Both the position numbers and the translations under genes were made by a program. A model generated the notes under the pieces. That model saw only the letters and a program-made list of their open reading frames with translations, searched no databases and was not told the DNA's origin. 64,000 nt of DNA, taken from NCBI RefSeq assembly GCF_000423365.1, contig NZ_AUHV01000003.1, positions 620,001-684,000 on the forward strand, given 5' to 3'. Of the stretch, positions 1-64,000 are shown in pieces. Numbering within the stretch: the first letter of the stretch is position 1; every line of letters begins with the position of its first letter. This DNA is from Maritalea myrionectae DSM 19524. GTDB taxonomy: Bacteria; Pseudomonadota; Alphaproteobacteria; Rhizobiales; Devosiaceae.

Positions 1-1086
1 GTCATATTGCGCTAGAAACGAGATTTTCTCTTCTTGTGCCAGACGCTGGCTGATGTCGCGCAAAGCCAAAATCGTCAGCGGTTGGCCATCATCGCTCACC
101 TGCTCGGTTTGAACCGCCAGTTCTACCGGCAAGCATGTGCCATCGGCACGCTTGAGATCAGCCGCACTCAGTTTGCCTTCCTGATATTGCCCGACCTGAT
201 CAATAAAGGTTTCAGCTGACTTGCCAACAATATCTGCCTTGGACATTTTCACCATGCGCGCAAACTCGCTATTTGCGCCCAGAATTTGATTGCCCCGCAC
301 CACCGCCATGCCATCCACGGCACTCTCTGCCAAATGGCGAAAGCGCAGTGTTGCAAATGCCCGCACCTGATTGTCGAGAAAATAGGCGACCGCCCCAGTC
401 CCCAGCACCAAAAGACACACCCCAGCAACAGCAATCGCGATCATGTCCCGCGCTTCTGCCGTGGTCACCTCAGTTGCGCTTGCAGCAAGTGGTGTAATCT
501 CCAATGCCGCCATGCCGGTAAAATGTAAGCTGACAATCGCCAGCACCATCACACCGGCACCTTCAACGATGCGGCGAATCCCGCGCATACGCTGCGTGAG
601 GTAAAAGGCCAGCACCCCAAGTAATACCGCCAACACGACTGAAGCCACGACATAATTCATGTTCCAGACCATCACGGCCCGTGTGGAGAATGCGGTCATG
701 CCCGTATAGTGCATAGCTGAAATCGCCAACCCAAAGACAACCCCGCCAACCGGCGCTGCATACGCAAACCGTTCACCCGCTATGCCATAGGCCGCCACGC
801 AACCTACAATTGCGACAAAAAGTGAAAGAAGAGTGGGCCCAAAATCATAGGCAACAGGCACCCCGGGTTCAAAGGCCAACATCGCTACATAATGCGTGCA
901 CCAAATGGTAGACCCAGCTGCGATCGCCCCAATAAAGCCCCAGGCAAAACGTGCTGTGCTGGCCGTAACAAACACCTTTTTAAGCAAGTGGACCGACACA
1001 GCCGCGCCAACAGCACAAATCACAGCCGCCAGCGCCACCAGGGCAAAGTCGTGCGCGAAAGCAATACAATTAATTACTCGCAGCAT
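1..1086 (-). CDS. MHYT-domain sensor with PAS domain (5' part; runs off window)
   Basis: This is an open frame from ATG at 1086, preceded by AGGAG, to the window edge (362 codons). The N-terminal half has seven predicted membrane segments and the three repeated motifs of the MHYT family: CTHYVAM, SAMHYTGM and SLHFTGM. MHYT domains are thought to bind a metal and sense a small diatomic gas. A cytoplasmic PAS domain follows (about residues 250-350), and the visible frame ends with FLAQYD. In this family that sequence usually leads into a GGDEF domain (then often EAL), so the whole protein is probably a c-di-GMP enzyme, although that part lies outside the window. The MHYT and PAS calls are firm; the output domain is inferred. 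Confidence 0.88.
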   Translation of the reverse strand, partial: MLRVINCIAFAHDFALVALAAVICAVGAAVSVHLLKKVFVTASTARFAWGFIGAIAAGSTIWCTHYVAMLAFEPGVPVAYDFGPTLLSLFVAIVGCVAAYGIAGERFAYAAPVGGVVFGLAISAMHYTGMTAFSTRAVMVWNMNYVVASVVLAVLLGVLAFYLTQRMRGIRRIVEGAGVMVLAIVSLHFTGMAALEITPLAASATEVTTAEARDMIAIAVAGVCLLVLGTGAVAYFLDNQVRAFATLRFRHLAESAVDGMAVVRGNQILGANSEFARMVKMSKADIVGKSAETFIDQVGQYQEGKLSAADLKRADGTCLPVELAVQTEQVSDDGQPLTILALRDISQRLAQEEKISFLAQYD

Positions 1087-1262
1087 AATAATCTCCTGAG
1101 GAGACCATAGGTTTCCAATTGTTACAAAACACTAAATCGGACCAACTGCTCACGCTCAGCGTTAACAAAAAACAAAATTGTCGGACAAATGCGACCGAAC
1201 TTGACTCAAGTCAATGTAAGTCCCGCTGGCAGGTTCAATCTGTCCTTGTAAAGGAGAAGAAA

Positions 1263-1763
1263 ATGCCTGCTGCAACAAATAAAGACGACCTTATTGCTGT
1301 TACCGACAAAGAATATGGCAAGCTCGAAAAACTGCTCGAAACCATCGATGCGGATTTTGCGCTAGAGAAGGACGACGAAGACACGTCGATCAAAGATGTT
1401 ATCGGCCACCGCGCCCATTGGATTGAGTTGTTCCTTGGCTGGTACAATGATGGCATGGCAGGCAAAGAAGTCTTCTTTCCCGCCAAAGGCTACAAATGGA
1501 GCGAACTCAAGCGCTACAACGGCAATTTGCGCGAACAGCAAGCCAATCTATCGTGGAATGACGTTGTCCAACTGCTGGAACAAAACCACAAAAAGATCCG
1601 CAAATTTATGGAAGATCACAGCGACAAAGAGCTTTATGGCGGCCCGATGAAAGGCGCCAATAATGATTGGACGCCGGGTCGCTGGGCTGAAGCTGCGGGG
1701 CCAAGTCATTATCGCTCCGCCGCCAAATATCTGCGCGCCCGCATCCGCGCACAAAAGAAGTAG
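1263..1763 (+). CDS. ClbS/DfsB family four-helix bundle protein (DUF1706)
   Basis: This 166-residue soluble protein begins at ATG 1263, 5 nt after AAGGAGAAG. An upstream extension in the same frame lacks coding character. It resembles ClbS, the colibactin self-resistance hydrolase, and other DfsB/DUF1706 proteins. Shared features are an N-terminal helix with spaced Lys and Leu, GHRAHWIELFLGWY, the FPAKGYKWSELKRYN stretch, a DKELYG motif and a WTPGRW segment near the C terminus. ClbS opens the cyclopropane warhead of colibactin, but most family members have no known substrate. No colibactin-like synthesis genes are nearby, so detoxification or housekeeping roles are both open. It may be co-transcribed with the next gene (35-nt gap). 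Confidence 0.8.
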   Translation: MPAATNKDDLIAVTDKEYGKLEKLLETIDADFALEKDDEDTSIKDVIGHRAHWIELFLGWYNDGMAGKEVFFPAKGYKWSELKRYNGNLREQQANLSWNDVVQLLEQNHKKIRKFMEDHSDKELYGGPMKGANNDWTPGRWAEAAGPSHYRSAAKYLRARIRAQKK

Positions 1764-1798
1764 CACCGCACATTTATCACATTTTTGGGGAGCAAATA

Positions 1799-2317
1799 AT
1801 GACTTTAAACATAATCAAATGGGGCGCAATCGGCGGCCTCATCATGAGCATACTGGCCACATTAGGCTATGCCATTTTCCCGCTCGACAATCCCACCACC
1901 TTCCAGTTGGCAGCATTAACAGGCTATATCGGCATGTTTTTGGGATTGGCGATGATTTGGCCCGCGCTGAGCGGCGCAAAAGCCCAGCTTGGGCACGCAC
2001 CCGCCTTGTTGCCGGCGATTGGGATCGGCCTTGGCGTTGCATTGGTCGCCGGTGTCATATTCGGCCTGTTCAATGTGCTTTATTCGCAAGTTTTCATGCC
2101 TGAATTTCTGGACAATTATTACGCCCAGGAACTGGCCCACACTGGTCTGACCGAAGGTCCTGAATATGATCAGAAAGCCGAACAGCTCAATGCCACACGG
2201 GACTTCCTGAAACAGCCGCTTAATGGCTTTTTCGCCATGGCAAGCGCGGTGTGGGCATTGGGCATCGTCTATGCGCTCATTTTGCCCTTTGTGTACCGTT
2301 GGGCCAAAGGCAAATAA
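1799..2317 (+). CDS. Small four-helix membrane protein (DUF4199-like)
   Basis: This 172-residue protein starts at ATG 1799 with GGGGAG 8 nt upstream. Four hydrophobic segments are visible, at about residues 7-27, 37-58, 69-92 and 143-165. A polar loop of about 50 residues, with the segment FMPEFLDNYYAQEL, separates the third and fourth helices. The helix pattern and loop recall DUF4199-type inner-membrane proteins, but I would not insist on that family. It probably shares a transcript with the ClbS-like gene and ends 11 nt before the convergent GNAT stop. Function unknown. Confidence 0.7.
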   Translation: MTLNIIKWGAIGGLIMSILATLGYAIFPLDNPTTFQLAALTGYIGMFLGLAMIWPALSGAKAQLGHAPALLPAIGIGLGVALVAGVIFGLFNVLYSQVFMPEFLDNYYAQELAHTGLTEGPEYDQKAEQLNATRDFLKQPLNGFFAMASAVWALGIVYALILPFVYRWAKGK

Positions 2318-2328
2318 ATCAGCACATC

Positions 2329-2946
2329 TCAGAGGGCGCGCGCAAAAATGGGCGCGCCTTCGTCAGCCACCTGCTCAAATCCCATGGCTTTGTAAAAGCC
2401 AATCGCCCGGACATTGTTGCGATTCACTCCAAGATGGATGCCGGACACGCCGTCTGCCCGCAATTGATCAAGAGCGGCGTGCATCAGCTTTTGGCCAAAC
2501 CCACCGCCCTGCGCTTCTGGCAACAAATTGATATGCAGATGCGCGGGATATTGATCCGCATAGTCAGGCGCGGGTTGTTGGTTTTGCGCCAAGGCATCAA
2601 GAAAATTCTGGTCCGCTTCCGTTTCCGGCGTAAAATCGCGTAAACCCTCATTGACCTGCGGCCACCAGCGCGCATGTTGCCATTGCTCATAGGCGCGTGT
2701 GTCGGCCGCGGTAACGATGTAACCGACAACCGAGTTGTCTCGCTCCAACACAAAACAATGCGCCGGGTTGAAATGCAAATAGGGCACCGCCCAAATCAGT
2801 CCGGGCAAATCCAACCGTGAATAGAGAGAACGCGCGTCGCCGCCGCCAGCTGCAGTGCAGACACAAATATAGCTGATCGCTGCTTCGTCGCTGGGGTGCG
2901 CTTGGCGCACCTTCATGTCAGATCCATTCTTGGCCGCATTCGTCAT
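2329..2946 (-). CDS. GNAT family N-acetyltransferase
   Basis: The 205-residue product is a single-domain acetyl-CoA-dependent N-acetyltransferase. ATG 2946 is preferred because GGAGG lies 7 nt before it; ten further residues are open upstream without a comparable site. The GNAT acetyl-CoA loop is seen as QGGGFGQKLM (the Q-x-x-G-x-G pattern), followed by HLGVNRNNVRAIGFYKAMGF, which is the usual motif-B region near the C terminus. The substrate cannot be told from sequence. It stands alone between convergent and co-oriented neighbours, 51 nt from the ABC importer operon. Confidence 0.85.
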   Translation of the reverse strand: MTNAAKNGSDMKVRQAHPSDEAAISYICVCTAAGGGDARSLYSRLDLPGLIWAVPYLHFNPAHCFVLERDNSVVGYIVTAADTRAYEQWQHARWWPQVNEGLRDFTPETEADQNFLDALAQNQQPAPDYADQYPAHLHINLLPEAQGGGFGQKLMHAALDQLRADGVSGIHLGVNRNNVRAIGFYKAMGFEQVADEGAPIFARAL

Positions 2947-2997
2947 AATCGATCCTCCAGCTAAAAGCGCCATCACCGACGCGACGCGTTCTCCAAA

Positions 2998-3924
2998 CTA
3001 AGCGGCCCGCACGAACCGTCCAGCAGCGATTTCTTTCAGCCCCGCCGTGCTGGCTGCTGTTTCCGTACGCACCCGATCCGCGAATTTCGAGAAATCACGC
3101 GCATGTTCAAAATCCGCATTAATGCGTGTATGCGCGTTGGGCACAGAGGACAAGAGCAACTGCGAATATGGGTGCTGCGGATCACGCACAATTGCATCCG
3201 ACGGACCATATTCAACAATACGCCCGCCATACATCACAGCAGTATTTTCTGTGAGGTAATGCGCCGTGGCCAAATCATGGGTGATATAAAGAAACGTAAT
3301 CCCCCGGTCTGTTTTCAGCCGGTTCATCAGGTTCAAAATAGACCGACGGATCGACACGTCGAGCATCGATGTGGGTTCGTCCGCAATGATCAATTCCGCA
3401 CCAACAGCCAGCGCCCGGGCCAAATTGATCCGCTGCCGCTGCCCGCCCGAAAGCTCGTGCGGAAATTTGTCCAGCATCACATCTGGCTCTAGTTCCACAT
3501 CCTCAAGCGTGCGCACCAACTCTTGCTCCAGCGTCGAACCTTCAGGCACGCGCTTGTGCAACGTCAGTGGCCGTGCCAAATGGTGACGCACCGTATGGGT
3601 GGGGTTGAGCGACGCAAATGGATCTTGAAACACCATCTGCACTTTTTGCGCGTTTTCGCGCTTTTCTTTTGAGTTACGGGCGCTGGTGATGCTCTTGCCA
3701 TTCACTAGGATATCGCCTTCATCAATATCAAACATGCCCGCAATGGCGCGGCCACATGTGGACTTGCCAGAGCCACTTTCCCCCACCAATGCCAAGGCTT
3801 CGCCCCGGCCCAGTTTGAAGGAAATATCCTGAAGCGCTTTCACCTGCTTGCTGCCGCTAAATATCGTCTTCAGCGTATAGGTTTTCGAAACGCCTTTAAC
3901 TTCCAAATAGGGTTGATCAGCCAT
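2998..3924 (-). CDS. Opp/Dpp-type ABC importer, ATP-binding subunit (OppF/DppF-like)
   Basis: This cytoplasmic ATPase of 308 residues carries Walker A GESGSGKST, the signature LSGGQRQRI, Walker B LIIADEPTSMLD and a C-terminal oligopeptide-transporter extension with the SVPNAH element. It starts at ATG 3924, which overlaps the stop of the preceding ATPase by one base, so the two are translationally coupled. It is the last gene of a five-gene unit: binding protein, two permeases, two ATPases. The substrate is not fixed by the ATPase; the binding protein decides it. Confidence 0.93.
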   Translation of the reverse strand: MADQPYLEVKGVSKTYTLKTIFSGSKQVKALQDISFKLGRGEALALVGESGSGKSTCGRAIAGMFDIDEGDILVNGKSITSARNSKEKRENAQKVQMVFQDPFASLNPTHTVRHHLARPLTLHKRVPEGSTLEQELVRTLEDVELEPDVMLDKFPHELSGGQRQRINLARALAVGAELIIADEPTSMLDVSIRRSILNLMNRLKTDRGITFLYITHDLATAHYLTENTAVMYGGRIVEYGPSDAIVRDPQHPYSQLLLSSVPNAHTRINADFEHARDFSKFADRVRTETAASTAGLKEIAAGRFVRAA

Positions 3925-4733
3925 TATGCCACTCCCTTTGCATCATCAAAGCTGGGCATCGCATCCCAAAGTTGCTTGGTGTAATCATGCTGAGGATTGT
4001 GCAAAATCTCATGCGCACTGTTCACTTCCACAATCTCACCCTGCAGCATGATGGCGATGCGGTCTGCAAATTGCGACATCAGCGCCAAATCATGGGTGAT
4101 AAACAGGATCGAAAAGCCGAACTTTTTCTGCAGGCCAGCAATTTCTTGCAAAATCTCGCGCTGCACCACCACATCGAGAGCGGTGGTTGGCTCATCCATG
4201 ATGATCATTTGCGGCTCAAGAATAAGCGCATTGGCCAGCACCACCCGCTGGCGCATACCGCCAGACAATTGGTGCGGATAATCGTCCAGGCGCGCCGGAT
4301 CGATGCCCACTAGGTCCATCAACTCCTCGGCCCGCACCCGCGCTGCCGCGGTGTCTTCGCCCGTGTGCCGATGATATACATCGCGGAACTGCTCAAATAT
4401 CGTCAACACCGGGTTGAGCGCATTCATCGCACTTTGGAACACCAGAGAGACTTTGCTCCAACGCCATTGCGCCAGCTTTTCTTCGTCAAAAGACAAAACA
4501 TCCTCACCATCAATGGTGATGGTGCCACCTGAAATAAACGCAGGTGGACGATGCAGCCGCATCAAGGCGTAAGCAATTGTCGATTTGCCGCATCCGCTTT
4601 CCCCGGCAAGGCCCAAAACCTCGCCGCGATTAATGTGCAGATCAACGCCTTTCACCGCGCGAAACGGACCATCCAAAGTCATATAATCGACTTCAAGCCC
4701 TTTCAAATCGAGGAACCGTTCTGATTGTGTCAT
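3924..4733 (-). CDS. Opp/Dpp-type ABC importer, ATP-binding subunit (OppD/DppD-like)
   Basis: The 269-residue ATPase has Walker A GESGCGKST, the signature LSGGMRQRV and Walker B MIIMDEPTTALD, all intact. It is the first of two paired ATPases, as usual for peptide/nickel-type importers, and is shorter than typical OppD (about 330) because the C-terminal extension is trimmed. Its ATG overlaps the stop of the upstream permease by four bases (ATGA) and its own stop overlaps the next start, so the three genes are tightly coupled. Confidence 0.92.
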   Translation of the reverse strand: MTQSERFLDLKGLEVDYMTLDGPFRAVKGVDLHINRGEVLGLAGESGCGKSTIAYALMRLHRPPAFISGGTITIDGEDVLSFDEEKLAQWRWSKVSLVFQSAMNALNPVLTIFEQFRDVYHRHTGEDTAAARVRAEELMDLVGIDPARLDDYPHQLSGGMRQRVVLANALILEPQMIIMDEPTTALDVVVQREILQEIAGLQKKFGFSILFITHDLALMSQFADRIAIMLQGEIVEVNSAHEILHNPQHDYTKQLWDAMPSFDDAKGVA

Positions 4734-5644
4734 GATGCAGCTCCTTTCGCGCTTTTATAGGTTTGGTCGAACTTCTTTTGCGCTTTCACCGCTTTGTTGA
4801 TCGCGCCCAAAGTCCGCAGACGTGGGTTTGAAATCTCATCAACACCAAAGTTCAACAGGCTCAAACCAATGCCAATGGTGACAATCGCAAAACATGGCGC
4901 CAGCATTTCCCACCACGCCCCGACAGTGATCGCGGAAGAGGTTTGCGCGTTATAAAGCATATTGCCCCAGGAAACGGCGAGTGGATCGCCCAGCCCCAAA
5001 AACTCAAGCGTGGCTTGGGTAATGATCGTGTAAACCACGGACCCGATAAAGTTGAAGCCAATGATAGACAACAGGTTTGGCATCAACTCAACGCAAATAA
5101 TGCGCCAGCTTGGCTCACCGATCTGCTCCGACGCTTCCACAAATTCACGCCGTCGCAAGGTCAAGGTCTGGGCACGGGTGACCCGCGCCCCCCACGCCCA
5201 GGAGGTTAAGCCAATAATAATCGCAATCATAAAGGGGTCAGACTTGCCGATAAAGGCGGCAAGCACCAATAAGAGCGGTAATTGCGGTATGACCAGTGCG
5301 ATATTGGTGATGAAGTTCAAAGATTCATCTATGACCCCACCAAAATAACCCGCGGTCACGCCAATCAGCGTGCCAATCACAGTAACGATCAGACCAGCCG
5401 AAAAGCCAACCATCAATGATGTGCGCGTACCCCACACAAATTGGGTATAAACATCGCGGCCCATGCGTGTTGACCCCATCACATGCTCGACCGAAGGCGC
5501 CTGGTGTGGCCGGGCCACCCGTTTCGCCGGATCATGGCTGGTCACAAACGGTGCCGCGAGCGCAAGGCAAATATAGGCCACAACGATCAACAGGCCAGCG
5601 GTAGCTTTCTTATTTCGCAGAATAATCGAGAGAAATTTGAACAT
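4730..5644 (-). CDS. Opp/Dpp-type ABC importer, permease (OppC-like)
   Basis: This is a 304-residue inner-membrane permease. It has an N-terminal OppC_N helix, the HDPAKRVARPHQAPS loop before the translocation domain, about six membrane helices, and the EAA-type coupling loop (EASEQIGEPSWRIICVELMPN) that docks on the ATPases. The residues GSTRMGRDV after the first loop are typical of OppC/DppC. It lies 3 nt downstream of the OppB-like gene and overlaps the OppD-like gene by four bases. Confidence 0.92.
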   Translation of the reverse strand: MFKFLSIILRNKKATAGLLIVVAYICLALAAPFVTSHDPAKRVARPHQAPSVEHVMGSTRMGRDVYTQFVWGTRTSLMVGFSAGLIVTVIGTLIGVTAGYFGGVIDESLNFITNIALVIPQLPLLLVLAAFIGKSDPFMIAIIIGLTSWAWGARVTRAQTLTLRRREFVEASEQIGEPSWRIICVELMPNLLSIIGFNFIGSVVYTIITQATLEFLGLGDPLAVSWGNMLYNAQTSSAITVGAWWEMLAPCFAIVTIGIGLSLLNFGVDEISNPRLRTLGAINKAVKAQKKFDQTYKSAKGAAS

Positions 5645-5647
5645 GAT

Positions 5648-6625
5648 TTATGCCTTCCGCAGCCGTGGATCGAGGAAAATATAGATGAAGTCGATCAACA
5701 AGTTCGCCGTCAGCATCGCCAACGTCATGATGATCAACTGCCCTTGGATCAACGGATAATCCCGCGCGATAATTCCTTGGAACAAAATGTTACCCAAACC
5801 GGGGTAATTGAACACAATTTCAATAATCAATGAGCCGCCCATGACCGAGCCGAGGCTCAACGCAAACGCCGTCATCGAAGGCAACAACGCATTTCGCGCC
5901 GCATAATTGTAGCGCACGCGCTTATCCGTCAGGCCCTTGGCGTGCCCCATGACCACATGTTCTTCGCCCAGCTGCCCAATCATATTGTTGCGCATGGTGA
6001 TCAAATAGCCACCGATAGACACAAAGGCCAGCGTGCCAATGGGCATCAGCGAGTGATAAAACACCGAAGAAATATAAGCCCAACTAAAACCGGGATCGAG
6101 TGACGGATCATAGGCATAGCTGGTGGGCAAAACCTCGAGCACCAGGCCAAACAGATAAAGCGTCAGAATGCCGATCACCAAGGCAGGCACAGATTGCACC
6201 GCCAAAGCCGAAGGCGAAATTATACTGTCAAAACCGCCACCGCGTTTCCAAGCGGCATAAATGCCCAGCAAGGAACCGATGCAAAAGGCAAGGATCACAG
6301 ACGTGCCCGCGAGGAACAATGTCCATGGCAGGGCCTGCATCAAAACATCCATAACCGTAAGTGGGTATTTTTTGATTGAAACACCAAAATCCCAGGAAAA
6401 AACGGACTTCAGATAGATGAAATATTCTTCGATGAGAGGGCGCTCGACAAAGCCGAATGTTTCGGCCAAAGCCTTCTTGGCTTCTGGGGGCATGGTGTTG
6501 CCCGCATTGGCGAACATAATATCGATGGGGTTACCCGGCATCAGGCGGGGCAGCAGAAAATTGATGGTCGCTGCCACCAAGAATGCCACGAGATAAAACA
6601 TAATACGTCTGATGATGAAGGACAT
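5648..6625 (-). CDS. Opp/Dpp-type ABC importer, permease (OppB-like)
   Basis: This 325-residue inner-membrane permease starts MSFIIRRIMFYLV, the standard OppB/DppB beginning with a first helix and the NFLLPRLMPGNPID motif. I chose ATG 6625, with GGAAG 8 nt upstream, over the longer frame to 6682 because that extension runs through the intercistronic hairpin. The binding-protein-dependent transport domain and the ALLPSM/GSLIIEIVFNYPGLG region near the end are intact. It pairs with the OppC-like permease downstream. Confidence 0.92.
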   Translation of the reverse strand: MSFIIRRIMFYLVAFLVAATINFLLPRLMPGNPIDIMFANAGNTMPPEAKKALAETFGFVERPLIEEYFIYLKSVFSWDFGVSIKKYPLTVMDVLMQALPWTLFLAGTSVILAFCIGSLLGIYAAWKRGGGFDSIISPSALAVQSVPALVIGILTLYLFGLVLEVLPTSYAYDPSLDPGFSWAYISSVFYHSLMPIGTLAFVSIGGYLITMRNNMIGQLGEEHVVMGHAKGLTDKRVRYNYAARNALLPSMTAFALSLGSVMGGSLIIEIVFNYPGLGNILFQGIIARDYPLIQGQLIIMTLAMLTANLLIDFIYIFLDPRLRKA

Positions 6626-6648
6626 TTTGGTCTTCCAATCTTTTAAAC

Positions 6649-6675
6649 GATGGGCGGTGCATTGCACCGCCCATC
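6649..6675. terminator. Intercistronic hairpin after the binding-protein gene
   Basis: The arms GATGGGCGGTGCA (6649-6661) and TGCACCGCCCATC (6663-6675) are perfectly complementary. There is no long U run, so it is more likely to protect or attenuate mRNA than to end transcription fully. Its place between the binding-protein stop and the first permease start is where such structures raise the ratio of binding protein to permease. Confidence 0.7.
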
Positions 6676-6700
6676 CACTCAAGCTTTCAAAAGGGAGGAA

Positions 6701-8356
6701 CTAGCTCTTCGGCTTGATTGAAAGCAGGTGAAGGATACGCTCTGGGTTGCCATCGTGAACGGTTGGAACCGCTTGGGCATTGTCCGCAGAGAAGAAGCCT
6801 TCAAAGCGTGCTGTGTTGTACTGGTACCAGTAAGGGTTGTTGAACACAGGGATGTGCGGCATGTCTTTTGACAAAATCATTTGGATTTCGTCCATGATCT
6901 CACGCTGCTCATCAGCATTCGCTGTCTTAAAGAAACCATCCAACAGCTTATCCAACTCTTCATTGGTGTAGCCAGTCACAGAGAAGCGGCTCGTCATCGC
7001 TTTGGAAGAGTGGAACGTGTCAAACGCCATATGTGGCGTTACGCCAACCACCAGCGCGTTGATGGCACCTTGGTAAGACCCATCCAGCAATTGCTGGGTC
7101 CATGCAGCGGCTTCAGGTGTTGAAACGCTGGCATTAATGCCCGCTTCGTTCAAACCTTCAACGGCCAATTGCACAGTGTTCACCCAGTCGGTCCAGCCAT
7201 TCGGCACAATCAGATCGAACTGAATTGGCTTGCCTGAAGGTGTATCCAGGAATCCATCGCCGTCCACATCTTTATAGCCAGCGCCATCCAAAAGTGCTGC
7301 CGCAGCTTCAACATCATATTCGGTATATTTGCCGTATTGTGCGTCAGCTTCCGGGTTGTTCCAGGCGTGGTAACCACGGCCCAAACCAGATGGGTATTTG
7401 TTGATGGTCGGGTAGCCGTAGCCAGCGATGTCAACCATGGCCTGACGATCCATCGCCATAGAGAAGGCACGACGGAAATCAACATCATTAAAGGCTTCTT
7501 TGTTGCCTTCAGCAGATGCATTCATGTTCAAGTTGAAAATAACCAATGAGCCGCCTGGGAACCAATATTTGTGGTTTTCAGGATCTTTTGCCACATAGGT
7601 TTTTTCAATGTCCGGCAGGAATGAACCAAACCAGTCCAACTCACCCTTCGCCGCAGCGGTCAGAGTTTGGTCGTTGGTTGCGATTTGCGGGAAGCGCATG
7701 CAATCAACGTCCAAATCTTCAGCTTGGAAATAGTATGGGTTGCGGCACTGAACATATTCTTGCGGCGTAAAGCGGCGAATTTCGGTCAGTGGGCCAGAAC
7801 CAACTGGATCTGGGTTGGTGAAGCTTACAGGATCTTCGATATCGGCCCAAATATGTTCAGGCACAGTGTGGATACGTGCAACGTCAAAGATCAAACCAGT
7901 GCTTGGCTCTTTGTAGTTCACTTTCACATGTTGATCGTCAACCAACTCAACGCTGTCGATCTTTTCCCAAAGGGCGCGTGTGTCCAGCGCCGGATGTTCT
8001 TTGATCAAATTGAAAGTGAAGTAAACGTCATTGGCGTCCAATGTTTCGCCATCTGACCATTTCACGCCATCACGGATTTTGAACGTAACCGAGCTCAAAT
8101 CTTCAGAATAATCAAAGCTCTCGGCCAAGCGATATTCAGCTTTACCGCCTTGAATGCGGTTAAACACCACGAGCTGCTCAAACATAAAGTCACGTACAGA
8201 GCGCACATCTGATGTTTGGTTAAACGGGTTATAAACTTCAGCGAAAGCTGTTGTTTGGTGGGGCACCGCTGTCAAAATGACATCTTCGGCTTGGGCAACA
8301 GATGTGCCAGCCATAAGCGCAGCGGTAACCGCTGACAGAATCATGCTTCGACGCAT
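6701..8356 (-). CDS. ABC importer periplasmic solute-binding protein, family 5
   Basis: The 551-residue protein has a clear signal peptide (MRRSMILSAVTAALMAGTSVAQA) and an SBP_bac_5 body with the FKIRDGVKWSDGETLDANDV motif. The start at 8356 has TAGGAGGAA just upstream. Family 5 proteins bind peptides, nickel, or in one large subgroup beta-linked oligosaccharides. The stretches NDQTLTAAAKGELDWFGSFL and HKYWFPGG, and the absence of peptide-typical features, make me lean to an oligosaccharide-type ligand, but that is inference. It is the first gene of the importer operon and is divergent from a hybrid histidine kinase (234-bp gap). Confidence 0.9.
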   Translation of the reverse strand: MRRSMILSAVTAALMAGTSVAQAEDVILTAVPHQTTAFAEVYNPFNQTSDVRSVRDFMFEQLVVFNRIQGGKAEYRLAESFDYSEDLSSVTFKIRDGVKWSDGETLDANDVYFTFNLIKEHPALDTRALWEKIDSVELVDDQHVKVNYKEPSTGLIFDVARIHTVPEHIWADIEDPVSFTNPDPVGSGPLTEIRRFTPQEYVQCRNPYYFQAEDLDVDCMRFPQIATNDQTLTAAAKGELDWFGSFLPDIEKTYVAKDPENHKYWFPGGSLVIFNLNMNASAEGNKEAFNDVDFRRAFSMAMDRQAMVDIAGYGYPTINKYPSGLGRGYHAWNNPEADAQYGKYTEYDVEAAAALLDGAGYKDVDGDGFLDTPSGKPIQFDLIVPNGWTDWVNTVQLAVEGLNEAGINASVSTPEAAAWTQQLLDGSYQGAINALVVGVTPHMAFDTFHSSKAMTSRFSVTGYTNEELDKLLDGFFKTANADEQREIMDEIQMILSKDMPHIPVFNNPYWYQYNTARFEGFFSADNAQAVPTVHDGNPERILHLLSIKPKS

Positions 8357-8590
8357 GGGAATTCCTCCTAATATATTATCCTCTACTTGCGATCATTGTG
8401 ATTGCCGCAAGTCCCTCAGTCCTACCTGTTCGTCTATTGACAAATTTATCGTTGCAGGCGACTTTATACCAAACCAATTGAATACCAAAAGTCACGCAGC
8501 GCATTCTGAAAAATCTGCGGAAAAATCGTAAAAATCGATTTTATGGCGAGTAGTTTCAATCACTTAGTATAAATTACAAAGACCAGAACT

Positions 8591-11500
8591 GTGGATAAGA
8601 TGTCGAAAGGTGATCGAGGGAGGCCTAAATTGGACTATATGCGGCCGAACAAGATGGCACCTAAAGGCCTGCATGCGCGTCTGTTGTTGGCATTTACCAG
8701 CATTTCGCTGATACCGCTTCTGATTGTAAGCGCAACATTTTTCTATGTTTTGATCGCCAATCTTGAAGGCGAAAACTTCGCGAAACTCGAGTTTATCAAC
8801 GACGCGAAGCAAGCTGAAATCCGCCAATATCTACAATTCGCCTCCCGCCAGGCTGATTCCTTGAGCCAAACCAATATTGTCAGGTATTCGATTGGTGAGT
8901 TTTATGGTTTCAGCTACGGCTTTCGCGAGATTTCCCCCGAACCTGAAGAGGCCGCCCGCATCCTGCGCGTCGCATTTGGCGTTGGCGGAACGGCCAACCG
9001 CGCTGACCGCGATAAGCTGATCAGCACCGCACTGATCTACGACAATATGCACGCCCAATTTCACGGTGAATATGAGGCGTTCATTGAGTCAGCGGAATAT
9101 GACAATCTCTATTTGATCAACAATCAGGGTCGCGTGGTCTACTCCGTTGAAAAAGACAATTACCTCGCCACCTCAATTTACGGCCCCCTTTCCAACGCCC
9201 CGGTCTCAAACGTCGCCAAACAGCTGCTCTCAACAGATGAAGATATGGGCATCGTCTTCCACGATTTTGCACAAGACACGGTGACCGGTGAATTTGCAGC
9301 CTATTTGGCGGTCAAAGTTAAATTCTATTCCCGCCCCAGCGGCGTGGTGGTCTTCCGCTTGCCCACCAATGGGGTGGAGCGACTGGTCCAGTCTGAAACG
9401 TCTGAGGCCGGGCATGTCTTCTTACTCTCCTCGAACAGGCAAGTGCTCAGCCGCCCAACAGACAGCCAGCTCGACCTGGGCGATAAGCCCAATGCCGCGA
9501 ACATCCCGTCTTTGGCCAATAGAAATGAAACCGCAAAAGTCCCTGTGGGCTTAACCAATGGCCCTGCCCTCGCCGCATTCGGCACGGTGCAAGTGTTTGA
9601 CCGCGATTGGCTCCTAGTCAGCGAGGTGCCCACATCAAGGGCCTATGCCAGCGTGAATACGCTGATTGCGACGGTCAGTGCCCTGGCGCTCTTAGCCATT
9701 CCAATCCTGTTTTTAATCGCCACCCATCTAGCGCGCAGCGCCACCCGCCCGATCCTGCGCATCACGGACACGGCCGAAGCCATTGCGGCGGGCGATTTAA
9801 ACCGCACCATGCCGCACATCGAAAAACCCATTGAACTCAAGCGCCTGACAGACAGTTTTGGCCGCATGCGCGACGCGGTGCGCGATCAGCTTTTACAAAT
9901 CAATGCCAACGTGGCCGCGATTGAGGAAAAGAACGCCCAGCTCGAAGAAGCTGACCGGATGAAAGATACATTCTTGGCCAACACCTCTCACGAGCTGCGC
10001 ACGCCGCTCAATGGCATTGTGGGCATTTCTGAAACCCTCACCGCCGGCGCAGCGGGGGATTTGTCAGAACGTCAACGCAGCCAACTGCAATTGATCACTT
10101 TCAGCGCCCGCAAACTGTCGCGGCTGGTCGATGATTTGCTGGACCTTTATCGCATTCGACAAGGGCAAATGCGTTTGGATATGCACCCGGTAGATGTCGC
10201 GACAAGTGTGCGCAATGTGTTGCTGTTGTCTGAACCCCTTTTGCGCGGCGAGCCGGTCACCCTTGAGGTTGACATCGCTAATGACACACCGCTGGTGATG
10301 GCGGACCCGGTACGGCTTGAGCAAATCCTGCATAACCTTGTGGGCAACGCCATTAAATACACTGAAGCGGGCACCATTCGCATCACCGCCAGCACCCTCA
10401 ATGAGCAGGTCCAAATTTCCATCGCCGATACCGGCATGGGCATTTCCGAGGCCGATTTGGGCCGCATGTTCAAACCGCTGGTGCAAGCCGACGGTGTAGA
10501 CACCGTGCGCAAAACTGGCGGTACCGGATTGGGGCTGACCATTGCGCGGCATTTGGCGACCATTTTGGGCGGCGAGCTTTCTGCGGACAGCACGTTGGGC
10601 GAAGGTTCTGTCTTTACGCTGCAACTCAACGCCGCCACGGCGAAGGACTTTGAGCAAGAAGGTGCCCCCGCCATTTCGCGCCAATCCGAGGGCTATCAAG
10701 AAACGCTCAACAGCAGTGATGAAAACTGGATGCAAGATGACACGCCCGCGCAAGAAGGCGTGCCGCAAATTCTTGTTGTTGATGATGAGCCCATCAATTT
10801 GCAGGTTCTGCGCAATGTGTTGCTGCCGCAGGGCTTTGCTGTACGCACTGCCGACAATGGCGCCACAGCGCTTGAAATGATCGAAAAGCAACGCCCCAAC
10901 CTCATCATTCTCGATGTGATGATGCCCGACCTCAGCGGGTTGGAAGTGGCGCGTCGACTGCGCGAACGCTTTGATCGGCTGGAATTGCCCATCATCATGG
11001 TCACCGCGCGCTCGCGCACCCGCGATATTATTGCTGGGCTGGAAGCTGGCGCCAATGATTATGTGGTCAAGCCGTTCGTAAAAGACGAACTACTCGCCCG
11101 AGTCGATACATTGCTCGAAGCGCAAAGGGCGCGCATGGCCAGCGCCGAAAACGCGCAACTACACGCGGAAATGAAGCGGCGTATTCAAGTGGAAGACGCG
11201 CTACGCTTATCGCAAACACGCATGGCAGGATTGCTGGATAGCCTTCATGTCGGCCTCTGGTGTGTGGAAGAAACAGGCGACCTGTTCTACGCCAACCGCT
11301 TTGCGGAAGAATGGCTTGGCACCCATGCGGGCGCACGCACCAACATCAAAAAGCTCTTGCCGGACACCAGCTTTGAATTGCTGCTTGAAAACTGCAAACT
11401 GGAAGGCAGCGCGCGCCTCGATCAAATTCAGTTGCACGGACATTCCGAACCGATCAGCTTACATGCCTTTGAAATGGATCAGGAAATGGGCGGCGGTCTC

Positions 11501-11992
11501 AATATTATCCTACTGCCCTCAAACAGTGCCGATTGGTCTCAAGATCAGGACCCCGCCATTCTGCGCCGGGCGCTTGATACCATTGAGGTGCCCAAAACGC
11601 CACGGACTTCGCCGTCTGCCGGAGATACTCCCCTTGACGACGACCTGGATGACCAACGCCTTGCCTATCGCGAAGCCACGGTTGCGCTGATGTCACAAGC
11701 GTTGGAGATTTGGCAAAAGTGCAGCCAGAAATCCAAGTTCGATTTGGCTGAGCAAAGCGGCATTTGGCGCGTTCATCTGGACCGCTCGTCGTTACAAACA
11801 CGCACGTTGGACAAATATTTCAGCATCGACACGCTACCGCAAAATCCACGCTGGCGCGATGTACTGGCAACCGCAAATTATGTCCTCACCCATTGCCAAT
11901 CCGACGAGTTGGAAGCGGAATTGGACCAACTCAAAAAGATCCGTGATCAGGTCAAACAAATGGTCATGGATGGCGCGGCCAAAATGGGATGA
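8591..11992 (+). CDS. Membrane-bound hybrid sensor histidine kinase (sensor, HAMP, HisKA, HATPase, REC, PAS-like)
   Basis: The outer limit is GTG 8591 (1133 residues). ATG 8600, TTG 8630 (best Shine-Dalgarno, GAGGGAGG 6 nt before) and ATG 8639 are in-frame alternatives. Domains: membrane helix about 29-55, periplasmic sensor to about 350, second helix about 355-378, HAMP to about 430, HisKA with H467 in TSHELRTP, HATPase with N-box HNLVGNAIKY, DTGMGIS and GTGLGLTI, and a receiver with D775 and K827. Then comes a PAS-like segment (about 870-975) and a C-terminal block (about 1020-1133) with no named domain that I can assign. No response regulator or output gene follows. Its divergent position suggests control of the family-5 importer. 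Confidence 0.9.
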   Translation: MDKMSKGDRGRPKLDYMRPNKMAPKGLHARLLLAFTSISLIPLLIVSATFFYVLIANLEGENFAKLEFINDAKQAEIRQYLQFASRQADSLSQTNIVRYSIGEFYGFSYGFREISPEPEEAARILRVAFGVGGTANRADRDKLISTALIYDNMHAQFHGEYEAFIESAEYDNLYLINNQGRVVYSVEKDNYLATSIYGPLSNAPVSNVAKQLLSTDEDMGIVFHDFAQDTVTGEFAAYLAVKVKFYSRPSGVVVFRLPTNGVERLVQSETSEAGHVFLLSSNRQVLSRPTDSQLDLGDKPNAANIPSLANRNETAKVPVGLTNGPALAAFGTVQVFDRDWLLVSEVPTSRAYASVNTLIATVSALALLAIPILFLIATHLARSATRPILRITDTAEAIAAGDLNRTMPHIEKPIELKRLTDSFGRMRDAVRDQLLQINANVAAIEEKNAQLEEADRMKDTFLANTSHELRTPLNGIVGISETLTAGAAGDLSERQRSQLQLITFSARKLSRLVDDLLDLYRIRQGQMRLDMHPVDVATSVRNVLLLSEPLLRGEPVTLEVDIANDTPLVMADPVRLEQILHNLVGNAIKYTEAGTIRITASTLNEQVQISIADTGMGISEADLGRMFKPLVQADGVDTVRKTGGTGLGLTIARHLATILGGELSADSTLGEGSVFTLQLNAATAKDFEQEGAPAISRQSEGYQETLNSSDENWMQDDTPAQEGVPQILVVDDEPINLQVLRNVLLPQGFAVRTADNGATALEMIEKQRPNLIILDVMMPDLSGLEVARRLRERFDRLELPIIMVTARSRTRDIIAGLEAGANDYVVKPFVKDELLARVDTLLEAQRARMASAENAQLHAEMKRRIQVEDALRLSQTRMAGLLDSLHVGLWCVEETGDLFYANRFAEEWLGTHAGARTNIKKLLPDTSFELLLENCKLEGSARLDQIQLHGHSEPISLHAFEMDQEMGGGLNIILLPSNSADWSQDQDPAILRRALDTIEVPKTPRTSPSAGDTPLDDDLDDQRLAYREATVALMSQALEIWQKCSQKSKFDLAEQSGIWRVHLDRSSLQTRTLDKYFSIDTLPQNPRWRDVLATANYVLTHCQSDELEAELDQLKKIRDQVKQMVMDGAAKMG

Positions 11993-12005
11993 GCAATTCC
12001 AAGTC

Positions 12006-12902
12006 CTATTGATGGATAAAGGGCTGCAGGCTTTCCACAAACGCTTCAATAAAATCGAGCACAAGCAATGGTCGTGTGCCCGTTATCGGCCGCAAAATGG
12101 ACAGGTCATGGCTCAAATCCGGCTCAAACGGTCGGGCAACCAACCCCTTCCCTTCAAACTGCGCCGCGTCCAGCGCACTCACGATTGAAGCGCCATGCCC
12201 TTGGCTCACAAAGGTGCACGCCGCCGTAAACTGGCGCACCTCGATCCACGAGTTAAACGGCACGCCCCGTTGCGAAAAGCAGCTTTCAAGCTGCACAAAA
12301 AATGTGCTGTTACGCCGTGAATGAACGATCTTTTCATCAGCCAAATCTTCCGGGGTGATCACCTCTTTGCGGCCAAGCGCATGTCCCTCTGGCAATATGC
12401 ACACTGTGCGAATGGGTATATCCACGCGCTCAATTGCCGGGTGACCCGAAAAGCCATCCGTGATGCCGCAATCATATTGCTCACCCATCACCCATTCCAA
12501 AATGCGTTCCGGTCGATCAGGTTCCAACGTCACCGTTACACCGGGGCGTTCAACCAAAAATTCGGCCAACACGCCCGGCAAATGGCTGGTGGCAAACCCG
12601 GGCAAACAGGCAATGCGCATATGTCCGCCCGTGCGTTCTTTTAGGTCGCGGCGCAAATCTTCCAAATGATTGAGGCTGTCAAATACGCGCGAGACTTCGG
12701 CCAACATATAGCGCGCCTCGCTGGTGGGCGTCAGCGTGCCCTGCTTGCGCACGAAAAGATCAAAGCCCACGGCTGTGGAAAAGTCGGCCAGTAATCGACT
12801 AACTGCAGGCTGAGACACACCCAGAATTTTGGCCGCTTGCGTCACCGACCCAGTTTCCGCAGTTGCCCGGAAAGCCTCTAATTGTCGCAGTTGAAACTTC
12901 AT
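12006..12902 (-). CDS. LysR-family transcriptional regulator
   Basis: This is a 298-residue DNA-binding protein. Residues 1-60 form the LysR winged helix, with LEAFRATAETGSVTQAAKIL and QPAVSRLLADFSTAVG. The rest is a LysR-type substrate-binding effector domain. It is divergent from ugpB across 132 bp that hold a palindromic T-N11-A site, so it is the likely regulator of the ugp operon and of itself. Its effector is unknown. The stop lies 13 nt from that of the convergent kinase gene. A LysR partner is unusual for ugp genes, which are classically under PhoB. Confidence 0.92.
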   Translation of the reverse strand: MKFQLRQLEAFRATAETGSVTQAAKILGVSQPAVSRLLADFSTAVGFDLFVRKQGTLTPTSEARYMLAEVSRVFDSLNHLEDLRRDLKERTGGHMRIACLPGFATSHLPGVLAEFLVERPGVTVTLEPDRPERILEWVMGEQYDCGITDGFSGHPAIERVDIPIRTVCILPEGHALGRKEVITPEDLADEKIVHSRRNSTFFVQLESCFSQRGVPFNSWIEVRQFTAACTFVSQGHGASIVSALDAAQFEGKGLVARPFEPDLSHDLSILRPITGTRPLLVLDFIEAFVESLQPFIHQ

Positions 12903-12938
12903 TTTCGCCGCTCCATACCCACCAAATCAAAGCAATCC

Positions 12939-12953
12939 ATAACATTATGTTAT
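12939..12953. promoter_or_regulatory. Candidate LysR operator between LysR gene and ugpB
   Basis: ATAACATTATGTTAT is a perfect inverted repeat with 7-nt arms around one central base, and it includes the T-N11-A core favoured by LysR proteins. A second, overlapping dyad (ACATTA...TAATGT, to 12960) extends it. It lies 37 bp upstream of the LysR start codon and about 80 bp upstream of ugpB. Binding is inferred. Confidence 0.55.
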
Positions 12954-13034
12954 GTAATGTGCAAAAAATTTCTGCTTGCGTTATTTTATCATTTGGATAA
13001 AGTTGGCGGCCTTAAAACTATTTGGGAGGATAGA

Positions 13035-14336
13035 ATGTCATTGAAAACAATTCTGATGACAACTGCTGCGCTGGCTTTAGGCGCAAGCTCTGCCTATGCG
13101 CAGACTGAAGTTCAATGGTGGCACGCTATGGGCGGCACCAATGGTGAACGCGTGGACAAAATCGCTGCAGATTTTAACGCGTCGCAATCTGAATACAAAG
13201 TTGTGCCTGTCTATAAAGGCAACTACACCGAGACCATGACAGCCGCAATCGCGGCTTTCCGTGCCAAAGAACATCCGCACCTTGTGCAGGTGTTTGAAGT
13301 CGGCACCGCCACCATGATGGCCGCCAAAGGCGCTATCTATCCGGTGGAACAGCTCATGAATGATGCTGGCGAGTCGTTCGACAAATCTGACTATCTGCCA
13401 GCGGTGATTTCATATTACCAAACACCTGAGGGCGAATTGCTCTCCATGCCCTTCAACAGCTCCACCCCTGTGATGTGGTACAACGCCGACGCTTTGGAAG
13501 CTGCTGGTGTTGAGCCGCCAAAAACCTGGGATGACGTTGAAGCCGCCGCAAAAGCGTTGGTGGACAATGGCATGGCTTGTGGCCTTTCCTTTGGCTGGCA
13601 ATCTTGGGTGATGATCGAGAACTTCTCGTCATGGCACAATATGGCCGTTGGCACGAAAGAAAACGGCTTCGCCGGTTTCGATACTGAATTCACCTTCAAC
13701 AATGAAGCTGTGGTCTCACGCTTGGCCAAAATCGCCGAAATGGGCGAAGGCAAAGAATTCGTTTATGGCGGTCGCCGCGGCGACAGCTTGCCCCTGTTCA
13801 CCAATGGTGAATGCGGCATGTGGATGAACTCATCCGCCTATTACGGTTCAATCAAGAGCCAGGCTGAGTTCAACTTCGGCCAAACCATGTTGCCTTTGGA
13901 TACTGAAGTGGCAGATGCCCCTCAAAACTCCATCATTGGCGGCGCGACCCTTTGGGCCCTGGCTGGTCATGAAGATGAAGAATATAAAGGTCTGGCTCAA
14001 TTCCTGACCTATTTGTCTTCACCTGACGTGCAAGCATGGTGGCACCAAGAAACAGGCTATGTGCCAATCACACAGGCAGCAGCTGAGTTGAGCGAAAGCC
14101 AGGGCTTCTATGAAGAAAACCCAGGCACAGACATCGCGATCAAGCAGTTGAGCTTGAACGAACCGACACCAAACTCACGCGGCATCCGCTTTGGTAACAT
14201 GGTGCAGGTGCGCGATGTGATCAACGAGGAGCTGGAAGCACTTTGGGCTGGCGACAAAACCGCTCAAGAAGCAATGGACACTGCCGTCAAGCGCGGCAAC
14301 GAGCTTCTGCGTCGCTTCGAGCGTTCTGTAAAATAA
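13035..14336 (+). CDS. ugpB: sn-glycerol-3-phosphate / glycerophosphodiester-binding protein UgpB
   Basis: The 433-residue periplasmic protein begins at ATG 13035, 6 nt after GGGAGG, with signal peptide MSLKTILMTTAALALGASSAYA. The UgpB hallmarks are present: VQWWHAMGG right after the signal, then PHLVQVFEVGTATMM and YVPITQAA near the end. UgpB captures glycerol-3-phosphate or glycerophosphocholine-type diesters for the UgpAE-C importer. The neighbouring ugpA, ugpE, ugpC and ugpQ genes confirm the assignment. A hairpin follows the stop. Confidence 0.94.
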   Translation: MSLKTILMTTAALALGASSAYAQTEVQWWHAMGGTNGERVDKIAADFNASQSEYKVVPVYKGNYTETMTAAIAAFRAKEHPHLVQVFEVGTATMMAAKGAIYPVEQLMNDAGESFDKSDYLPAVISYYQTPEGELLSMPFNSSTPVMWYNADALEAAGVEPPKTWDDVEAAAKALVDNGMACGLSFGWQSWVMIENFSSWHNMAVGTKENGFAGFDTEFTFNNEAVVSRLAKIAEMGEGKEFVYGGRRGDSLPLFTNGECGMWMNSSAYYGSIKSQAEFNFGQTMLPLDTEVADAPQNSIIGGATLWALAGHEDEEYKGLAQFLTYLSSPDVQAWWHQETGYVPITQAAAELSESQGFYEENPGTDIAIKQLSLNEPTPNSRGIRFGNMVQVRDVINEELEALWAGDKTAQEAMDTAVKRGNELLRRFERSVK

Positions 14337-14351
14337 CACCTCACAATTTCC

Positions 14352-14377
14352 CCCAGCGCGCCTTGCGGTGCGCTGGG
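14352..14377. terminator. Intercistronic hairpin after ugpB
   Basis: CCCAGCGC (14352-14359) pairs with GCGCTGGG (14370-14377) around a 10-nt loop, with no following U run. It is likely an mRNA-stabilising or attenuating structure that favours UgpB over the permeases. Confidence 0.6.
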
Positions 14378-14405
14378 ATTGGCTTTGCCTAAAGGACATT
14401 TTGCC

Positions 14406-15287
14406 ATGCTCAAACGTGTTCATTTTACAAAATCTTGGTTGCCATTTGCGCTGGTAGCACCGCAAATCGCCATCACCTTGATATTCTTCATTTGGCCTGC
14501 CACCCAAGCGGTCTACCAATCATTTTTGATTGAAGATGCCTTTGGCCTGTCGACTGAATTTGTATGGTTCGAAAACTTTCAATATCTGTTCACTGATGAG
14601 ATTTATCTCAACAGCTTCGGCCGCACGATCTTCTTTTCCGCCGCTGTTGCGTTCATCTCCATGTCCAGCGCCCTGATCCTGGCGGGCTTTGCAGATCGCG
14701 TCATTCGCGGTGCAACAGTTTATCGAACACTCTTGATCTGGCCCTATGCCATCGCCCCGGTTTTGGCCGGTGCATTGTGGGTTTTTATGTTCAATCCAAC
14801 CTTGGGCATATTTCCCTATTTCCTTGAATTCTTTGGCTATGATTGGAACCATTATCTGAATGGGTCTCAAGCCATGCTGTTGGTCATTTTGGCGGCAGCT
14901 TGGAAGCAAATTGCCTATAATTTCTTGTTCTACCTTGCTGCAATGCAAGCCATTCCCCGCTCGATCATTGAAGCTGGGGCCATTGATGGCGCCAGCCCGA
15001 TCCGGCGCTTCTGGACCCTGGTGTTCCCACTGATCTCGCCAACAACATTCTTCTTGTTGGTCATCAACGCGGTTTATGCCTTCTTTGAAACCTTCGGCAT
15101 CGTGCATGCGGTCACCCAAGGCGGCCCCGCCAACGCCACCACCATTCTGGTTTATAAAGTTTACAATGACGGGTTTGTCGGCCTCGATCTGGGTGGCTCT
15201 GCCGCGCAGTCAGTGATCCTCATGATTATGGTGATCTTTATGACCATCATTCAATTCCGTTATCTCGAAAAGAAGGTGCAGTACTAA
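14406..15287 (+). CDS. ugpA: Glycerol-3-phosphate ABC importer permease UgpA
   Basis: This 293-residue, six-helix inner-membrane permease starts at ATG 14406 with AAAGGAC upstream; the slightly longer frame from 14379 has no ribosome site. It shows the MalF/UgpA-type coupling loop ([20 protein letters not shown]). The order ugpB-ugpA-ugpE-ugpC matches the classical operon, and UgpE's start overlaps this stop by one base (TAATG). Confidence 0.93.
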
Positions 15288-16138
15288 TGGTCGAAAATCG
15301 TCCCATTCTCAAAATTGTCACGCACCTGATTTTGATTTTCGGCATCGTGATCGTTGCGCTGCCCATTTGGATCACTTTCGTGGCGTCCACTCATGATGAA
15401 GCGCGCATGTTGCAGGCGCCCCTGCCCTTGCTGCCTGGTGGACACTTTTTCGAAAACTTCACCAAAACGCTATTTGGCTCGGGCCTGGCAGGCAGCGAAG
15501 TGGCCCCGGTTTGGCGCATGTTGTTGAATTCAATGGCCATGGCCATGATGATCTCCATTGGGAAAATCATCATTTCGCTTTTAAGCGCGTTCGCCATTGT
15601 TTATTTCAAATTCCCCTTCCGCATGGGCTTTTTCTGGCTGATCTTTATCACCCTGATGTTGCCGGTTGAGGTGCGGATTTTGCCCACCTTTGAAGTGGTG
15701 GCAAACCTTGGCATGTTGAACTCATATTGGGGGCTTTCCATCCCGCTCATCGCCTCGGCCACCGCAACCTTTATGTTCCGGCAGGTCTTTTTGACGATCC
15801 CGGATGAGATGCTGGAAAGTGCGCGTATCGATGGGGCCAAACCCATGCGCTTTTTCTTCGATATTTTGCTGCCCCTAAGCCGCACAAATATCGCAGCACT
15901 GTTCGTGATCCTGTTCATTTATGGTTGGAACCAATATTTGTGGCCGCTCTTGATCACCACAGATACAGACATGACCACCATTGTGATGAGCATCAAGCAA
16001 ATGCTTGAAGCCGCAGAACAATCCCCTCAATGGAATATCATTATGATGACAGCGCTGCTGGCCATGATCCCACCTGTGTTTGTGGTGATCGCCATGCAAA
16101 AAATGTTCGTCAAAGGCCTCACTGAGACCGACAAGTAG
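15287..16138 (+). CDS. ugpE: Glycerol-3-phosphate ABC importer permease UgpE
   Basis: The 283-residue partner permease of UgpA has six predicted helices and a MalG/UgpE-type coupling loop ([20 protein letters not shown]). It is translationally coupled to ugpA by a TAATG overlap and is followed 10 nt later by ugpC. The C terminus ends in [10 protein letters not shown], where MalG-type permeases reach the ATPase. Confidence 0.93.
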
Positions 16139-16148
16139 GAAAACAAAA

Positions 16149-17204
16149 ATGGCAACGATCTCACTGAAAGACTTGGTAAAAAACTACGGTAAGGTGGAAG
16201 TCCTTCACCATGTCGAAGGCGAATTTCACGATGGTGAATTCATCGTCATTGTTGGCCCGTCCGGTTGCGGCAAGTCGACCCTTTTGCGCATGGTTGCCGG
16301 GCTGGAAACTGTCACCAGCGGCGAAATATTCATCGGCGATAAAATGGTCAACAATCTGGAACCAGCCGACCGCGACATTGCCATGGTGTTCCAAAACTAT
16401 GCGCTTTATCCGCATATGACCGTGCGCGAAAACATGGCCTACGGCCTAAAGCTGCGCAAGTTCAGCAAATCCGACATTGAACGTCGGGTGCAAGAAGCGG
16501 CCACCATTCTTGAAATTCAAGACTATTTGGACCGCCGGCCACGTCAGCTTTCGGGCGGCCAGCGCCAACGCGTGGCCATGGGCCGCGCCATCGTGCGCGA
16601 TCCGCAAGTATTTCTGTTCGACGAACCGTTGAGCAACCTCGATGCCAAATTGCGGGTGCAAATGCGGCTAGAGATCAAAAAACTACAGCGCAAGCTGGGC
16701 GTCACCTCCATCTATGTGACCCACGATCAGGTCGAAGCCATGACTTTGGGTGATCGGCTAATGGTGCTCAATGGCGGCTATGTCGAACAATTCGGCACGC
16801 CAATCGACCTTTACGAGAAACCAGCATCCATTTTCGTCGCGGGCTTTATCGGCAGCCCATCGATGAACTTCTTGCCCGGCCACCTTGCCAATGCGCATAT
16901 TGAGCTGGAAAACGGCCAGAAGATTCCAACCACCTCGGTGCAACAAGGTGACGCCATATTCGGTGTCCGCCCCGAGCATATGATCGTCGATGAAAACGGC
17001 CCCATTGAAGTGGTGACTGACCTGTGTGAGCAATTGGGCGCCAACACGCTGGTGCATGGCGTCCTAAAGGATGGTAAAACGGGCATCGTTGCCAGCATTC
17101 AGGGCCATTGGGATTATGAACCCGGCTCCGTTTTGGGCTTCAATGTGCTGCCCGACAATCATCATTTGTTTGATAAAGAAACCCAAAAGCGTTTGGAGAA
17201 TTGA
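16149..17204 (+). CDS. ugpC: Glycerol-3-phosphate ABC importer ATPase UgpC
   Basis: The 351-residue MalK-type ATPase has Walker [10 protein letters not shown], the signature LSGGQRQRV, Walker [13 protein letters not shown] and switch His in [12 protein letters not shown]-terminal OB-type regulatory domain contains GVRPEHM. Its stop TGA overlaps the ugpQ start (TGATG). The MalK-like regulatory domain could bind regulatory partners, but nothing in the sequence shows which. Confidence 0.94.
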
Positions 17205-18175
17205 TGTTCGACGAACAATTAGCTGGGTTTAAAGGGGACGAACAGTGCATTCGCGTGGTGGGCCATCGCGGGGCGCGCGGCATCATGCCTGAAAACACAC
17301 TTCTGGGTTTTGAATGGACCATCAAAATGGGCGTCGCGGCCCTTGAGTTTGATGTAATGATCACGAAGGATAGCGTTCCCGTCATCGTGCACAATCACCA
17401 TTTGAACCGCGACATCACCCGCACCCCGCAAGGCGATTGGTTGAACGCGCCTGAACCCCGCATTTCTGATCTCACCTATGAGCAATTGTCACAGTTTGAT
17501 GTGGGCGGCCTGAACATTTTCACTGAATATGGTCAGCGCTTTCCCGAGCAAATCTTTATGAGTGGTCAAAAGGTGCCGCAATTGGCCGACCTATTGCGCC
17601 TGATCAATCGACCTGAGTTTCGGCATGTACGCCTAATGCTGGAAATCAAATCCGATCCGCATGTGCCGGATCATCGGGATCGACAGGCCCAAACCGTCGA
17701 AGCCATCGTCAATGTCGTGCGTGCCCACAATGTGCAGGCCCGCACCGTCTTGCACAGCTTCGATTGGGAGATGCTGCGCATGTGCCAGATCGAAGCGCCA
17801 GAAATGCCCACATCCTTCCTCTCACAATTGCCAGAGGAAGAAGCAACAGCAGGCGGCGACCCTGCCTCGGCGTTCGACGCCTATGTCGGCACATTGCCCT
17901 CCGTGCCGCAAGCCGTGGCGGATGCTGGTGGCTATATTTGGGCACCCTATTTCAAAGACGTGACCGAACATGATGTTGCCCACGCCAAACAACTTGGTCT
18001 GCTCATTTCTCCTTGGACCGTCAACGATCCCCACGATATGGTACGCATGATTGATTTGGGGGTGGATGCAATTGTCACCGACTACCCAGCACGCCTACAA
18101 CGCGAAATGATCAAAAAACAAATTCGCTGGCAGCGCACTGAAGAAAACACAAACGCTGCTCTGACCTCGGCATAG
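17204..18175 (+). CDS. ugpQ: Glycerophosphodiester phosphodiesterase UgpQ
   Basis: This 323-residue soluble enzyme hydrolyses glycerophosphodiesters to glycerol-3-phosphate plus an alcohol. The GDPD core motifs are HRGARGIMPENTL, EFDVMITKD and VHNHHLNRDIT (the second catalytic His region). The end has SPWTVNDPHDMVRMIDLGVDAIVTDYP, typical of GDPD barrels. There is no signal peptide, so it acts in the cytoplasm on imported diesters. ATG 17204 is preferred to the TTG three bases upstream because GGAG is correctly spaced and the overlap with ugpC is the usual TGATG. Confidence 0.94.
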   Translation: MFDEQLAGFKGDEQCIRVVGHRGARGIMPENTLLGFEWTIKMGVAALEFDVMITKDSVPVIVHNHHLNRDITRTPQGDWLNAPEPRISDLTYEQLSQFDVGGLNIFTEYGQRFPEQIFMSGQKVPQLADLLRLINRPEFRHVRLMLEIKSDPHVPDHRDRQAQTVEAIVNVVRAHNVQARTVLHSFDWEMLRMCQIEAPEMPTSFLSQLPEEEATAGGDPASAFDAYVGTLPSVPQAVADAGGYIWAPYFKDVTEHDVAHAKQLGLLISPWTVNDPHDMVRMIDLGVDAIVTDYPARLQREMIKKQIRWQRTEENTNAALTSA

Positions 18176-18188
18176 TTGCGGAAAACAC

Positions 18189-19847
18189 ATGGCCCTTTTG
18201 GAATTCCTCATCGCTATTTTTGGCGCAACTATGTTGCTCCTCTTTGCTGTGCGCATGGTGCAAAACGGCATAGAGCGCATGAAGGGGCCAGAATTTAAGC
18301 GCATCCTGACCAATGCCAAAAACCCCTATCGCGCGGCGCTCGCTGGCACCGCAATGGCGGTTTTGCTGCAAAGCTCAGCTGCGGTCGCCATTCTTACCGC
18401 GGGGTTTTCAACCGGGGGCGTGTTGTCCATCGCCATGGGCTTGGCCATCATTTTGGGTGCCGATGTAGGTTCGGCCATTGTGGTGCAAATCCTGTCCCTC
18501 GACCTGACATGGTTGGCCCCAGTATTGATGGGTGTCGGCGCGTGGCTCTATCTCAAATTCAATGGCCGCAACATTCGGCAAACCGGCCGCATCATGCTCG
18601 GCATATCGCTGATCATTGTTGCTCTGGGCTTTTTGCGCGATGCCGTCACGCCCATCAAGGAAAGTGATCTGCTGCCCGCCATGGAGGCATTTCTGGAGGC
18701 TGATCTGGTCCTGGCCTTTTTGGTGGGTATGGTCCTGGCCTTTCTTATGCATTCGAGCGTGGCCGCGGTCTTGATGATTGCAGTGGTTTCTGCCGCCGAG
18801 GCGATCTCGCAACCCGTGGGGATTATGTTGATCCTCGGTGCAAACCTTGGCGGTGCCCTTGTGCCCGTTTGGATCACCCGCGCCATGCCTATTGAAGCGC
18901 GTCGCCCGGTTGTTGCCAATGTGGCCCTGCGTGGGCTCACCGCCGCGTTCATTGCCACCCTCTATGCCTATCAACTCATCGATCAGTGGGTGCACATGCT
19001 GCCAAGCCTTGTGCTGGTCCACTTCGCCTTTAACGTGTTGCTGTTGTTATATCTGCCGTTCACACCTTGGATTGGCAGCGCCGTCGAGCGGGCAATGACC
19101 AATGGCAAAGGCGACCACCCCACTCCCATGGCGGAGCGTTCTTTGCTGGACGAAAATGCGCTGGATTCAGTGCAGCAGTCTCTCGCCTCATTGCGGCGCG
19201 AAGTGGTGCGCATGACCAATATTTCAGAACAGATGATCCGTGAATCGCTGGCCTGGTATCTGTGCCAAAAGCTCCCCAACTTCGATCAGTTGGAACGTGA
19301 GAGCAACCTGCTGCACAATGCAGGTCAGGCTGTTCGCCTATATGTGACCCGCATGCCCAGCAAAGAGATGACCAAGGCACAGTTCCGCCGCCTGCGGGAC
19401 TTGGCAGACTATGCGCTGTCCATCGAAGCCAGCACCGCCATTTTGAGCCAACGGCTCGAAGGCGTTATCCGGGCGCAGCATGCCCGAAATCTCTATTTCT
19501 CTGAAAGCGGCGCAGCGGAACTGCGCACCATCGCCGAGCAATGCCTGCACAATATGATCAATTCCTACGAATTGCTGGTCAATGAAGATATTGAAACCGC
19601 CCGTGAGATCTTCCGCGATAAGGACGAGTTGGGCATGTTGGTGGCGAAGAGCCGCAAAAAGCACCTGTTGCGCCTGCGCGAAGGCTTGGAAAAAAGCATC
19701 GCCACCAGTGAACAGCATCTGGAAAGCCTCGCCGCGCTGAAGGAATTGAATGCGCAGCTGGTCTCCATCGCTTATCCTATCCTCAAGCGGGAAGGCCAAT
19801 TGCTGCAAACCCGCTTGATTTTGGACGGAAAAGGGCAAGAGCTTTAG
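18189..19847 (+). CDS. Na/Pi cotransporter family protein with PhoU-like C-terminal domain
   Basis: The 552-residue protein has two copies of the Na/Pi cotransporter (NptA) repeat. The first has LLQSSAAVAILTAGFSTGGV and the second FLMHSSVAAVLMIAVV, where the QSS/HSS serines sit in re-entrant loops. After about residue 310 a PhoU-like helical bundle occupies the cytoplasmic end. It lies 13 nt behind ugpQ and reads as the sixth gene of the ugp operon. It may move phosphate in, or export the phosphate or sulfate-like anion released by UgpQ-fed metabolism; direction is not evident. The stop is 3 nt from the next convergent stop. Confidence 0.88.
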   Translation: MALLEFLIAIFGATMLLLFAVRMVQNGIERMKGPEFKRILTNAKNPYRAALAGTAMAVLLQSSAAVAILTAGFSTGGVLSIAMGLAIILGADVGSAIVVQILSLDLTWLAPVLMGVGAWLYLKFNGRNIRQTGRIMLGISLIIVALGFLRDAVTPIKESDLLPAMEAFLEADLVLAFLVGMVLAFLMHSSVAAVLMIAVVSAAEAISQPVGIMLILGANLGGALVPVWITRAMPIEARRPVVANVALRGLTAAFIATLYAYQLIDQWVHMLPSLVLVHFAFNVLLLLYLPFTPWIGSAVERAMTNGKGDHPTPMAERSLLDENALDSVQQSLASLRREVVRMTNISEQMIRESLAWYLCQKLPNFDQLERESNLLHNAGQAVRLYVTRMPSKEMTKAQFRRLRDLADYALSIEASTAILSQRLEGVIRAQHARNLYFSESGAAELRTIAEQCLHNMINSYELLVNEDIETAREIFRDKDELGMLVAKSRKKHLLRLREGLEKSIATSEQHLESLAALKELNAQLVSIAYPILKREGQLLQTRLILDGKGQEL

Positions 19848-19850
19848 GCG

Positions 19851-21095
19851 CTACCCCTTAGGATTGGCCACCGTGCCATCAGCCAGCCATTGATCAAAAA
19901 TCGACAACACTGTTTCACAAAACAGAGCGTCATTGATGTGGCAGTCAATTTCAGTGAAGCCGACAGGCGCGCTCACCGCCTTCGCCAATTCAGCCACAAA
20001 GGCCGCATGATTATCTGGCTCATGCGCCGGTTCACCCGGCTTATCCCACTCTTCAATGCCTTGAATCGGCGAAATAATATGCGTCGGCGCACTATTCTCC
20101 GCCGCGCGCGCGGCCAGTTCACGCGCCACCAAACGCCGCTCATCCGCATTCAATGTGGCGGAAGACAAAAGCCGATTGTGGGCATGAAAGGAGCGATCAT
20201 TAAACTGATCGGGAAAAGGTTGCCACCCGGGGAAATCCACCAGATCGACACATCCCGGCGCGATCATCGCGGGTGTGCTGGACGTTGCCGCCCCGCGCAA
20301 TCGATCAGGACCAGAGCTCACGCTGGAGCCCATCAAATCATTGCCCATTTCCTGCGGCGCGAAATCCATCACGCAGGCAAATTTGCCCTCGCGCGCCAGA
20401 TTTTCAAACGCCATGCCGCCCATGCCCGTGGCGTGAAATATCGCCACTTCAAATCCGCGCTCTTCCAGTGCAGGCTTTAGCGCCTTCATATATTTGAGGC
20501 AGGTTGAGCCCAAGCTGGTCATGCCGACCATGGGGCGCTTCTCATCCGGCAACACCGCCGCACGCGCCGCACCCAGCACCGCCCCGGCGGCTTGGCTCAG
20601 CGAAGCCTTGCAAACCGAATTGAGGCCATAAAGGCCACCCGCCCACAAGATCATTTGAATATCCGTCGCCAACCGATCCGCTGGAATAAGCGGCGAAAAG
20701 GCAATGGTGGAAATGATATATTTCGGCACGCCCAGTGGCAGTGCGCGGGCGCAATCCAGCGCCAAATCTGTGCCCATGGAGCCACCCATGGCAATCATCC
20801 CATCAATCCGCCCCTCAGCCTGCAACTTCTGGCAAAGCGCAGCCGAACCACGCGCCATAATCTGCATGGCCACATTTTCGTCGCCCGCATCAATCGCGTC
20901 TTGAATGCTCGCACCAGCGGCCTCCGCCACCGCATGTTTGGACACATCGGTCGGTGTCGGCGGATCGCCCAAAACACTCACATCCATGGTGAGCACTTTG
21001 CCACCTTGCCCCACAATCGCGTTGGTCAAATATTCGAGCTCATCGGATTTGGTGTCATAGGTGCCAATCACCAAAATGGTTTTATCTTGCGCCAT
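19851..21095 (-). CDS. Tm-1-like ATP-binding domain protein (UPF0261)
   Basis: The 414-residue protein matches the UPF0261/Tm-1-like family from its first residues (TILVIGTYDTKSDEL) through IAMGGSMGTDLALDCARALPLG and GMTSLGSTCLKYMKAL to the C-terminal GFTEIDCHINDALF. The family is named after the plant Tm-1 resistance protein and its biochemical role in bacteria is poorly known. It often accompanies a TIM-barrel partner, which is absent here. It is the last gene of a unit with tctC, tctB, tctA and an aldehyde dehydrogenase, so a catabolic role with that transporter is likely but unproven. Confidence 0.88.
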   Translation of the reverse strand: MAQDKTILVIGTYDTKSDELEYLTNAIVGQGGKVLTMDVSVLGDPPTPTDVSKHAVAEAAGASIQDAIDAGDENVAMQIMARGSAALCQKLQAEGRIDGMIAMGGSMGTDLALDCARALPLGVPKYIISTIAFSPLIPADRLATDIQMILWAGGLYGLNSVCKASLSQAAGAVLGAARAAVLPDEKRPMVGMTSLGSTCLKYMKALKPALEERGFEVAIFHATGMGGMAFENLAREGKFACVMDFAPQEMGNDLMGSSVSSGPDRLRGAATSSTPAMIAPGCVDLVDFPGWQPFPDQFNDRSFHAHNRLLSSATLNADERRLVARELAARAAENSAPTHIISPIQGIEEWDKPGEPAHEPDNHAAFVAELAKAVSAPVGFTEIDCHINDALFCETVLSIFDQWLADGTVANPKG

Positions 21096-21107
21096 ATGTG
21101 TGTCCCC

Positions 21108-22595
21108 CTACAGCTGTATCCAGGCCGTTTTCAAATTCTCGTATTTCTCCAATGCGTGCAGCGATTTATCCGCGCCATTGCCCGACTGGCGCATGCCGGC
21201 AAGCGGCACATTATTGCCCGCGCCGCCATAGGTATTCACATGCACCACGCCCGATTTAATGTTGCGCACCATGCGGTGAGCCCGCGATAAGTTCGACGTC
21301 CAAACCGCCGCCGCCAAGCCAAAGTCAGTGCCGTTGGCCAGTGCGACTGCTTCCTCTTCACTGTCAAATGGCGTGATCGCCACCACCGGGCCAAACACTT
21401 CATTTTGGAAGAGGTCCATCTCCGGCTTCACATCGGTGAAAATCGTCGGCTCCATATAGTAGCCGCCACCTTCTGGATGTAGTTGCGCCCCGCCACACAC
21501 CAAGGTGCCACCCTCTTTTTGCGCCCGCTCAACAAAGCCCAAATCGCCCTCTAATTGCTGTTTGGTGGTAATCGCCCCGATATTGTTATCGAGATTGAGT
21601 GGATCGCCCACCTTCAGCTTTGCCGCCTGCGCTTTCAGCTTTTCAACAAATTGGTCATGCACAGTGCGCTCAACCAGAATGCGCGACCCAGCCACACAGA
21701 CTTCACCTGAATTGCGGAAAATTCCCGCCGCCGAAACCTTTGCCGCCTGATCCAAATCTGGCGTATCGGCAAACACAACGTTAGGCGACTTGCCCCCCAG
21801 TTCAAGAAATAAGCGTTTCATATTGGACCGCGCCGCATAATCCATTAAACGCCGCCCGACCCCGCCAGACCCGGTAAAGCCGATAATATCAATATCATTG
21901 TGTAGCCCCAGGGCTTCCCCCGCCACAGCGCCATTGCCGGTCACCACGTTGAGCACACCTGCGGGCAATCCCGCTTCAAGGCAAAGCTCGGCTAGCCTTA
22001 GTAGGCTCAACGACGCTGCTTCTGACGGCTTAAGCACAACGCTATTGCCCGCCGCCAAGGCGGGCGCGATCTTCCACGCGCCGATCATCATTGGAAAATT
22101 CCACGGCACAATAGCACCAACCACACCCACCGGTTCGCGATGCACCAATGCCAATTGATCATCTGCCGTGGGCGCAATCTCACCATAGACCTTATCAATC
22201 GCCCCTGCGTAAAACCGAAATGTCCCCGCCGCAGAGCCCGGCTCCGCCTTGATGGCCATGCCAATTTCTGTGCCATTGTCCCGCACGCCCAAAACCGCCA
22301 GCTCCTTGGCATTGGCTTCGATCAGGTCAGCGATCTTATTGAGCACTTTCATGCGGCCCTGAGGGGCTATGCGCGCCCAGTCGCCCCGCTCAAAAACCCG
22401 CCGCGCCGAGACCACCGCAGCATCCACATCTGACGGTGTCGCCGCCGCGATCGTTGTCAGCTCTTTCCCGTCAATCGGGCTGACCACTTTGATGGTGCCG
22501 CCATCGGCAGCGTCCACCCACTGCCCGTCAATCAACAGCTTTTGCGGCGCGATTTCCTGCTGACGCAGTGCATCAATTTCACTTTGGCTGATCAT
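21108..22595 (-). CDS. NAD(P)-dependent aldehyde dehydrogenase (PuuC-like)
   Basis: This 495-residue enzyme oxidises an aldehyde to the acid. It has the ALDH motifs VPWNFPMM, GFTGSGGVGR (cofactor loop), general base Glu in LELGGKSP and catalytic Cys in GEVCVAGSRI. The end (SLHALEKYENLKTAWIQL) resembles PuuC, the gamma-glutamyl-aminobutyraldehyde dehydrogenase. The ATG overlaps the tctA stop by four bases, so import and oxidation are coupled. With a class-III aminotransferase nearby, an omega-amino acid or amine-derived aldehyde is a reasonable guess for the substrate. Confidence 0.9.
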   Translation of the reverse strand: MISQSEIDALRQQEIAPQKLLIDGQWVDAADGGTIKVVSPIDGKELTTIAAATPSDVDAAVVSARRVFERGDWARIAPQGRMKVLNKIADLIEANAKELAVLGVRDNGTEIGMAIKAEPGSAAGTFRFYAGAIDKVYGEIAPTADDQLALVHREPVGVVGAIVPWNFPMMIGAWKIAPALAAGNSVVLKPSEAASLSLLRLAELCLEAGLPAGVLNVVTGNGAVAGEALGLHNDIDIIGFTGSGGVGRRLMDYAARSNMKRLFLELGGKSPNVVFADTPDLDQAAKVSAAGIFRNSGEVCVAGSRILVERTVHDQFVEKLKAQAAKLKVGDPLNLDNNIGAITTKQQLEGDLGFVERAQKEGGTLVCGGAQLHPEGGGYYMEPTIFTDVKPEMDLFQNEVFGPVVAITPFDSEEEAVALANGTDFGLAAAVWTSNLSRAHRMVRNIKSGVVHVNTYGGAGNNVPLAGMRQSGNGADKSLHALEKYENLKTAWIQL

Positions 22596-24079
22596 GCTTC
22601 CAAGTCCTCAGATTTTTTTGCTCGAAAGAGCGAATAGATATGCGCCACCAGCACAATCACGATAATCGCGAAAAGCACCTGCGCCACGGGCCGCTCGATA
22701 AAATCAAATGGGGTTTGCACCCGCGCCATGCTGGTGCGGAACTTCACTTCCATAATGCCGCCCAACACCATGCCGAGAATGATTGGTACAATAGGCAAGT
22801 TTAGCCGCTTCAACATTAGCCCCAGCATCCCAAATGCCGCCGCTATCGCGCAGTCGATGATGGAGTTTCGAAGCGAAAAAACGCCGACAAAACTCAAAAT
22901 CAAAATCACCATGCCCAAAAAGCGGTTGGGAATGCGCACCACTTGCGTGATCCATTTTGTGGTGCCCAGCAAGAACGCGAAGGCCAAAACATTGAGGATC
23001 AAAAGCGCCATATAAAGGCTAAGAATAAAGTCAAAATCATTGGCAAAGAGCTGTGGCCCGGGGATCACATTGTGCACATAGAACACGGCCAGCATCATCG
23101 CCGTCAGGGCTTCACCGGGAATACCCAGCGCCAATAGCGGGATCATCGCCGCAGCGGGCACTGCGTTGTTTGCAGTTTCCGAGGCGATCAGCCCTTCGGG
23201 CGCGCCTTTGCCGAAATTCTTGCCATTGCCCGATGTTTTGCGTGCCAGTGAATAGGAAAAGAATTGGGCCAGAAATTCACCCACACCGGGGATCATGCCC
23301 ATCACCACGCCGAACCCGGCAGATGGCAATACAATTTTTGGCAAACGCAGCACATCGCGCAGCCCATCGAAAAGCCGCCCCACCAGCGCGGGCGGTTTAT
23401 TATGTTCGTCTTTCCCCACCAACAACAAAAAGGCCTGCGACAGCGCAAATAACCCCAACACAACCACGATCAAATCGATACCGGACGCCAGCCAGGCTTG
23501 CTCAAAAGTGTAGCGCTGCGTATAGCGGATCGGCTCCAGCCCAACCGTGTTGATAAATATGCCAAAGCACAACAATGCCCCTGCGGCCAAAGCCTGCCCG
23601 CGGTGCGTCACCACCACCAGGATCATGCCCAATAGCGCCGCCAAAAAGATCTCGCGTGAGCCAAACATTGGGGCCACTGCCGCCAGAACGGGCGACAGGC
23701 ACATCAGCGCCACAATCGAAATAATCGCGCCGCAAAAGCTGGCGCCAAACGCCAGCGACAAGGCTTTTGTCGCCTCACCGCGTTTGGTCATGGGATAACC
23801 GTCATAAGTGGTCAACGCATTCACCGCAGTGCCGGGCGCATTGATCAAAATCGCCGGGATTGCCCCGCCATACATGGACGACCCGTAAATCCCCAACAAA
23901 AGGGTCAGGCCCACTATTGGCTCCAGCGCAAATGTCGCCGGCAACAAAATCGCGATCGCAATAGCTGGTCCCACGCCGGGAATGGCCCCGATAATGACGC
24001 CCCCAACCGAGCCAATCAACAACGCGATTGCCACATCAATTCGCGCCAACGCGCTCAAACTTGTCAGCAAAAGTTCCAC
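22592..24079 (-). CDS. Tripartite tricarboxylate transporter large permease (TctA family)
   Basis: The 495-residue, multi-helix permease has both repeat signatures of TctA: GAIPGVGPA in the first half and GMIPGVGEFLAQFFSY in the second. GAPEGLIASETANNA and PLLALGIPG are also present. TctA moves a carboxylate driven by an ion gradient after delivery by TctC. It lies 9 nt after tctB and overlaps the ALDH gene. The substrate need not be a tricarboxylate; many members of this family take up other organic acids. Confidence 0.93.
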   Translation of the reverse strand: MELLLTSLSALARIDVAIALLIGSVGGVIIGAIPGVGPAIAIAILLPATFALEPIVGLTLLLGIYGSSMYGGAIPAILINAPGTAVNALTTYDGYPMTKRGEATKALSLAFGASFCGAIISIVALMCLSPVLAAVAPMFGSREIFLAALLGMILVVVTHRGQALAAGALLCFGIFINTVGLEPIRYTQRYTFEQAWLASGIDLIVVVLGLFALSQAFLLLVGKDEHNKPPALVGRLFDGLRDVLRLPKIVLPSAGFGVVMGMIPGVGEFLAQFFSYSLARKTSGNGKNFGKGAPEGLIASETANNAVPAAAMIPLLALGIPGEALTAMMLAVFYVHNVIPGPQLFANDFDFILSLYMALLILNVLAFAFLLGTTKWITQVVRIPNRFLGMVILILSFVGVFSLRNSIIDCAIAAAFGMLGLMLKRLNLPIVPIILGMVLGGIMEVKFRTSMARVQTPFDFIERPVAQVLFAIIVIVLVAHIYSLFRAKKSEDLEA

Positions 24080-24088
24080 AAAGAGCCC

Positions 24089-24667
24089 CTAGAGATAAAG
24101 AATGGCAAAGCTGCGCACCATATCTGGCAAATATTCGTAAAGCGCACCGCCGGGAATTTTGACCTGCAAAAAGCTTTTGAAGATCACCACAATCAACAAT
24201 CCGGAGAGCGCCGCAAATCCAAAATAGAGCCGATGGCGGTATCCCAACCGCCATGTCATCAGCATCAAAAATCCAATGGTTGTCGGCAAATAGCCCACGA
24301 CAGGCACCAAATAAACGTACGCCATGAACCACAGCACATACTCAGCTGCACGCAACCAGATCAACGCTTCAGAAACAAAGCCCGGCGCTTGCAAACCATT
24401 GCGGTGAAACCAAAATTGAACGATTTGGAAAAAGCCGAAAATCAGCATCCCGATAATGCCGATGGCGGACCAAAGCCCGGGCTGCTTTTCCAAAGGCATA
24501 TTATCAAAAAACTTGGCCTGTACACCGAGCTGACTGGCCAGAAAGACCGCCACCAAAAATGTGCAAATGCCAAACCAGACAAGTGCCGAACTGTAGGGCG
24601 ACACAAAATAATCGTCGACTTTCAGCGCACGATTAGATTTGCCGCCAATCTCATTTTCTTGAATCAT
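24089..24667 (-). CDS. Tripartite tricarboxylate transporter small subunit (TctB family)
   Basis: The 192-residue protein has four hydrophobic segments in the TctB pattern: one near the N terminus (LVWFGICTFLVAVFLAS), one after the KQPGLWSAIGIIGMLIFG loop, and two in the second half with YLPTTIGFLMLMTWRLG. TctB proteins are poorly conserved, and the call relies on size, topology and position between tctC and tctA. It begins 56 nt after tctC, beyond a hairpin. Confidence 0.87.
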   Translation of the reverse strand: MIQENEIGGKSNRALKVDDYFVSPYSSALVWFGICTFLVAVFLASQLGVQAKFFDNMPLEKQPGLWSAIGIIGMLIFGFFQIVQFWFHRNGLQAPGFVSEALIWLRAAEYVLWFMAYVYLVPVVGYLPTTIGFLMLMTWRLGYRHRLYFGFAALSGLLIVVIFKSFLQVKIPGGALYEYLPDMVRSFAILYL

Positions 24668-24690
24668 GGGCTGAACAAACTCACCATTTA

Positions 24691-24717
24691 AAAATGGCCG
24701 GGGCGATGGCCCCGGCC
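24691..24717. terminator. Hairpin between tctC and tctB
   Basis: Read on the minus strand, GGCCGGGGC (24717-24709) pairs with GCCCCGGCC (24704-24696) over a 4-nt loop and is followed by ATTTTTAAA. It looks like a partial terminator that lets binding-protein mRNA exceed permease mRNA. Confidence 0.75.
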
Positions 24718-24723
24718 AAGAGA

Positions 24724-25674
24724 TTATTCAGCAAATTTGGCGATGGATTCGGCCACGACACGGTCAGATTCAATCTGAGCCGCCGCTTCTTCTGCGCCTT
24801 TCCAATAAACACCAGCGCCGGTTTCTTCAGCAAGCTTCTTGGCTGCATCGCTAGCCAGTGCCTTTTGGGCTGCCGCCGCGATTTTCTCACGCACATCAGC
24901 CGGCGTGTCTTTATGCACAAACAAACCATTCCACAACGCGATGTTCAGCGATGGCTCAAGCTCACCCACAGTTGGGCTGTCTGGCACCAGCGGAATGCGG
25001 TCTTCAGTCACGGTGGCCAACACATTCACTTTGTCCAAGCAAGGCAAGATCAGTTGCAATGTGGTGTTGATCACGTCCGCATCGCCAGACGCCAAAGTGT
25101 TACAATCCAGCGCATCAAATGACGCGTTTGAATAATAAAGGGTGCCGTTTTTTTCGGCCAAAGCCATTGTGACCTGGGTTGGCACAAGGAACGAACCAAA
25201 ATGCCCCAGCAAAAGATTGTTGGATTTTGAAAACTCGGCCAATTCTTCCATGGATTGATAAGGCGCCGCTTTAGACGCAGCAATGACAAACGGGTAGGTC
25301 AGAAAAATGCCAACAGGCTCAAACGGATCTGGGTTCAGCGCTGGGATGCCCACATAAGGGCCCACCAACGGCACATCCACCACAAACGAGCCGATTGTAT
25401 AGCCATCAGCTGGCGCTTGCGCCACTTCCGCAGCACCGGGGAAAGGTCCACCACCCCCACCGGGCTTGTTCACCACCGCAGCTGGCACGCCATACATGTC
25501 TTGAAATTCTTCCGCAATCATGCGGGTCAGCACATCCTCCAGATCCCCTGGTGGAAATGGCACCACAAATGAAACTGGTTTTTCTGGATATTCAGCCATC
25601 GCTGGCGAAAGAGCAGCCAAAATTGTCGCCAGACCTATAAGGACCGCCGAGATTAGTGAACGGATCGCACGCAT
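24724..25674 (-). CDS. Tripartite tricarboxylate transporter substrate-binding protein (TctC family)
   Basis: The 316-residue periplasmic protein starts at ATG 25674, with GGGAGGAA 5 nt upstream; the 25-residue upstream extension has no ribosome site. A signal peptide (about 1-28, ending SPAMA) is followed by EYPEKPVSFVVPFPPGDLEDV, the family start, and by KPGGGGGPFPGA. TctC proteins bind carboxylated compounds. It opens the tctC-tctB-tctA-ALDH-Tm-1 unit and is divergent from an IclR gene. Confidence 0.92.
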   Translation of the reverse strand: MRAIRSLISAVLIGLATILAALSPAMAEYPEKPVSFVVPFPPGDLEDVLTRMIAEEFQDMYGVPAAVVNKPGGGGGPFPGAAEVAQAPADGYTIGSFVVDVPLVGPYVGIPALNPDPFEPVGIFLTYPFVIAASKAAPYQSMEELAEFSKSNNLLLGHFGSFLVPTQVTMALAEKNGTLYYSNASFDALDCNTLASGDADVINTTLQLILPCLDKVNVLATVTEDRIPLVPDSPTVGELEPSLNIALWNGLFVHKDTPADVREKIAAAAQKALASDAAKKLAEETGAGVYWKGAEEAAAQIESDRVVAESIAKFAE

Positions 25675-25809
25675 GTTTTCCTCCCTACCGCGTTCGAAAT
25701 TTTGCCAACGGTTCACTATTATCACCATCGGCACATTTAATGGTTGCATTAGGAACCAATCTGAGTCAACATTTTTGTGAACATATGAACTAATTGAGTA
25801 TTACCCCGC

Positions 25810-26583
25810 ATGAAGACAATCGATAAAACGATGCGCTTGCTAAGCTTTTTCACGCCATCGCAGCCTGAAATTGGCCTTTCTGAGCTGGCCCGCATGGCGG
25901 AGATGGACAAAGCCACCACGCGGCGCATTTTGGTGTCGCTGGGCAAACATCATTTTATCGAGCAAAACCAGATTACCAAGGCCTATCGCCTGGGCAGCGG
26001 ATTTTTGCACCTTGCCCGCGTGCGCGAAGCCACCACGCCGATCACCGCCATCGCCACACAAACGGTGGAGTGGTTGTGTGACTGCACGCGGGAAACCGCC
26101 CACGCCAGCGTTGGCAGCCCCAACGCCTTGATCACCATCGCCCATAAAGAGCCACAGCGCGGCACCGTCGTGATGATCGATCCCACCGAACCGCTGCCGT
26201 TCCACGCCACCGCGTCTGGTATCGTTTTTTTGGCGTTTAACGATGCTGATCTATTGGAAAATCTTTTAAAAAAGCCGCTGAAAAAACACACCGATCATAC
26301 AGAAATCGACCCCGATGCCGTTCGCGCACGCGTCGCACGGGCGCGCAGAGACGGCTATTATTTGAACGAGCACGGTTTCGAATCCGATGTTGCGGGCCTC
26401 GCCGCGCCCTATCTTAATGCGGATGGCACAGCCGCGGGCGCCATTGCGGTGGCCATGCCCACCACCCGCAAAACCGATGAACAAATCCATATGGTGAAAC
26501 AACACGTCGCCGCCGCTTCAGCGCGGATCACCACCGCAATTGGCGGCGTGGTGCACCCCAGCATTCAAAAATTGATTGTTTAG
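25810..26583 (+). CDS. IclR-family transcriptional regulator
   Basis: The 257-residue protein has an N-terminal IclR winged helix (residues 1-65, with IGLSELARMAEMDKATTRRILVSL) and a GAF-like effector domain ending with the GVVHPSI segment. Its divergent position relative to tctC (135-bp gap) makes it the likely regulator of that transporter operon. Fragments of repeated TGAAC occur in the gap but no strong palindrome. The aminotransferase gene follows 147 bp downstream and may share control. Confidence 0.92.
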   Translation: MKTIDKTMRLLSFFTPSQPEIGLSELARMAEMDKATTRRILVSLGKHHFIEQNQITKAYRLGSGFLHLARVREATTPITAIATQTVEWLCDCTRETAHASVGSPNALITIAHKEPQRGTVVMIDPTEPLPFHATASGIVFLAFNDADLLENLLKKPLKKHTDHTEIDPDAVRARVARARRDGYYLNEHGFESDVAGLAAPYLNADGTAAGAIAVAMPTTRKTDEQIHMVKQHVAAASARITTAIGGVVHPSIQKLIV

Positions 26584-26730
26584 GGGCGTATGATGGTTTG
26601 CTCATTTTCACCAAGCCTTTGCGGCGGCACCCCAGGGTTCAGCAATCCGCCCGCCCATATTCAACACGCCAACAATTGTTTCGCCGCAGCGCCAAAGTCG
26701 CTCGGCTTGTCACCCGATCAGGAGGCCTAG

Positions 26731-28089
26731 ATGCTCGAGTCAAACTTTTTGAAAGAAAACAACGCCAAACATATGTGGCACCCCATGGCCCACCCGGCCG
26801 ATATGCGCAACAATCCGCCCAAAATGATCCGCGGCGCCAAGGGCGTGGAAATCACCGACATTGATGGCCACACCACGCTGGACGCGGTGGGCGGCCTGTG
26901 GAACGCCAATCTGGGCTATTCGGTGGACAGCATCAAACAGGCCATCACTGATCAGATGAACGAGCTGCCCTATTATTCCGCCTTCCGTGGCACCACCAAT
27001 GATAAGGCGGTCGAACTCTCCTTTGAGCTGAACGATTGGTTCAAACCCGAAGGCATGACCCGCGCGTTCTTCACCTCCGGCGGCTCCGATTCTGTTGAAA
27101 CCTGCCTGCGCCTGGCGCGGCAATATCATAAGGTGCGCGGCGAAGGCGAACGCACCAAATTTATCAGCCTCAAAAAGGGCTATCACGGCACCCATTTTGG
27201 CGGCGCGTCCGTGAATGGCAACGCCAATTTCCGCCGTAATTATGAGCCGATGCTGGCCGGCTGCTTCCAAATCGCGGCCCCTTGGACCTACCGAAATCCT
27301 TTCGGCACCGACAATGCAGAAGAAATCGCCAACCGCTGCATCGCCATGCTGGAAGATGAAATCGCCTTCCAAGGCGCAGATACCATCGCCGCCATGATCA
27401 TGGAGCCGGTGCTGGGCGCGGGCGGGGTGATCGTGCCGCACAAAAGCTTTATGCCCATGGTACGCGACGTGTGCGACAAACACGGCATTTTGCTGATCGC
27501 CGATGAAGTGATCACCGCCTTTGGCCGCACAGGCGATGTGCACGGCTCGCGCCTCTGGGGCGTGGCGCCAGATATGATGTGCACCGCCAAAGCCATCACC
27601 AATTCATACTTCCCCTTCGGCGCGGCCATGATGGGCGAAAAAGTGGTCGAAGCCTTCGAAAGCAATAAAGACGCTGTGGGCAATATCGGCCATGGCTACA
27701 CCTATTCGGCCCACCCGGTCGGCTGCGCCGCCGCCCTCGCCACCTTGGCCGAAATCAAAAAAGCCAAAGTGTGGGAAAACGCAAAAGCACGCGGCATAGA
27801 GCTGCAAAACGGCCTCACCCAACTGAAAGAAAAACACCAGATCGTCGGCGACACACGCGGCATCGGCCTGATGGCCGCCATCGAACTGGTCGACGACCGC
27901 CCCACCAAAACCCCCGCCTCAAAACCAGCCATAGCCGCCGCCTTCGACGCCGCCTATGAGGCAGGCGTAACCATCCGCGTCTCCGGCAACAATATTATCT
28001 TGTCACCACCTCTAGTGATCACGGCAGATGATGTGACCCGGATGATTGGGGCGTTGGATAAGGGGCTGAGTGCTGCGGCGAGTGTTTAG
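26731..28089 (+). CDS. Class-III PLP-dependent aminotransferase (omega-amino acid type)
   Basis: This 452-residue enzyme starts at ATG 26731, 5 nt after CAGGAGG. The fold-type I features are clear: FTSGGSDSVETCLRLARQYH, KKGYHGTHFGGASVNG, ADEVITAFGRTG and the PLP lysine in MCTAKAITNSYFPFGA. The opening HMWHPMAHP is characteristic of omega-amino acid:pyruvate, taurine:pyruvate and putrescine/cadaverine aminotransferases, which I cannot separate here. Together with the PuuC-like ALDH it would form an amine to aldehyde to acid route. A strong terminator follows. Confidence 0.9.
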   Translation: MLESNFLKENNAKHMWHPMAHPADMRNNPPKMIRGAKGVEITDIDGHTTLDAVGGLWNANLGYSVDSIKQAITDQMNELPYYSAFRGTTNDKAVELSFELNDWFKPEGMTRAFFTSGGSDSVETCLRLARQYHKVRGEGERTKFISLKKGYHGTHFGGASVNGNANFRRNYEPMLAGCFQIAAPWTYRNPFGTDNAEEIANRCIAMLEDEIAFQGADTIAAMIMEPVLGAGGVIVPHKSFMPMVRDVCDKHGILLIADEVITAFGRTGDVHGSRLWGVAPDMMCTAKAITNSYFPFGAAMMGEKVVEAFESNKDAVGNIGHGYTYSAHPVGCAAALATLAEIKKAKVWENAKARGIELQNGLTQLKEKHQIVGDTRGIGLMAAIELVDDRPTKTPASKPAIAAAFDAAYEAGVTIRVSGNNIILSPPLVITADDVTRMIGALDKGLSAAASV

Positions 28090-28115
28090 AGGATTTGATT
28101 AATGCGTGTTAATTT

Positions 28116-28149
28116 GCACCGTCCCAGTTTTTCGGGGCGGTGTTTTTTT
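28116..28149 (+). terminator. Rho-independent terminator after the aminotransferase
   Basis: CACCGTCCC (28117-28125) pairs with GGGGCGGTG (28134-28142) with one G-U pair and an 8-nt loop, followed directly by seven T residues. It separates the catabolic cluster from the accessory stretch downstream. Confidence 0.92.
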
Positions 28150-28285
28150 GAAAGGCGTTTCCAGCCTCCTAGCCAAATTAAAAGTCATTCTTTTTTATTG
28201 ATCCGTGCGAAACCTTCGTATCCTTGAAAGATTCATATAAGCTTCAGCTAACACGCGCCTAAACGCAAATTCGGAGAAACATGCA

Positions 28286-30172
28286 GTGGAAGACGATACG
28301 AACCAAGCAGTTTCACTACCTTACCACCAACCTGCGTTCATGCGTCTAATGACCCTGTTCAATGAAGAGATTAATTTTGCTCTCACACAAAAATGCGCCA
28401 CGTTTAGAGGTGAGCTGTTTTTAAGTCAATTTAAACCCAGTGTTCCAATCGAAGACCAAACCGCTTGGGATTTTGCAAGAAACGCCCTCGACATTCTTGA
28501 TGCCAAAATGGGTAAAATCCTCTCTAGGCGAAGTGCTGCCTATTGGCTCCACATCTACCGCAGGATAGGCGTATCTCTATCGCCCAACCATGAAGAAAAA
28601 ACCGATCCGGTAACTGTTGGCTTAGTGCGCCAAATTGTCGAGCTCGCAATCCAAAAGCACGGCAGGTTAGAGAGTATACGAGAATTCGGAAACTCAACAC
28701 AGCTTGGTCCAAACTTAATCTTGGGCGGCTGGATGAAGAAAGGCCTGAAGACCATCGGCCGCAATAACGGCGGCGGCGAACGATTTTACCGAAGTTACTG
28801 CAAATTGCTAAGACGTGAGCCAATTATTGTACTGCGGGAATTTGGAAAAAAAGACTTTCTTAGCATATATGAAGTCGAAGGGGTGGCCTACCAATACTGG
28901 CGAATAACCGCATTGCTTAGAGCAATAGGAAAGGGTTTTTCCATTCAAATTGACGAACAAGGAGACTGGAATTACCTACCGAATAGAGAATTGGGAAAGC
29001 TAGTTCGCTCATTTGATGACAGAAACCAGTCTTTAAACACGTATTCATCTCTTTTGGGCGTGTGGTTGGACAACAAAGTTCTCACGGCCTCATCAAAAGA
29101 AAAAGTGGACGATCCAGAAGTCACCAATAGTTCTGAACTCGGCACGGTATTCTTTCCCGTTTACAATCTTACAAAGCGAGACCTAGCTGGCAGCGAATTC
29201 CATGGCCATATACTCGCTGACGGAAGCGTCACCAACTTTATTCCCTATTTTTTTAACGTTGGTCGGTTTCTTCAATTCCATAATTTTATGGAATCCGCCT
29301 TCACAAAAAAACACGGGTACAACTTTAAGATTTTTCTAAGTGTATTGGAAGCATTATCGACGCTCTCGATTTTGCCGCAAAAGTCGCTGAACATAGGCGA
29401 TGAAAATCTGCTAAAATCGATAAAATCGAACGCATTCTTGCAAACATTATCCCGCGGATATCATGTGTTTGCCGGCTCCTCCGAGGATTTGTGCCGGATG
29501 CTGGTGAAACGAATAAAAATCCTCTCCCAAAAAGACCATAGCTTGGAGGAAATTCGCAAGGTAGTCGCAGACCTTTCGCTTGGGGGGAGCCATCAATCGC
29601 GCATTTCGCCTTGGAGCGGCGGACCTCGCGCGACCGTAATCCCAGCAGCCAATACAAGTATTATTGACTTTGTAGGTATCCCCAATGTGTTGGCGACATT
29701 ATTTGTTTTCATGCCAGACAAGATCGGGAGCAGCGGTACCGTTTTTGAGAAACTATTTCGCGATGCCCTCAAGCGCCGAGGCTTCGTCGTGACTTCGGGG
29801 AATCTACTTTCTGCTGCTGGCGACCGAGAATTGGACGCTGGCGTTCAGATAGGTGACTGCCTTTATGTATTTGAATGCGTCTCCATTGAGCGCCCTCTTG
29901 ACTTTGAAATCGGCAACCCCAAAACCATAAATGGCCGAATAAATCGCCTAACTGATAAACTTGAACAGGTTGAAAGCTTGAAGCACTTCATCAAGAAAAA
30001 CCCGGCCGGAAAGAACTACGACTATTCCTCAGTTAAGCGGATCGAGCACTTTGTAGTCTCACCTTTTGTGGAATGGATTTGGAGTCACGACGAAGCTATG
30101 TGGGCTGACGGTGGGTTCCCAAGGTTTGTGACACCTGATGAAGTGTTTTTGATCCTTGGGAAAACCAATTGA
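28286..30172 (+). CDS. Unrecognised 628-residue protein with PD-(D/E)XK-like C-terminal domain
   Basis: The GTG start at 28286 has GGAGA 9 nt upstream. I do not recognise the family. The protein is soluble and rich in Lys, Phe and Asn; its DNA is visibly AT-richer than its neighbours, which suggests transfer. The C-terminal part (about 480-600) has a nuclease-like pattern: E488 in a GTVFEKLFRDALKRRGF helix, D517 in RELDAGVQIGD, and E530 in YVFECVSIE. The usual Lys two residues after the Glu is Val here, so catalysis is uncertain. The N-terminal 450 residues show no motif I can name. A lone large gene of this sort could be a defence gene, but there is no direct evidence. Confidence 0.75.
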   Translation: MEDDTNQAVSLPYHQPAFMRLMTLFNEEINFALTQKCATFRGELFLSQFKPSVPIEDQTAWDFARNALDILDAKMGKILSRRSAAYWLHIYRRIGVSLSPNHEEKTDPVTVGLVRQIVELAIQKHGRLESIREFGNSTQLGPNLILGGWMKKGLKTIGRNNGGGERFYRSYCKLLRREPIIVLREFGKKDFLSIYEVEGVAYQYWRITALLRAIGKGFSIQIDEQGDWNYLPNRELGKLVRSFDDRNQSLNTYSSLLGVWLDNKVLTASSKEKVDDPEVTNSSELGTVFFPVYNLTKRDLAGSEFHGHILADGSVTNFIPYFFNVGRFLQFHNFMESAFTKKHGYNFKIFLSVLEALSTLSILPQKSLNIGDENLLKSIKSNAFLQTLSRGYHVFAGSSEDLCRMLVKRIKILSQKDHSLEEIRKVVADLSLGGSHQSRISPWSGGPRATVIPAANTSIIDFVGIPNVLATLFVFMPDKIGSSGTVFEKLFRDALKRRGFVVTSGNLLSAAGDRELDAGVQIGDCLYVFECVSIERPLDFEIGNPKTINGRINRLTDKLEQVESLKHFIKKNPAGKNYDYSSVKRIEHFVVSPFVEWIWSHDEAMWADGGFPRFVTPDEVFLILGKTN

Positions 30173-30239
30173 GTATGGCGACCAAATCATAAATTGCGCC
30201 GCCGCTTTATGAAGGACCGCTTACCACACAATTACCCCC

Positions 30240-30461
30240 TCACCGCCAATAATCATTAGCCGCCGCGACGGTCTGAAAATTCGTCGCCACCACTTGTGAG
30301 GCCAGCGTCAAACTGTCGGCGCTGTTGGCGTAGTCGTCGCGCAGTTTGGTGCGGGTGGCGTCGTCTGGTTGGGTTTTCTTCACCGCCATCCGCGAAAGTT
30401 TAATCGCCAGCTCAAAACCTTCTTCTGCAGTTTCTGTTTTCAAATTCGGCAACCAGCTCAT
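30240..30461 (-). CDS. Hexameric tyrosine-coordinated heme protein (HTHP)
   Basis: The 73-residue product starts at ATG 30461, 8 nt after AAGGAG. It matches, from memory, the HTHP first described from the marine bacterium Silicibacter pomeroyi: a WLP-L-T start, EGFELAIKLSRMAVKKTQPD, a Tyr in the middle (Y44 here, the expected heme ligand) and the ending VVATNFQTVAAANDYW. The hexamer binds six hemes and shows peroxidase- and catalase-like activity. It is divergent from an OhrR-like regulator, which fits a peroxide-related role. The family identity is strong by motif; the physiological role remains poorly known. Confidence 0.85.
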   Translation of the reverse strand: MSWLPNLKTETAEEGFELAIKLSRMAVKKTQPDDATRTKLRDDYANSADSLTLASQVVATNFQTVAAANDYWR

Positions 30462-30477
30462 CTTCTTTCTCCTTTTG

Positions 30478-30490
30478 TATCGTGCGCGAT
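30478..30490. promoter_or_regulatory. Candidate MarR/OhrR operator, copy 1
   Basis: TATCGTGCGCGAT is nearly self-complementary (ATCG...CGAT around TGCG). It lies 17 bp upstream of the HTHP start and recurs as TATCGTGTGCGAC 59 bp away, near the regulator gene. The paired sites in the divergent promoter region suggest autoregulation and control of HTHP. Confidence 0.5.
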
Positions 30491-30536
30491 ATAATTTGAC
30501 AGTGTTGATGAAACCTCATGCCCATGTCAATAATAA

Positions 30537-30549
30537 TATCGTGTGCGAC
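30537..30549. promoter_or_regulatory. Candidate MarR/OhrR operator, copy 2
   Basis: TATCGTGTGCGAC matches copy 1 at 11 of 13 positions and ends 19 bp before the regulator start codon. It could overlap the regulator's promoter or leader. Confidence 0.45.
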
Positions 30550-30568
30550 CAAATTTAAGGACATCAGG

Positions 30569-31018
30569 ATGACAATGGAGCAATTGCCCACCCGCGCTGA
30601 GGATATGTTCTGTTATGGGGTGTACACCGCGTCCCACGTCATCAACCAAAGCTACGCGCCGCATCTGGCGCAGCTTGGGCTTACCTATCCGCAATATATA
30701 ACCCTCACCCTGTTGTGGGAGCGCGATGGGCAAAAGGTTACCGAACTGGCCAAAATCTTGCGGATGAACACAAACACCCTCACCCCGCTGCTCAAGCGGC
30801 TGGAGGCGTTGGGACACATCAAGCGCACCCGGGGCGATCAGGATAAACGCCAAATCATTGTGCGCCTCACCCCCGCCGGGCGCGCGCTGCAAGATAAAGC
30901 ACCAGCCATCACCGCCTGCATGGTCAACAACACATCGTTAGACCATGCCGAACTCAATGAGCTGCAACGCCTTTTGAAAAAATTGACCAACGGGCTAGAC
31001 GCGGCGCGGGCGAAATAG
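30569..31018 (+). CDS. MarR-family regulator, OhrR-like
   Basis: ATG 30569 is chosen because AAGGA lies 7 nt upstream; the open frame reaches back to 30518 through the operator region. The 149-residue protein has the OhrR pattern: MFCYGVYTASHVINQ holds a Cys (C15) where OhrR has its peroxide-reactive Cys, then LGLTYPQYITLTLLWE, the recognition region NTNTLTPLLKRLEALGHIKR and the wing DQDKRQIIVRLT. OhrR proteins release DNA when organic hydroperoxides oxidise that Cys. No ohr gene is adjacent; the divergent target is the HTHP gene. Confidence 0.85.
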   Translation: MTMEQLPTRAEDMFCYGVYTASHVINQSYAPHLAQLGLTYPQYITLTLLWERDGQKVTELAKILRMNTNTLTPLLKRLEALGHIKRTRGDQDKRQIIVRLTPAGRALQDKAPAITACMVNNTSLDHAELNELQRLLKKLTNGLDAARAK

Positions 31019-32016
31019 CCAACCGCCGCCTCACGGCGTCTACGTGCCATGCCACAGATTTCCATTCGCGCAACGCTCAATTGCACACAATCGGCATCGG
31101 TGCGCACCTGATTCTCACGCCCCGCACAGCGCAAATATTGCCACCTGGGCGGCAAGAATTAACCTGTTAATTGAGCCACTTAATATGTTTAACCGAAGAA
31201 ATATCCACATTTGTAACTGTTTATTCGTGAAACCGAAACAAAAGCACCAATCACACCCCCGGAACCTGCGTAAGATATTGTTTTAAAACCAAAAGTAATA
31301 TTTTCAAGATCGAATTATTTTGACCGTTTGATTTAGAAAAACCCCCAAATTGAGCGAAAGGGCTGGTCAGAATCAGGCACAAGACTTGCGTTGAGAGGCA
31401 TTTATCTATAATCCTTAAGTCATTGATTATGAAACAAACGTGTGAAAACCAGTTTCGAATTGCATGCCCACGATGCCGCCGCATCGGACGCCGGGCGGAT
31501 GGCACTACTGCTCACGCTTATTTCCAAAATTCAATTGACCTGCAAGTCAGTCGCCTGCTCTCAGCTGCGACACGCATGACGCTTGCCTTTTGGTCAACCA
31601 TGCGGAAAGAGGCTCTATAATGGCACCACAGCCTACAAAAATCGGTGCCTCAATATGTGGGCTGATAAACAAATATAAGCGGGCAACTGGCCACGCTGGC
31701 GGCGAGTTTACGCGCTTGGTGACCTCCGGTTGGATCAGCGCTGCTCATCAATTAGGTTTATCAAACACACAAGCATCCAATTTGCTGCAGGCAAGCTACG
31801 CCACCAAAGCACGCAAATATCAAAGATTAATTTGCCCCAGAGACATCTGAATATGCGACGCGTGAAATATCATTTGTCACTGCGGGACAACCTTGTCGAA
31901 CGAGAGAAACAAAGCCGATTTAAGATAGGAAGCAAGAAGCGAAATTGAACTATTGACCACCAAATCGGCAAAACAAAAACACGAAGAAACGCTTGGAAAT
32001 ATTAGGGGGACACAAA
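31019..32016. other. About 1 kb with no convincing gene
   Basis: This AT-richer stretch between the MarR-like gene and the PotA-like gene has no well-supported coding region. Short frames at 31441-31575 (GTG start, about 44 codons) and 31620-31850 have partly coding-like composition but no family match, and they could be remnants of a decayed gene. Near the end, GCCGATTT (31915) and AAATCGGC (31964) form widely spaced complementary arms ahead of the transporter gene. Confidence 0.5.
31620..31850 (+). CDS. Possible small protein, unrecognised
   Basis: This frame of 76 codons starts at ATG 31620 with GAGG 9 nt upstream. The product (MAPQPTKIGASICGLINKYK...) contains SGWISAAHQLGLSNTQASNL, which could be a helical DNA-binding-like segment, but I cannot assign a family. 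It may equally be non-coding or a gene remnant. Confidence 0.22.
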   Translation: MAPQPTKIGASICGLINKYKRATGHAGGEFTRLVTSGWISAAHQLGLSNTQASNLLQASYATKARKYQRLICPRDI

Positions 32017-33117
32017 TTGGCAAATGATGCATCCAACGACGCATTCGTTGAGTTCGAACGTGTACAGAAAAGCTATGATGGCGAAACACTCGTCGTAAAA
32101 GACCTCAACCTGACCATGCCGAAAGGTGAGTTCCTGACGATGCTTGGGCCATCAGGCTCCGGCAAAACAACTTGCCTTATGATGCTTGCTGGTTTTGAAC
32201 ACGCCACGCATGGTGACATTCGTTTGGGCGGGGAATCCATCAACGGTATCCCACCGCATAAACGCGGCATCGGCATGGTGTTTCAAAACTACGCCCTGTT
32301 CCCGCATATGACCATTGCGGAAAACCTCGCCTTCCCCTTGGAAGTGCGCAAATTGGGCAAATCCACGCGCGAAGAAAAAGTAATGCGCGCGCTCGACATG
32401 GTTGAAATGGGTGACTTTGGCGGCCGCCGCCCGGCGCAATTGTCTGGCGGGCAGCAACAGCGGGTCGCCTTGGCACGGGCCTTGGTGTTTGAACCTGAAT
32501 TGGTGTTGATGGACGAGCCGCTCGGCGCGCTCGACAAGCAACTGCGGGAAAAAATGCAGTTTGAGATCACCCACTTGGCACACCGTTTGGGCATTACCAC
32601 AGTTTATGTGACCCACGACCAAACGGAAGCCTTGACCATGTCAGACCGTGTTGCGGTGTTCGACGATGGGCGTATTCAACAATTGGCCCCACCGGATCAA
32701 TTGTATGAATCACCTGAAAACAGCTTCGTGGCGCAGTTTATCGGTGAAAACAACACGCTCGAAGGCGTGGTGAAAGAGATCAAGGGCAAAACCTGCGTGG
32801 TGCAGCTGGATGACGGCGAAGTGCTCGACGCGGTGCCTGTAAATGTAAGCGAAGTCGGCGAGCGTACGCGTGTATCGATCCGCCCAGAGCGTGTCGAATA
32901 TAACACTGACCGCCTCGATCCGGATGCGCACACGCTCAACGCTGAAGTGTTGGAATTCATTTATATGGGCGACATCTTCCGCACACGTTTGCGCGTGGCG
33001 GGCAATGAAGATTTCGTCATCAAAACAAGAAACGCGCCTGACCAAGTGCGTCTAAAGCCGGGCCAACAGATCAAGATCGGTTGGATGGCAGAGGATTGCC
33101 GCGCACTCGATGCGTAA
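32017..33117 (+). CDS. Spermidine/putrescine-type ABC importer ATPase (PotA-like)
   Basis: The 366-residue ATPase has Walker A GPSGSGKTT, the signature LSGGQQQRV, Walker B VLMDEPLGALD and a C-terminal TOBE domain (VSIRPERVEY, then FIYMGDIFRTRL). I take TTG 32017 as the start because AGGGGG ends 7 nt before it; another TTG at 31993 extends the frame without a good site. It opens a four-gene importer (ATPase, binding protein, two permeases). The ligand may be a polyamine, or another small cation or organic compound typical of this subfamily. Confidence 0.92.
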   Translation: MANDASNDAFVEFERVQKSYDGETLVVKDLNLTMPKGEFLTMLGPSGSGKTTCLMMLAGFEHATHGDIRLGGESINGIPPHKRGIGMVFQNYALFPHMTIAENLAFPLEVRKLGKSTREEKVMRALDMVEMGDFGGRRPAQLSGGQQQRVALARALVFEPELVLMDEPLGALDKQLREKMQFEITHLAHRLGITTVYVTHDQTEALTMSDRVAVFDDGRIQQLAPPDQLYESPENSFVAQFIGENNTLEGVVKEIKGKTCVVQLDDGEVLDAVPVNVSEVGERTRVSIRPERVEYNTDRLDPDAHTLNAEVLEFIYMGDIFRTRLRVAGNEDFVIKTRNAPDQVRLKPGQQIKIGWMAEDCRALDA

Positions 33118-33202
33118 ATCACTCGGTTAGGTATAAACAGAACTGGCTATGCCCGGGTGTCAGTTCTTACTCAAATGTCCGGGCAATTAAAGGGAGTATT
33201 CA

Positions 33203-34330
33203 ATGAAACTCATTACGAAATTCATTAAGCCCATGGCTGCAGCAACGGCAATCGCCTCGCTCAGCACTATGGCGATGGCAGACGGCCATATGGTTTCAGA
33301 CATGACTATCGTAAGCTGGGGTGGTGCATATCAAGATAGCCAAATCAAGGCTTATGCAGAACCTTATATGGAAATGAATGATGGCGTATCCATCACTTGG
33401 GACGAAAGCTCAGCTGAAGCTGTAGCGAAAATGCGTGCCATGAACGAAGCGGGCAACGTCACTTGGGATCTTGTTGACGTAACCGCCGCCAGCGCCATCC
33501 GTCTTTGCGACGAAGGCTTGGCCATGGAAGTTGACCATGATGAAATGCTTGCTGAAGCGCCTGATGGCACATCAGCCAGCGATGACTTTGGTGACTTGAT
33601 CGTGAGCGACTGCTTTATCCCACAGATTGTGTATTCAACAACTGTAGGCTATCGCACAGACTTGGTACCTGAAGGTACACCAGCACCTAGCGATATCTGT
33701 GACTTGTTCGACCTTGCCACATATCCTGGCATGCGTGCCCTTGAGAAGCGTCCATTGAACAACATGGAATGGGCTTTGCTTTGTGACGGCGTGGCAAAAG
33801 AAGACGTTTATGACGTTCTGGCCACACCTGAAGGCCAAGAGCAAGCATTGGCGAAACTCGACACAATTCGTGACAATGTAATCTGGTGGTCAGCTGGTGC
33901 GGATACACCGCAACTTCTTGCTGACGGTGAAGTGTTCATGGGTTCAACCTATAACGGTCGTTTGTTCTCAGCTATTGTTGAGCAAGACCAGCCAATCGGC
34001 ATGTTGTGGGATGCGCAAGTGTTTGACCTTGACGGTTGGGTAATTCCAGCTGACTTGCCTGAAGAGCGTCTTGCCCGTGTTAAAGATTTTGTGAAATTCG
34101 CAACAGACACTCAACGTCTTGCGGACCAAGCAAAATACATTTCATACGGTCCAGCACGTGAATCTTCAGCTCCGCTTGTAAGCAAGCACGCTGAATTGGG
34201 TATCGACATGGCACCACATATGCCTACCGATCCTAACAACGCTAAGAACACGTTCCTTTATAACTACGAGTTCTGGGCTGATTACCGTGACGATATTGAT
34301 GCCAAATTCCAATCTTGGTTGGCTCAATAA
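33203..34330 (+). CDS. ABC importer periplasmic binding protein (PotD/PotF-like)
   Basis: The 375-residue protein starts at ATG 33203 after AAAGGGAG, and its signal peptide ends near MAMADG. The family start MTIVSWGGAYQDSQIKAYAEPY is clear. The body contains NNMEWALLCDG and ADGEVFMGSTYNGR, typical of type-2 polyamine-binding proteins. The gene uses noticeably more T-ending codons than its operon partners, as highly expressed binding-protein genes often do. A hairpin with a T run follows the stop, so permease expression is probably lower. Confidence 0.9.
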   Translation: MKLITKFIKPMAAATAIASLSTMAMADGHMVSDMTIVSWGGAYQDSQIKAYAEPYMEMNDGVSITWDESSAEAVAKMRAMNEAGNVTWDLVDVTAASAIRLCDEGLAMEVDHDEMLAEAPDGTSASDDFGDLIVSDCFIPQIVYSTTVGYRTDLVPEGTPAPSDICDLFDLATYPGMRALEKRPLNNMEWALLCDGVAKEDVYDVLATPEGQEQALAKLDTIRDNVIWWSAGADTPQLLADGEVFMGSTYNGRLFSAIVEQDQPIGMLWDAQVFDLDGWVIPADLPEERLARVKDFVKFATDTQRLADQAKYISYGPARESSAPLVSKHAELGIDMAPHMPTDPNNAKNTFLYNYEFWADYRDDIDAKFQSWLAQ

Positions 34331-34339
34331 TCTTTGAGG

Positions 34340-34367
34340 AAAAGGGGGCCACTCGTGCCCCCTTTTT
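34340..34367 (+). terminator. Terminator or attenuator between binding protein and permease
   Basis: AAAAGGGGGC (34340-34349) pairs with GCCCCCTTTT (34357-34366) over a 7-nt loop, with five T residues on the 3' side. It lies inside the operon, so partial read-through is expected. Confidence 0.85.
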
Positions 34368-34423
34368 CACCGGATGCATAAATCCAAATAAAAGACCGAA
34401 ACAGGCAGATTGACGGGGGCAAG

Positions 34424-36088
34424 ATGAGCGACACAACACAACAACCAATGCTATCGGCGGATGGTCGGCCGCTAAAGCAGAGCTTAGCGCGCGCATTGCG
34501 GCGGCAAAAAATTAGAGCGTTGTTGCTAATCGCACCGCTTTTGCTGTTCGTGGTGGTAACCTTTATTATCCCCATTCTCTCCATGCTTTTTCGCTCCGTC
34601 GAAAACGAAATTGTCTCCAACACGCTGCCGCACACTGTTGTGGCGCTGCAAGAGTGGGATGGCACAACAAATCAGGCCCCGGATGAAGAAGTCTACCGGC
34701 ACCTGTATTTTGATTTGTTCCGTGCTGTTGAATCTAAAGAACACACAAAACTTGGCTCACGCCTAAACTACGAACAAACCGGGCTTTCCTCTTTGTTCCG
34801 CACATCCGGACGTTCACTTGACGATCTGGGTGAGGAATATCAGGATCCGCTCGAAGAAATTGATCCACGCTTCAAAGAAGGTGCATTTTGGTATGAAATG
34901 CTCAATGGCGAAGGTGGCGAAGAGCTTCTGGAAAGCCGTCGGGAATTATGGCGCATGGGCGTTGGCGAAAGCATGGCCGGTGATATCGGCTTCGTGCCTT
35001 CTGCCCAAATGGCTGAAATGCTGCCTTGGACGACACGCGCTTACACAGATTTTGCCATTTGGACCGTCATTGATGACGAAGATGTAGTGGCAGAAGAAGA
35101 TCCTTGGGAGGCCGTTTATGCGGGTCTCGCACAGGATCTGCAAAACCCTGAAACCATCACGGCCATTTCCAACTATTCAGGTCCAGGTGCCGAGGCGTTG
35201 CAGGCTGCTGCCAACAATGTGGACAAACTGCCTGAAGTCAATTTCCGTGAAGGCTTTGCTAAGATTAAAGAAGATTGGGCTTCCCCCGAAGTTTGGTCCA
35301 CCATTCAAGTCTTTTCCGCCAATTATACGCCGGGCTATTTCTTGAACGCGGTTGATCTTGAGCTGACGCCAGATGGCGTGCAGGCCAAGCCTGAAAACCA
35401 GCAAATCTACATGCAATTGTTTATGCGCACATTGTGGATGGCCCTGGTCATCACGGGTGCCTGCATTGTGCTGGGTTATCCAGTGGCGTGGCTTTTGGCC
35501 AACCTGCCAATGCGCGTGGCGAACACCTTGATGATTTTGGTGCTGCTCCCGTTCTGGACATCCCTATTGGTGCGCACATCCGCCTGGAAGGTGCTGTTGC
35601 AACAGCAAGGCGTGATCAATGACATATTGGTCTGGCTCGGCTTCGTTGGCGACGCTGACCGATTGATCTTGATGAACAACGCAACCGGTACCATCGTGGC
35701 AATGACGCACATCTTGTTGCCCTTTATGATCTTGCCGCTTTATTCGGTGATGAAAACAATCCCGCCCAGCTATTTGCGGGCAGCCAAGTCACTTGGCGCC
35801 ACCAACTGGACAGCCTTTTGGCGGATCTATTTCCCTCAATCTGTTCCGGGGATCGGCGCGGGGTCAATTCTGGTGTTCATTTTGGCCATCGGCTATTACA
35901 TCACCCCTGAAATCGTTGGCGGCACAAGCGGCATCTTTATTTCGAACCGTATCGCCTATCACATCTCTAGCTCGCTGAACTGGGGCCTTGCGGCTGCACT
36001 TGGCTCGATCCTTCTGGTGGTCGTTCTGGTGCTGTACTGGGCTTACGATAAGATCGTGGGCATCGACAATGTGAAGCTGGGAGGCTAA
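34424..36088 (+). CDS. ABC importer permease (PotB-like) with large periplasmic insertion
   Basis: The 554-residue permease is nearly twice the usual length of PotB (about 280). The first helix (about 34-54) is followed by roughly 270 acidic, non-hydrophobic residues, predicted periplasmic. The normal permease core then resumes at about residue 330 (LFMRTLWMALVITGACIVLGYPVAWLL) with the coupling loop RAAKSLGATNWTAFWRIYFPQ. The insertion has no motif I can name and may touch the binding protein. The start at ATG 34424 follows GGGGGC. The gene is 3 nt from the next permease. Confidence 0.9.
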   Translation: MSDTTQQPMLSADGRPLKQSLARALRRQKIRALLLIAPLLLFVVVTFIIPILSMLFRSVENEIVSNTLPHTVVALQEWDGTTNQAPDEEVYRHLYFDLFRAVESKEHTKLGSRLNYEQTGLSSLFRTSGRSLDDLGEEYQDPLEEIDPRFKEGAFWYEMLNGEGGEELLESRRELWRMGVGESMAGDIGFVPSAQMAEMLPWTTRAYTDFAIWTVIDDEDVVAEEDPWEAVYAGLAQDLQNPETITAISNYSGPGAEALQAAANNVDKLPEVNFREGFAKIKEDWASPEVWSTIQVFSANYTPGYFLNAVDLELTPDGVQAKPENQQIYMQLFMRTLWMALVITGACIVLGYPVAWLLANLPMRVANTLMILVLLPFWTSLLVRTSAWKVLLQQQGVINDILVWLGFVGDADRLILMNNATGTIVAMTHILLPFMILPLYSVMKTIPPSYLRAAKSLGATNWTAFWRIYFPQSVPGIGAGSILVFILAIGYYITPEIVGGTSGIFISNRIAYHISSSLNWGLAAALGSILLVVVLVLYWAYDKIVGIDNVKLGG

Positions 36089-36091
36089 CCA

Positions 36092-37312
36092 ATGAGCGAG
36101 ATTATTGCATATATTCAACGCCCTAATCTGTACACTTTCACCATGCCCGTGGTGGCGGTGCTGGGCGCAGTCTTTGGCTTTATCACCGGCAACATCTATG
36201 GCGCCCCAGCAATCGGGCTGCCCATAGGTGCGTTGATTGGCGCGGCGCTTGCCGCCGTGCTGGCCCAGATCATTTCGATCAAACCATGGAAAAAGATTTG
36301 GGGCGCTGCCGCAGTCTTTGCCGCAGTTGGCGCCATCTTTGGTGGGTTCGCCGGCATCGTGGGTGGCCTTGTCGTGGGCGTCTCCATGAGCTGGTTTGCC
36401 ATCTGGATTGGCTCCGGCAAATATCGTGCTGGCGTGCCAAACTATTACACCCCGGCACAAGTGTTGTGGCACAACAGCTTCCTGTTCATTTGTGCGCTGG
36501 TGTTTTTCTTTCTGATCGCACCGCTGGTGCCCGTTGTATGGCTCAGCTTCAACGCTGAAGACTTCTTCACCTTCACGCCAGAAATGCTTGCCTTTAAGGC
36601 AGAAGGCTACAGCCTGAAGCACTATTATGATTTCCTCGGGTCCGACGAATGGATGGTGCCCCTGAAGAACTCATTGATCATCGCCCCAATCGCCACCATC
36701 ATTTCGGTGAGCTTGGGCACGTTGGCCGCGATCGGTTTGAGCCAATCTCATGTGCCGGGTCGTCAAGCCATCATGGCGATCTTGATTTCACCCATGATTG
36801 TGCCGCTGATCATCTCAGCGACCGGCATGTTCTTCTTCTATGCGCCTTTGGGCAACTGGTTGCAGGCAAGCCTTGGTCTCAACCAAGCGTTTGTGGGCTA
36901 TATCAAAGTGATCCTCGCCCACGCCGTGTTGGGCATTCCCTTTGTGATCATTACGGTGACCGCAACGTTGGTCGGCTTTGATCGGTCTTTGACCCGCGCG
37001 GCAGCCAATATGGGTGCTGATCCGGTCACAACCTTCTTCCGTGTGCAAATGCCCCTCATCCTGCCGGGCGTGATTTCAGGCGGCTTGTTCGCCTTCATCA
37101 CCTCATTCGACGAAGTGGTTGTTGTGTTGTTTGTGGGCTCGGCCCGTCAACAAACTCTGCCATGGCAGATGTTCACTGGCTTGCGTGAGCAAATCTCACC
37201 AACCATTCTGGCAGCCGCCACGATCCTTGTGACCGTGTCCATCCTGCTGTTGACCACAGTTGAGTTGCTGCGTCGTCGTTCAGAGCGCTTGCGTGGCCTT
37301 AGCCCAGGCTAA
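36092..37312 (+). CDS. ABC importer permease (PotC-like) with extra N-terminal membrane segments
   Basis: The 406-residue permease has a normal PotC core from about residue 140 (FICALVFFFLIAPLVPVVWLSFNAEDFF, coupling loop RAAANMGADPVTTFFRVQMPL). It is preceded by about 130 residues of Gly/Ala-rich hydrophobic segments (VLGAVFGFITGNIYG and similar, glycine-zipper-like). Typical PotC has about 265 residues. With the enlarged PotB-like partner this makes an unusual membrane complex. A bidirectional terminator follows. Confidence 0.9.
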   Translation: MSEIIAYIQRPNLYTFTMPVVAVLGAVFGFITGNIYGAPAIGLPIGALIGAALAAVLAQIISIKPWKKIWGAAAVFAAVGAIFGGFAGIVGGLVVGVSMSWFAIWIGSGKYRAGVPNYYTPAQVLWHNSFLFICALVFFFLIAPLVPVVWLSFNAEDFFTFTPEMLAFKAEGYSLKHYYDFLGSDEWMVPLKNSLIIAPIATIISVSLGTLAAIGLSQSHVPGRQAIMAILISPMIVPLIISATGMFFFYAPLGNWLQASLGLNQAFVGYIKVILAHAVLGIPFVIITVTATLVGFDRSLTRAAANMGADPVTTFFRVQMPLILPGVISGGLFAFITSFDEVVVVLFVGSARQQTLPWQMFTGLREQISPTILAAATILVTVSILLLTTVELLRRRSERLRGLSPG

Positions 37313-37332
37313 GCCGGACTTGCATATCTAAT

Positions 37333-37365
37333 AAAAAAAGGGCGGCCCAATGGGCCGCCCTTTTT
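37333..37365. terminator. Bidirectional terminator between convergent genes
   Basis: GGGCGGCCC (37340-37348) pairs with GGGCCGCCC (37352-37360) over a 3-nt loop. Seven A residues lie before it and five T residues after it, so it can end transcription from both the Pot-type operon and the EamA gene. Confidence 0.93.
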
Positions 37366-37389
37366 GCTTTGCCTCAACTGAATGCGCGC

Positions 37390-38355
37390 CTAGCGGGCAC
37401 ACTCATTCTCAATCTCTGTCGTGGTGGGGCGATAGCGCCCCACTTCCCGTTCGCGGTGAAACACATAGATGCCTGAGGCCAGGATGATCGCAATGCCAAC
37501 CCATGTGATCCAGTCGGGAAAATCGCCAAACACCAGATAGCCCGCAGCCGTCGCGCCCAATATTTCCAGATACTGGAACGGGGCCAACAAGCCGGCTTCT
37601 GCCCGGCGGAAAGCTTCGGCAACCAACACAAAGGTGACAGCGGAAAGCGCACCACCGGCCACGATCACCTGCCAAGCCCAACCGCCTGCCAGTGGACCGG
37701 CGAACTCCACGCCACCAGACAAACTAAGCACTGTGCTCAACAGCACCATGCCAATCGCGGCGTAAATCGTCGCCCCAAACTGCACCGTAAGCGCTGAGCG
37801 TTGCTTGCTGGCATGGCGCAGCACAATCATATTCAGCGCATAAGTCACGGCTGAAATTAGCGGCAATAGCGCGGGCCAGCCGAATTCAGCGAAGCTGGGC
37901 CGGATCACCAGCATTGCGCCCACCAGCCCCACACCAATGGCGACCAAGCGGCGTGGCCCGATCTTTTCTCGCAAGATCAAACCCGCCAGAAGCGTCAACA
38001 CCAGCGGCTCAACGAAAAAGATCGCGATAGCCGTTGCAATGGGCATGACCTTAAAAGCAGTGATCAAGGCAACGACACATATCACCATCAGGGCGCCGGA
38101 GAGCGCCACAATCGGCGACAACATCGGCCCGCGCAAATAGCGCCGCATGAAAATGCCAACTGGCACAAACCATATGGCTTGCGACACAAAGCGCCACATG
38201 CCGACTTCCACCGGATGCATAACGTCAGTCAAAATCTTCGCCAACGTATCGCCCACCGGCAGCAAAAGCATGGCCACAATCATAAAGGCCATGCCCACAT
38301 TAATATCGCTATCCGCATTTGAATGAGCGGAATGGGCAGTGTTTGGATTGTTCAT
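37390..38355 (-). CDS. EamA-family drug/metabolite transporter
   Basis: The 321-residue protein has ten predicted membrane helices in two EamA repeats, including VVALITAFKVMPIATAIAIFFVEPLVLTLLAGLILREKIG and the second-repeat equivalent near AEAFRRAEAGLLAPFQYLEI. Members export or import small metabolites; the substrate is unknown. ATG 38355 is used; a GTG 12 nt upstream (38367) is possible. It stands alone with a terminator at its 3' side. Confidence 0.9.
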   Translation of the reverse strand: MNNPNTAHSAHSNADSDINVGMAFMIVAMLLLPVGDTLAKILTDVMHPVEVGMWRFVSQAIWFVPVGIFMRRYLRGPMLSPIVALSGALMVICVVALITAFKVMPIATAIAIFFVEPLVLTLLAGLILREKIGPRRLVAIGVGLVGAMLVIRPSFAEFGWPALLPLISAVTYALNMIVLRHASKQRSALTVQFGATIYAAIGMVLLSTVLSLSGGVEFAGPLAGGWAWQVIVAGGALSAVTFVLVAEAFRRAEAGLLAPFQYLEILGATAAGYLVFGDFPDWITWVGIAIILASGIYVFHREREVGRYRPTTTEIENECAR

Positions 38356-38619
38356 GATCTCACCCACAATAGTTTCCCTTGTGCACTCAACGAGGGACTG
38401 TCCGGGCGTCCAGGACGGAAAGGAAGTTTAGTTTCAACGTGACGCCATCACGCAAAACCAATAGCCGCAGCATAGGGGATATAAACATTTTCGGTCAACA
38501 AGCAGATGACAACTGCCCACTCAGGCGATAACCCGGATATCATGCCGCATTGACCCGCATCCCCGGTCCCGCGCACTGTTAGGCAGAGCTATCCTTTCCT
38601 GTTCAAAAGGGGACCCATC

Positions 38620-38940
38620 ATGAAGAAATATTTGCTCGGCCTCAGTTTCATTTTTGGCATCGTCTTTGCCGCCACCTCCGCATTCGCCTATTCCGGCGAG
38701 CTCTATCGCGTTTGCGGCCTCAATCCCGACGGAGACAATTTCCTCAGCATGCGCACCTGCGGCAGCACGGATTGCGATGTGATTACAAAGCTTTTGCCCG
38801 GCACATTCATGTGGACCATGGAGCCGACCGCACAAAACAATTGGCGGCAGGTTGTCCCGATGTATGGCGTCGCTGATATGTTTTCGGCCGACCCGGATGT
38901 CGGGTTTGTCTACTCAAAATATATCTGCAAGGTTGAATAG
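38620..38940 (+). CDS. Small secreted protein with SH3-like domain
   Basis: The 106-residue protein starts at ATG 38620 and has a signal peptide ending near SAFA. The mature part resembles a bacterial SH3 domain: GDNFLSMRTCGSTDC at the start, LLPGTFMWTMEP as the ligand-loop region, and VGFVYSKYICKVE at the end. It carries four Cys residues that could make two disulfides. Function unknown; such domains often bind cell-wall or host components. Confidence 0.75.
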   Translation: MKKYLLGLSFIFGIVFAATSAFAYSGELYRVCGLNPDGDNFLSMRTCGSTDCDVITKLLPGTFMWTMEPTAQNNWRQVVPMYGVADMFSADPDVGFVYSKYICKVE

Positions 38941-38966
38941 CATTCCTCACCGTTGAGGATAGGGTT

Positions 38967-38990
38967 GCCGCGTCACCAAAGCGACGCGGC
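38967..38990 (+). terminator. Probable terminator after the small SH3-like gene
   Basis: GCCGCGTC (38967-38974) pairs with GACGCGGC (38983-38990) over an 8-nt loop and is followed by ATTTGGG, a weak U run. It could act in both directions between convergent genes. Confidence 0.6.
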
Positions 38991-39002
38991 ATTTGGGTTC
39001 AG

Positions 39003-39482
39003 CTATCCGCCAGCGTTCATTTGGTCGTGACGCTGCTGAATTTCTTCCGGCCATGTCGATTTGATATAAGCCAAAACCGCGATGATTTGATCGTCGCTCA
39101 GCACCCCGTCATAAACCGGCATGTCCGTTTGATAATCTGGATTGTTGCTCAGCCTTGCGATCCCATATTTGGTCAAGTTGAACAGCAACTCATCATTATG
39201 ATGCCAGGTATGGCCCGTCTCATCATGAGGCGGCGCTGGCATGCGGCCGGATGACTTGGGTTGCTTCCAGTTTTCTTCGCCTTCCAGATTATCACCATGG
39301 CATGCCGCGCAATTGGCTTGATATATTTCTTGGCCCCTCGCCACCACTTGGGTGTTTTTATAGGGAATAAGGCCCGTTTGCGCCTCTGCTTGTGGCACCA
39401 CATATTGGGCATAGCCCCAATATCCGCCAGCCAATATCAGTGCAGCCACCGCACCGAGTGTCCATTTATTCAAGTTCTTCAT
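39003..39482 (-). CDS. Membrane-anchored mono-heme cytochrome c
   Basis: The 159-residue protein has an N-terminal anchor (about 8-26) and a class-I cytochrome domain with CAACH (C58, C61, H62). A Met in the YQTDMPVYDG region is a possible axial ligand. It is His-rich between the heme site and this Met (HDETGHTWHHNDE), which may add a metal site. It is the last gene of the eight-gene copper operon and lies 1 nt after the L,D-transpeptidase gene. It probably passes electrons from the multicopper oxidase side to or from the respiratory chain, though this is inference. Confidence 0.88.
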   Translation of the reverse strand: MKNLNKWTLGAVAALILAGGYWGYAQYVVPQAEAQTGLIPYKNTQVVARGQEIYQANCAACHGDNLEGEENWKQPKSSGRMPAPPHDETGHTWHHNDELLFNLTKYGIARLSNNPDYQTDMPVYDGVLSDDQIIAVLAYIKSTWPEEIQQRHDQMNAGG

Positions 39483-39483
39483 T

Positions 39484-40149
39484 TTACATCACCACAATGG
39501 GGGTCTTATTCGGAACCCGCTGATAAAGATCGATAATATCGTGATTAAATAGCCTGACGCAGCCGCTGGAGACCGCTTTGCCAATGCTCCAATATTCCGG
39601 CGTACCGTGCAGCCGATAAAGCGTATCTTTTCCATCCTTAAAAATGTAAAGCGCGCGCGCACCCAACGGATTTTTCAACCCCGGCTGCATACCGCCATTT
39701 TCATGGCTATATTTTGCCAAATGCGGTTCGCGTTTGATCATTTCGGCAGGCGGTGTCCAGGTTGGCCATTTGCGTTTCCATTGCACCATGGCCCGGCCCG
39801 ACCACGAAAAGCCGGCGCGGCCCAAGCCAACGCCATATCGTATCGCTTTATTGTCAGCCTGCACCAGATAAAGGAAAAACGCTGACGTATCGACGATAAT
39901 CGTGCCCACAGGTTCTTTGGTGCGATAGCGCACGGTCTGGCGATAATATTGCGGGTCAATTTTTTCCACCGGCAGCGCCGCAATCGGAAAACGTTCTTTC
40001 GGCAAAGGCCCATAAAGCGCTTTGGCCGCAGATAGGTCGGGGACTTCACTGGCCGTCGTTGTGCAACCAGCCAACACGCCGGTAAGAGCAAAAGCGCCTG
40101 CCCCTTTCAGCATATGTCGCCGTTCCAGCGAGAAATAAGATGAGTTCAT
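39484..40149 (-). CDS. L,D-transpeptidase (YkuD family), exported
   Basis: The 221-residue protein cross-links peptidoglycan or attaches proteins to it. The YkuD motif HGTPEYWSIGKAVSSGCVRL has the catalytic Cys and His intact. The N terminus combines a Tat-like RRHMLKGAGAF and a lipobox-like LAGC, so it is exported and possibly lipidated. ATG 40149 is taken; a GTG nine bases upstream is open. It sits inside the copper operon. Copper is known to inhibit L,D-transpeptidases in E. coli, so a copper-induced copy may replace or protect that function. Confidence 0.88.
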   Translation of the reverse strand: MNSSYFSLERRHMLKGAGAFALTGVLAGCTTTASEVPDLSAAKALYGPLPKERFPIAALPVEKIDPQYYRQTVRYRTKEPVGTIIVDTSAFFLYLVQADNKAIRYGVGLGRAGFSWSGRAMVQWKRKWPTWTPPAEMIKREPHLAKYSHENGGMQPGLKNPLGARALYIFKDGKDTLYRLHGTPEYWSIGKAVSSGCVRLFNHDIIDLYQRVPNKTPIVVM

Positions 40150-40212
40150 TTTTACCACATATAATAATAGGCCATGCGCGTGGGCACGGGCTGTTCAACA
40201 TCAAAAGGTGAC

Positions 40213-40539
40213 TTAGACGTTGTGCAATATGGGCGGTGGTCCGTTTGGCCATTCCTCGATGGCCCGCATCGGCAAGACGAATGTTTCAGAAGCGCGCTCT
40301 AACCTTGGTGGCATCACAAGCACAAAACCACTTAGGATGGCGTGCACGCACTCGCTGGCACAATCCATTGCGCCCAATGTGGCCGCCGCCTTGTCATCAC
40401 AGCAGCCATGCGCACTTTCCACTGATTGCTCATAAACCTCAATCAGCGCAAAGCTCCCGCCTTGCGCCGCATTGCTGGCCATGTTGAGCTGGCCCAGCAA
40501 CAAAATCGCTGCGACCAAAAGAGTGAAAATCCGGATCAT
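40213..40539 (-). CDS. Small exported Cys-containing protein of the copper operon
   Basis: The 108-residue product has a hydrophobic N terminus (export signal). It then has a cluster of H44, C46, C47, C60, C64 and H66, suited to metal binding. The C-terminal part (MPPRLERASETFVLPMRAIEE...PPPIL) ends in a proline motif shared with the other small protein at 43542-43889. I do not recognise a family. Its place 3' of the multicopper oxidase gene suggests a copper-handling or assembly role. A GTG six bases upstream is an alternative start. Confidence 0.65.
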   Translation of the reverse strand: MIRIFTLLVAAILLLGQLNMASNAAQGGSFALIEVYEQSVESAHGCCDDKAAATLGAMDCASECVHAILSGFVLVMPPRLERASETFVLPMRAIEEWPNGPPPILHNV

Positions 40540-40595
40540 AAACACAATCTAACCGCCACTGAGCGCCATTTCTAGTCCAAACATGTGCATCGAGG

Positions 40596-42008
40596 TCAAT
40601 CCGTCACTTCAAACCATGCATTCATGCCTGATGCCGCGTGCTCAAGCATATGACAATGGAACAGCCATTTACCCGGATTGTCGGCCACAAACGCAATACG
40701 CGTTGATTGCTCCGCACCCACCAAGAAGGTGTCGCGCCACAATGGGCTTTGCTCAACGCCGCCCCCATCGCGATCTTCAATCAGGAAGTGATGTCCATGC
40801 ACATGCATCGCATGCATAAAGGCTGTGATGTTAGAAACATTCAACTCCACCGTCTGCCCCCTCTTCACGCTGAACAGCGGCTCCTCAGCCAGGTTGGCGA
40901 CATTGTTGAACGCCCAAAACTGCTTGGTGCGTTGAAACCCACCACGGTCCAACTTTTCACCCTGATAATAGATATTATCAAGCTGCCCCATCGCCCCTCC
41001 GGTCATGCGCAAGTCAAACTTGAACCGATCATCCTTCGCAGGTAGGGGCAGTTTGTTTGGTTTTGGCACCGTAAACGCAGCCACTTCTTGCGCTGGGTTA
41101 CGCACCTCAAACGAGCAAAAGGCGAAAGGCTGTTGAGACAGTTCCTCAAGCACAAAGTCCTCCTCTGGCTCGACCAGCAGATCCACACGTTGGGCCGGAC
41201 CAAGCAATAAGGGTGTATAGCCAAGCTCCATCGGGGCGTCGGGCAAAGCCTGTCCGTCAAACGCGAGAATTTTGCCGCCAAATCGTGCGGGATCAATGTC
41301 CAGAATGCGCGAATTGCTGGCATTGACCAACCGCAACCGGGTAGGCGCATTCTTGGGCAGTGAGATAGTAGGCAGGCTTTGCCCATTCACCGTGAGCCAA
41401 TTGCCCATACGCCCCCCATGGCTCCAATCCATGGGCGCACCTAAACTGGCCGCATCAAACTTGCCTTCGCCATCCAACCGCCAATCATCAATAATCAAAA
41501 GATGATCTTGCGCTTCCGGCAATATTGACCCGTCTGCCGGTTCAACAATCAGACCGCCATAAAGGCCGCGGGCCACCTGTTCCCAGCTTTTGTGGTGCGC
41601 ATGATACCAATAGGTGCCAGCATCAGGCGCCACAAATTCATAGGTGAAACGCCCACCGGGCGGCACAGGGTCTTGCGTCAATCCGGACACACCATCCATT
41701 TCGTTTGCGATCCGCAATCCATGCCAATGGATGGATGTAGGTTCCGGCAAGGCGTTGGTAAACTCAATGGTCACCCGCTCCCCTTGCTTGATGCGCAAGG
41801 TTGGCGCGGTCACCTGTCCATTGTAGCTCCACAATGTGGATTCTTGAGCATCAGGAGCGGGGTGCAGTTTGTGCTGCACCGGCTGTGCCACCAGTTTGAA
41901 ACTGGTCCCGGCTCCCTCTTTTGCCCCGCTCATGGATGGCATCATAACCAGCGCTGCCGCGCCGCCACCTAATAGTTTCAGCGCATCTCGCCTACTGGGT
42001 TGCAACAT
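40596..42008 (-). CDS. Multicopper oxidase, Tat-exported (CopA/CueO-type)
   Basis: The 470-residue enzyme probably oxidises Cu(I) to Cu(II) in the periplasm. ATG 42008 with GGGAGAA upstream gives a twin-arginine signal (SRRDALKLLGGG); the longer frame to 42113 lies inside the upstream gene. All copper ligand motifs are present: SIHWHGLRI, YWYHAHH, HAMHVHGHHF and FHCHMLEHAASGM (type 1 Cys, His and Met). The start overlaps the diheme cytochrome by 17 nt, so the two are coupled. A cytochrome partner suggests that electrons may go to a cytochrome as well as to oxygen. Confidence 0.92.
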   Translation of the reverse strand: MLQPSRRDALKLLGGGAAALVMMPSMSGAKEGAGTSFKLVAQPVQHKLHPAPDAQESTLWSYNGQVTAPTLRIKQGERVTIEFTNALPEPTSIHWHGLRIANEMDGVSGLTQDPVPPGGRFTYEFVAPDAGTYWYHAHHKSWEQVARGLYGGLIVEPADGSILPEAQDHLLIIDDWRLDGEGKFDAASLGAPMDWSHGGRMGNWLTVNGQSLPTISLPKNAPTRLRLVNASNSRILDIDPARFGGKILAFDGQALPDAPMELGYTPLLLGPAQRVDLLVEPEEDFVLEELSQQPFAFCSFEVRNPAQEVAAFTVPKPNKLPLPAKDDRFKFDLRMTGGAMGQLDNIYYQGEKLDRGGFQRTKQFWAFNNVANLAEEPLFSVKRGQTVELNVSNITAFMHAMHVHGHHFLIEDRDGGGVEQSPLWRDTFLVGAEQSTRIAFVADNPGKWLFHCHMLEHAASGMNAWFEVTD

Positions 42009-42897
42009 CGGTTTCTCCCAACAAATAAATCGAAATGGCCTCAAGGTCCTTCGGTGCAAGAAATGATGTGCCGTCATGCACCACTTCAACCATGCTGCCA
42101 CCGAATACGTCACCGTCTGGCTTCACACCGCTTTTCAACGCATAGGCAAGCGCACTTTGGGTCCAGCCTTTTTTCTTGAGCGCCGTCGCGTGAATGGCAG
42201 GTGTTTTGCCACCGGTTGGAAGTTTGTTCGCCCCTTGTAAATCAAAGCTCGCCTTGCGCGCGCCCGCAAAATTACGTGGGGTATGACACGCACCGCAATG
42301 GGCGGGCCCTCTCACGATATATTTGCCGCGATTCCAAATATCCGATTGGGTCTCGTCCGGCTCGAATGTAGAAAAATCCACAAACGCCGCGCGCCACAAT
42401 TTCAATCCCGGCCGGAAGTTAAATGGAAACTTCATGGCGTGCGGCACTGAAGGTTCATCCACGGCAGGCACGGTTTGAAATGCCGCCCACAGATCGGCAA
42501 TGTCCTGATCGGGCATCTTGGCATAAAACGGATATGGAAATGATGGATAATAGGGTTCCCCATCCGGAGAGACACCCTGGCGCACCGCTTTGGCAAACTC
42601 ATCAATCGTCCAATCGCCCAAGCCATGTTCCGCAGATTGGGTGAGGTTGGGCGAGTAAAAGGTGCCAAAATCCGTGTCGAGTTCCACACCGCCAGCCAGG
42701 GCCGCTCCACCATTTTCGCCATCCGTATGGCAAGCGATACAGCCCGACATTCTGGCCAAATAGGCGCCCCGTTTTGCATTACCTTCAAGTTGTTTCAATT
42801 CAGGTGGATTGCCAATGGGCCAAAACACAATGGCAATGGTGGACGCAACAGCTACCGCTGTTGCGCCCATCAAAAGCGCAATTAGTCTGTTCACCAT
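41992..42897 (-). CDS. Diheme cytochrome c, membrane-anchored
   Basis: The 301-residue protein has an N-terminal helix (about 5-27) and two class-I heme domains with CIACH (C53, C56, H57) and CGACH (C201, C204, H205). The pattern resembles the diheme subunits of membrane-bound dehydrogenases and of FixP-like chains. Its ATG overlaps the stop of the cytochrome c' gene, and its 3' end overlaps the multicopper oxidase start, so these three genes are translated as a unit. It likely relays electrons between the oxidase and the membrane. Confidence 0.9.
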   Translation of the reverse strand: MVNRLIALLMGATAVAVASTIAIVFWPIGNPPELKQLEGNAKRGAYLARMSGCIACHTDGENGGAALAGGVELDTDFGTFYSPNLTQSAEHGLGDWTIDEFAKAVRQGVSPDGEPYYPSFPYPFYAKMPDQDIADLWAAFQTVPAVDEPSVPHAMKFPFNFRPGLKLWRAAFVDFSTFEPDETQSDIWNRGKYIVRGPAHCGACHTPRNFAGARKASFDLQGANKLPTGGKTPAIHATALKKKGWTQSALAYALKSGVKPDGDVFGGSMVEVVHDGTSFLAPKDLEAISIYLLGETDVATQ

Positions 42898-43499
42898 TAC
42901 TTCTTCTCAACGCGAAATTTGCCATGGCAACTGGCACAGGTTTGCGCCAGCATATTGAACACGCCATCGGCGGGCATATTGGCAAGATCTTCCGGGTCCA
43001 TCATTTGCGAACCACCCATCATGCCACCAGTACTGCCCATCATGCCCGAGCTATCCATCATACCCGAACCGCTCATCATATCTGAGCTGTCCATCATGCC
43101 ACCATTGTTCTGGCCCTGCATCATCAGCCCGTTCGGCGCCGCAGCTTCCAATGCAACCGCATAAGTCTCGAGCTGCTTGGCAAGAATTTCAAACTCTGAC
43201 CAGTCAGACCAGATTTCAGGCTTCGCCTCGGAAGGGGCACCATCAGTGCCCTCTGGAAACAATTTGGTCAGCGTTTCGCCCGCATGTTGCTGAATGGTTT
43301 GCGCATTGGTTTTGACCACATCAGCGTCATAATCGACATCGCCGCGCATCATTGACGATAGGGATTTAACGGCCTTCCCCATCGCCATCATGCCGTCCAT
43401 ACGTTCTTTAACAACACCGGTTGCACCCCCGTGGGCGAGCGCAGCCCCAGTGATTGCCAATGAAAACACAGCGCCGATTGTAAGTTCAATTTTGTTCAT
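42897..43499 (-). CDS. Cytochrome c' with methionine-rich insertion
   Basis: The 200-residue periplasmic protein has a signal peptide (to about residue 22, LAHGG) and a four-helix class-II cytochrome frame ending with the C-terminal heme motif CASCH (C188, C191, H192). This is the cytochrome c' layout. Between the third and fourth helices it carries a segment (126-167) with seven Met-Met pairs separated by Gly, Ser, Asp and Asn. Met-rich stretches of this kind bind Cu(I) in copper proteins such as CueO and PcoA. In this operon the insertion probably makes the cytochrome copper-responsive or a copper sponge. Confidence 0.9.
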   Translation of the reverse strand: MNKIELTIGAVFSLAITGAALAHGGATGVVKERMDGMMAMGKAVKSLSSMMRGDVDYDADVVKTNAQTIQQHAGETLTKLFPEGTDGAPSEAKPEIWSDWSEFEILAKQLETYAVALEAAAPNGLMMQGQNNGGMMDSSDMMSGSGMMDSSGMMGSTGGMMGGSQMMDPEDLANMPADGVFNMLAQTCASCHGKFRVEKK

Positions 43500-43541
43500 G
43501 ATTGTCCTCTAAATTTTTGAAAAGCGGTTTGGGCTCAACAT

Positions 43542-43889
43542 TTAGAGTCGGGGGGGAGGTATCTCCTGCGCGATCGAACGCGCCAAAAGCATCTGCATAT
43601 TGCTTTGTGCGTAACTATGGGCGATGGCCACAAAACCTGTCGGCAAGTGCCAGCCAGCAACAGCAATTTTCACGCCACAATGAACACTTGCCTGATCACC
43701 ACAGCCCATTTCATAGCCAGTCTTGGCCGAATGGGCATGTGTATCTTGCGCAACCACCTCGTGTCCGTGATCGCCAAAAACCAACGTCGCCCCATTGACC
43801 GGCAATGCCGTCGCAATGGCGAGCACAAATGCGAGCGCCAAGAACGTCACATTAAGCAAACTGAGTTTATGACAAGCTGTTCTAATCAA
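43542..43889 (-). CDS. Small exported His/Cys protein of the copper operon
   Basis: The gene overlaps the preceding cytochrome stop. I place the start at TTG 43889, with AGGTGG upstream, but this is uncertain. The 115-residue product has one N-terminal hydrophobic segment (about 10-34), then H41, H43, H51, H53, C63, H70 and C71, and ends EIPPPRL. The overall plan (signal, metal-type residues, then a C-terminal PPP motif) matches the protein at 40213-40539, so the two may be distant paralogues. No known family was recognised. Confidence 0.6.
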   Translation of the reverse strand: MIRTACHKLSLLNVTFLALAFVLAIATALPVNGATLVFGDHGHEVVAQDTHAHSAKTGYEMGCGDQASVHCGVKIAVAGWHLPTGFVAIAHSYAQSNMQMLLARSIAQEIPPPRL

Positions 43890-44289
43890 TTCCGTTTGCC
43901 ACCTGCAATTTCCGGATATAGGCAATTACCGCCTGCATATCACTTTCCTCAATGTCGACGGCGGGCATATTTCCAAACGGCCAGTGATGGGCGCGAACAC
44001 CATTTTGCACGGCCAACATAAAGGCAATGTCCGCATGATGGGAGGGTTCATAAATCTTATGCACAAGAGGTGGCCCAACTCCATCAAGTCCAGTTGCGTT
44101 TTCCCCGTGGCAACTGGCGCAATTCTCTTCAAATTTTGATTTTCCGAGCGCGGTCTGCCCACTCACCTCAATCGGCGTCACCGAAACCATCGGCGCGCGC
44201 GTCGGTGCGGGCGTATTGCTCCGCACATAAACGAAAGCCAATAGCGCCACAATGGCCAGCGCTGAGAGGATGAGGACGTTCTTGTTCAT
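43882..44289 (-). CDS. Membrane-anchored mono-heme cytochrome c (first gene of the copper operon)
   Basis: The 135-residue protein starts at ATG 44289 with AAGGGC upstream; an in-frame ATG at 44319 is less likely. It has one N-terminal helix and a class-I heme domain with CASCH (C57, C60, H61) and HHWPFGNMP as the likely axial-Met segment. It is clearly paralogous to the divergent cytochrome at 44500-44928 (shared GPPLVH-IY-P-HH, AHHWPFGNMP and YIRKLQVANG). A CueR-type promoter lies 60 bp upstream. Confidence 0.88.
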   Translation of the reverse strand: MNKNVLILSALAIVALLAFVYVRSNTPAPTRAPMVSVTPIEVSGQTALGKSKFEENCASCHGENATGLDGVGPPLVHKIYEPSHHADIAFMLAVQNGVRAHHWPFGNMPAVDIEESDMQAVIAYIRKLQVANGID

Positions 44290-44347
44290 GTGGCCCTTGT
44301 GCCCAGACAAAAAGTTCAAAATTAGGCGATGAATAAAATCTTAACTA

Positions 44348-44378
44348 AAAATGTAGGTTCCAGCAGGGGTAAGGTCAA
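44348..44378 (-). promoter_or_regulatory. CueR-type promoter/operator for the eight-gene copper operon
   Basis: On the minus strand, TTGACC (44378-44373) is followed by a 19-bp spacer with TTACCCCTGCTGGAACCTA and then CATTTT (44353-44348). The long spacer and the TTGACCTTA...CTGGAA core are close to the E. coli copA promoter, where CueR binds. Its right arm is less symmetric than usual. Confidence 0.7.
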
Positions 44379-44432
44379 TCACCCGGTGCACAGTATGCCG
44401 AGGTTAAATTGCCGCAGTGCGCCACATCTCCC

Positions 44433-44463
44433 TTGACCTTCCAGCGCTGGAAGGTTGCAACCT
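44433..44463 (+). promoter_or_regulatory. CueR-type promoter/operator for cytochrome c and APC permease
   Basis: TTGACC (44433-44438) is followed by a 19-bp spacer and a weak -10 (CAACCT, 44458-44463). The 20-bp core ACCTTCCAGCGCTGGAAGGT (44436-44455) is a perfect palindrome, the ideal CueR/MerR-type copper operator. It lies about 60 bp from the divergent copper promoter. Confidence 0.8.
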
Positions 44464-44499
44464 AGGCGCACATTAGATTTGTCGGGGAAGGATGCAGCA

Positions 44500-44928
44500 T
44501 TGAAGTATGTTTTATTGGGATTTGTAATCCTTGGCCTTGTCGGGGTGGGATATAACATGCTCACCGCCACAAATTATCCTGACACTCAAAATATGTCGGG
44601 GCGCGTCGCGGTCAACGCAACCGAGCTCTCGCCTCTGGCAGCAAAGGGCGAAGAAATCTTTAAAGCCAACTGCGCCAGCTGCCATGGTGAAAATGCAGGC
44701 GGCAGCGATAGCGGGCCACCATTGGTGCACGATATCTATAATCCGGGCCATCATGGCGACGGCGCATTTTTAAGCGCAGCCCAAAATGGTGTGCCGCAAC
44801 ACCACTGGAACTTTGGCAATATGCCGCCCCGACCGGACATGACCCAATTGCACATTGCCGCCATCGTCAAATATATTCGGGAACTGCAGGTGGCCAACGG
44901 CGTTGAGTACCAAGCACATAATATGTGA
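44500..44928 (+). CDS. Membrane-anchored mono-heme cytochrome c (divergent paralogue)
   Basis: The start is taken as TTG 44500, 8 nt after GGGGAAGGA, because no ATG lies ahead of the membrane helix; the open frame extends to 44455 inside the operator. The 142-residue protein has an N-terminal helix, CASCH (C58, C61, H62) and QHHWNFGNMPP as the axial-Met region. It is a paralogue of the cytochrome at 43882-44289. It is followed 28 nt later by the APC permease. Confidence 0.85.
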   Translation: MKYVLLGFVILGLVGVGYNMLTATNYPDTQNMSGRVAVNATELSPLAAKGEEIFKANCASCHGENAGGSDSGPPLVHDIYNPGHHGDGAFLSAAQNGVPQHHWNFGNMPPRPDMTQLHIAAIVKYIRELQVANGVEYQAHNM

Positions 44929-44956
44929 TCGACAACACGGCCACGAAGGGGGAGAG

Positions 44957-46285
44957 ATGGAAAGCGACCAAAAGCAAGGTGACTATAAGGCCAACTCAAT
45001 TTCCTTGAGCGGCACAGTTGCCATGGGCACCGGCGTTATGATTGGCGCAGGTATCTTTGCCCTCACCGGGCAGATGGCCGAACTCGCGGGCAACCTCTTC
45101 CCGCTTTCCTTTATCATCGGCGCAATTGTCACCCTGTTCAGCGCCTACAGCTATATCAAAATGTCCAACGCCTGGCCCTCCGCAGGGGGCATCGCGATGA
45201 TCTTGCAAAAATGCTATGGCGCGGGCGCCGTTGCGGCGGGCGCAGCCTTGCTCATGGCCCTGAGCATGGTGATCGCAGAAAGCCTGGTGGCACGCACATT
45301 TGCCACCTATGTATTGCGATTCTTTGATATTTCCGGCGGCATATTGGTGCCCGTTCTGGCTGTTGGCGTCATATTGTTCGCCTTTATCGTCAATATTGCG
45401 GGCAATCGTTCCATCGGCATGATTTCCATTGTTATGGCTGTGTTCAAAATCGCTGGTATTGGCCTGTTTGGCGGTGCCGCGCTTTGGGCTAGCGGCTTTG
45501 ATTTCTCGATCTCCCAAACCGCGTCATCAAATGTCGATGGGTTCGGTTTTGTTGCCTCGATTGCCTTCGGTATTCTCGCCTTCAAAGGCTTCACCACCAT
45601 CACCAACAGCGGCGCGGAAGTCGAAAACCCGCATAAAAATGTGGGACGCGCCATTGTGATTTCAATCCTGATTTGCACCGCTACTTATTTGCTGGTCGCC
45701 TTCGGCGTAAATGCCAGCTTGCCCATCGACCAAATCATCGCTGCAAAGGATTATGCGCTGGCCGAAGCCGCCGAACCTGCCTTGGGCCAAATTGGCTTTA
45801 CGCTCACCATCCTTTTGGCCGCGATTGCGACCGCGTCAGGCGTCATTGCCAGTATTTTTGCGGTGTCGCGCATGTTGGCCATGCTCACCGATATGAAGAT
45901 GATCCCGCACAGCCATTTCGGCATGAGCGGCACGATCCAGCGTCACACATTAATCTACACTGTGGTGATTGCCTCATTTCTCGCGATCTTTTTCGACCTG
46001 AGCCGCATTGCGTCGCTTGGTGCCTTTTTCTATCTGGTGATGGATATGCTGGTGCATTGGGGCGTGTTCCGCTATCGCCGAAAAGAGATCGGGGCTTCCC
46101 CCTATATCTTGATCGCCGCACTCGTGTTCGATGCTGTCGTGCTGGCCGCGTTTAGCATCACCAAAGCGGGCAGCGACCCCACCATTGTGGTTATCGCGTG
46201 GGTGGCTATCGCTGCGGTCTTTGTGTTTGAGCGCTACTATTTGGGCAAATGGATTGCGGATCCAGAACAGCACGCTCACCACTAA
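44957..46285 (+). CDS. APC-superfamily amino acid permease
   Basis: The 442-residue protein has about 12 membrane helices and the APC opening MGTGVMIGAGIFALTGQMAELAG. It further shows AFKGFTTITNSGAEVENP in the sixth-helix region. ATG 44957 follows GGGGGAGAG. Its position behind a cytochrome c and a CueR-type promoter is notable. Import of His, Cys or another copper-binding amino acid during copper stress is a possible role, but the substrate is not visible in the sequence. Confidence 0.88.
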   Translation: MESDQKQGDYKANSISLSGTVAMGTGVMIGAGIFALTGQMAELAGNLFPLSFIIGAIVTLFSAYSYIKMSNAWPSAGGIAMILQKCYGAGAVAAGAALLMALSMVIAESLVARTFATYVLRFFDISGGILVPVLAVGVILFAFIVNIAGNRSIGMISIVMAVFKIAGIGLFGGAALWASGFDFSISQTASSNVDGFGFVASIAFGILAFKGFTTITNSGAEVENPHKNVGRAIVISILICTATYLLVAFGVNASLPIDQIIAAKDYALAEAAEPALGQIGFTLTILLAAIATASGVIASIFAVSRMLAMLTDMKMIPHSHFGMSGTIQRHTLIYTVVIASFLAIFFDLSRIASLGAFFYLVMDMLVHWGVFRYRRKEIGASPYILIAALVFDAVVLAAFSITKAGSDPTIVVIAWVAIAAVFVFERYYLGKWIADPEQHAHH

Positions 46286-46309
46286 AAATCACACAATTTA
46301 GCACGCGTT

Positions 46310-47356
46310 TCATCGCCAGGTGAGGCGCGGCAATTGCTGTTTGACTTGATCAAGGTCCAAAATATCCGGCAGGGAAATAACACCTGTTTGCTTTTGCACG
46401 TCGGCAGCTCGCGCACCCATTGCCGCAATTTCTGCGGTCAATTCGGACTGATCGCCCCCCAGCATCTCAATGCTCCCCAAAATCTGTTGCTCAGAATCAT
46501 AAGCGACCGATCTTATCGAGGTCCGCACAGGGCCAACGGGCGGAAATTTCGACATCATGCCCGCTAAGAATCCCGAATGGCGACGCAACACAGTGCTGAA
46601 CGGCAAACGCACCAATTGGCCAAGCACATTGTTCATCCAATTTGGCGCAACACCCACAAATGTCTGCGCAGCATGGAGATTATGTCGATTTGCGATGGAT
46701 ATTTGATCCGAAAATCCAACACCAATCGCTGTCGCCTGCCGCGTTTTCGGCAACTTATATTCAACACTCATGAGCTGATCGCGCGGCGAAAGCACTTTTT
46801 GCGCGCCATCAATCAAAACAGGGTAAGGGCTGGCCAAGGCCTCAAAAAACCATTTGGTGGCCGCATAACCGTGATGCTCGCCCATGCCCATTTCAATGAA
46901 GGTGTGAATACGGTCGACCTGAGCTTCCTGCTCCGCCAGTTTTGCGGCCATCAAATTGGTCAGCCCGGGCGATGCACCCACCTCGGTGATACAAAGGCTG
47001 TTTTGCCCATACTGGCCAAACAGCCCCCTCACCCGGTTTAAATAGTCCTCGGTGGCCGACACATCGATGAATGACAGGCCCGTTTGCGCCAGAGCCGACA
47101 GCCATTCGTCACTAATGGTTTCAACGGTGTTCACCACCACATCGCCTGGTTGGAACTGTCCGGCCACAACAGGGCCGTTCACATTCAATTCAATGGCTTT
47201 AGCCTGGTCGCCCAATTCACCGGCCAACGCTTCCGCTTTGCCTAAATTGCGACCCGCGATGAAAAGTTCATCGCCCGCCGCCAGGGTTGTGATCAGGCTC
47301 TGCGCCACCGCAGAGCCGACATCCCCATATCCGCCAATGATCCAATATCTTGTCAC
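46310..47356 (-). CDS. Saccharopine dehydrogenase-like NAD(P)-binding protein
   Basis: The 348-residue protein starts with a Rossmann motif (YWIIGGYGDVGSAVAQSL) and continues in the saccharopine dehydrogenase-like pattern: VVNTVETISDEW, FIDVSATEDYLNRV, EVGASPGLTNLMA. It ends in a variable C-terminal domain. Family members are diverse oxidoreductases, and this one is not close enough to lysine-pathway enzymes to name a reaction. It lies 8 nt behind copA, so it is probably co-induced by copper. Confidence 0.82.
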   Translation of the reverse strand: MTRYWIIGGYGDVGSAVAQSLITTLAAGDELFIAGRNLGKAEALAGELGDQAKAIELNVNGPVVAGQFQPGDVVVNTVETISDEWLSALAQTGLSFIDVSATEDYLNRVRGLFGQYGQNSLCITEVGASPGLTNLMAAKLAEQEAQVDRIHTFIEMGMGEHHGYAATKWFFEALASPYPVLIDGAQKVLSPRDQLMSVEYKLPKTRQATAIGVGFSDQISIANRHNLHAAQTFVGVAPNWMNNVLGQLVRLPFSTVLRRHSGFLAGMMSKFPPVGPVRTSIRSVAYDSEQQILGSIEMLGGDQSELTAEIAAMGARAADVQKQTGVISLPDILDLDQVKQQLPRLTWR

Positions 47357-47364
47357 GACGGCCT

Positions 47365-49857
47365 CTAGCCTTCAGTCACAGCAACTGCTGCTGGCGCATT
47401 AAAGCGCCGCAAACGTAGTGCATTCCCCAAAACGAACACACTGGACAGCGCCATGGCCCCAGCCGCCAACATTGGCGACAGCATTGTGCCCGTGAATGGA
47501 TAAAGAAGGCCCGCCGCAACAGGGATCAAGCTGACATTGTAGGCAAACGCCCAAAACAGGTTCTGGTGAATGTTTTTAATGGTCGCCTTCGACAAGGAAA
47601 TCGCATTCGCCACGCCACGCATGTCGCCAGACATGAGCACCACATCAGCGCTTTCAATTGCAATGTCCGTGCCCGTGCCGATGGCCACACCCACATCTGC
47701 TTGAGCAAGCGCTGGCGCATCATTGATGCCATCGCCCACAAAGCTCACATGGGTATTGTTTTCTTGCAATTGCTTGATGGCGTCCACTTTGCCGGCAGGC
47801 AACACTTCGGCAATCACACTGTCGATCTTTAGCTCGCGCGCAATCGCCTCGGCTGTCGCCTTGTTGTCGCCTGTGATCATGGCCACTTTCAGCCCCAAAT
47901 CATGTAAGGACTTGATTGCGGCTGGCGTGGTCTCCTTGATCGGATCAGCCACGGCAATAATGGCAGCGATCTTACCATCAATCGCGGCATAAAGCGGAGA
48001 CTTCGCCTCGCGACCCAACTGGGCAGCGATGTGCTCATGTTCGCTCAAATCATGGCCCAATTTCACCATATAGCGATCTGCGCCAACTTCGATTTTGCGA
48101 CCATTGGCTTCCGCCTCGATCCCATAGCCGGTGACAGAGTCAAAACGCGTGGTCTCTGGCACGTCCAATCCCCGCTCCTTCGCCGCCACCACAATGGCTT
48201 CAGCAATCGGATGTTCTGAATTGGCTTCTGCCGCAGCGACAAGGGAAAGCGCTTCGGCTTCGTCGAAGCCATTCAGCACATTCAAATCGGTCAAAACGGG
48301 TCGACCCAAGGTCAATGTGCCAGTCTTGTCCACGGCCACAACATGGGTATTTTTCAAATCCTGCAACGCCTCGCCATTGCGGAACAACACGCCCATTTCA
48401 GCGGCACGGCCCGTGCCCACCATAATGGAGGTTGGCGTCGCCAGCCCCATGGCACAAGGGCACGCAATGATCAGCACGGCAACGCCATTGATCAACGCGA
48501 ATGAGAGGGCAGGATCTGGTCCAAAGAACAGCCACACAGCAACCGTCAGCGCCGCGATCAACATCACGAAAGGCACAAATATTGCAGTGACTTTATCCAC
48601 CAAGGCTTGGATCGGTAGCTTCGCCCCTTGAGCGTTTTCAACCATTTTGATGATCTGCGCCAACGCACTATCAGCACCAACTTTGGTCGCTTTAAATTCA
48701 AAGCTACCGGTTTTATTGATCGTCCCGCCAATCACTTCGCTGCCGGTCGTCTTTTCCACCGGCACAGGCTCGCCGGAAATCATGGCCTCATCAACAAAGC
48801 TGCTGCCTTTCGTCAATTCACCATCAACAGGCACCTTCTCACCAGGACGCACGCGCACAATGTCTCCGGCCACAACTTCATGCAAAGGCACTTCCACAAA
48901 GGCCCCATCGCGTAAAACATGCGCAGACTTGGCCTGCAACTGCATCAATTTGGTGATCGCTTCGCTGGTTCGCCCCTTCGCCCGGGCTTCAAGCACCCGC
49001 CCAAGCAAAATGAGCGTGATGATCACGGCACTGGCTTCGTAATAAACATTCGCTGTGCCTGCAGGCAAAATGCTGCTGGCAAACGTGGAAACAATTGAAT
49101 ATCCCCACGCAGCGGAAGACCCCAGCACCACAAGAGAATTCATTTCCGGGGCCATGCGTAACAGCGCGGGAATACCCTTTTTATAAAAAACCATCCCCGG
49201 ACCAAACTGCACAATGGTCGCCAGCAGGAAGTAGAAATAATAAAGGTTCTGCCGTCCGATATTCTCCATCAAAAGGCTGTGCACACCCGGAATGAAGTGT
49301 GAGCCCATTTCCAGCACAAAAAGCGGCACGGTGAAAATCGCCGCAACCCAAAGATTGCGTTTCAGCGTCTGATATTCGGCATCTTTTTTGGCGCTGCGAT
49401 CCTCATGCGCGCTGGGCTCATCAATCTGCGTCTTCGCCACATAGCCCGCATTTTTAACAGCAGCAATCAGATCCGCCACAGCGACATTCGATGCGGCCTC
49501 AACATGGGCGCTCTCGGTCGCCAAATTTACATTGGCGCTCAAAACGCCTTCGACTTTTTTAAGACCATCTTCCGCGCGCTTCACACAGGAGGCACATGTC
49601 ATGCCTTCAATATCGAGGGTGATCGTTTTTGTCGGCACCCCATATCCGGCAGTTTCAATTGACCGGATTACATCGGGAAGGCCCGCAGCATCTTTCATCT
49701 GGATACGCGCGGTTTCTGTGGCGAGGTTGATCGACACATCCGAAACGCTCTCAACGCCAGAAATAGCCGTTTCGGCGCGTTTGACGCAGGAGGCGCAACT
49801 CAGGCCGGAAATGGACAGATTGAGGATTTGATCTTCGGTCTTTACTTGGGCGGACAT
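47365..49857 (-). CDS. copA: Cu(I)-translocating P-type ATPase CopA
   Basis: The 830-residue P1B-type ATPase exports cytoplasmic Cu(I). It has two N-terminal heavy-metal domains (GLSCASC, Cys 21 and 24; GMTCASC, Cys 88 and 91), the membrane CPC motif in [16 protein letters not shown], phosphorylation site [16 protein letters not shown] and [16 protein letters not shown]. The C-terminal helix pair contains the [11 protein letters not shown] motif of Cu+ pumps. A canonical CueR-type promoter lies 37 bp upstream. Of the copper genes here it is the only one acting on cytoplasmic copper. Confidence 0.96.
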
Positions 49858-49893
49858 GGCTTTTCTTTCACTTGAATCTTGACGATTTCAGCC

Positions 49894-49924
49894 AACTTAA
49901 TCCTTCCAGTCACTATAAGGTCAA
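49894..49924 (-). promoter_or_regulatory. CueR-type promoter/operator of copA
   Basis: On the minus strand, TTGACC (49924-49919), a 19-bp spacer (TTATAGTGACTGGAAGGAT) and -10 TAAGTT (49899-49894) reproduce the E. coli copA promoter layout, including ACCTTA...CTGGAAGG. A 19-bp spacer is the mark of MerR-family activation. Confidence 0.87.
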
Positions 49925-50000
49925 GGCGTTATTTTTATTATCTGCCGACACGTCGAAACACATCATTGCCCGTAAACGCCATGATGGATTTTTCGAGCCC

Positions 50001-51620
50001 TCAGCGTCGTGCGTCCTGCTTAATCATGTCGGCGGCCTTTTCCGCAATCATGATAACGGGCGAAGCGGTATTGCCCGAAACGATCTTTGGCATGATGGAA
50101 GCATCAACCACGCGAAGGCCTCCAATTCCATGCAGCTTTAGGGTTGGATCAACGACACTTTTTTCATCATTGCCCATTTTGCAGGTGCCAACCGGATGAA
50201 AGATTGTGGTGGCAATATTACCAGCTTCAAACAACAACTCCTCATCGGTTTTCTTGTCCGGCCCCGGCAAAATCTCTTCCGGCGCAAAAGGCTTCAAACG
50301 TTGGGCTGTCATAATCATGCGCGCCTGCCGCAAAGACTTTACCGCCACATCCTGATCAGATTTTGCACTCAGATAATTCAATTTAATATTGGGCTGCGCC
50401 TCCAGATTGCGCGAAACAATGTGGCTGCTGCCCACGCTATCCGGCCGCAAATTGCACACCGACACGGTGATCGCCGGAAAGGGGTGAAGCGGATCGCCCA
50501 GCTTGTCCGTGGAGAGGGGCTGCACATGATATTCAAGATTGGGCGTTTCCAGCGAAGGGTCACTTTTCGTGAACAAACCAAACTGGCTCGGAGCCATCGA
50601 CATGGGACCACTTTGGTTGAACGCATATTTGGCCGCAATGCCAATTTTGCCGATCCAACTGTTGGCAGCCTCATTTAGCGTTTTCGTATTATGCACCTTA
50701 TAAACGGTGCGTATTTGCAAATGATCCTGCAAATTTTCACCCACCCCATTGGCCTCATGCAGCACCTCGATGCCAAAGTCACTCAGGACATCAGGGCGCC
50801 CGATACCGGAATGCTCCAGGATTTTGGGTGAGTTGATCGCTCCAGCGCTCAACACGATTTCACGCTTGGCCATTGCATTCACCAATTGGCCCTTATGGTG
50901 GTAGGCAACACCCGTGGCCTTCTTCCCCTCTAGAATAATGCGGTCCACCAAGGCATTCGTGACCACTTTCAAATTGGGACGTTTCATGGCGGGTCGAAGA
51001 AAAGCCTTCGTTGCATTCCAGCGTACGCCGTTCTTTTGATTAACTTCAAAAAAACCAGAGCCTTCATTGCTGCCATCATTGAAATCATCGGTCGGCATAT
51101 AGCCAAATTCAGCCGCGGCTTCCTGAAAGGCTTCAAGAATGGGCCATTTCAACCGCTGCTTGGTCACTTTCCACTCGCCGTTGCCGCCATGAAAGGCAGA
51201 CTGGCCCTTGTGATGATCTTCAGATTTCAAGAAATAGGGCAGCACATCATCCCAAGACCAGCCCGAATTGCCCATTTGCTGCCAGATATCATAATCACGT
51301 GCCTGACCGCGCATATAGATCATGCCGTTGACGGACGTGCAGCCACCCAACACTTTACCGCGCGGATAAACCAGCGACCGCCCGTTCAAACCTTCTTCGT
51401 GGGCTGTTTTCATCATCCAATCGGTGCGGGGATTGCCGATGCAATAAAGATAACCCACAGGGATATGGACCCAATGATAATTGTCATTGCCCCCCGCTTC
51501 CAACAACAACACCTTGTGCGCCGGGTTTTCGCTCAAACGATTGGCCAACACGCAGCCAGCAGTGCCCGCCCCGATGATGACATAATCCCACTCACCTTCT
51601 TGTTGGAATGCTCTATCCAT
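50001..51620 (-). CDS. GMC-family FAD-dependent oxidoreductase (choline dehydrogenase-like)
   Basis: The 539-residue flavoenzyme has the GMC motifs DYVIIGAGTAGCVLANRLSE (FAD-binding), GGCTSVNGMIYMRG, GAINSPKILEHSGIG and the active-site His region FHPVGTCKMG. The end shows NTASPVIMIAEKAADMI. It oxidises an alcohol; choline, polyethylene glycol and other alcohols are all used in this family, and no betaine genes lie nearby. ATG 51620 is used, with an in-frame TTG 9 nt upstream. It is 135 nt downstream of the ribose-type ATPase gene and may be part of that cluster. Confidence 0.9.
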   Translation of the reverse strand: MDRAFQQEGEWDYVIIGAGTAGCVLANRLSENPAHKVLLLEAGGNDNYHWVHIPVGYLYCIGNPRTDWMMKTAHEEGLNGRSLVYPRGKVLGGCTSVNGMIYMRGQARDYDIWQQMGNSGWSWDDVLPYFLKSEDHHKGQSAFHGGNGEWKVTKQRLKWPILEAFQEAAAEFGYMPTDDFNDGSNEGSGFFEVNQKNGVRWNATKAFLRPAMKRPNLKVVTNALVDRIILEGKKATGVAYHHKGQLVNAMAKREIVLSAGAINSPKILEHSGIGRPDVLSDFGIEVLHEANGVGENLQDHLQIRTVYKVHNTKTLNEAANSWIGKIGIAAKYAFNQSGPMSMAPSQFGLFTKSDPSLETPNLEYHVQPLSTDKLGDPLHPFPAITVSVCNLRPDSVGSSHIVSRNLEAQPNIKLNYLSAKSDQDVAVKSLRQARMIMTAQRLKPFAPEEILPGPDKKTDEELLFEAGNIATTIFHPVGTCKMGNDEKSVVDPTLKLHGIGGLRVVDASIMPKIVSGNTASPVIMIAEKAADMIKQDARR

Positions 51621-51754
51621 TTGAACCAACGCACCTCAATTGCCACGTAACATCGCCACTATAGCAAACAGAAGACCGCAAAAAATGGTCGCCTGCAATC
51701 GAAATGCGTTTTGAAGCGGCTTAGCCGATAAGGGACGCGCAAAAACTGGTGAGT

Positions 51755-53269
51755 CTAGGCCGCATTTTCGGGTTCATAGATGCCTGAAATGGCTTGCACC
51801 AACTTATCCTCGGTCACGTTTGATGACGTGAATGTATGGACAATCTCGCCATGAAACATTGCCACAATTTTATCGGAAACACTCAAGATCTCAGGCATTT
51901 CTGAGGAAATGACGATGATGGCGTAACCTTGGCCCGCCAGCTCACGGATGAGGTTGTGAATTTCAGACTTTGATCCCACATCGATGCCGCGCGTGGGTTC
52001 ATCCACGATAAGCAGATTGGGGTGCATGGACAGCCATTTGCCAATCACAATTTTTTGCTGATTGCCACCAGACAAATTACCAACTGTTTGCTTCCAATTG
52101 GGAGTCTTGATTTCAAGCTGGTCACGATATTTTTTGAAAATCTCTTGCTCCGATTGAGGCGCTGTGAGGCCGCTCACGGTGAGATCATCAATTTGCGGCA
52201 AGGTCATGTTGTCGCGACAATTCATGCCCAACACAAGCCCCTGCCCTTTGCGATCTTCCGGCACCAATGAAATACCGTGCGCAATCGCATCTGCCGGCGA
52301 ATTGATCTCAACTTTTTCGCCATTCAAAAAGATTTCGCCGCTGGATTTATTGCGCATGCCGAAGATCGTCTCGGCCACCTCGGTGCGGCCAGCACCAACA
52401 AGACCATAAAAGCCAACAACTTCGCCCGCATGGACTTTAAAACTCACATCATGAAACAGCTTGCCACAACTCAGCCCTTTCACCTCCAATGCAACATCGC
52501 CATTGGATTGGGAAAGGTCGGGCCGCGTATGCTCCAGACTGCGGCCAATCATAAGCTGTGTAAGCTCGTCCTGATTGGTGTCACTGGCCTTTAACGTGCC
52601 GCGATATTCGCCATCCCGCAAAACAGAGATGCGGTCAGAAATTTTGAATATCTCTTCCATGCGGTGCGAAATATAAACGATGCCCACGCCGCGTGATTTC
52701 AAATCTTCGATAATGTCAAAGAGCACCACTTTTTCCGCATCGGTGAGGGATGCGGTCGGTTCATCAAAAATAACCGTGGTTGCCTCAACTGTGAGCGCGC
52801 GCGCGATCTCCACCATTTGCTGGTTGGCAATAGAGAGATCGCCAACAATGGTTTGCGCATTGAAGTTGCAATTCAGCCGCCCCAATATTTCGTCAACATC
52901 GCTGAAGAGCTTGGACCAGTCCACACGGCCCAAGCTCTTGCGGGGGAGTTCACCCATATAGATGTTTTCAGCCACAGAAAGCTCTTCCGCCAGGCTGAGT
53001 TCTTGGTGAATAAAGACGATGCCTTTGCCTTTGGCTTCCAGCGGTGTACGCAAAATTGTTTTTTCCCCGGCAACCAGAATGTCGCCTTCGTCCGGCTGGT
53101 AAATGCCACCAAGCACCTTCATCAGTGTTGATTTGCCGGCACCATTTTCGCCCATAAGGGCGTGCACTTCGCCGGGTAGGATGTCGAGGCTGACGTGATC
53201 AAGCGCGATCACGCCGGGAAATGTTTTGACGATGTCTTTCAGTTCAAGGACTGGCGCTTGTGCACTCAT
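51755..53269 (-). CDS. Ribose-type sugar ABC importer ATPase (RbsA-like)
   Basis: The 504-residue protein contains two ATPase domains in tandem. The first has Walker A GENGAGKST, signature LSIANQQM and Walker B VIFDEPTAS. The second has a degenerate Walker A region (GLVGAGRTE), signature LSGGNQQK and LIVDEPTRGID. This is the CUT2 sugar-importer plan. Its ATG 53269 overlaps the upstream permease stop by four bases (ATGA); the longer frame to 53494 lies inside the permease gene and is not used. Confidence 0.94.
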   Translation of the reverse strand: MSAQAPVLELKDIVKTFPGVIALDHVSLDILPGEVHALMGENGAGKSTLMKVLGGIYQPDEGDILVAGEKTILRTPLEAKGKGIVFIHQELSLAEELSVAENIYMGELPRKSLGRVDWSKLFSDVDEILGRLNCNFNAQTIVGDLSIANQQMVEIARALTVEATTVIFDEPTASLTDAEKVVLFDIIEDLKSRGVGIVYISHRMEEIFKISDRISVLRDGEYRGTLKASDTNQDELTQLMIGRSLEHTRPDLSQSNGDVALEVKGLSCGKLFHDVSFKVHAGEVVGFYGLVGAGRTEVAETIFGMRNKSSGEIFLNGEKVEINSPADAIAHGISLVPEDRKGQGLVLGMNCRDNMTLPQIDDLTVSGLTAPQSEQEIFKKYRDQLEIKTPNWKQTVGNLSGGNQQKIVIGKWLSMHPNLLIVDEPTRGIDVGSKSEIHNLIRELAGQGYAIIVISSEMPEILSVSDKIVAMFHGEIVHTFTSSNVTEDKLVQAISGIYEPENAA

Positions 53270-54267
53270 GAGTTTAACTCCTCTTCGCCCTTCCGGTTCA
53301 ACTGGCGGTCGAGGTAAAGCACCACAATCAAGATGCTGCCGATGACCAGATTGACCATTGCTGTGTCTGCACCGATATGGCCCAAGCCTTTCCGCATCAA
53401 TTGGATGGCAATCACGCCGCCCACAGTGCCGATGATGGAGCCTCTGCCGCCTGTGAGTTTGGTGCCACCAAGCACCACAGCGGTGATGATCCAAAGCTCA
53501 TACAACATCCCATCATTGGGATTTACAGAGCCGCTTGCTGAATAGAAGGTGGCTGAACTGATGGCGACCAAAAGGCCGATCAAGACATAGTTCCACACCA
53601 TGTGCGGGCCAACGCGAATGCCAGCATTTACCGCAGCGGTGCGGTTGTCGCCAATGGCGAAAGCGTTGCGGCCGTGCACCGTGCGTTTGGTGAGCCACCA
53701 GGTGAATAAGATACACCCGGCAAAAATCAGGATTGGCAAGGGAATGCCAAGCGGTGCCGATTCCGCGATATCCACCAAAGTCCAGTTCAAATGATAGGTC
53801 GGTTGCTCGCCATTATATAAGAACACCAAGCCGCGATAGCCCAGCATCGACCCAAGGGTCACGATAAAGGCATCGACCCCGGTTTTCCAAACAATGAAGC
53901 CGTTGATGGCGCCGAGCACGACGCCCACAAGGATCGCCAACGCCCAAGCAATAACGATAACCCCATCGCCTAGCCCGGCAAAGATTGGCCAGGTCATGGA
54001 ATCCAGCATAACAATAGCGCACAAGGCGAAGATCGGGCCAACAGACAAATCAATATTGCCATTGATCATGATGATGGTCATGCCCAACGCAATGATGCCC
54101 AAGGGGACCGTTTGCTTGATCAGCAAAAGCATATTGTCGGGGGCCAAAAAGTTGCCGTCCGACAGGGAGAGAAACTCACCTGCGATACCGAAAAAGGCCA
54201 GTTCAAGCGCGATGAAGATCCAGATGGCGCTGTCTTGAAGACGTTTTGCGAGATTTGTGTTTTTCAT
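53266..54267 (-). CDS. Ribose-type ABC importer permease
   Basis: This 333-residue permease of the RbsC/BPD_transp_2 family has multiple helices and the characteristic GNIDLSVGPIFALCA segment and VVLGGTKLTGGRGSIIGT near the end. ATG 54267 is taken; ATG 54273 and TTG 54279 are in frame. It lies 12 nt after the first permease. Two different permeases, rather than a homodimer, are encoded. Confidence 0.92.
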   Translation of the reverse strand: MKNTNLAKRLQDSAIWIFIALELAFFGIAGEFLSLSDGNFLAPDNMLLLIKQTVPLGIIALGMTIIMINGNIDLSVGPIFALCAIVMLDSMTWPIFAGLGDGVIVIAWALAILVGVVLGAINGFIVWKTGVDAFIVTLGSMLGYRGLVFLYNGEQPTYHLNWTLVDIAESAPLGIPLPILIFAGCILFTWWLTKRTVHGRNAFAIGDNRTAAVNAGIRVGPHMVWNYVLIGLLVAISSATFYSASGSVNPNDGMLYELWIITAVVLGGTKLTGGRGSIIGTVGGVIAIQLMRKGLGHIGADTAMVNLVIGSILIVVLYLDRQLNRKGEEELNS

Positions 54268-54279
54268 CACCATATCCAA

Positions 54280-55254
54280 TCAGGCTATCGGTGACCAAAG
54301 TTGGCCACGTTTGGCTGCGATATCGAGCCAGACTGCCAAGATGATGATGACCCAAGTCACAATATATTGGACGTAAAATTCAAGCCCGACCAACAAAAGG
54401 CCGTTTTGAATGAAGCCCAAAATGAGCACGCCAATAACGGTTTTAAAAATGGTGCCAGACCCGCCCAGAAGCGACGCCCCGCCCAGAATGACGGCCGCAA
54501 GGACTTGAAGCTCAAGACCCTGACCAACAGTGTTTTGACTGCCAAGACTGCGGCTGGCCTGAATGAGGCCCGCCATGGCAACGCAGAACGAGGAGATCAG
54601 GTAACAATAAAATACAATACGGGCCCGCGGAATGCCGGAAAATGTGGCCGCAACGCCATTGCCACCCACAGCATAAACTTTGCGCCCAAATGGGGTTTTG
54701 GACAGCACTAATGTGAGGCCCGCTGCCAACAGCGCAAACATGAGAATGGGCACCGGAACACCCAAAAGCTCGCCTTGTCCGAAAAAGCCAAACCACGTGC
54801 CATCCTTATCGGCAATATCCATGTTTTTGCCGCCGCTATAGGTCAAGGTGAGGCCATGAATGGCGGACAACATCCCCAAGGTAACGATCAAGGAATTGAG
54901 CTTGAGATAGCCAACAAGAAAACCGATCAAGGCGCCAAGGGCCATGGTCATGGCGAACATAGCTGGAATGCCCAAAAGCGGGCCCAATTTGTCATGCAGG
55001 TCGAGGACGACAATTGTTGAAAACGACATCATTGAGCCAACGGACAGGTCAAGATTGCCGCTGACCACCACGAAGGTGACGCCAATGGCCATCACACCAA
55101 GAATGGCAGAAGAGCGCACCACACCCAACAAATTGTCAGAGTTGATAAAGCGCGGATTGAGCAGTGCAAATGCAATCATAAATAGAATGAAAGCGACCAA
55201 GATGCCGTGCTTTGCGAGTATCTCGCCGACAGCTTTCAAATGACTTTGCGCCAT
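54280..55254 (-). CDS. Ribose-type ABC importer permease
   Basis: The 324-residue permease is paralogous to its neighbour, with GNLDLSVGSMMSFS and VILGGASLLGGSGTIFKT as RbsC-type motifs. It begins at ATG 55254 after GGAGGGGGG. It is the first permease after the binding protein, separated by about 100 nt. Confidence 0.92.
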   Translation of the reverse strand: MAQSHLKAVGEILAKHGILVAFILFMIAFALLNPRFINSDNLLGVVRSSAILGVMAIGVTFVVVSGNLDLSVGSMMSFSTIVVLDLHDKLGPLLGIPAMFAMTMALGALIGFLVGYLKLNSLIVTLGMLSAIHGLTLTYSGGKNMDIADKDGTWFGFFGQGELLGVPVPILMFALLAAGLTLVLSKTPFGRKVYAVGGNGVAATFSGIPRARIVFYCYLISSFCVAMAGLIQASRSLGSQNTVGQGLELQVLAAVILGGASLLGGSGTIFKTVIGVLILGFIQNGLLLVGLEFYVQYIVTWVIIILAVWLDIAAKRGQLWSPIA

Positions 55255-55358
55255 GGTTCCCCCCTCCGAGACCTAACCGATGCGTGCAGTGAGTTCTTTG
55301 GTATTATAACGGGAAACCGGCACGCATGGATTGCCATACGCGCCAATTTCAGGAGTGA

Positions 55359-56318
55359 TTAGAATACGGGCTTATCAAACTCTGACATATTGTCCTGAGT
55401 GATTTTTGGCGTATCGAAATAGTTCAAGAACGGAATGTCTTTACCGTCCAAAACATCAATCGCTGTTTGAAGCGCGGCTTCAGCATCATCAACGGGTGAT
55501 TGGTAGATTGAACCCCAATATTCCCCGCGACCCATGGCTTCATAGCCAACTGCAAAGTTTGTGGCGCCAACAAAGATGATGTCTCCGGCACGGTCGGCTG
55601 CTTTGGCAGCGTTTAGGGCACCTACACCCATATTGTCGTCACCAGAATAGACGCCATCAATATCGTCATACTTGACCAAGAACGCTTCCATAACCTGTTG
55701 TGATTTCTCGCGGTTCCAGTCGCCAGGCTGTGTTTCCACCAGCGTCACATTTGGGCAAACCTCTGGAAGGCGATCTTCAAAGCCGCCGGCCCGCTCGATG
55801 GCGGTTGTGTAGCCAGGTTGACCAGAAATCTGCACAACTTGGGCTTCGTTTTCAATGCCCATTTCTTTAAACTTGTCGCACATAATTTCAGCGGAGCGTG
55901 CGCCCTGAGTGACGTTATCCGGACCAGAGAATGAGCGGACAAAGTCAAAGCCTTCTTCGGCAATGTTTGAGTTGGTGACAATAACTGGAATGCCAGCATT
56001 ATGCGCCTTGCGCACCGCTGGAATTACCGCTTGGCCATTGGTTGGCCAAATGATAATCGCATCTACATTTTGCTGGATAAGGTCTTCCATTTGAGCGATC
56101 TGCCGCGCAACGTCGCCGCCAGCGTCTAGCACAACCGCATCAACTTTATCATTGGCTTCTGCCGCAGCGATAAAAGCCTTTTCATATGTGGTTTGATAGC
56201 TGTCCACGCCAACATTGTTTTGCGTAATGCCGATTGTGTAATCGGCCGCAGCAGCGGCGCCAACCATGGCAAAGCTCGCTAAAGCTGTTGTTGTGACGAG
56301 CGTTTTTCGAAAATTCAT
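55359..56318 (-). CDS. Ribose-type ABC importer binding protein (periplasmic binding protein family 2)
   Basis: The 319-residue periplasmic protein starts at ATG 56318 with GGGAGGAAC upstream, and the signal peptide ends AAAAAD. The frame continues 50 codons upstream but without a ribosome site. It has the Peripla_BP_4 pattern: YTIGITQNNVGVDSYQTTYEKAF, MEDLIQQNVDAIIIWP, GIPVIVTNSNI, and VYSGDDNMGVGALNA. Pentoses, polyols and similar small carbohydrates are typical ligands. Divergent expression from the regulator at 56546 suggests ligand-dependent control. Confidence 0.93.
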   Translation of the reverse strand: MNFRKTLVTTTALASFAMVGAAAAADYTIGITQNNVGVDSYQTTYEKAFIAAAEANDKVDAVVLDAGGDVARQIAQMEDLIQQNVDAIIIWPTNGQAVIPAVRKAHNAGIPVIVTNSNIAEEGFDFVRSFSGPDNVTQGARSAEIMCDKFKEMGIENEAQVVQISGQPGYTTAIERAGGFEDRLPEVCPNVTLVETQPGDWNREKSQQVMEAFLVKYDDIDGVYSGDDNMGVGALNAAKAADRAGDIIFVGATNFAVGYEAMGRGEYWGSIYQSPVDDAEAALQTAIDVLDGKDIPFLNYFDTPKITQDNMSEFDKPVF

Positions 56319-56461
56319 TTTGTTCCTCCCAATGAATTCGTCTGATTTGAATTCAGAAATGTCCTTGCGATGAAGCGCAGTGCCATTCTGCAAGCGGCCA
56401 TCCAAATTCGAACGGCTTGCCTTATTCAAGCAAATAACCCGTCCCGAAATAGCCTGAAAAA

Positions 56462-56476
56462 TCTCCAAAATGGATA
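56462..56476. promoter_or_regulatory. Operator copy 1 (TCTCCA-N3-TGGATA)
   Basis: TCTCCAAAATGGATA is an inverted repeat with one mismatch in the arms. Its centre is 21 bp, two helical turns, from that of copy 2, so both lie on the same face of the DNA in the importer-regulator intergenic region. Confidence 0.65.
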
Positions 56477-56482
56477 TTTAGG

Positions 56483-56497
56483 TATCCAAAGTGGATA
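56483..56497. promoter_or_regulatory. Operator copy 2 (TATCCA-N3-TGGATA)
   Basis: TATCCAAAGTGGATA is an inverted repeat with perfect 6-nt arms and a 3-nt centre. It lies 48 bp before the regulator start. Its core (ATCCAAAGTGGATA) recurs exactly ahead of the M24 gene at 59222-59235. Confidence 0.75.
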
Positions 56498-56545
56498 AAT
56501 TCGTCGTTTAATTGAGTTCACTTTGAACATTTTATGGAGAGGTAA

Positions 56546-58354
56546 ATGCCGAAAGGAAAACAAAATGGTTCTCGACGGTCAAAGACATCATTGGCGCACG
56601 CTATAGAGGCGAGGTCAACTAGAATGGGGAGGAGTGGCACTTCAGAGCAGGTTATATCGCCGTCTAATCGCGTTGAAATTCTTCAGACTGTGGAGTTTCT
56701 CGATAGTTTCATGGACGAGCTGGACAACACCTTTGAGGTATATGCGCCAAATCCATATATCAGAATGTCATTACATCTTATTCAAAACCACTTTTTAGGA
56801 AAGACCGTGACCCCCACCTCACTTATTGGTGCGTCCGGTGTACCCTATGCGACCGCAAACCGTCGCTTGAATGAGATGGTGGAGCTGGGCTTGGTGGATC
56901 AGCGCCCGCGCACGCCCTCGGGCAAAACATTTTCGATGCACCCCAGCGAAAAACTGATCAAATCTTGGATGCAGTTTTCCGAACGGGCGAAACGGCTCGC
57001 CGGACAAAGCTTTGTGCCAGCGGAGCAGGCGCGCGAGAATGATGAATATTATTTCGGCGGCTCCTATATGGCCGCGAAGTCCATTCCGCCGATCAAGATT
57101 TTGCCCGAACCACTGAAGTTGAATGGTGGCGTGCGGGTGCTGGTGCATGGCGATCCCACTTTTATGGTGATGGAGTCTCTCAAGCGCCAGTTTGAACAGG
57201 TGATCGGCACACCCATTCAGCAACGGGCCTTTTCAATCGATCGGCTGCGCGAAGAGATATTGCGCAATGCTGAACGCAAAAACAGCATGTATGACATCGT
57301 GGCCATCGACTTGCCGTGGGTGGGCGAGCTGGTGAGCAAAAATGTGCTCTTGCCGCTGGATTCTGTGATGGATCTGCCGCGTTTAGATCCAGCAGATTTT
57401 CACACCGCCGGTTGGTCCGCCACACATTGGGATGGCCGCGCCTATGGCGTGCCCGCGCAAACGACACCGGAATTGTTGTTTTATCGAAAAGACATGTTCG
57501 CACAGGCGGGCATTGAACCACCTGAGACAACCGATGAAGTGCTGCGTGCCGCAAAGTATTTTCATGATCCCGCCCATGGCAAATATGGCATTGCCTGGAA
57601 TGCGGCCAAGGGCACGGCCCACGGCCATACATTCCTGATGACGCTTGCTGATTTCGGCCAACCCATTTTGGATTTACCGCAAATTGCCGGTGGCTTTGAC
57701 GCCACCCACTTAGCAAAGGGCGACCATAAGATTTGTATTGATACGGATCTTGGGCGATATGCCGCTGAATATTTGCTACAACTTTTGCAATATTCGCCGC
57801 CCAATATTTTGTCCATGTCATGGTTCGAACGGGTCCGGCCTTATGCGGCTGGCGATATTCCTATGGCATATGGGTATACCCTGCTCGCCCCCTATTTTGA
57901 GCAAGATCCGACATCACCTGCTTCCGGCAAAACTGGATATTTACCGCACCCATCTGGGCGTGGCGCGCGGCATGTTGCACCCGTTGGCGGATATGCGTTG
58001 GCCATCCCCACAAACATTGCGCCCGAAAGGCTGCACGCGGCTGCCGAGGCACTCATGGTGTTCACGTCCCCCGAGGCGCAAAAGCTTTATGTGCAAAATG
58101 GCAGCCTGACCAATCCGCGATATTCCGTGGCCGCAGACCCGGAGGTGCGCCGGTCTTCAACAGTATTTGAGGCCGTTGACGGGATGTCTTGGCGTGACGA
58201 ACTTCAATTTTGGCCCCGGCCACCGATACCACAAATAAGCGAAATCATCCGCGCATGTGGCGAGGAGCTACACGACATGTTGCGGGGTGTGCAAACCGTA
58301 AAAAGTGCACTCCAACGGGCGCAGGAACGCGCCGAAAAGATAATGCAAACATAG
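56546..58354 (+). CDS. Transcription factor: winged helix fused to cytoplasmic family-1 solute-binding domain
   Basis: The 602-residue protein has no signal peptide. Residues about 70-135 form a winged helix (RMSLHLIQNHFLG, TPTSLIGASGVPYATANRRLNEMVELGLVDQRP, then a wing). Residues about 195-560 are an SBP_bac_1 fold (VRVLVHGDPTFMVMESLKRQFE, AYGVPAQTTPELLFYRKDMFAQAGIEPPETTDEVL, VGGYALAIPTN). A binding-protein fold inside the cell attached to a DNA-binding domain reads as a one-component sensor. Two palindromic operators lie just upstream and a third lies ahead of a downstream gene. ATG 56546 follows GGAGAGG. It is probably the sensor for the neighbouring importer's substrate. Confidence 0.88.
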   Translation: MPKGKQNGSRRSKTSLAHAIEARSTRMGRSGTSEQVISPSNRVEILQTVEFLDSFMDELDNTFEVYAPNPYIRMSLHLIQNHFLGKTVTPTSLIGASGVPYATANRRLNEMVELGLVDQRPRTPSGKTFSMHPSEKLIKSWMQFSERAKRLAGQSFVPAEQARENDEYYFGGSYMAAKSIPPIKILPEPLKLNGGVRVLVHGDPTFMVMESLKRQFEQVIGTPIQQRAFSIDRLREEILRNAERKNSMYDIVAIDLPWVGELVSKNVLLPLDSVMDLPRLDPADFHTAGWSATHWDGRAYGVPAQTTPELLFYRKDMFAQAGIEPPETTDEVLRAAKYFHDPAHGKYGIAWNAAKGTAHGHTFLMTLADFGQPILDLPQIAGGFDATHLAKGDHKICIDTDLGRYAAEYLLQLLQYSPPNILSMSWFERVRPYAAGDIPMAYGYTLLAPYFEQDPTSPASGKTGYLPHPSGRGARHVAPVGGYALAIPTNIAPERLHAAAEALMVFTSPEAQKLYVQNGSLTNPRYSVAADPEVRRSSTVFEAVDGMSWRDELQFWPRPPIPQISEIIRACGEELHDMLRGVQTVKSALQRAQERAEKIMQT

Positions 58355-58371
58355 GATTTGAGGAGGATAAA

Positions 58372-59181
58372 ATGGACCCTAATCGTTTGAAAGGAAAAAA
58401 TATTCTGATTACCGGCGCCGCCCAAGGTATGGGCGCAGCCAACGCAGAATATTTTGCAGCACAGGGGGCAAATGTTTGCCTCGGTGATATCAATATGGAT
58501 GGGGTTCAAGAGGTTGCGGAACGCATCAACAGCGCCGGCGTAGGCGAAGCTGTTGCCGTAAAACTCGACGTCACCAAGCGCGATGAAAACGCTGCGGCGG
58601 TGGCAAAGACCGTTGAAGCCTTCGGCTCAATCAATGTGGCCTTGCTCAATGCGGGCATCAACAAGCCACGCATGTTTATGGACATCGATGAAGAAAACTG
58701 GGACATGATCATGAATGTGAACGCCAAAGGCATGCTGTTGGGCATGCAAGAGGCGGCGCGGCAAATGATCAAGCAAGGTCCAATGGAGGACCACCCCTAT
58801 AAGATCATCAATGTGGGATCGATCGTATCCCGCACAGCCTTTTTGGATGTTATTCCTTATTCCTGCTCCAAATATGCAGCCCTTGCCATGATTATTGGCG
58901 GCGCTAAAGCGCTTTGGGAGCACAAAATCACCGTCAACGGATATGGCCCCGGCGTCGTGAAGACCGAGCTTTGGGAGCAGTTGGACAAGGATTTGGTCGA
59001 GATCGGCATGTTCGAAAAAGAAGGACAGTCGATGGATCATTTGGCCCAAACCATGATCTTGATGAAGGAGCTTTCCACGCCCGACGACGTGAAAGGCACC
59101 GCCGCTTTCCTTTGCTCCGACGAGAGCGATTATATGACCGGCCAGCTTCTCATGATCGATGGCGGCATGATCATGCAGTGA
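58372..59181 (+). CDS. Short-chain dehydrogenase/reductase (SDR)
   Basis: The 269-residue enzyme starts at ATG 58372, 5 nt after GAGGAGG; the longer frame lies within the regulator gene. It has the cofactor loop TGAAQGMG, NAG in LLNAGINKP, the catalytic Ser in NVGSIVSR, and YxxxK as YSCSKYAALAM. It ends with SDYMTGQLLMIDGGMIMQ. An Asp after the second strand (GDINMDG) favours NAD. It probably oxidises the hydroxyl of the imported substrate as the first catabolic step. It is 17 nt behind the regulator. Confidence 0.92.
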   Translation: MDPNRLKGKNILITGAAQGMGAANAEYFAAQGANVCLGDINMDGVQEVAERINSAGVGEAVAVKLDVTKRDENAAAVAKTVEAFGSINVALLNAGINKPRMFMDIDEENWDMIMNVNAKGMLLGMQEAARQMIKQGPMEDHPYKIINVGSIVSRTAFLDVIPYSCSKYAALAMIIGGAKALWEHKITVNGYGPGVVKTELWEQLDKDLVEIGMFEKEGQSMDHLAQTMILMKELSTPDDVKGTAAFLCSDESDYMTGQLLMIDGGMIMQ

Positions 59182-59220
59182 TCGCATTCAACATCACCCA
59201 ATTCTAGCAGCAATACGCGC

Positions 59221-59235
59221 CATCCAAAGTGGATA
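59221..59235. promoter_or_regulatory. Operator copy 3 (CATCCA-N3-TGGATA)
   Basis: CATCCAAAGTGGATA is identical to copy 2 except for its first base, and lies 49 bp before the M24 gene. It suggests a second promoter, controlled by the same factor, for the downstream catabolic genes. Confidence 0.7.
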
Positions 59236-59283
59236 TCTGGTGCTTTGCCGTCCGCTTATTGAGCCTGTTTAAAGGACACTGAA

Positions 59284-60582
59284 ATGACAAATGCTCTTAC
59301 GCCTAATCTATTAACACCACAGGATTTAGACCCACGCTGGCAGTGGGAAGGTCGCCTTCCGGCTTGGGGGCACACGTCTGTGGACTTTGAAAAACGCGTC
59401 GATCACGATCGCTTGCGCCGCTATCGACTGTCCCGCACCAGAGAGGCACTTAAGGCCTCTGATTGCGGCACCCTCTTGTTGTTCGATGTGAACAATATTC
59501 GTTATGTCAGCGCCACCAAAATTGGCGAGTGGGAACGGGACAAAATGTGCCGCTTCTGTTTGTTGACTGGTGATGACGCCCCTTATGTGTGGGATTTCGG
59601 CTCTGCCGCCATGCATCACAAAAAATACTCAGATTGGCTTGTTCCCGACCATTGTCGGGCAGGTGTGGTCGGCATGCGCGGGACAATTCCCCCTAGCTTC
59701 GGTCTAATGAAAAAATATGCCGAAGAGATCGCCGGTCTAATTCGCGACGCCGGCATGATCGATATGCCCGTGGGTGTCGACTATGCCGAAACAGCCATGT
59801 TTTACGCCTTGAAAGAGGCAGGATTGAACGTTGTTGATGGCCAGCAAATTATGCTGGGCGCACGTGAAATCAAAAACTGGGATGAAATTCAGCTGCTGAC
59901 CCAAGCCGCCTCCATGGTGGATGGCGTCTATCATATGATTTATGAAGAGCTGAAGCCGGGTGTACGTGAAAACGACATTGTCGCCTTGTCCAACAAGATG
60001 CTCTACGAGATGGGCTCAGACGATGTTGAAGCGATCAATGCGATTTCTGGCGAACGCTGCAACCCGCATCCACACAACTTTACCGACCGTTTGTTCCGGC
60101 CAGGTGATCAGGCCTTTTTCGATATTTTGCAAAGCTATCAAGGCTACCGCACGTGCTATTATCGCACGTTCAATATCGGGACTTCGACGCCGGTTCAGCG
60201 CGACGCTTATGTGAAATGCCGTGACTGGTTAGATGCGGCCATTCAAGCCATTAAGCCAGGTGTGGGCACCGACCAGGTGGCCAAACTTTGGCCAAAGGCG
60301 GAAGAATTTGGTTTCCCTGATGAGTTGTCAGCTTTTGGCTTGCAATTTGGCCACGGCTTGGGCCTCGCATTGCATGAGCGCCCGATCATCAGCCGCGCTG
60401 TGAGCTTGGATAACCCAATGGAAATCAAAACAGGCATGGTCTTCGCGCTCGAAACCTATTGCCCTGCTGCTGACGGATATTCCGCCGCTCGGATCGAAGA
60501 AGAAGTGGTGGTGACGGACACCGGCTGTGAAGTGATCAGCTTGTTCCCGGCTGCGGAACTTCCAATCGCCAATCGATATTAA
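59284..60582 (+). CDS. M24 (creatinase/aminopeptidase P-fold) protein, metal site altered
   Basis: The 432-residue protein has the N-terminal creatinase domain (LLLFDVNNIRYVSATK) and the C-terminal pita-bread fold. The five usual metal ligands are partly kept: D280 (FFDIL), H357 (FGHGLGL), E390 (ALETYC) and E405 (RIEEEVV). The second Asp, normally 11 residues after the first, is C291 (GYRTCYYRTF). It is therefore closer to non-peptidase relatives such as creatinase or the DMSP lyase DddP than to aminopeptidase P, though DddP keeps its Asp. It likely cleaves a C-N or C-S bond of a pathway intermediate. An operator sits upstream. Confidence 0.85.
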   Translation: MTNALTPNLLTPQDLDPRWQWEGRLPAWGHTSVDFEKRVDHDRLRRYRLSRTREALKASDCGTLLLFDVNNIRYVSATKIGEWERDKMCRFCLLTGDDAPYVWDFGSAAMHHKKYSDWLVPDHCRAGVVGMRGTIPPSFGLMKKYAEEIAGLIRDAGMIDMPVGVDYAETAMFYALKEAGLNVVDGQQIMLGAREIKNWDEIQLLTQAASMVDGVYHMIYEELKPGVRENDIVALSNKMLYEMGSDDVEAINAISGERCNPHPHNFTDRLFRPGDQAFFDILQSYQGYRTCYYRTFNIGTSTPVQRDAYVKCRDWLDAAIQAIKPGVGTDQVAKLWPKAEEFGFPDELSAFGLQFGHGLGLALHERPIISRAVSLDNPMEIKTGMVFALETYCPAADGYSAARIEEEVVVTDTGCEVISLFPAAELPIANRY

Positions 60583-60597
60583 TTGGGTGGCAAATTC

Positions 60598-61605
60598 ATG
60601 AGCAGAAACAGCAAAAAATCAAATGATGAGGCATATGTGCGCATGTACCAACAAATGGTACGTATCCGCGCATTTGAAGACAATGCCAACAAGCTTTATC
60701 TAGCGGCCAAAATGCCGGGCTTGACCCATATGTATTCGGGTCAAGAGGCGGTGGCCGTTGGCATTTGCGAAGCGCTGAAAAGCACGGACAAGATCACCTC
60801 CACCCACCGTGGCCACGGCCATTGTGTGGCCAAGGGGGCGGACTTTAAAGAAATGTTTTGCGAGCTGTTGGGCAAAGAAGAAGGCTATTGCCGCGGCAAA
60901 GGCGGGTCCATGCACATTGCCGATCAGGAAAACGGCAATCTGGGGGCCAATGCGATTGTGGGCGGCAGCGCCGGCATTGCCACCGGTGCGGCGCTTTCGG
61001 CCAAACATTTGGGCAAGGATGATGTGACCGTGTGCTTTTTCGGCGACGGGGCATTGGGCCAAGGTCTGCTTTATGAAGTCATGAACATGGCGGCGCTCTG
61101 GAATTTGCCGGTCATTTATGCCTGCGAAAACAATCTCTATGGCGAATATACCAAGGTGGAAGAAATGGCCGCGGGTGAACTCACCGCGCGGGCAAAAGCC
61201 TTTGGCATTGAGTCGCACATCGTTGACGGTCAGGATGTTTTGGCCGTGAATAAACTCAGCCAGGACCTGGTGGCACGCGCCCGCAAAGGCGAAGGCCCCT
61301 TCTTTATGCAGCTCAACACCTATCGCTATCATGGGCACCATGTGGGCGACATCAACCGCGAATATTATCGCCCGAAATCTGAAGAAGAGCTTTGGAAAAC
61401 GGAACGGGACCCCATCAGCAATTTCGCCAAATGGCTGCTGAAGGAAAAGGTGTTGACGGAAGCCGAACTCAACCAGATTGAAAAGGACGTGCAGCAAGAC
61501 GCGAAAGACGCCGTCACCTATGCGGAGGCGGCGGACTACCCCGATGTGTCTGAAGTGACACTGCATGTGTACAAGCAAAATCAGGGCGAAGGAGCGTCAC
61601 AATGA
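60598..61605 (+). CDS. TPP-dependent 2-oxoacid dehydrogenase E1 alpha (AcoA-like)
   Basis: The 335-residue protein starts at ATG 60598 with GGGTGGC upstream; a TTG 15 nt earlier is open. The TPP motif runs from GDGALGQG to ENNLYGEY, and HRGHGHCVAKGAD and RYHGHHVGDINREYYRPKSEEE are typical of acetoin/pyruvate-type alpha subunits. It pairs with the E1 beta gene, which overlaps its stop (ATGA). The true substrate is unknown; acetoin or a branched or hydroxylated 2-oxoacid are possible. Confidence 0.9.
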   Translation: MSRNSKKSNDEAYVRMYQQMVRIRAFEDNANKLYLAAKMPGLTHMYSGQEAVAVGICEALKSTDKITSTHRGHGHCVAKGADFKEMFCELLGKEEGYCRGKGGSMHIADQENGNLGANAIVGGSAGIATGAALSAKHLGKDDVTVCFFGDGALGQGLLYEVMNMAALWNLPVIYACENNLYGEYTKVEEMAAGELTARAKAFGIESHIVDGQDVLAVNKLSQDLVARARKGEGPFFMQLNTYRYHGHHVGDINREYYRPKSEEELWKTERDPISNFAKWLLKEKVLTEAELNQIEKDVQQDAKDAVTYAEAADYPDVSEVTLHVYKQNQGEGASQ

Positions 61606-62597
61606 GGGAAATAACACTCTCGAAAGCGGTCAATGAAGCCATTGCTGAAGAAATGCGCCGCGACTCGACCATCTTTTTGATGGGCGAAGACGTTGCGGAA
61701 GCGGGCACACCATTTAAGGTGCTTTCCGGCCTCGTAGAGGAATTCGGCACCGAGCGGATTGTCGATACGCCCATTTCAGAACCCGGCTTTATGGGTCTTG
61801 CCGTTGGCGCGGCGATGACCGGCTCTCGCCCCATCGTCGACTTGATGTTTGGCGACTTTATCTTTCTGGTGATGGACCAATTGTGCAACCAAGCGGCCAA
61901 AACCCACTATATGTCTGGCGGCAAGCTCAGCGTGCCTTTGGTGCTGCGCACCAATCTGGGAGCCACGCGGCGCTCGGCGGCCCAACACTCACAGTCTTTG
62001 CATGCACTGGTGGCGCATATTCCGGGCTTGAAAGTGGCCATGCCCTCAAGCGCTTATGAAGCCAAAGGCTTGATGAAAACCGCCATTCGAGATGAGAATC
62101 CCGTTGTCATTTTCGAAGACAAACTGATGTATAATGACAAGGCGCCTGTGCCCGAGGAAGAATACCTGATCCCCTTTGGTGAGGCGAACATCTTGCGCGA
62201 GGGACGCGACATCACGCTGATCGGCACCTCATCTATGGTGCAGGTGTGTGAAAAGGCGGCTGACATGCTGGCTGAACAAGGCATCGAAGCCGAAGTGATC
62301 GACCCACGCACGCTTGTGCCGCTGGATGAAGACAGCTTGATTAACTCGGTGAAGAAAACCTCGCGGGCCATAGTGGTCGATGAGGGCCACCAAAGCTATG
62401 GCATCACGGGCGAAATCGCCAGTCGGTTAAACGAAAAGGCATTCTATTATCTGGACGCGCCTGTGCAGCGCATGGGGGCGATGGATGTGCCCGTGCCATT
62501 TTCGCCCGCATTGGAGGACATTACCGTGCCAACGCCTGAGCGTGTTTTCGAGCAGGCATTGAAATCCGTGAAGGGGGAATTATTCCATGGCGCATGA
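61602..62597 (+). CDS. TPP-dependent 2-oxoacid dehydrogenase E1 beta (AcoB-like)
   Basis: The 331-residue beta subunit has the features MGEDVAEAGTPFKVLSGLVEEFG, DTPISEPGFMGLAVGAAMTGSRP, and GIEAEVIDPRTLVPLDEDSLI near the end. It overlaps E1 alpha by four bases and the E2-like gene by 11 bases, so the three subunits are made together. No E3 (lipoamide dehydrogenase) gene is seen before the window ends. Confidence 0.92.
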   Translation: MREITLSKAVNEAIAEEMRRDSTIFLMGEDVAEAGTPFKVLSGLVEEFGTERIVDTPISEPGFMGLAVGAAMTGSRPIVDLMFGDFIFLVMDQLCNQAAKTHYMSGGKLSVPLVLRTNLGATRRSAAQHSQSLHALVAHIPGLKVAMPSSAYEAKGLMKTAIRDENPVVIFEDKLMYNDKAPVPEEEYLIPFGEANILREGRDITLIGTSSMVQVCEKAADMLAEQGIEAEVIDPRTLVPLDEDSLINSVKKTSRAIVVDEGHQSYGITGEIASRLNEKAFYYLDAPVQRMGAMDVPVPFSPALEDITVPTPERVFEQALKSVKGELFHGA

Positions 62598-63636
62598 GAT
62601 TATTATGCCCGCGCTTGGCATGGCTCAAGACACGGGCTTGATCGTGTCTTGGCTCAAAAATGAGGGCGACAAAGTTGATGTCGGCGATGCCTTGATGGAG
62701 GTTGAAACCGACAAAGCCACCATGGAAGTTGAAGCGGAAGCCGCTGGGTTTTTGACCAATGTTCGTGCCAAAGCGGGTGAAGATGTGCCAGTTGGCGATG
62801 TCATTGCCTATATATCCGAGTCGGCCGACGAAGTGGTTGAGGGCGCGCCGAAAGAACAAGCGGCAGCCGCGCCAGCGCCAACCGAAACACCAACGCCAAA
62901 AGCTGATCCAAAGCCAGAGCCCGCAGCGGCCAGCCCAGATGAACCGCCAAAATCGGCAACAGCAACTGTGCCGGAGAAAGCAGCGCCCAGCAGCGCTAAC
63001 CAAGGGCAAATTTTGGCGTCACCAAAGGCTAAAAAAGCGGCCTTTGATGAAGGTCTGGATCTGTCGCAACTGGCGGCAAAAGGTGTGCCGCAACCCTATC
63101 ATGTCAAAGATTTGGACATGTTGCGGGCGGATCGGGCGGCTGGTGTTCAGCCACAGATGGCGGGACAAACCTTCCACATTTCAGCGCGGGTGCCAGGCAA
63201 AATGGTGCGTGCATTTAAGGAATGGTTGAACGACAATCAGCAGGATGAAATCGCAGACCGCGCCATTTGGCTGGGCTTTGCCTCCAGTGCCTATCGGGAA
63301 GCGTTGGGCTTGAACGAGGATAATGTCAACATTCTGTCCAACACGTCACAAGGCTATGCAGGATATATCAATGCTGATCGGCAAAAACTGTCTGAAATCG
63401 AGCCTGCATCGGTTGAAATTGCGCCCTCATTTGTGGTGCGCGATCTAACGGGCACGTCCATTCAAGCTTTGCAGTTGAACGCGCCAACTTGTCCGGTGCT
63501 ATCGATCTCAAAACCGAAGAATGCTTATCTCATCGCACTGGATTTCCAGGCAGATCAATTGAGTGATGAGCAGGCCATTGATTTCATCACATCATTTACG
63601 GCACGATTGAACGAACCTTTGCGACATTTGCTTTAA
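62587..63636 (+). CDS. E2-like lipoyl protein lacking acyltransferase catalytic residues
   Basis: The 349-residue protein has a lipoyl domain (1-76, lipoyl Lys K43 in ETDKATMEV), an Ala/Pro linker, a peripheral subunit-binding domain (about 142-180, ASPKAKKAAFDEG) and a shortened C-terminal domain of about 160 residues. The catalytic HxxxDG of E2 acyltransferases aligns with A322-D-Q-L-S326-D327, so His, Asp and Gly are all replaced. It could still carry lipoyl-bound intermediates between E1 and E3 without transferring acyl to CoA. Confidence 0.88.
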   Translation: MAHEIIMPALGMAQDTGLIVSWLKNEGDKVDVGDALMEVETDKATMEVEAEAAGFLTNVRAKAGEDVPVGDVIAYISESADEVVEGAPKEQAAAAPAPTETPTPKADPKPEPAAASPDEPPKSATATVPEKAAPSSANQGQILASPKAKKAAFDEGLDLSQLAAKGVPQPYHVKDLDMLRADRAAGVQPQMAGQTFHISARVPGKMVRAFKEWLNDNQQDEIADRAIWLGFASSAYREALGLNEDNVNILSNTSQGYAGYINADRQKLSEIEPASVEIAPSFVVRDLTGTSIQALQLNAPTCPVLSISKPKNAYLIALDFQADQLSDEQAIDFITSFTARLNEPLRHLL

Positions 63637-63646
63637 GGAGCGGATT

Positions 63647-64000
63647 ATGGATCACACAAATCTATATATAAACGGGCGCTGGGCCGAAGGCGCTAGCAAT
63701 GAACGGTTCGATGTTATCAATCCTGCAACTGAAGAAGTGTTGGCCAGCGTGGCCTCAGCCGAGATTGCAGATGCAGATGCCGCGCTAGATGCGGCCCAGG
63801 CTGCCTTTGAGGTTTGGAACCAGAAATCACCACGTGAGCGGGCTGAAGTTTTGCGCAAGGCGTGGGAATTGATGACCGCGCGGCTCGATGATTTTGCACG
63901 CATGATCACGCTGGAAAATGGCAAAGCCAAAAACGACGCCATGGGCGAAGCCACCTATGCGGCTGAGTTTTTCCGCTGGTTTTCGGAAGAAGCGGTGCGC
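63647..64000 (+). CDS. Aldehyde dehydrogenase, N-terminal part (runs off window)
   Basis: The frame starts at ATG 63647, 5 nt after AAGGAGCGG, and is open to the window edge (118 codons). The sequence NLYINGRWAEGASNERFDVINPATEEVLASVASA, then RAEVLRKAWELMTARLDDFARMITLENGK, fits the N-terminal domain of succinate-semialdehyde dehydrogenase-type ALDHs. The active site lies outside the window. It continues the catabolic operon. Confidence 0.88.
   Translation, partial: MDHTNLYINGRWAEGASNERFDVINPATEEVLASVASAEIADADAALDAAQAAFEVWNQKSPRERAEVLRKAWELMTARLDDFARMITLENGKAKNDAMGEATYAAEFFRWFSEEAVR

Follow-up and report, generated by a model that had tools for sequence, protein, structure and literature searches.

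Why does the copper locus of this Maritalea genome carry, beside copA and a multicopper oxidase (MCO), a whole set of cytochromes, an L,D-transpeptidase (LDT) and two small proteins, and what part might the small proteins play in it? We consider it likely that the locus is a copper-defence operon activated by CueR and fitted with gates at the level of translation. Within the window, by which we mean the entire 64-kb stretch of DNA analysed, an eight-gene operon lies on the minus strand with a divergent two-gene unit and copA nearby. The gene content established by computation is as follows, beginning with operon gene 1:

43882-44289, minus strand: cyc4, class-I cytochrome c, operon gene 1 (Cytochrom_C, E 1.7e-12)
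43542-43889, minus strand: CutF1, candidate CutF-like leader of 115 aa (Cys-to-Pro ruler and conservation)
42897-43499, minus strand: cytochrome c' (PF01322, Cytochrom_C_2, E 9.5e-24)
41992-42897, minus strand: diheme class-I cytochrome c (Cytochrom_C, E 2.4e-8; two CxxCH motifs)
40596-42008, minus strand: MCO (Cu-oxidase_3, E 1.3e-43)
40213-40539, minus strand: CutF2, candidate CutF-like leader of 108 aa (Cys-to-PP distance and rule scan)
39484-40149, minus strand: LDT (YkuD, E 1.5e-23)
39003-39482, minus strand: cyc1, class-I cytochrome c (Cytochrom_C, E 1.5e-13)
44500-44928, plus strand: cycdiv, class-I cytochrome c of the divergent unit with a TTG start (cyc4 paralogue)
44958-46285, plus strand: APC-family amino-acid permease, after cycdiv and under the same CueR-type promoter (AA_permease_2, E 6.9e-29)
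47365-49857, minus strand: copA, P1B-type ATPase (E1-E2_ATPase, E 3e-59; two HMA domains)

This gene content bears out the gene set of a preliminary description of this DNA, namely four class-I cytochromes (one of them diheme), one cytochrome c', an MCO, an LDT and two small proteins; the amino-acid permease of the divergent unit had been left unnamed there. The MCO has a Tat-like signal at its N-terminus, with scores under the model cut-offs, and the LDT carries an SSGC motif and a signal that, judged by eye, resembles the Tat lipoprotein type. Conservation of the gene order beside copA-type genes had been set beforehand as one of the points on which that description could fail, and the order is conserved: it recurs on plasmids of the Roseobacter group and in numerous alphaproteobacteria. 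CutF1 is present in 45 of the 49 named loci that have a cytochrome c' near an MCO (20/24 without near-identical MCOs). On the D. shibae plasmid pDSHI01 (NC_009955) the order is LDT, cytochrome c, CutF1, cytochrome c', diheme cytochrome, MCO and cytochrome c, with copA and cueR; CutF1 begins there on the final base of the preceding cytochrome gene, and genes for DsbA, CcmI and a DsbD-like protein lie in or beside the cluster. In the (incomplete) gene table of pDSHI01, the CutF1 stretch lacks an annotated gene.

Transcription of the three units appears to be tied together by three predicted CueR-type promoters, whose cores are:

44358-44378, minus strand: core of the eight-gene operon, 21-bp dyad type (exact TTGACCTTN7CTGGAA)
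44433-44452, plus strand: core of the cytochrome-permease unit, 20-bp palindrome variant (exact TTGACCTTN6CTGGAA)
49904-49924, minus strand: core of copA (exact TTGACCTTN7CTGGAA)

At all three sites 19 bp separate TTGACC from a -10-like hexamer (TAAGTT, CATTTT and CAACCT, with CATTTT belonging to the eight-gene operon), so that the operator would lie between -35 and -10 at the spacing that marks a CueR regulon. The promoters had been proposed in the preliminary description, one per unit and with 19-bp spacers, and they hold up, the cores being unique or nearly unique genome-wide: the N7 form has exactly three copies in the 3.54-Mb genome, the two in the window and one on contig C1, flanked by a second MCO and a second copA, and the N6 form has the single exact copy at 44433-44452. 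By arithmetic, chance alone would supply about 0.03 exact matches to each core. The exact N7 core of the operon is also present in M. mobilis (L036), and exact N6 sites recur there and in M. mediterranea (L037), where the site lies 58 nt upstream of a permease match; in many relatives, sites of the same kind (at most 2 mismatches) precede copA or genes of this cluster. The cueR gene lies outside the window (G000:C1:532157-532531; TIGR02044, 170.2 bits against a cut-off of 147.4), adjoining the second copA and second MCO. These motifs support a predicted CueR-type regulon that joins copA, the MCO and the cytochrome set.

For the two small proteins, which had been described as metal-type, the best reading is that they sense copper as nascent chains in the manner of CutF. 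Each combines an export-type N-terminus and a Cys site with a PPP near the C-terminus at a fixed distance from the Cys across a barely conserved spacer. Membership of the CutF/CruR class (PMC9973294; PMC9426467) suits them better than a role as plain metal-binding proteins, and would add a second, translational layer of control. CutF1 has a TTG start overlapping the cyc4 stop, an HCG motif and a PPPRL end, and CutF2 has CC and CASEC (CxxxC) motifs and a PPPILHNV end. In both, the N-terminal segment is hydrophobic (on the Kyte-Doolittle scale alone, a putative Sec signal), the length falls within the filter of at most 150 aa used in PMC9973294, and PP stands within the last 15 residues, invariant in 23/23 CutF1 and 10/10 aligned CutF2 sequences. 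The next gene follows after 42 nt (CutF1 to cytochrome c') or 63 nt (CutF2 to LDT). From the Cys to the first Pro there are 39, 40 or 41 residues in 15, 7 and 1 of the 23 CutF1 sequences, and 37 in all ten aligned CutF2; over all 14 CutF2 candidates the Cys-to-PP distance is 37 in 12, 39 in one and 41 in one. Identity within the spacer is 13% for CutF1 and 19% for CutF2, and the predicted leaders thus both show the constrained distance between Cys and Pro motif that characterizes CutF and CruR. CxxxC, part of the first CutF rule set (list A) of PMC9973294, is found in 9/10 aligned CutF2 and 0/23 CutF1; the later CutF-like lists of that paper drop this requirement, and Cys variants among CutF-like proteins are reported in PMC8456105. 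The Pfam family named for CutF and CruR, DUF2946 (PF11162), matched 1/23 CutF1 (E 0.016) and 0/10 CutF2, and profile searches for more relatives of either leader found few.

A scan by rule alone, for ORFs of 60-150 aa with a hydrophobic N-terminus and PPP in the last 15 residues, returned exactly CutF1 and CutF2 from the 64-kb window, unchanged when PP sufficed, against 0.25 ORFs per window in a shuffled control (20 shuffles). The same scan of the relatives' loci (1,682 kb) gave 60 ORFs with 34 distinct tails, of which 51 stand ahead of cytochrome c', 7 follow the MCO and 2 precede cyc4, with none in any other place, and 59 of them have a Cys 36-41 residues ahead of the PPP; relaxed to PP, it gave 115 ORFs there, some beyond this operon. 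Selection acts at the protein level, given that CutF1 compared with M. mobilis has dN 0.041 and dS 0.382 (dN/dS about 0.11) and that all four Pro codons are in use (28 CCT, 23 CCA, 20 CCG and 13 CCC).

A possible RNA counterpart to the leader is found directly behind CutF1:

43507-43547, minus strand: predicted stem-loop CTCTAAAT...ATTTAGAG (folding; family-level test)

Its 5' arm (43540-43547) contains the CutF1 stop codon and would fall beneath a ribosome stalled at PPP, while its 3' arm (43507-43514) masks most of the cytochrome c' Shine-Dalgarno sequence AGAGG (43506-43510). The hairpin of the window itself is modest (z -2.04; p 0.215 and 0.252 in other runs), and it is across the family that burial of this ribosome-binding site (RBS) stands out: in 18 loci with CutF1 the Stouffer z is -4.69, with p<0.5 in 17/18, a value that overstates independence since the loci are related and partly plasmid-spread, against +0.33 in 6 loci without CutF1 and +0.88 at 106 control starts (Mann-Whitney p 4e-6). 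Burial of the next RBS is thus specific to CutF1 loci. The RBS is at least half paired in 16/23 CutF1 loci and below half in the other 7, and in 15 of those 16 the pairing partner lies mostly at -9 to +20 nt from the last Pro codon. No consensus hairpin emerged from RNAalifold runs on three family groups, and hence no formal covariation. Behind CutF2, burial of the LDT RBS falls short of significance, with z -1.60 over 8 loci and z -0.75 over 14 LDT starts taken regardless of context. Ahead of the LDT gene, at 40172-40189, there is a hairpin that resembles a terminator and has a weak T-run.

Several of the cytochromes carry conserved motifs. The cyc4 protein has an N-terminal hydrophobic helix and invariant PxHHxD and HHW..G.M motifs (His kept in 25/25 aligned), its structure model reaches pLDDT 90.6, and among solved sequences it is closest to the CcoP-cytochrome cy chain 6xkx (E 4.3e-19). 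In cyc1, APPH and GHTWHH are invariant (28/28 aligned). The cytochrome c' is of the PF01322 class by its Pfam match, its four-helix bundle with C-terminal CxxCH in the AlphaFold model, and Foldseek, in which cytochromes c' fill ranks 1-43, the best at E 2.7e-3 and none of them reaching E<=0.001. A Met-rich (MMG-repeat) insert, predicted to be disordered (residues 132-164 at pLDDT<50), separates its helix 3 from the heme helix. Judging from these Met-rich or His-rich motifs, the cytochromes plausibly bind copper. In the preliminary description the cytochromes had suggested either a link between Cu(I) oxidation and respiration or a buffering of copper, and both proposals are conjectural.

The most likely arrangement, in our view, is a two-key operon in which CueR responds to Cu(I) in the cytosol and translation is gated by CutF-type leaders according to copper at the export site; for export of the leader, copper binding, the arrest and its sign, and the roles of the products we draw on published work on CutF and CruR. 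Cytosolic Cu(I) would activate CueR, which would switch on all three units: copA, the operon of eight genes and the divergent pair. The cyc4 gene would be translated directly, and ribosomes would then enter CutF1 at the overlap. As the signal sequence exported nascent CutF1, copper could bind the HCG/His site near the export channel, and the ribosome would dwell at the C-terminal PPP, where it would cover the 5' arm of the hairpin, free the Shine-Dalgarno sequence and open the block of cytochrome c', diheme cytochrome and MCO. CutF2 probably plays a like part ahead of LDT and cytochrome c, through some RNA step. Periplasmic Cu(I) would be bound by the Met-rich cytochrome c' and the His-rich cytochromes and oxidised by the MCO, and the extra LDT may compensate for Cu-inhibited L,D-transpeptidases.

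Two other readings of the leaders have to be weighed. Were this an ordinary CueR regulon to which the cytochromes are accessory, the small proteins could serve in the periplasm to bind copper or act as chaperones, with the hairpins incidental; Cys and His residues behind a hydrophobic N-terminus suit an exported metal-binding protein, and a chaperone role was conjectured by the 2021 CutF authors, as relayed in the CruR paper (PMC9426467). The fixed Cys-to-Pro distance, the free spacer and the terminal PPP look, however, like a tunnel-length ruler rather than a folded chaperone, RBS burial is seen specifically behind CutF1, and later work has CutF acting in cis only (PMC9973294), so that we think this reading improbable. 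The sign of the response could also be opposite, as in Bordetella CruR, with copper relieving the arrest and downstream expression dropping, whether by Rho-dependent termination or because translation is lost. CruR does share the Cys site, the constrained spacing and the C-terminal Pro motif, the hairpin before the LDT gene resembles a terminator, and CutF2 is without a significant RBS hairpin. Yet copper should not turn down a CueR-driven defence operon, the intergenic gaps, at 42 and 63 nt, are short beside the 162 nt of CruR (PMC9426467), the cytochrome c' RBS is buried as in cutF-cutO, and terminator-like hairpins across the region are near their chance number (19 against 14.3 expected); we give the opposite sign little credence.

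A further alternative takes the handling of copper away from the cytochromes, which might replace or supplement respiratory cytochromes c poisoned by copper in their assembly or function. The likeness of cyc4 to the CcoP-cytochrome cy chain, which is of the electron-donor type, and the DsbA, CcmI and DsbD-like genes of the plasmid version agree with this. The Met-rich insert and the invariant His pairs nevertheless exceed the needs of electron transfer, and 8 further cytochromes c' encoded near MCO relatives (2 with CutF1, 6 without) lack the insert, which is also unmatched by solved cytochromes c', these aligning solely to the portion preceding it; we regard this alternative as possible but doubtful. 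The fullest form of the two-key reading is itself tentative: one transcript would read copper in two compartments, through CueR in the cytosol and through serial sensors with rulers of 37 and 39-41 residues at the export channel, and the chain released, of Met-rich cytochrome c' and His-rich cytochromes c, would carry electrons taken from Cu(I) in the direction of a terminal oxidase. The electron path through the cytochromes is here something that we infer.

If the two-key reading is true, two serial leaders in one CueR operon would amount to modular copper sensing that can be inserted before any gene block, and a strict Cys-to-Pro distance with a free spacer would offer a mutable handle on where the path from ribosome to translocon reads copper. 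A Met-rich cytochrome c' would equip a heme protein with a site for Cu(I) and open the oxidation of copper by cytochromes to testing. Plasmids of marine bacteria carry the cluster as well, and it may therefore be of importance to how they withstand copper.

The Cue system of Escherichia coli consists of CueR, CopA and CueO. The present locus shares with it CueR-type promoter cores, a Cu(I) ATPase and an MCO, and differs in its five cytochromes, LDT, amino-acid permease and two leaders, and in having cueR on another contig, beside the second copA and MCO. On pDSHI01 the LDT lies upstream instead, DsbA and cueR are within the cluster, and no CutF2 was found downstream of the MCO. The claim of the preliminary description that no described system has this exact set stands in so far as we found none in the open-access full-text literature, nor any description of CutF-like leaders arranged in this way, and falls short in that most of the genes are annotated elsewhere, as on pDSHI01.

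CruR (DUF2946) of Bordetella pertussis resembles the leaders in having a Cys motif and a C-terminal Pro motif at a constrained spacing, copper sensing being putative here, but CruR heads its operon and copper, by relieving the arrest, lowers expression via Rho (PMC9426467), whereas the present leaders are internal to a copper-defence operon, have short intergenic regions and show hardly any Pfam similarity. Closest is CutF-CutO-CutG of Rhodobacter capsulatus, in which, as described in PMC8456105 and PMC9973294, a small protein with a Cys site and a C-terminal Pro motif (its export being putative in our case) lies directly upstream, a hairpin covers the following Shine-Dalgarno sequence and the operon includes an MCO; CxxxC is common to CutF and CutF2. 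That CutF-like proteins stand upstream of copper genes is already known. Unlike CutF, which is the first gene of cutFOG and has a ruler given as 45 residues (PMC9973294), the predicted leaders are two, at operon positions two and six of eight, with rulers of 39-41 or mostly 37 residues; CutF1 has HCG or C.....C in place of CxxxC and precedes a cytochrome c' rather than the MCO, and CutF2 precedes the LDT.

The genome that harbours the window, 3.54 Mb in size and from the genus Maritalea, carries a multicopper oxidase (MCO) that is 92% identical to its counterpart in M. mobilis. Gene calls and domain matches agree with the gene list of the preliminary description, in which cytochromes, an MCO, an L,D-transpeptidase (LDT) and two small metal-type proteins lie near copA. 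The copper regulon proposed there is real as judged by sequence and is conserved in relatives, both in gene order and in its CueR-type sites, but the most interesting part was passed over, namely that the two small proteins look like CutF-like leaders placed in series. In the eight-gene operon the order is cyc4, CutF1, cytochrome c', diheme cytochrome, MCO, CutF2, LDT and cyc1; the divergent unit pairs a paralogue of cyc4 with an amino-acid permease, and copA has its own promoter. No tRNA (ARAGORN) and no Rfam match at gathering scores was found in the window. If the reading is true, the two serial leaders, listed here, would tie translation of the cytochrome block to copper at the membrane.

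43542-43889, minus strand: CutF1, small protein between cyc4 and cytochrome c'
40213-40539, minus strand: CutF2, small protein between MCO and LDT

Both proteins have a hydrophobic N-terminus, together with the length, the PP near the C-terminus and the close same-strand next gene that are the tested filters from the main text on CutF (PMC9973294). An ORF scan for small proteins with such an N-terminus and a C-terminal PPP or PP returned exactly two ORFs in the 64-kb window, CutF1 and CutF2, with either motif, and the chance level of the PPP rule is a mean of 0.25 per window (20 shuffled windows). The PPP rule, which misses PP-only leaders, found 60 ORFs with 34 distinct tails when applied to relatives' loci totalling 1,682 kb; of the 60, 51 lie before cytochrome c', 7 after MCO, 2 before cyc4 and none elsewhere; the PP rule found 115, some of them by other MCO genes or elsewhere. 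CutF1 is under protein-level selection: dN is 0.041 against a dS of 0.382 in the comparison with M. mobilis, and its Pro motif draws on every one of the four Pro codons. Neither protein has a convincing family in Pfam or NCBIfam, and membership in DUF2946 was rejected, with a Pfam match in one of 23 CutF1 (E 0.016) and in none of 10 CutF2. A profile search with the leaders (E<=0.01) had matches in 5 of 385 genomes of the class and 11 of 297 of the order, own genome included, several of them partial or with an internal stop; synteny was used instead and no prevalence is given.

The CutF1 set was drawn from 52 of 101 loci, including the window, and came to 23 sequences once those matching another at more than 72 of the last 80 residues had been dropped. 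In these 23 the first Pro follows the final Cys of a conserved motif (picked by eye; HCG in some, ..DC in those of Rhodobacterales) at 39, 40 and 41 residues in 15, 7 and 1 cases respectively, while the mean identity of the spacer is 13%. When the choice of motif is dropped, some Cys is found 36-41 residues before PPP in 59 of the 60 scanned ORFs, the exception being a relative's locus, L094, at 42 residues. For CutF2 the distance is 37 residues in all 10 aligned sequences, with 19% spacer identity. That alignment covers 10 of 14 candidates (L040, L056, L122 and L131 were left out of it); across all 14, the last Cys lies 37 residues before a PP in 12, with one candidate each at 39 and 41. The CxxxC of CutF is present in 9 of the 10 aligned CutF2 and in none of the 23 CutF1. 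An unconserved spacer of constant length would be expected if that length is measured by the ribosome tunnel.

The gene order recurs in many relatives. In a scan of named genomes for relatives of the MCO, the best 80 of 177 loci were kept, and cytochrome c' lies near MCO in 49 of these 80; among those 49, CutF1 and the diheme cytochrome are each present in 45, cyc1 in 43 and copA within 6 kb in 38. The 100 relatives' loci hold some genomes twice (L036 and L116, for example). Removing MCOs more than 90% identical reduced the best 80 of 177 to 53 loci, 24 of them with cytochrome c' and 20 of those 24 with CutF1. CutF2 occurs in 9 of these 53, always along with CutF1, in a tally that covers up to 600 nt 3' of MCO and so leaves farther leaders (L073, L121, L124) uncounted. 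By name, carriers are mostly Hyphomicrobiales and Rhodobacterales. Plasmid copies also exist: at least 80% of a Salipiger bermudensis query is present in 32 plasmid records out of 72,556, including two D. shibae DFL 12 plasmids. The gene table of pDSHI01 lists LDT, cytochromes, MCO, DsbA, copA and cueR, and CutF1 was read from its sequence at a place where the table, incomplete by its own description, has no gene.

Some loci depart from this picture. A Planctomycetales-labelled contig (L040, JAGQPR010000291.1) has the cluster and both leaders, elsewhere seen in alphaproteobacteria, and represents either a transfer or a misbinned contig. Two Hyphomicrobiales loci, L060 from Anderseniella (4574-7942) and L062 from another MAG, have MCO and the cytochrome block in divergent orientation, with a CutF-like ORF (its end in L060 is FFHPPRL) some 580 nt 5' of the cyc4-type match. 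The leader may be mobile among the genes of the cluster. At L094 8062-8391 and L109 8147-8479, a leader whose C-terminus is LPPPR and one further residue lies 84-89 nt 5' of cyc4, and the cytochrome c' of both loci is without the Met-rich insert described below.

How a leader might act on its neighbour is suggested by predicted RNA folds. In the window, the Shine-Dalgarno sequence of cytochrome c', AGAGG, pairs with the CutF1 stop-codon region, in a hairpin that is weak when taken alone (z -2.04; p 0.215 and 0.252). Across 18 CutF1 loci, the cytochrome c' site is buried relative to site-preserving shuffles (Stouffer z -4.69, with p<0.5 in 17 of 18), compared with a z of +0.33 for cytochrome c' genes without CutF1 (n=6) and of +0.88 for 106 control starts from the same locus set (diheme cytochrome, MCO, cyc1, cyc4 and copA); the difference between CutF1 loci and controls has p 4e-6. 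Left out of the test were any stretch that shared over 75% identity with one already taken and any match beginning after query residue 25, and 14 LDT starts (z -0.75) were kept out of the pooled controls because LDT follows CutF2. The cytochrome c' site is at least half paired in 16 of 23 CutF1 loci, in 15 of them mostly with nucleotides -9 to +20 of the last Pro codon, the region that a ribosome paused at PPP would occupy; in another group, with L093, L095 and L096 as examples, the partner is the Asp-Pro codons themselves when the fold begins earlier. The hairpin arms vary between groups yet remain complementary. RNAalifold found no consensus structure in three family groups, probably because MAFFT leaves the arms out of register, and the hairpin claim is therefore carried by the shuffle and control tests.

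A corresponding hairpin over the LDT site was dropped, the burial at CutF2-LDT being not significant (z -1.60, 8 loci). In single cases the CutF2 end does pair with the region of the LDT start, over ten bases in L040. Directly 3' of CutF2 in L042, L044, L045 and L046 stand strong hairpins (-30 to -44 kcal/mol per 120-nt stretch), in which CutF2-end codons pair with a downstream GGAAG-type sequence. We consider it likely, with some confidence, that CutF1 is a translational gate, and somewhat less firmly believe CutF2 to be a leader of some kind.

CutF1 mostly lies close to the gene before it. With starts as chosen by script, CutF1 and cyc4 share a single base, the last of the cyc4 stop, in six loci (L072, L074, L076, L088, L092, L093); CutF1 starts 8 nt inside cyc4 in the window and L118, and 59 nt inside in L120, while gaps of 2-7 nt (L078, L045, L046) and 49 nt (L040) also occur. 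Since most CutF1 starts overlap or adjoin the cyc4 stop, ribosomes translating cyc4 probably feed CutF1, and such a hand-over would place cyc4 outside the translational gate.

The transcriptional layer would be that of CueR. The core TTGACCTTN7CTGGAA has three exact matches genome-wide (5' of the operon, 5' of copA, and in the gap between the second MCO and second copA of contig C1), and TTGACCTTN6CTGGAA has one, 5' of the divergent unit; one mismatch adds five and two matches respectively. The sole protein over the CueR cut-off in the genome is encoded at C1:532157-532531, beside the other copA and MCO of a second copper locus:

G000:C1:532127-536530: cueR, the second MCO and a P-type ATPase that carries YHS and HMBD domains

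In relatives, CueR-type sites precede copA, cyc4, cytochrome c' or MCO. Given the core matches, the cueR in the genome and these sites in relatives, the predicted CueR control of the copper units of the window is well supported at the level of sequence. The second locus has no CutF-like leader in 15 kb by the PPP or PP rule and no matches to the window cytochromes.

The divergent promoter (44433-44452) is a 20-bp palindrome of the N6 type, not the usual 21-bp dyad, with the -35/-10 gap still 19 bp; N6 sites are exact also in L036 and L037 (M. mobilis and M. mediterranea) and have one mismatch in L047, L095, L106 and others. The cytochrome and APC-family permease (44500-46285) share this CueR-type promoter, and in M. 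mediterranea a site of the same type lies 58 nt upstream of the permease match; an amino-acid permease under predicted copper control is unexpected. A saccharopine-dehydrogenase-like gene (46310-47356; Pfam just under cut-off), 8 nt after copA and without an evident copper role, is probably cotranscribed with it. Elsewhere, G000:C2:288899-288964 holds two operator-like sites, TTGACCTTACAGCAACTGCAA and TTGACCTTCCAGCAAATGGAA, one on each strand, separated by 24 bp and with one mismatch each. A MerR-family match at C2:285289 is about 3 kb away, and the pair may form another divergent promoter that responds to metal.

The products bear features that may relate to copper. Cytochrome c' has a Met-rich insert with MMG repeats between helix 3 and the heme helix; in its AlphaFold model residues 132-164 are disordered, and the core, a bundle of helices, finds its best Foldseek matches among cytochromes c'. 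The insert is absent from 8 of 30 cytochromes c', six without CutF1 (L058, L068, L094, L109, L129, L134) and two with it (L040, L056), and present in other arrangements (L133, without CutF1; L060, L062, L135), so that insert and leader co-occur often, not always. In the alignment of the other 22, Ala22-His23 is invariant, and cleavage there would give cytochrome c' an N-terminal His. Two His pairs in cyc4 and its paralogue (25 of 25 aligned members) and APPH and GHTWHH in cyc1 (28 of 28) look like putative copper ligands; a Cu(I)-oxidising cytochrome chain is a tentative idea that we rather doubt. Copper inhibits LDTs of E. coli and V. cholerae, as PMC11390936 states in citing Peters 2018, and an LDT in a copper operon therefore makes sense as compensation.

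The arrangement was not found in the literature searched, which covered the openings of abstracts and portions of PMC9973294, PMC9426467, PMC8456105, PMC10141476 and PMC11390936. The main text of PMC9973294 contains no occurrence of transpeptidase, YkuD, tandem or 'two CutF', and its supplementary lists may contain some of the leaders. PMC8456105 puts CutF-like genes at an average of two per genome, as a rule in separate neighbourhoods. The Cys-Pro spacing is reported as 45 residues in CutF (main text of PMC9973294) and as 45, constant within one or two, in CruR, where five residues added to the spacer weakened regulation (PMC9426467), whereas the ruler here is 39-41 in CutF1 and mostly 37 in CutF2. 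CruR, in the same account, stands at the head of its operon, in contrast to the leaders described here, which are internal to theirs.
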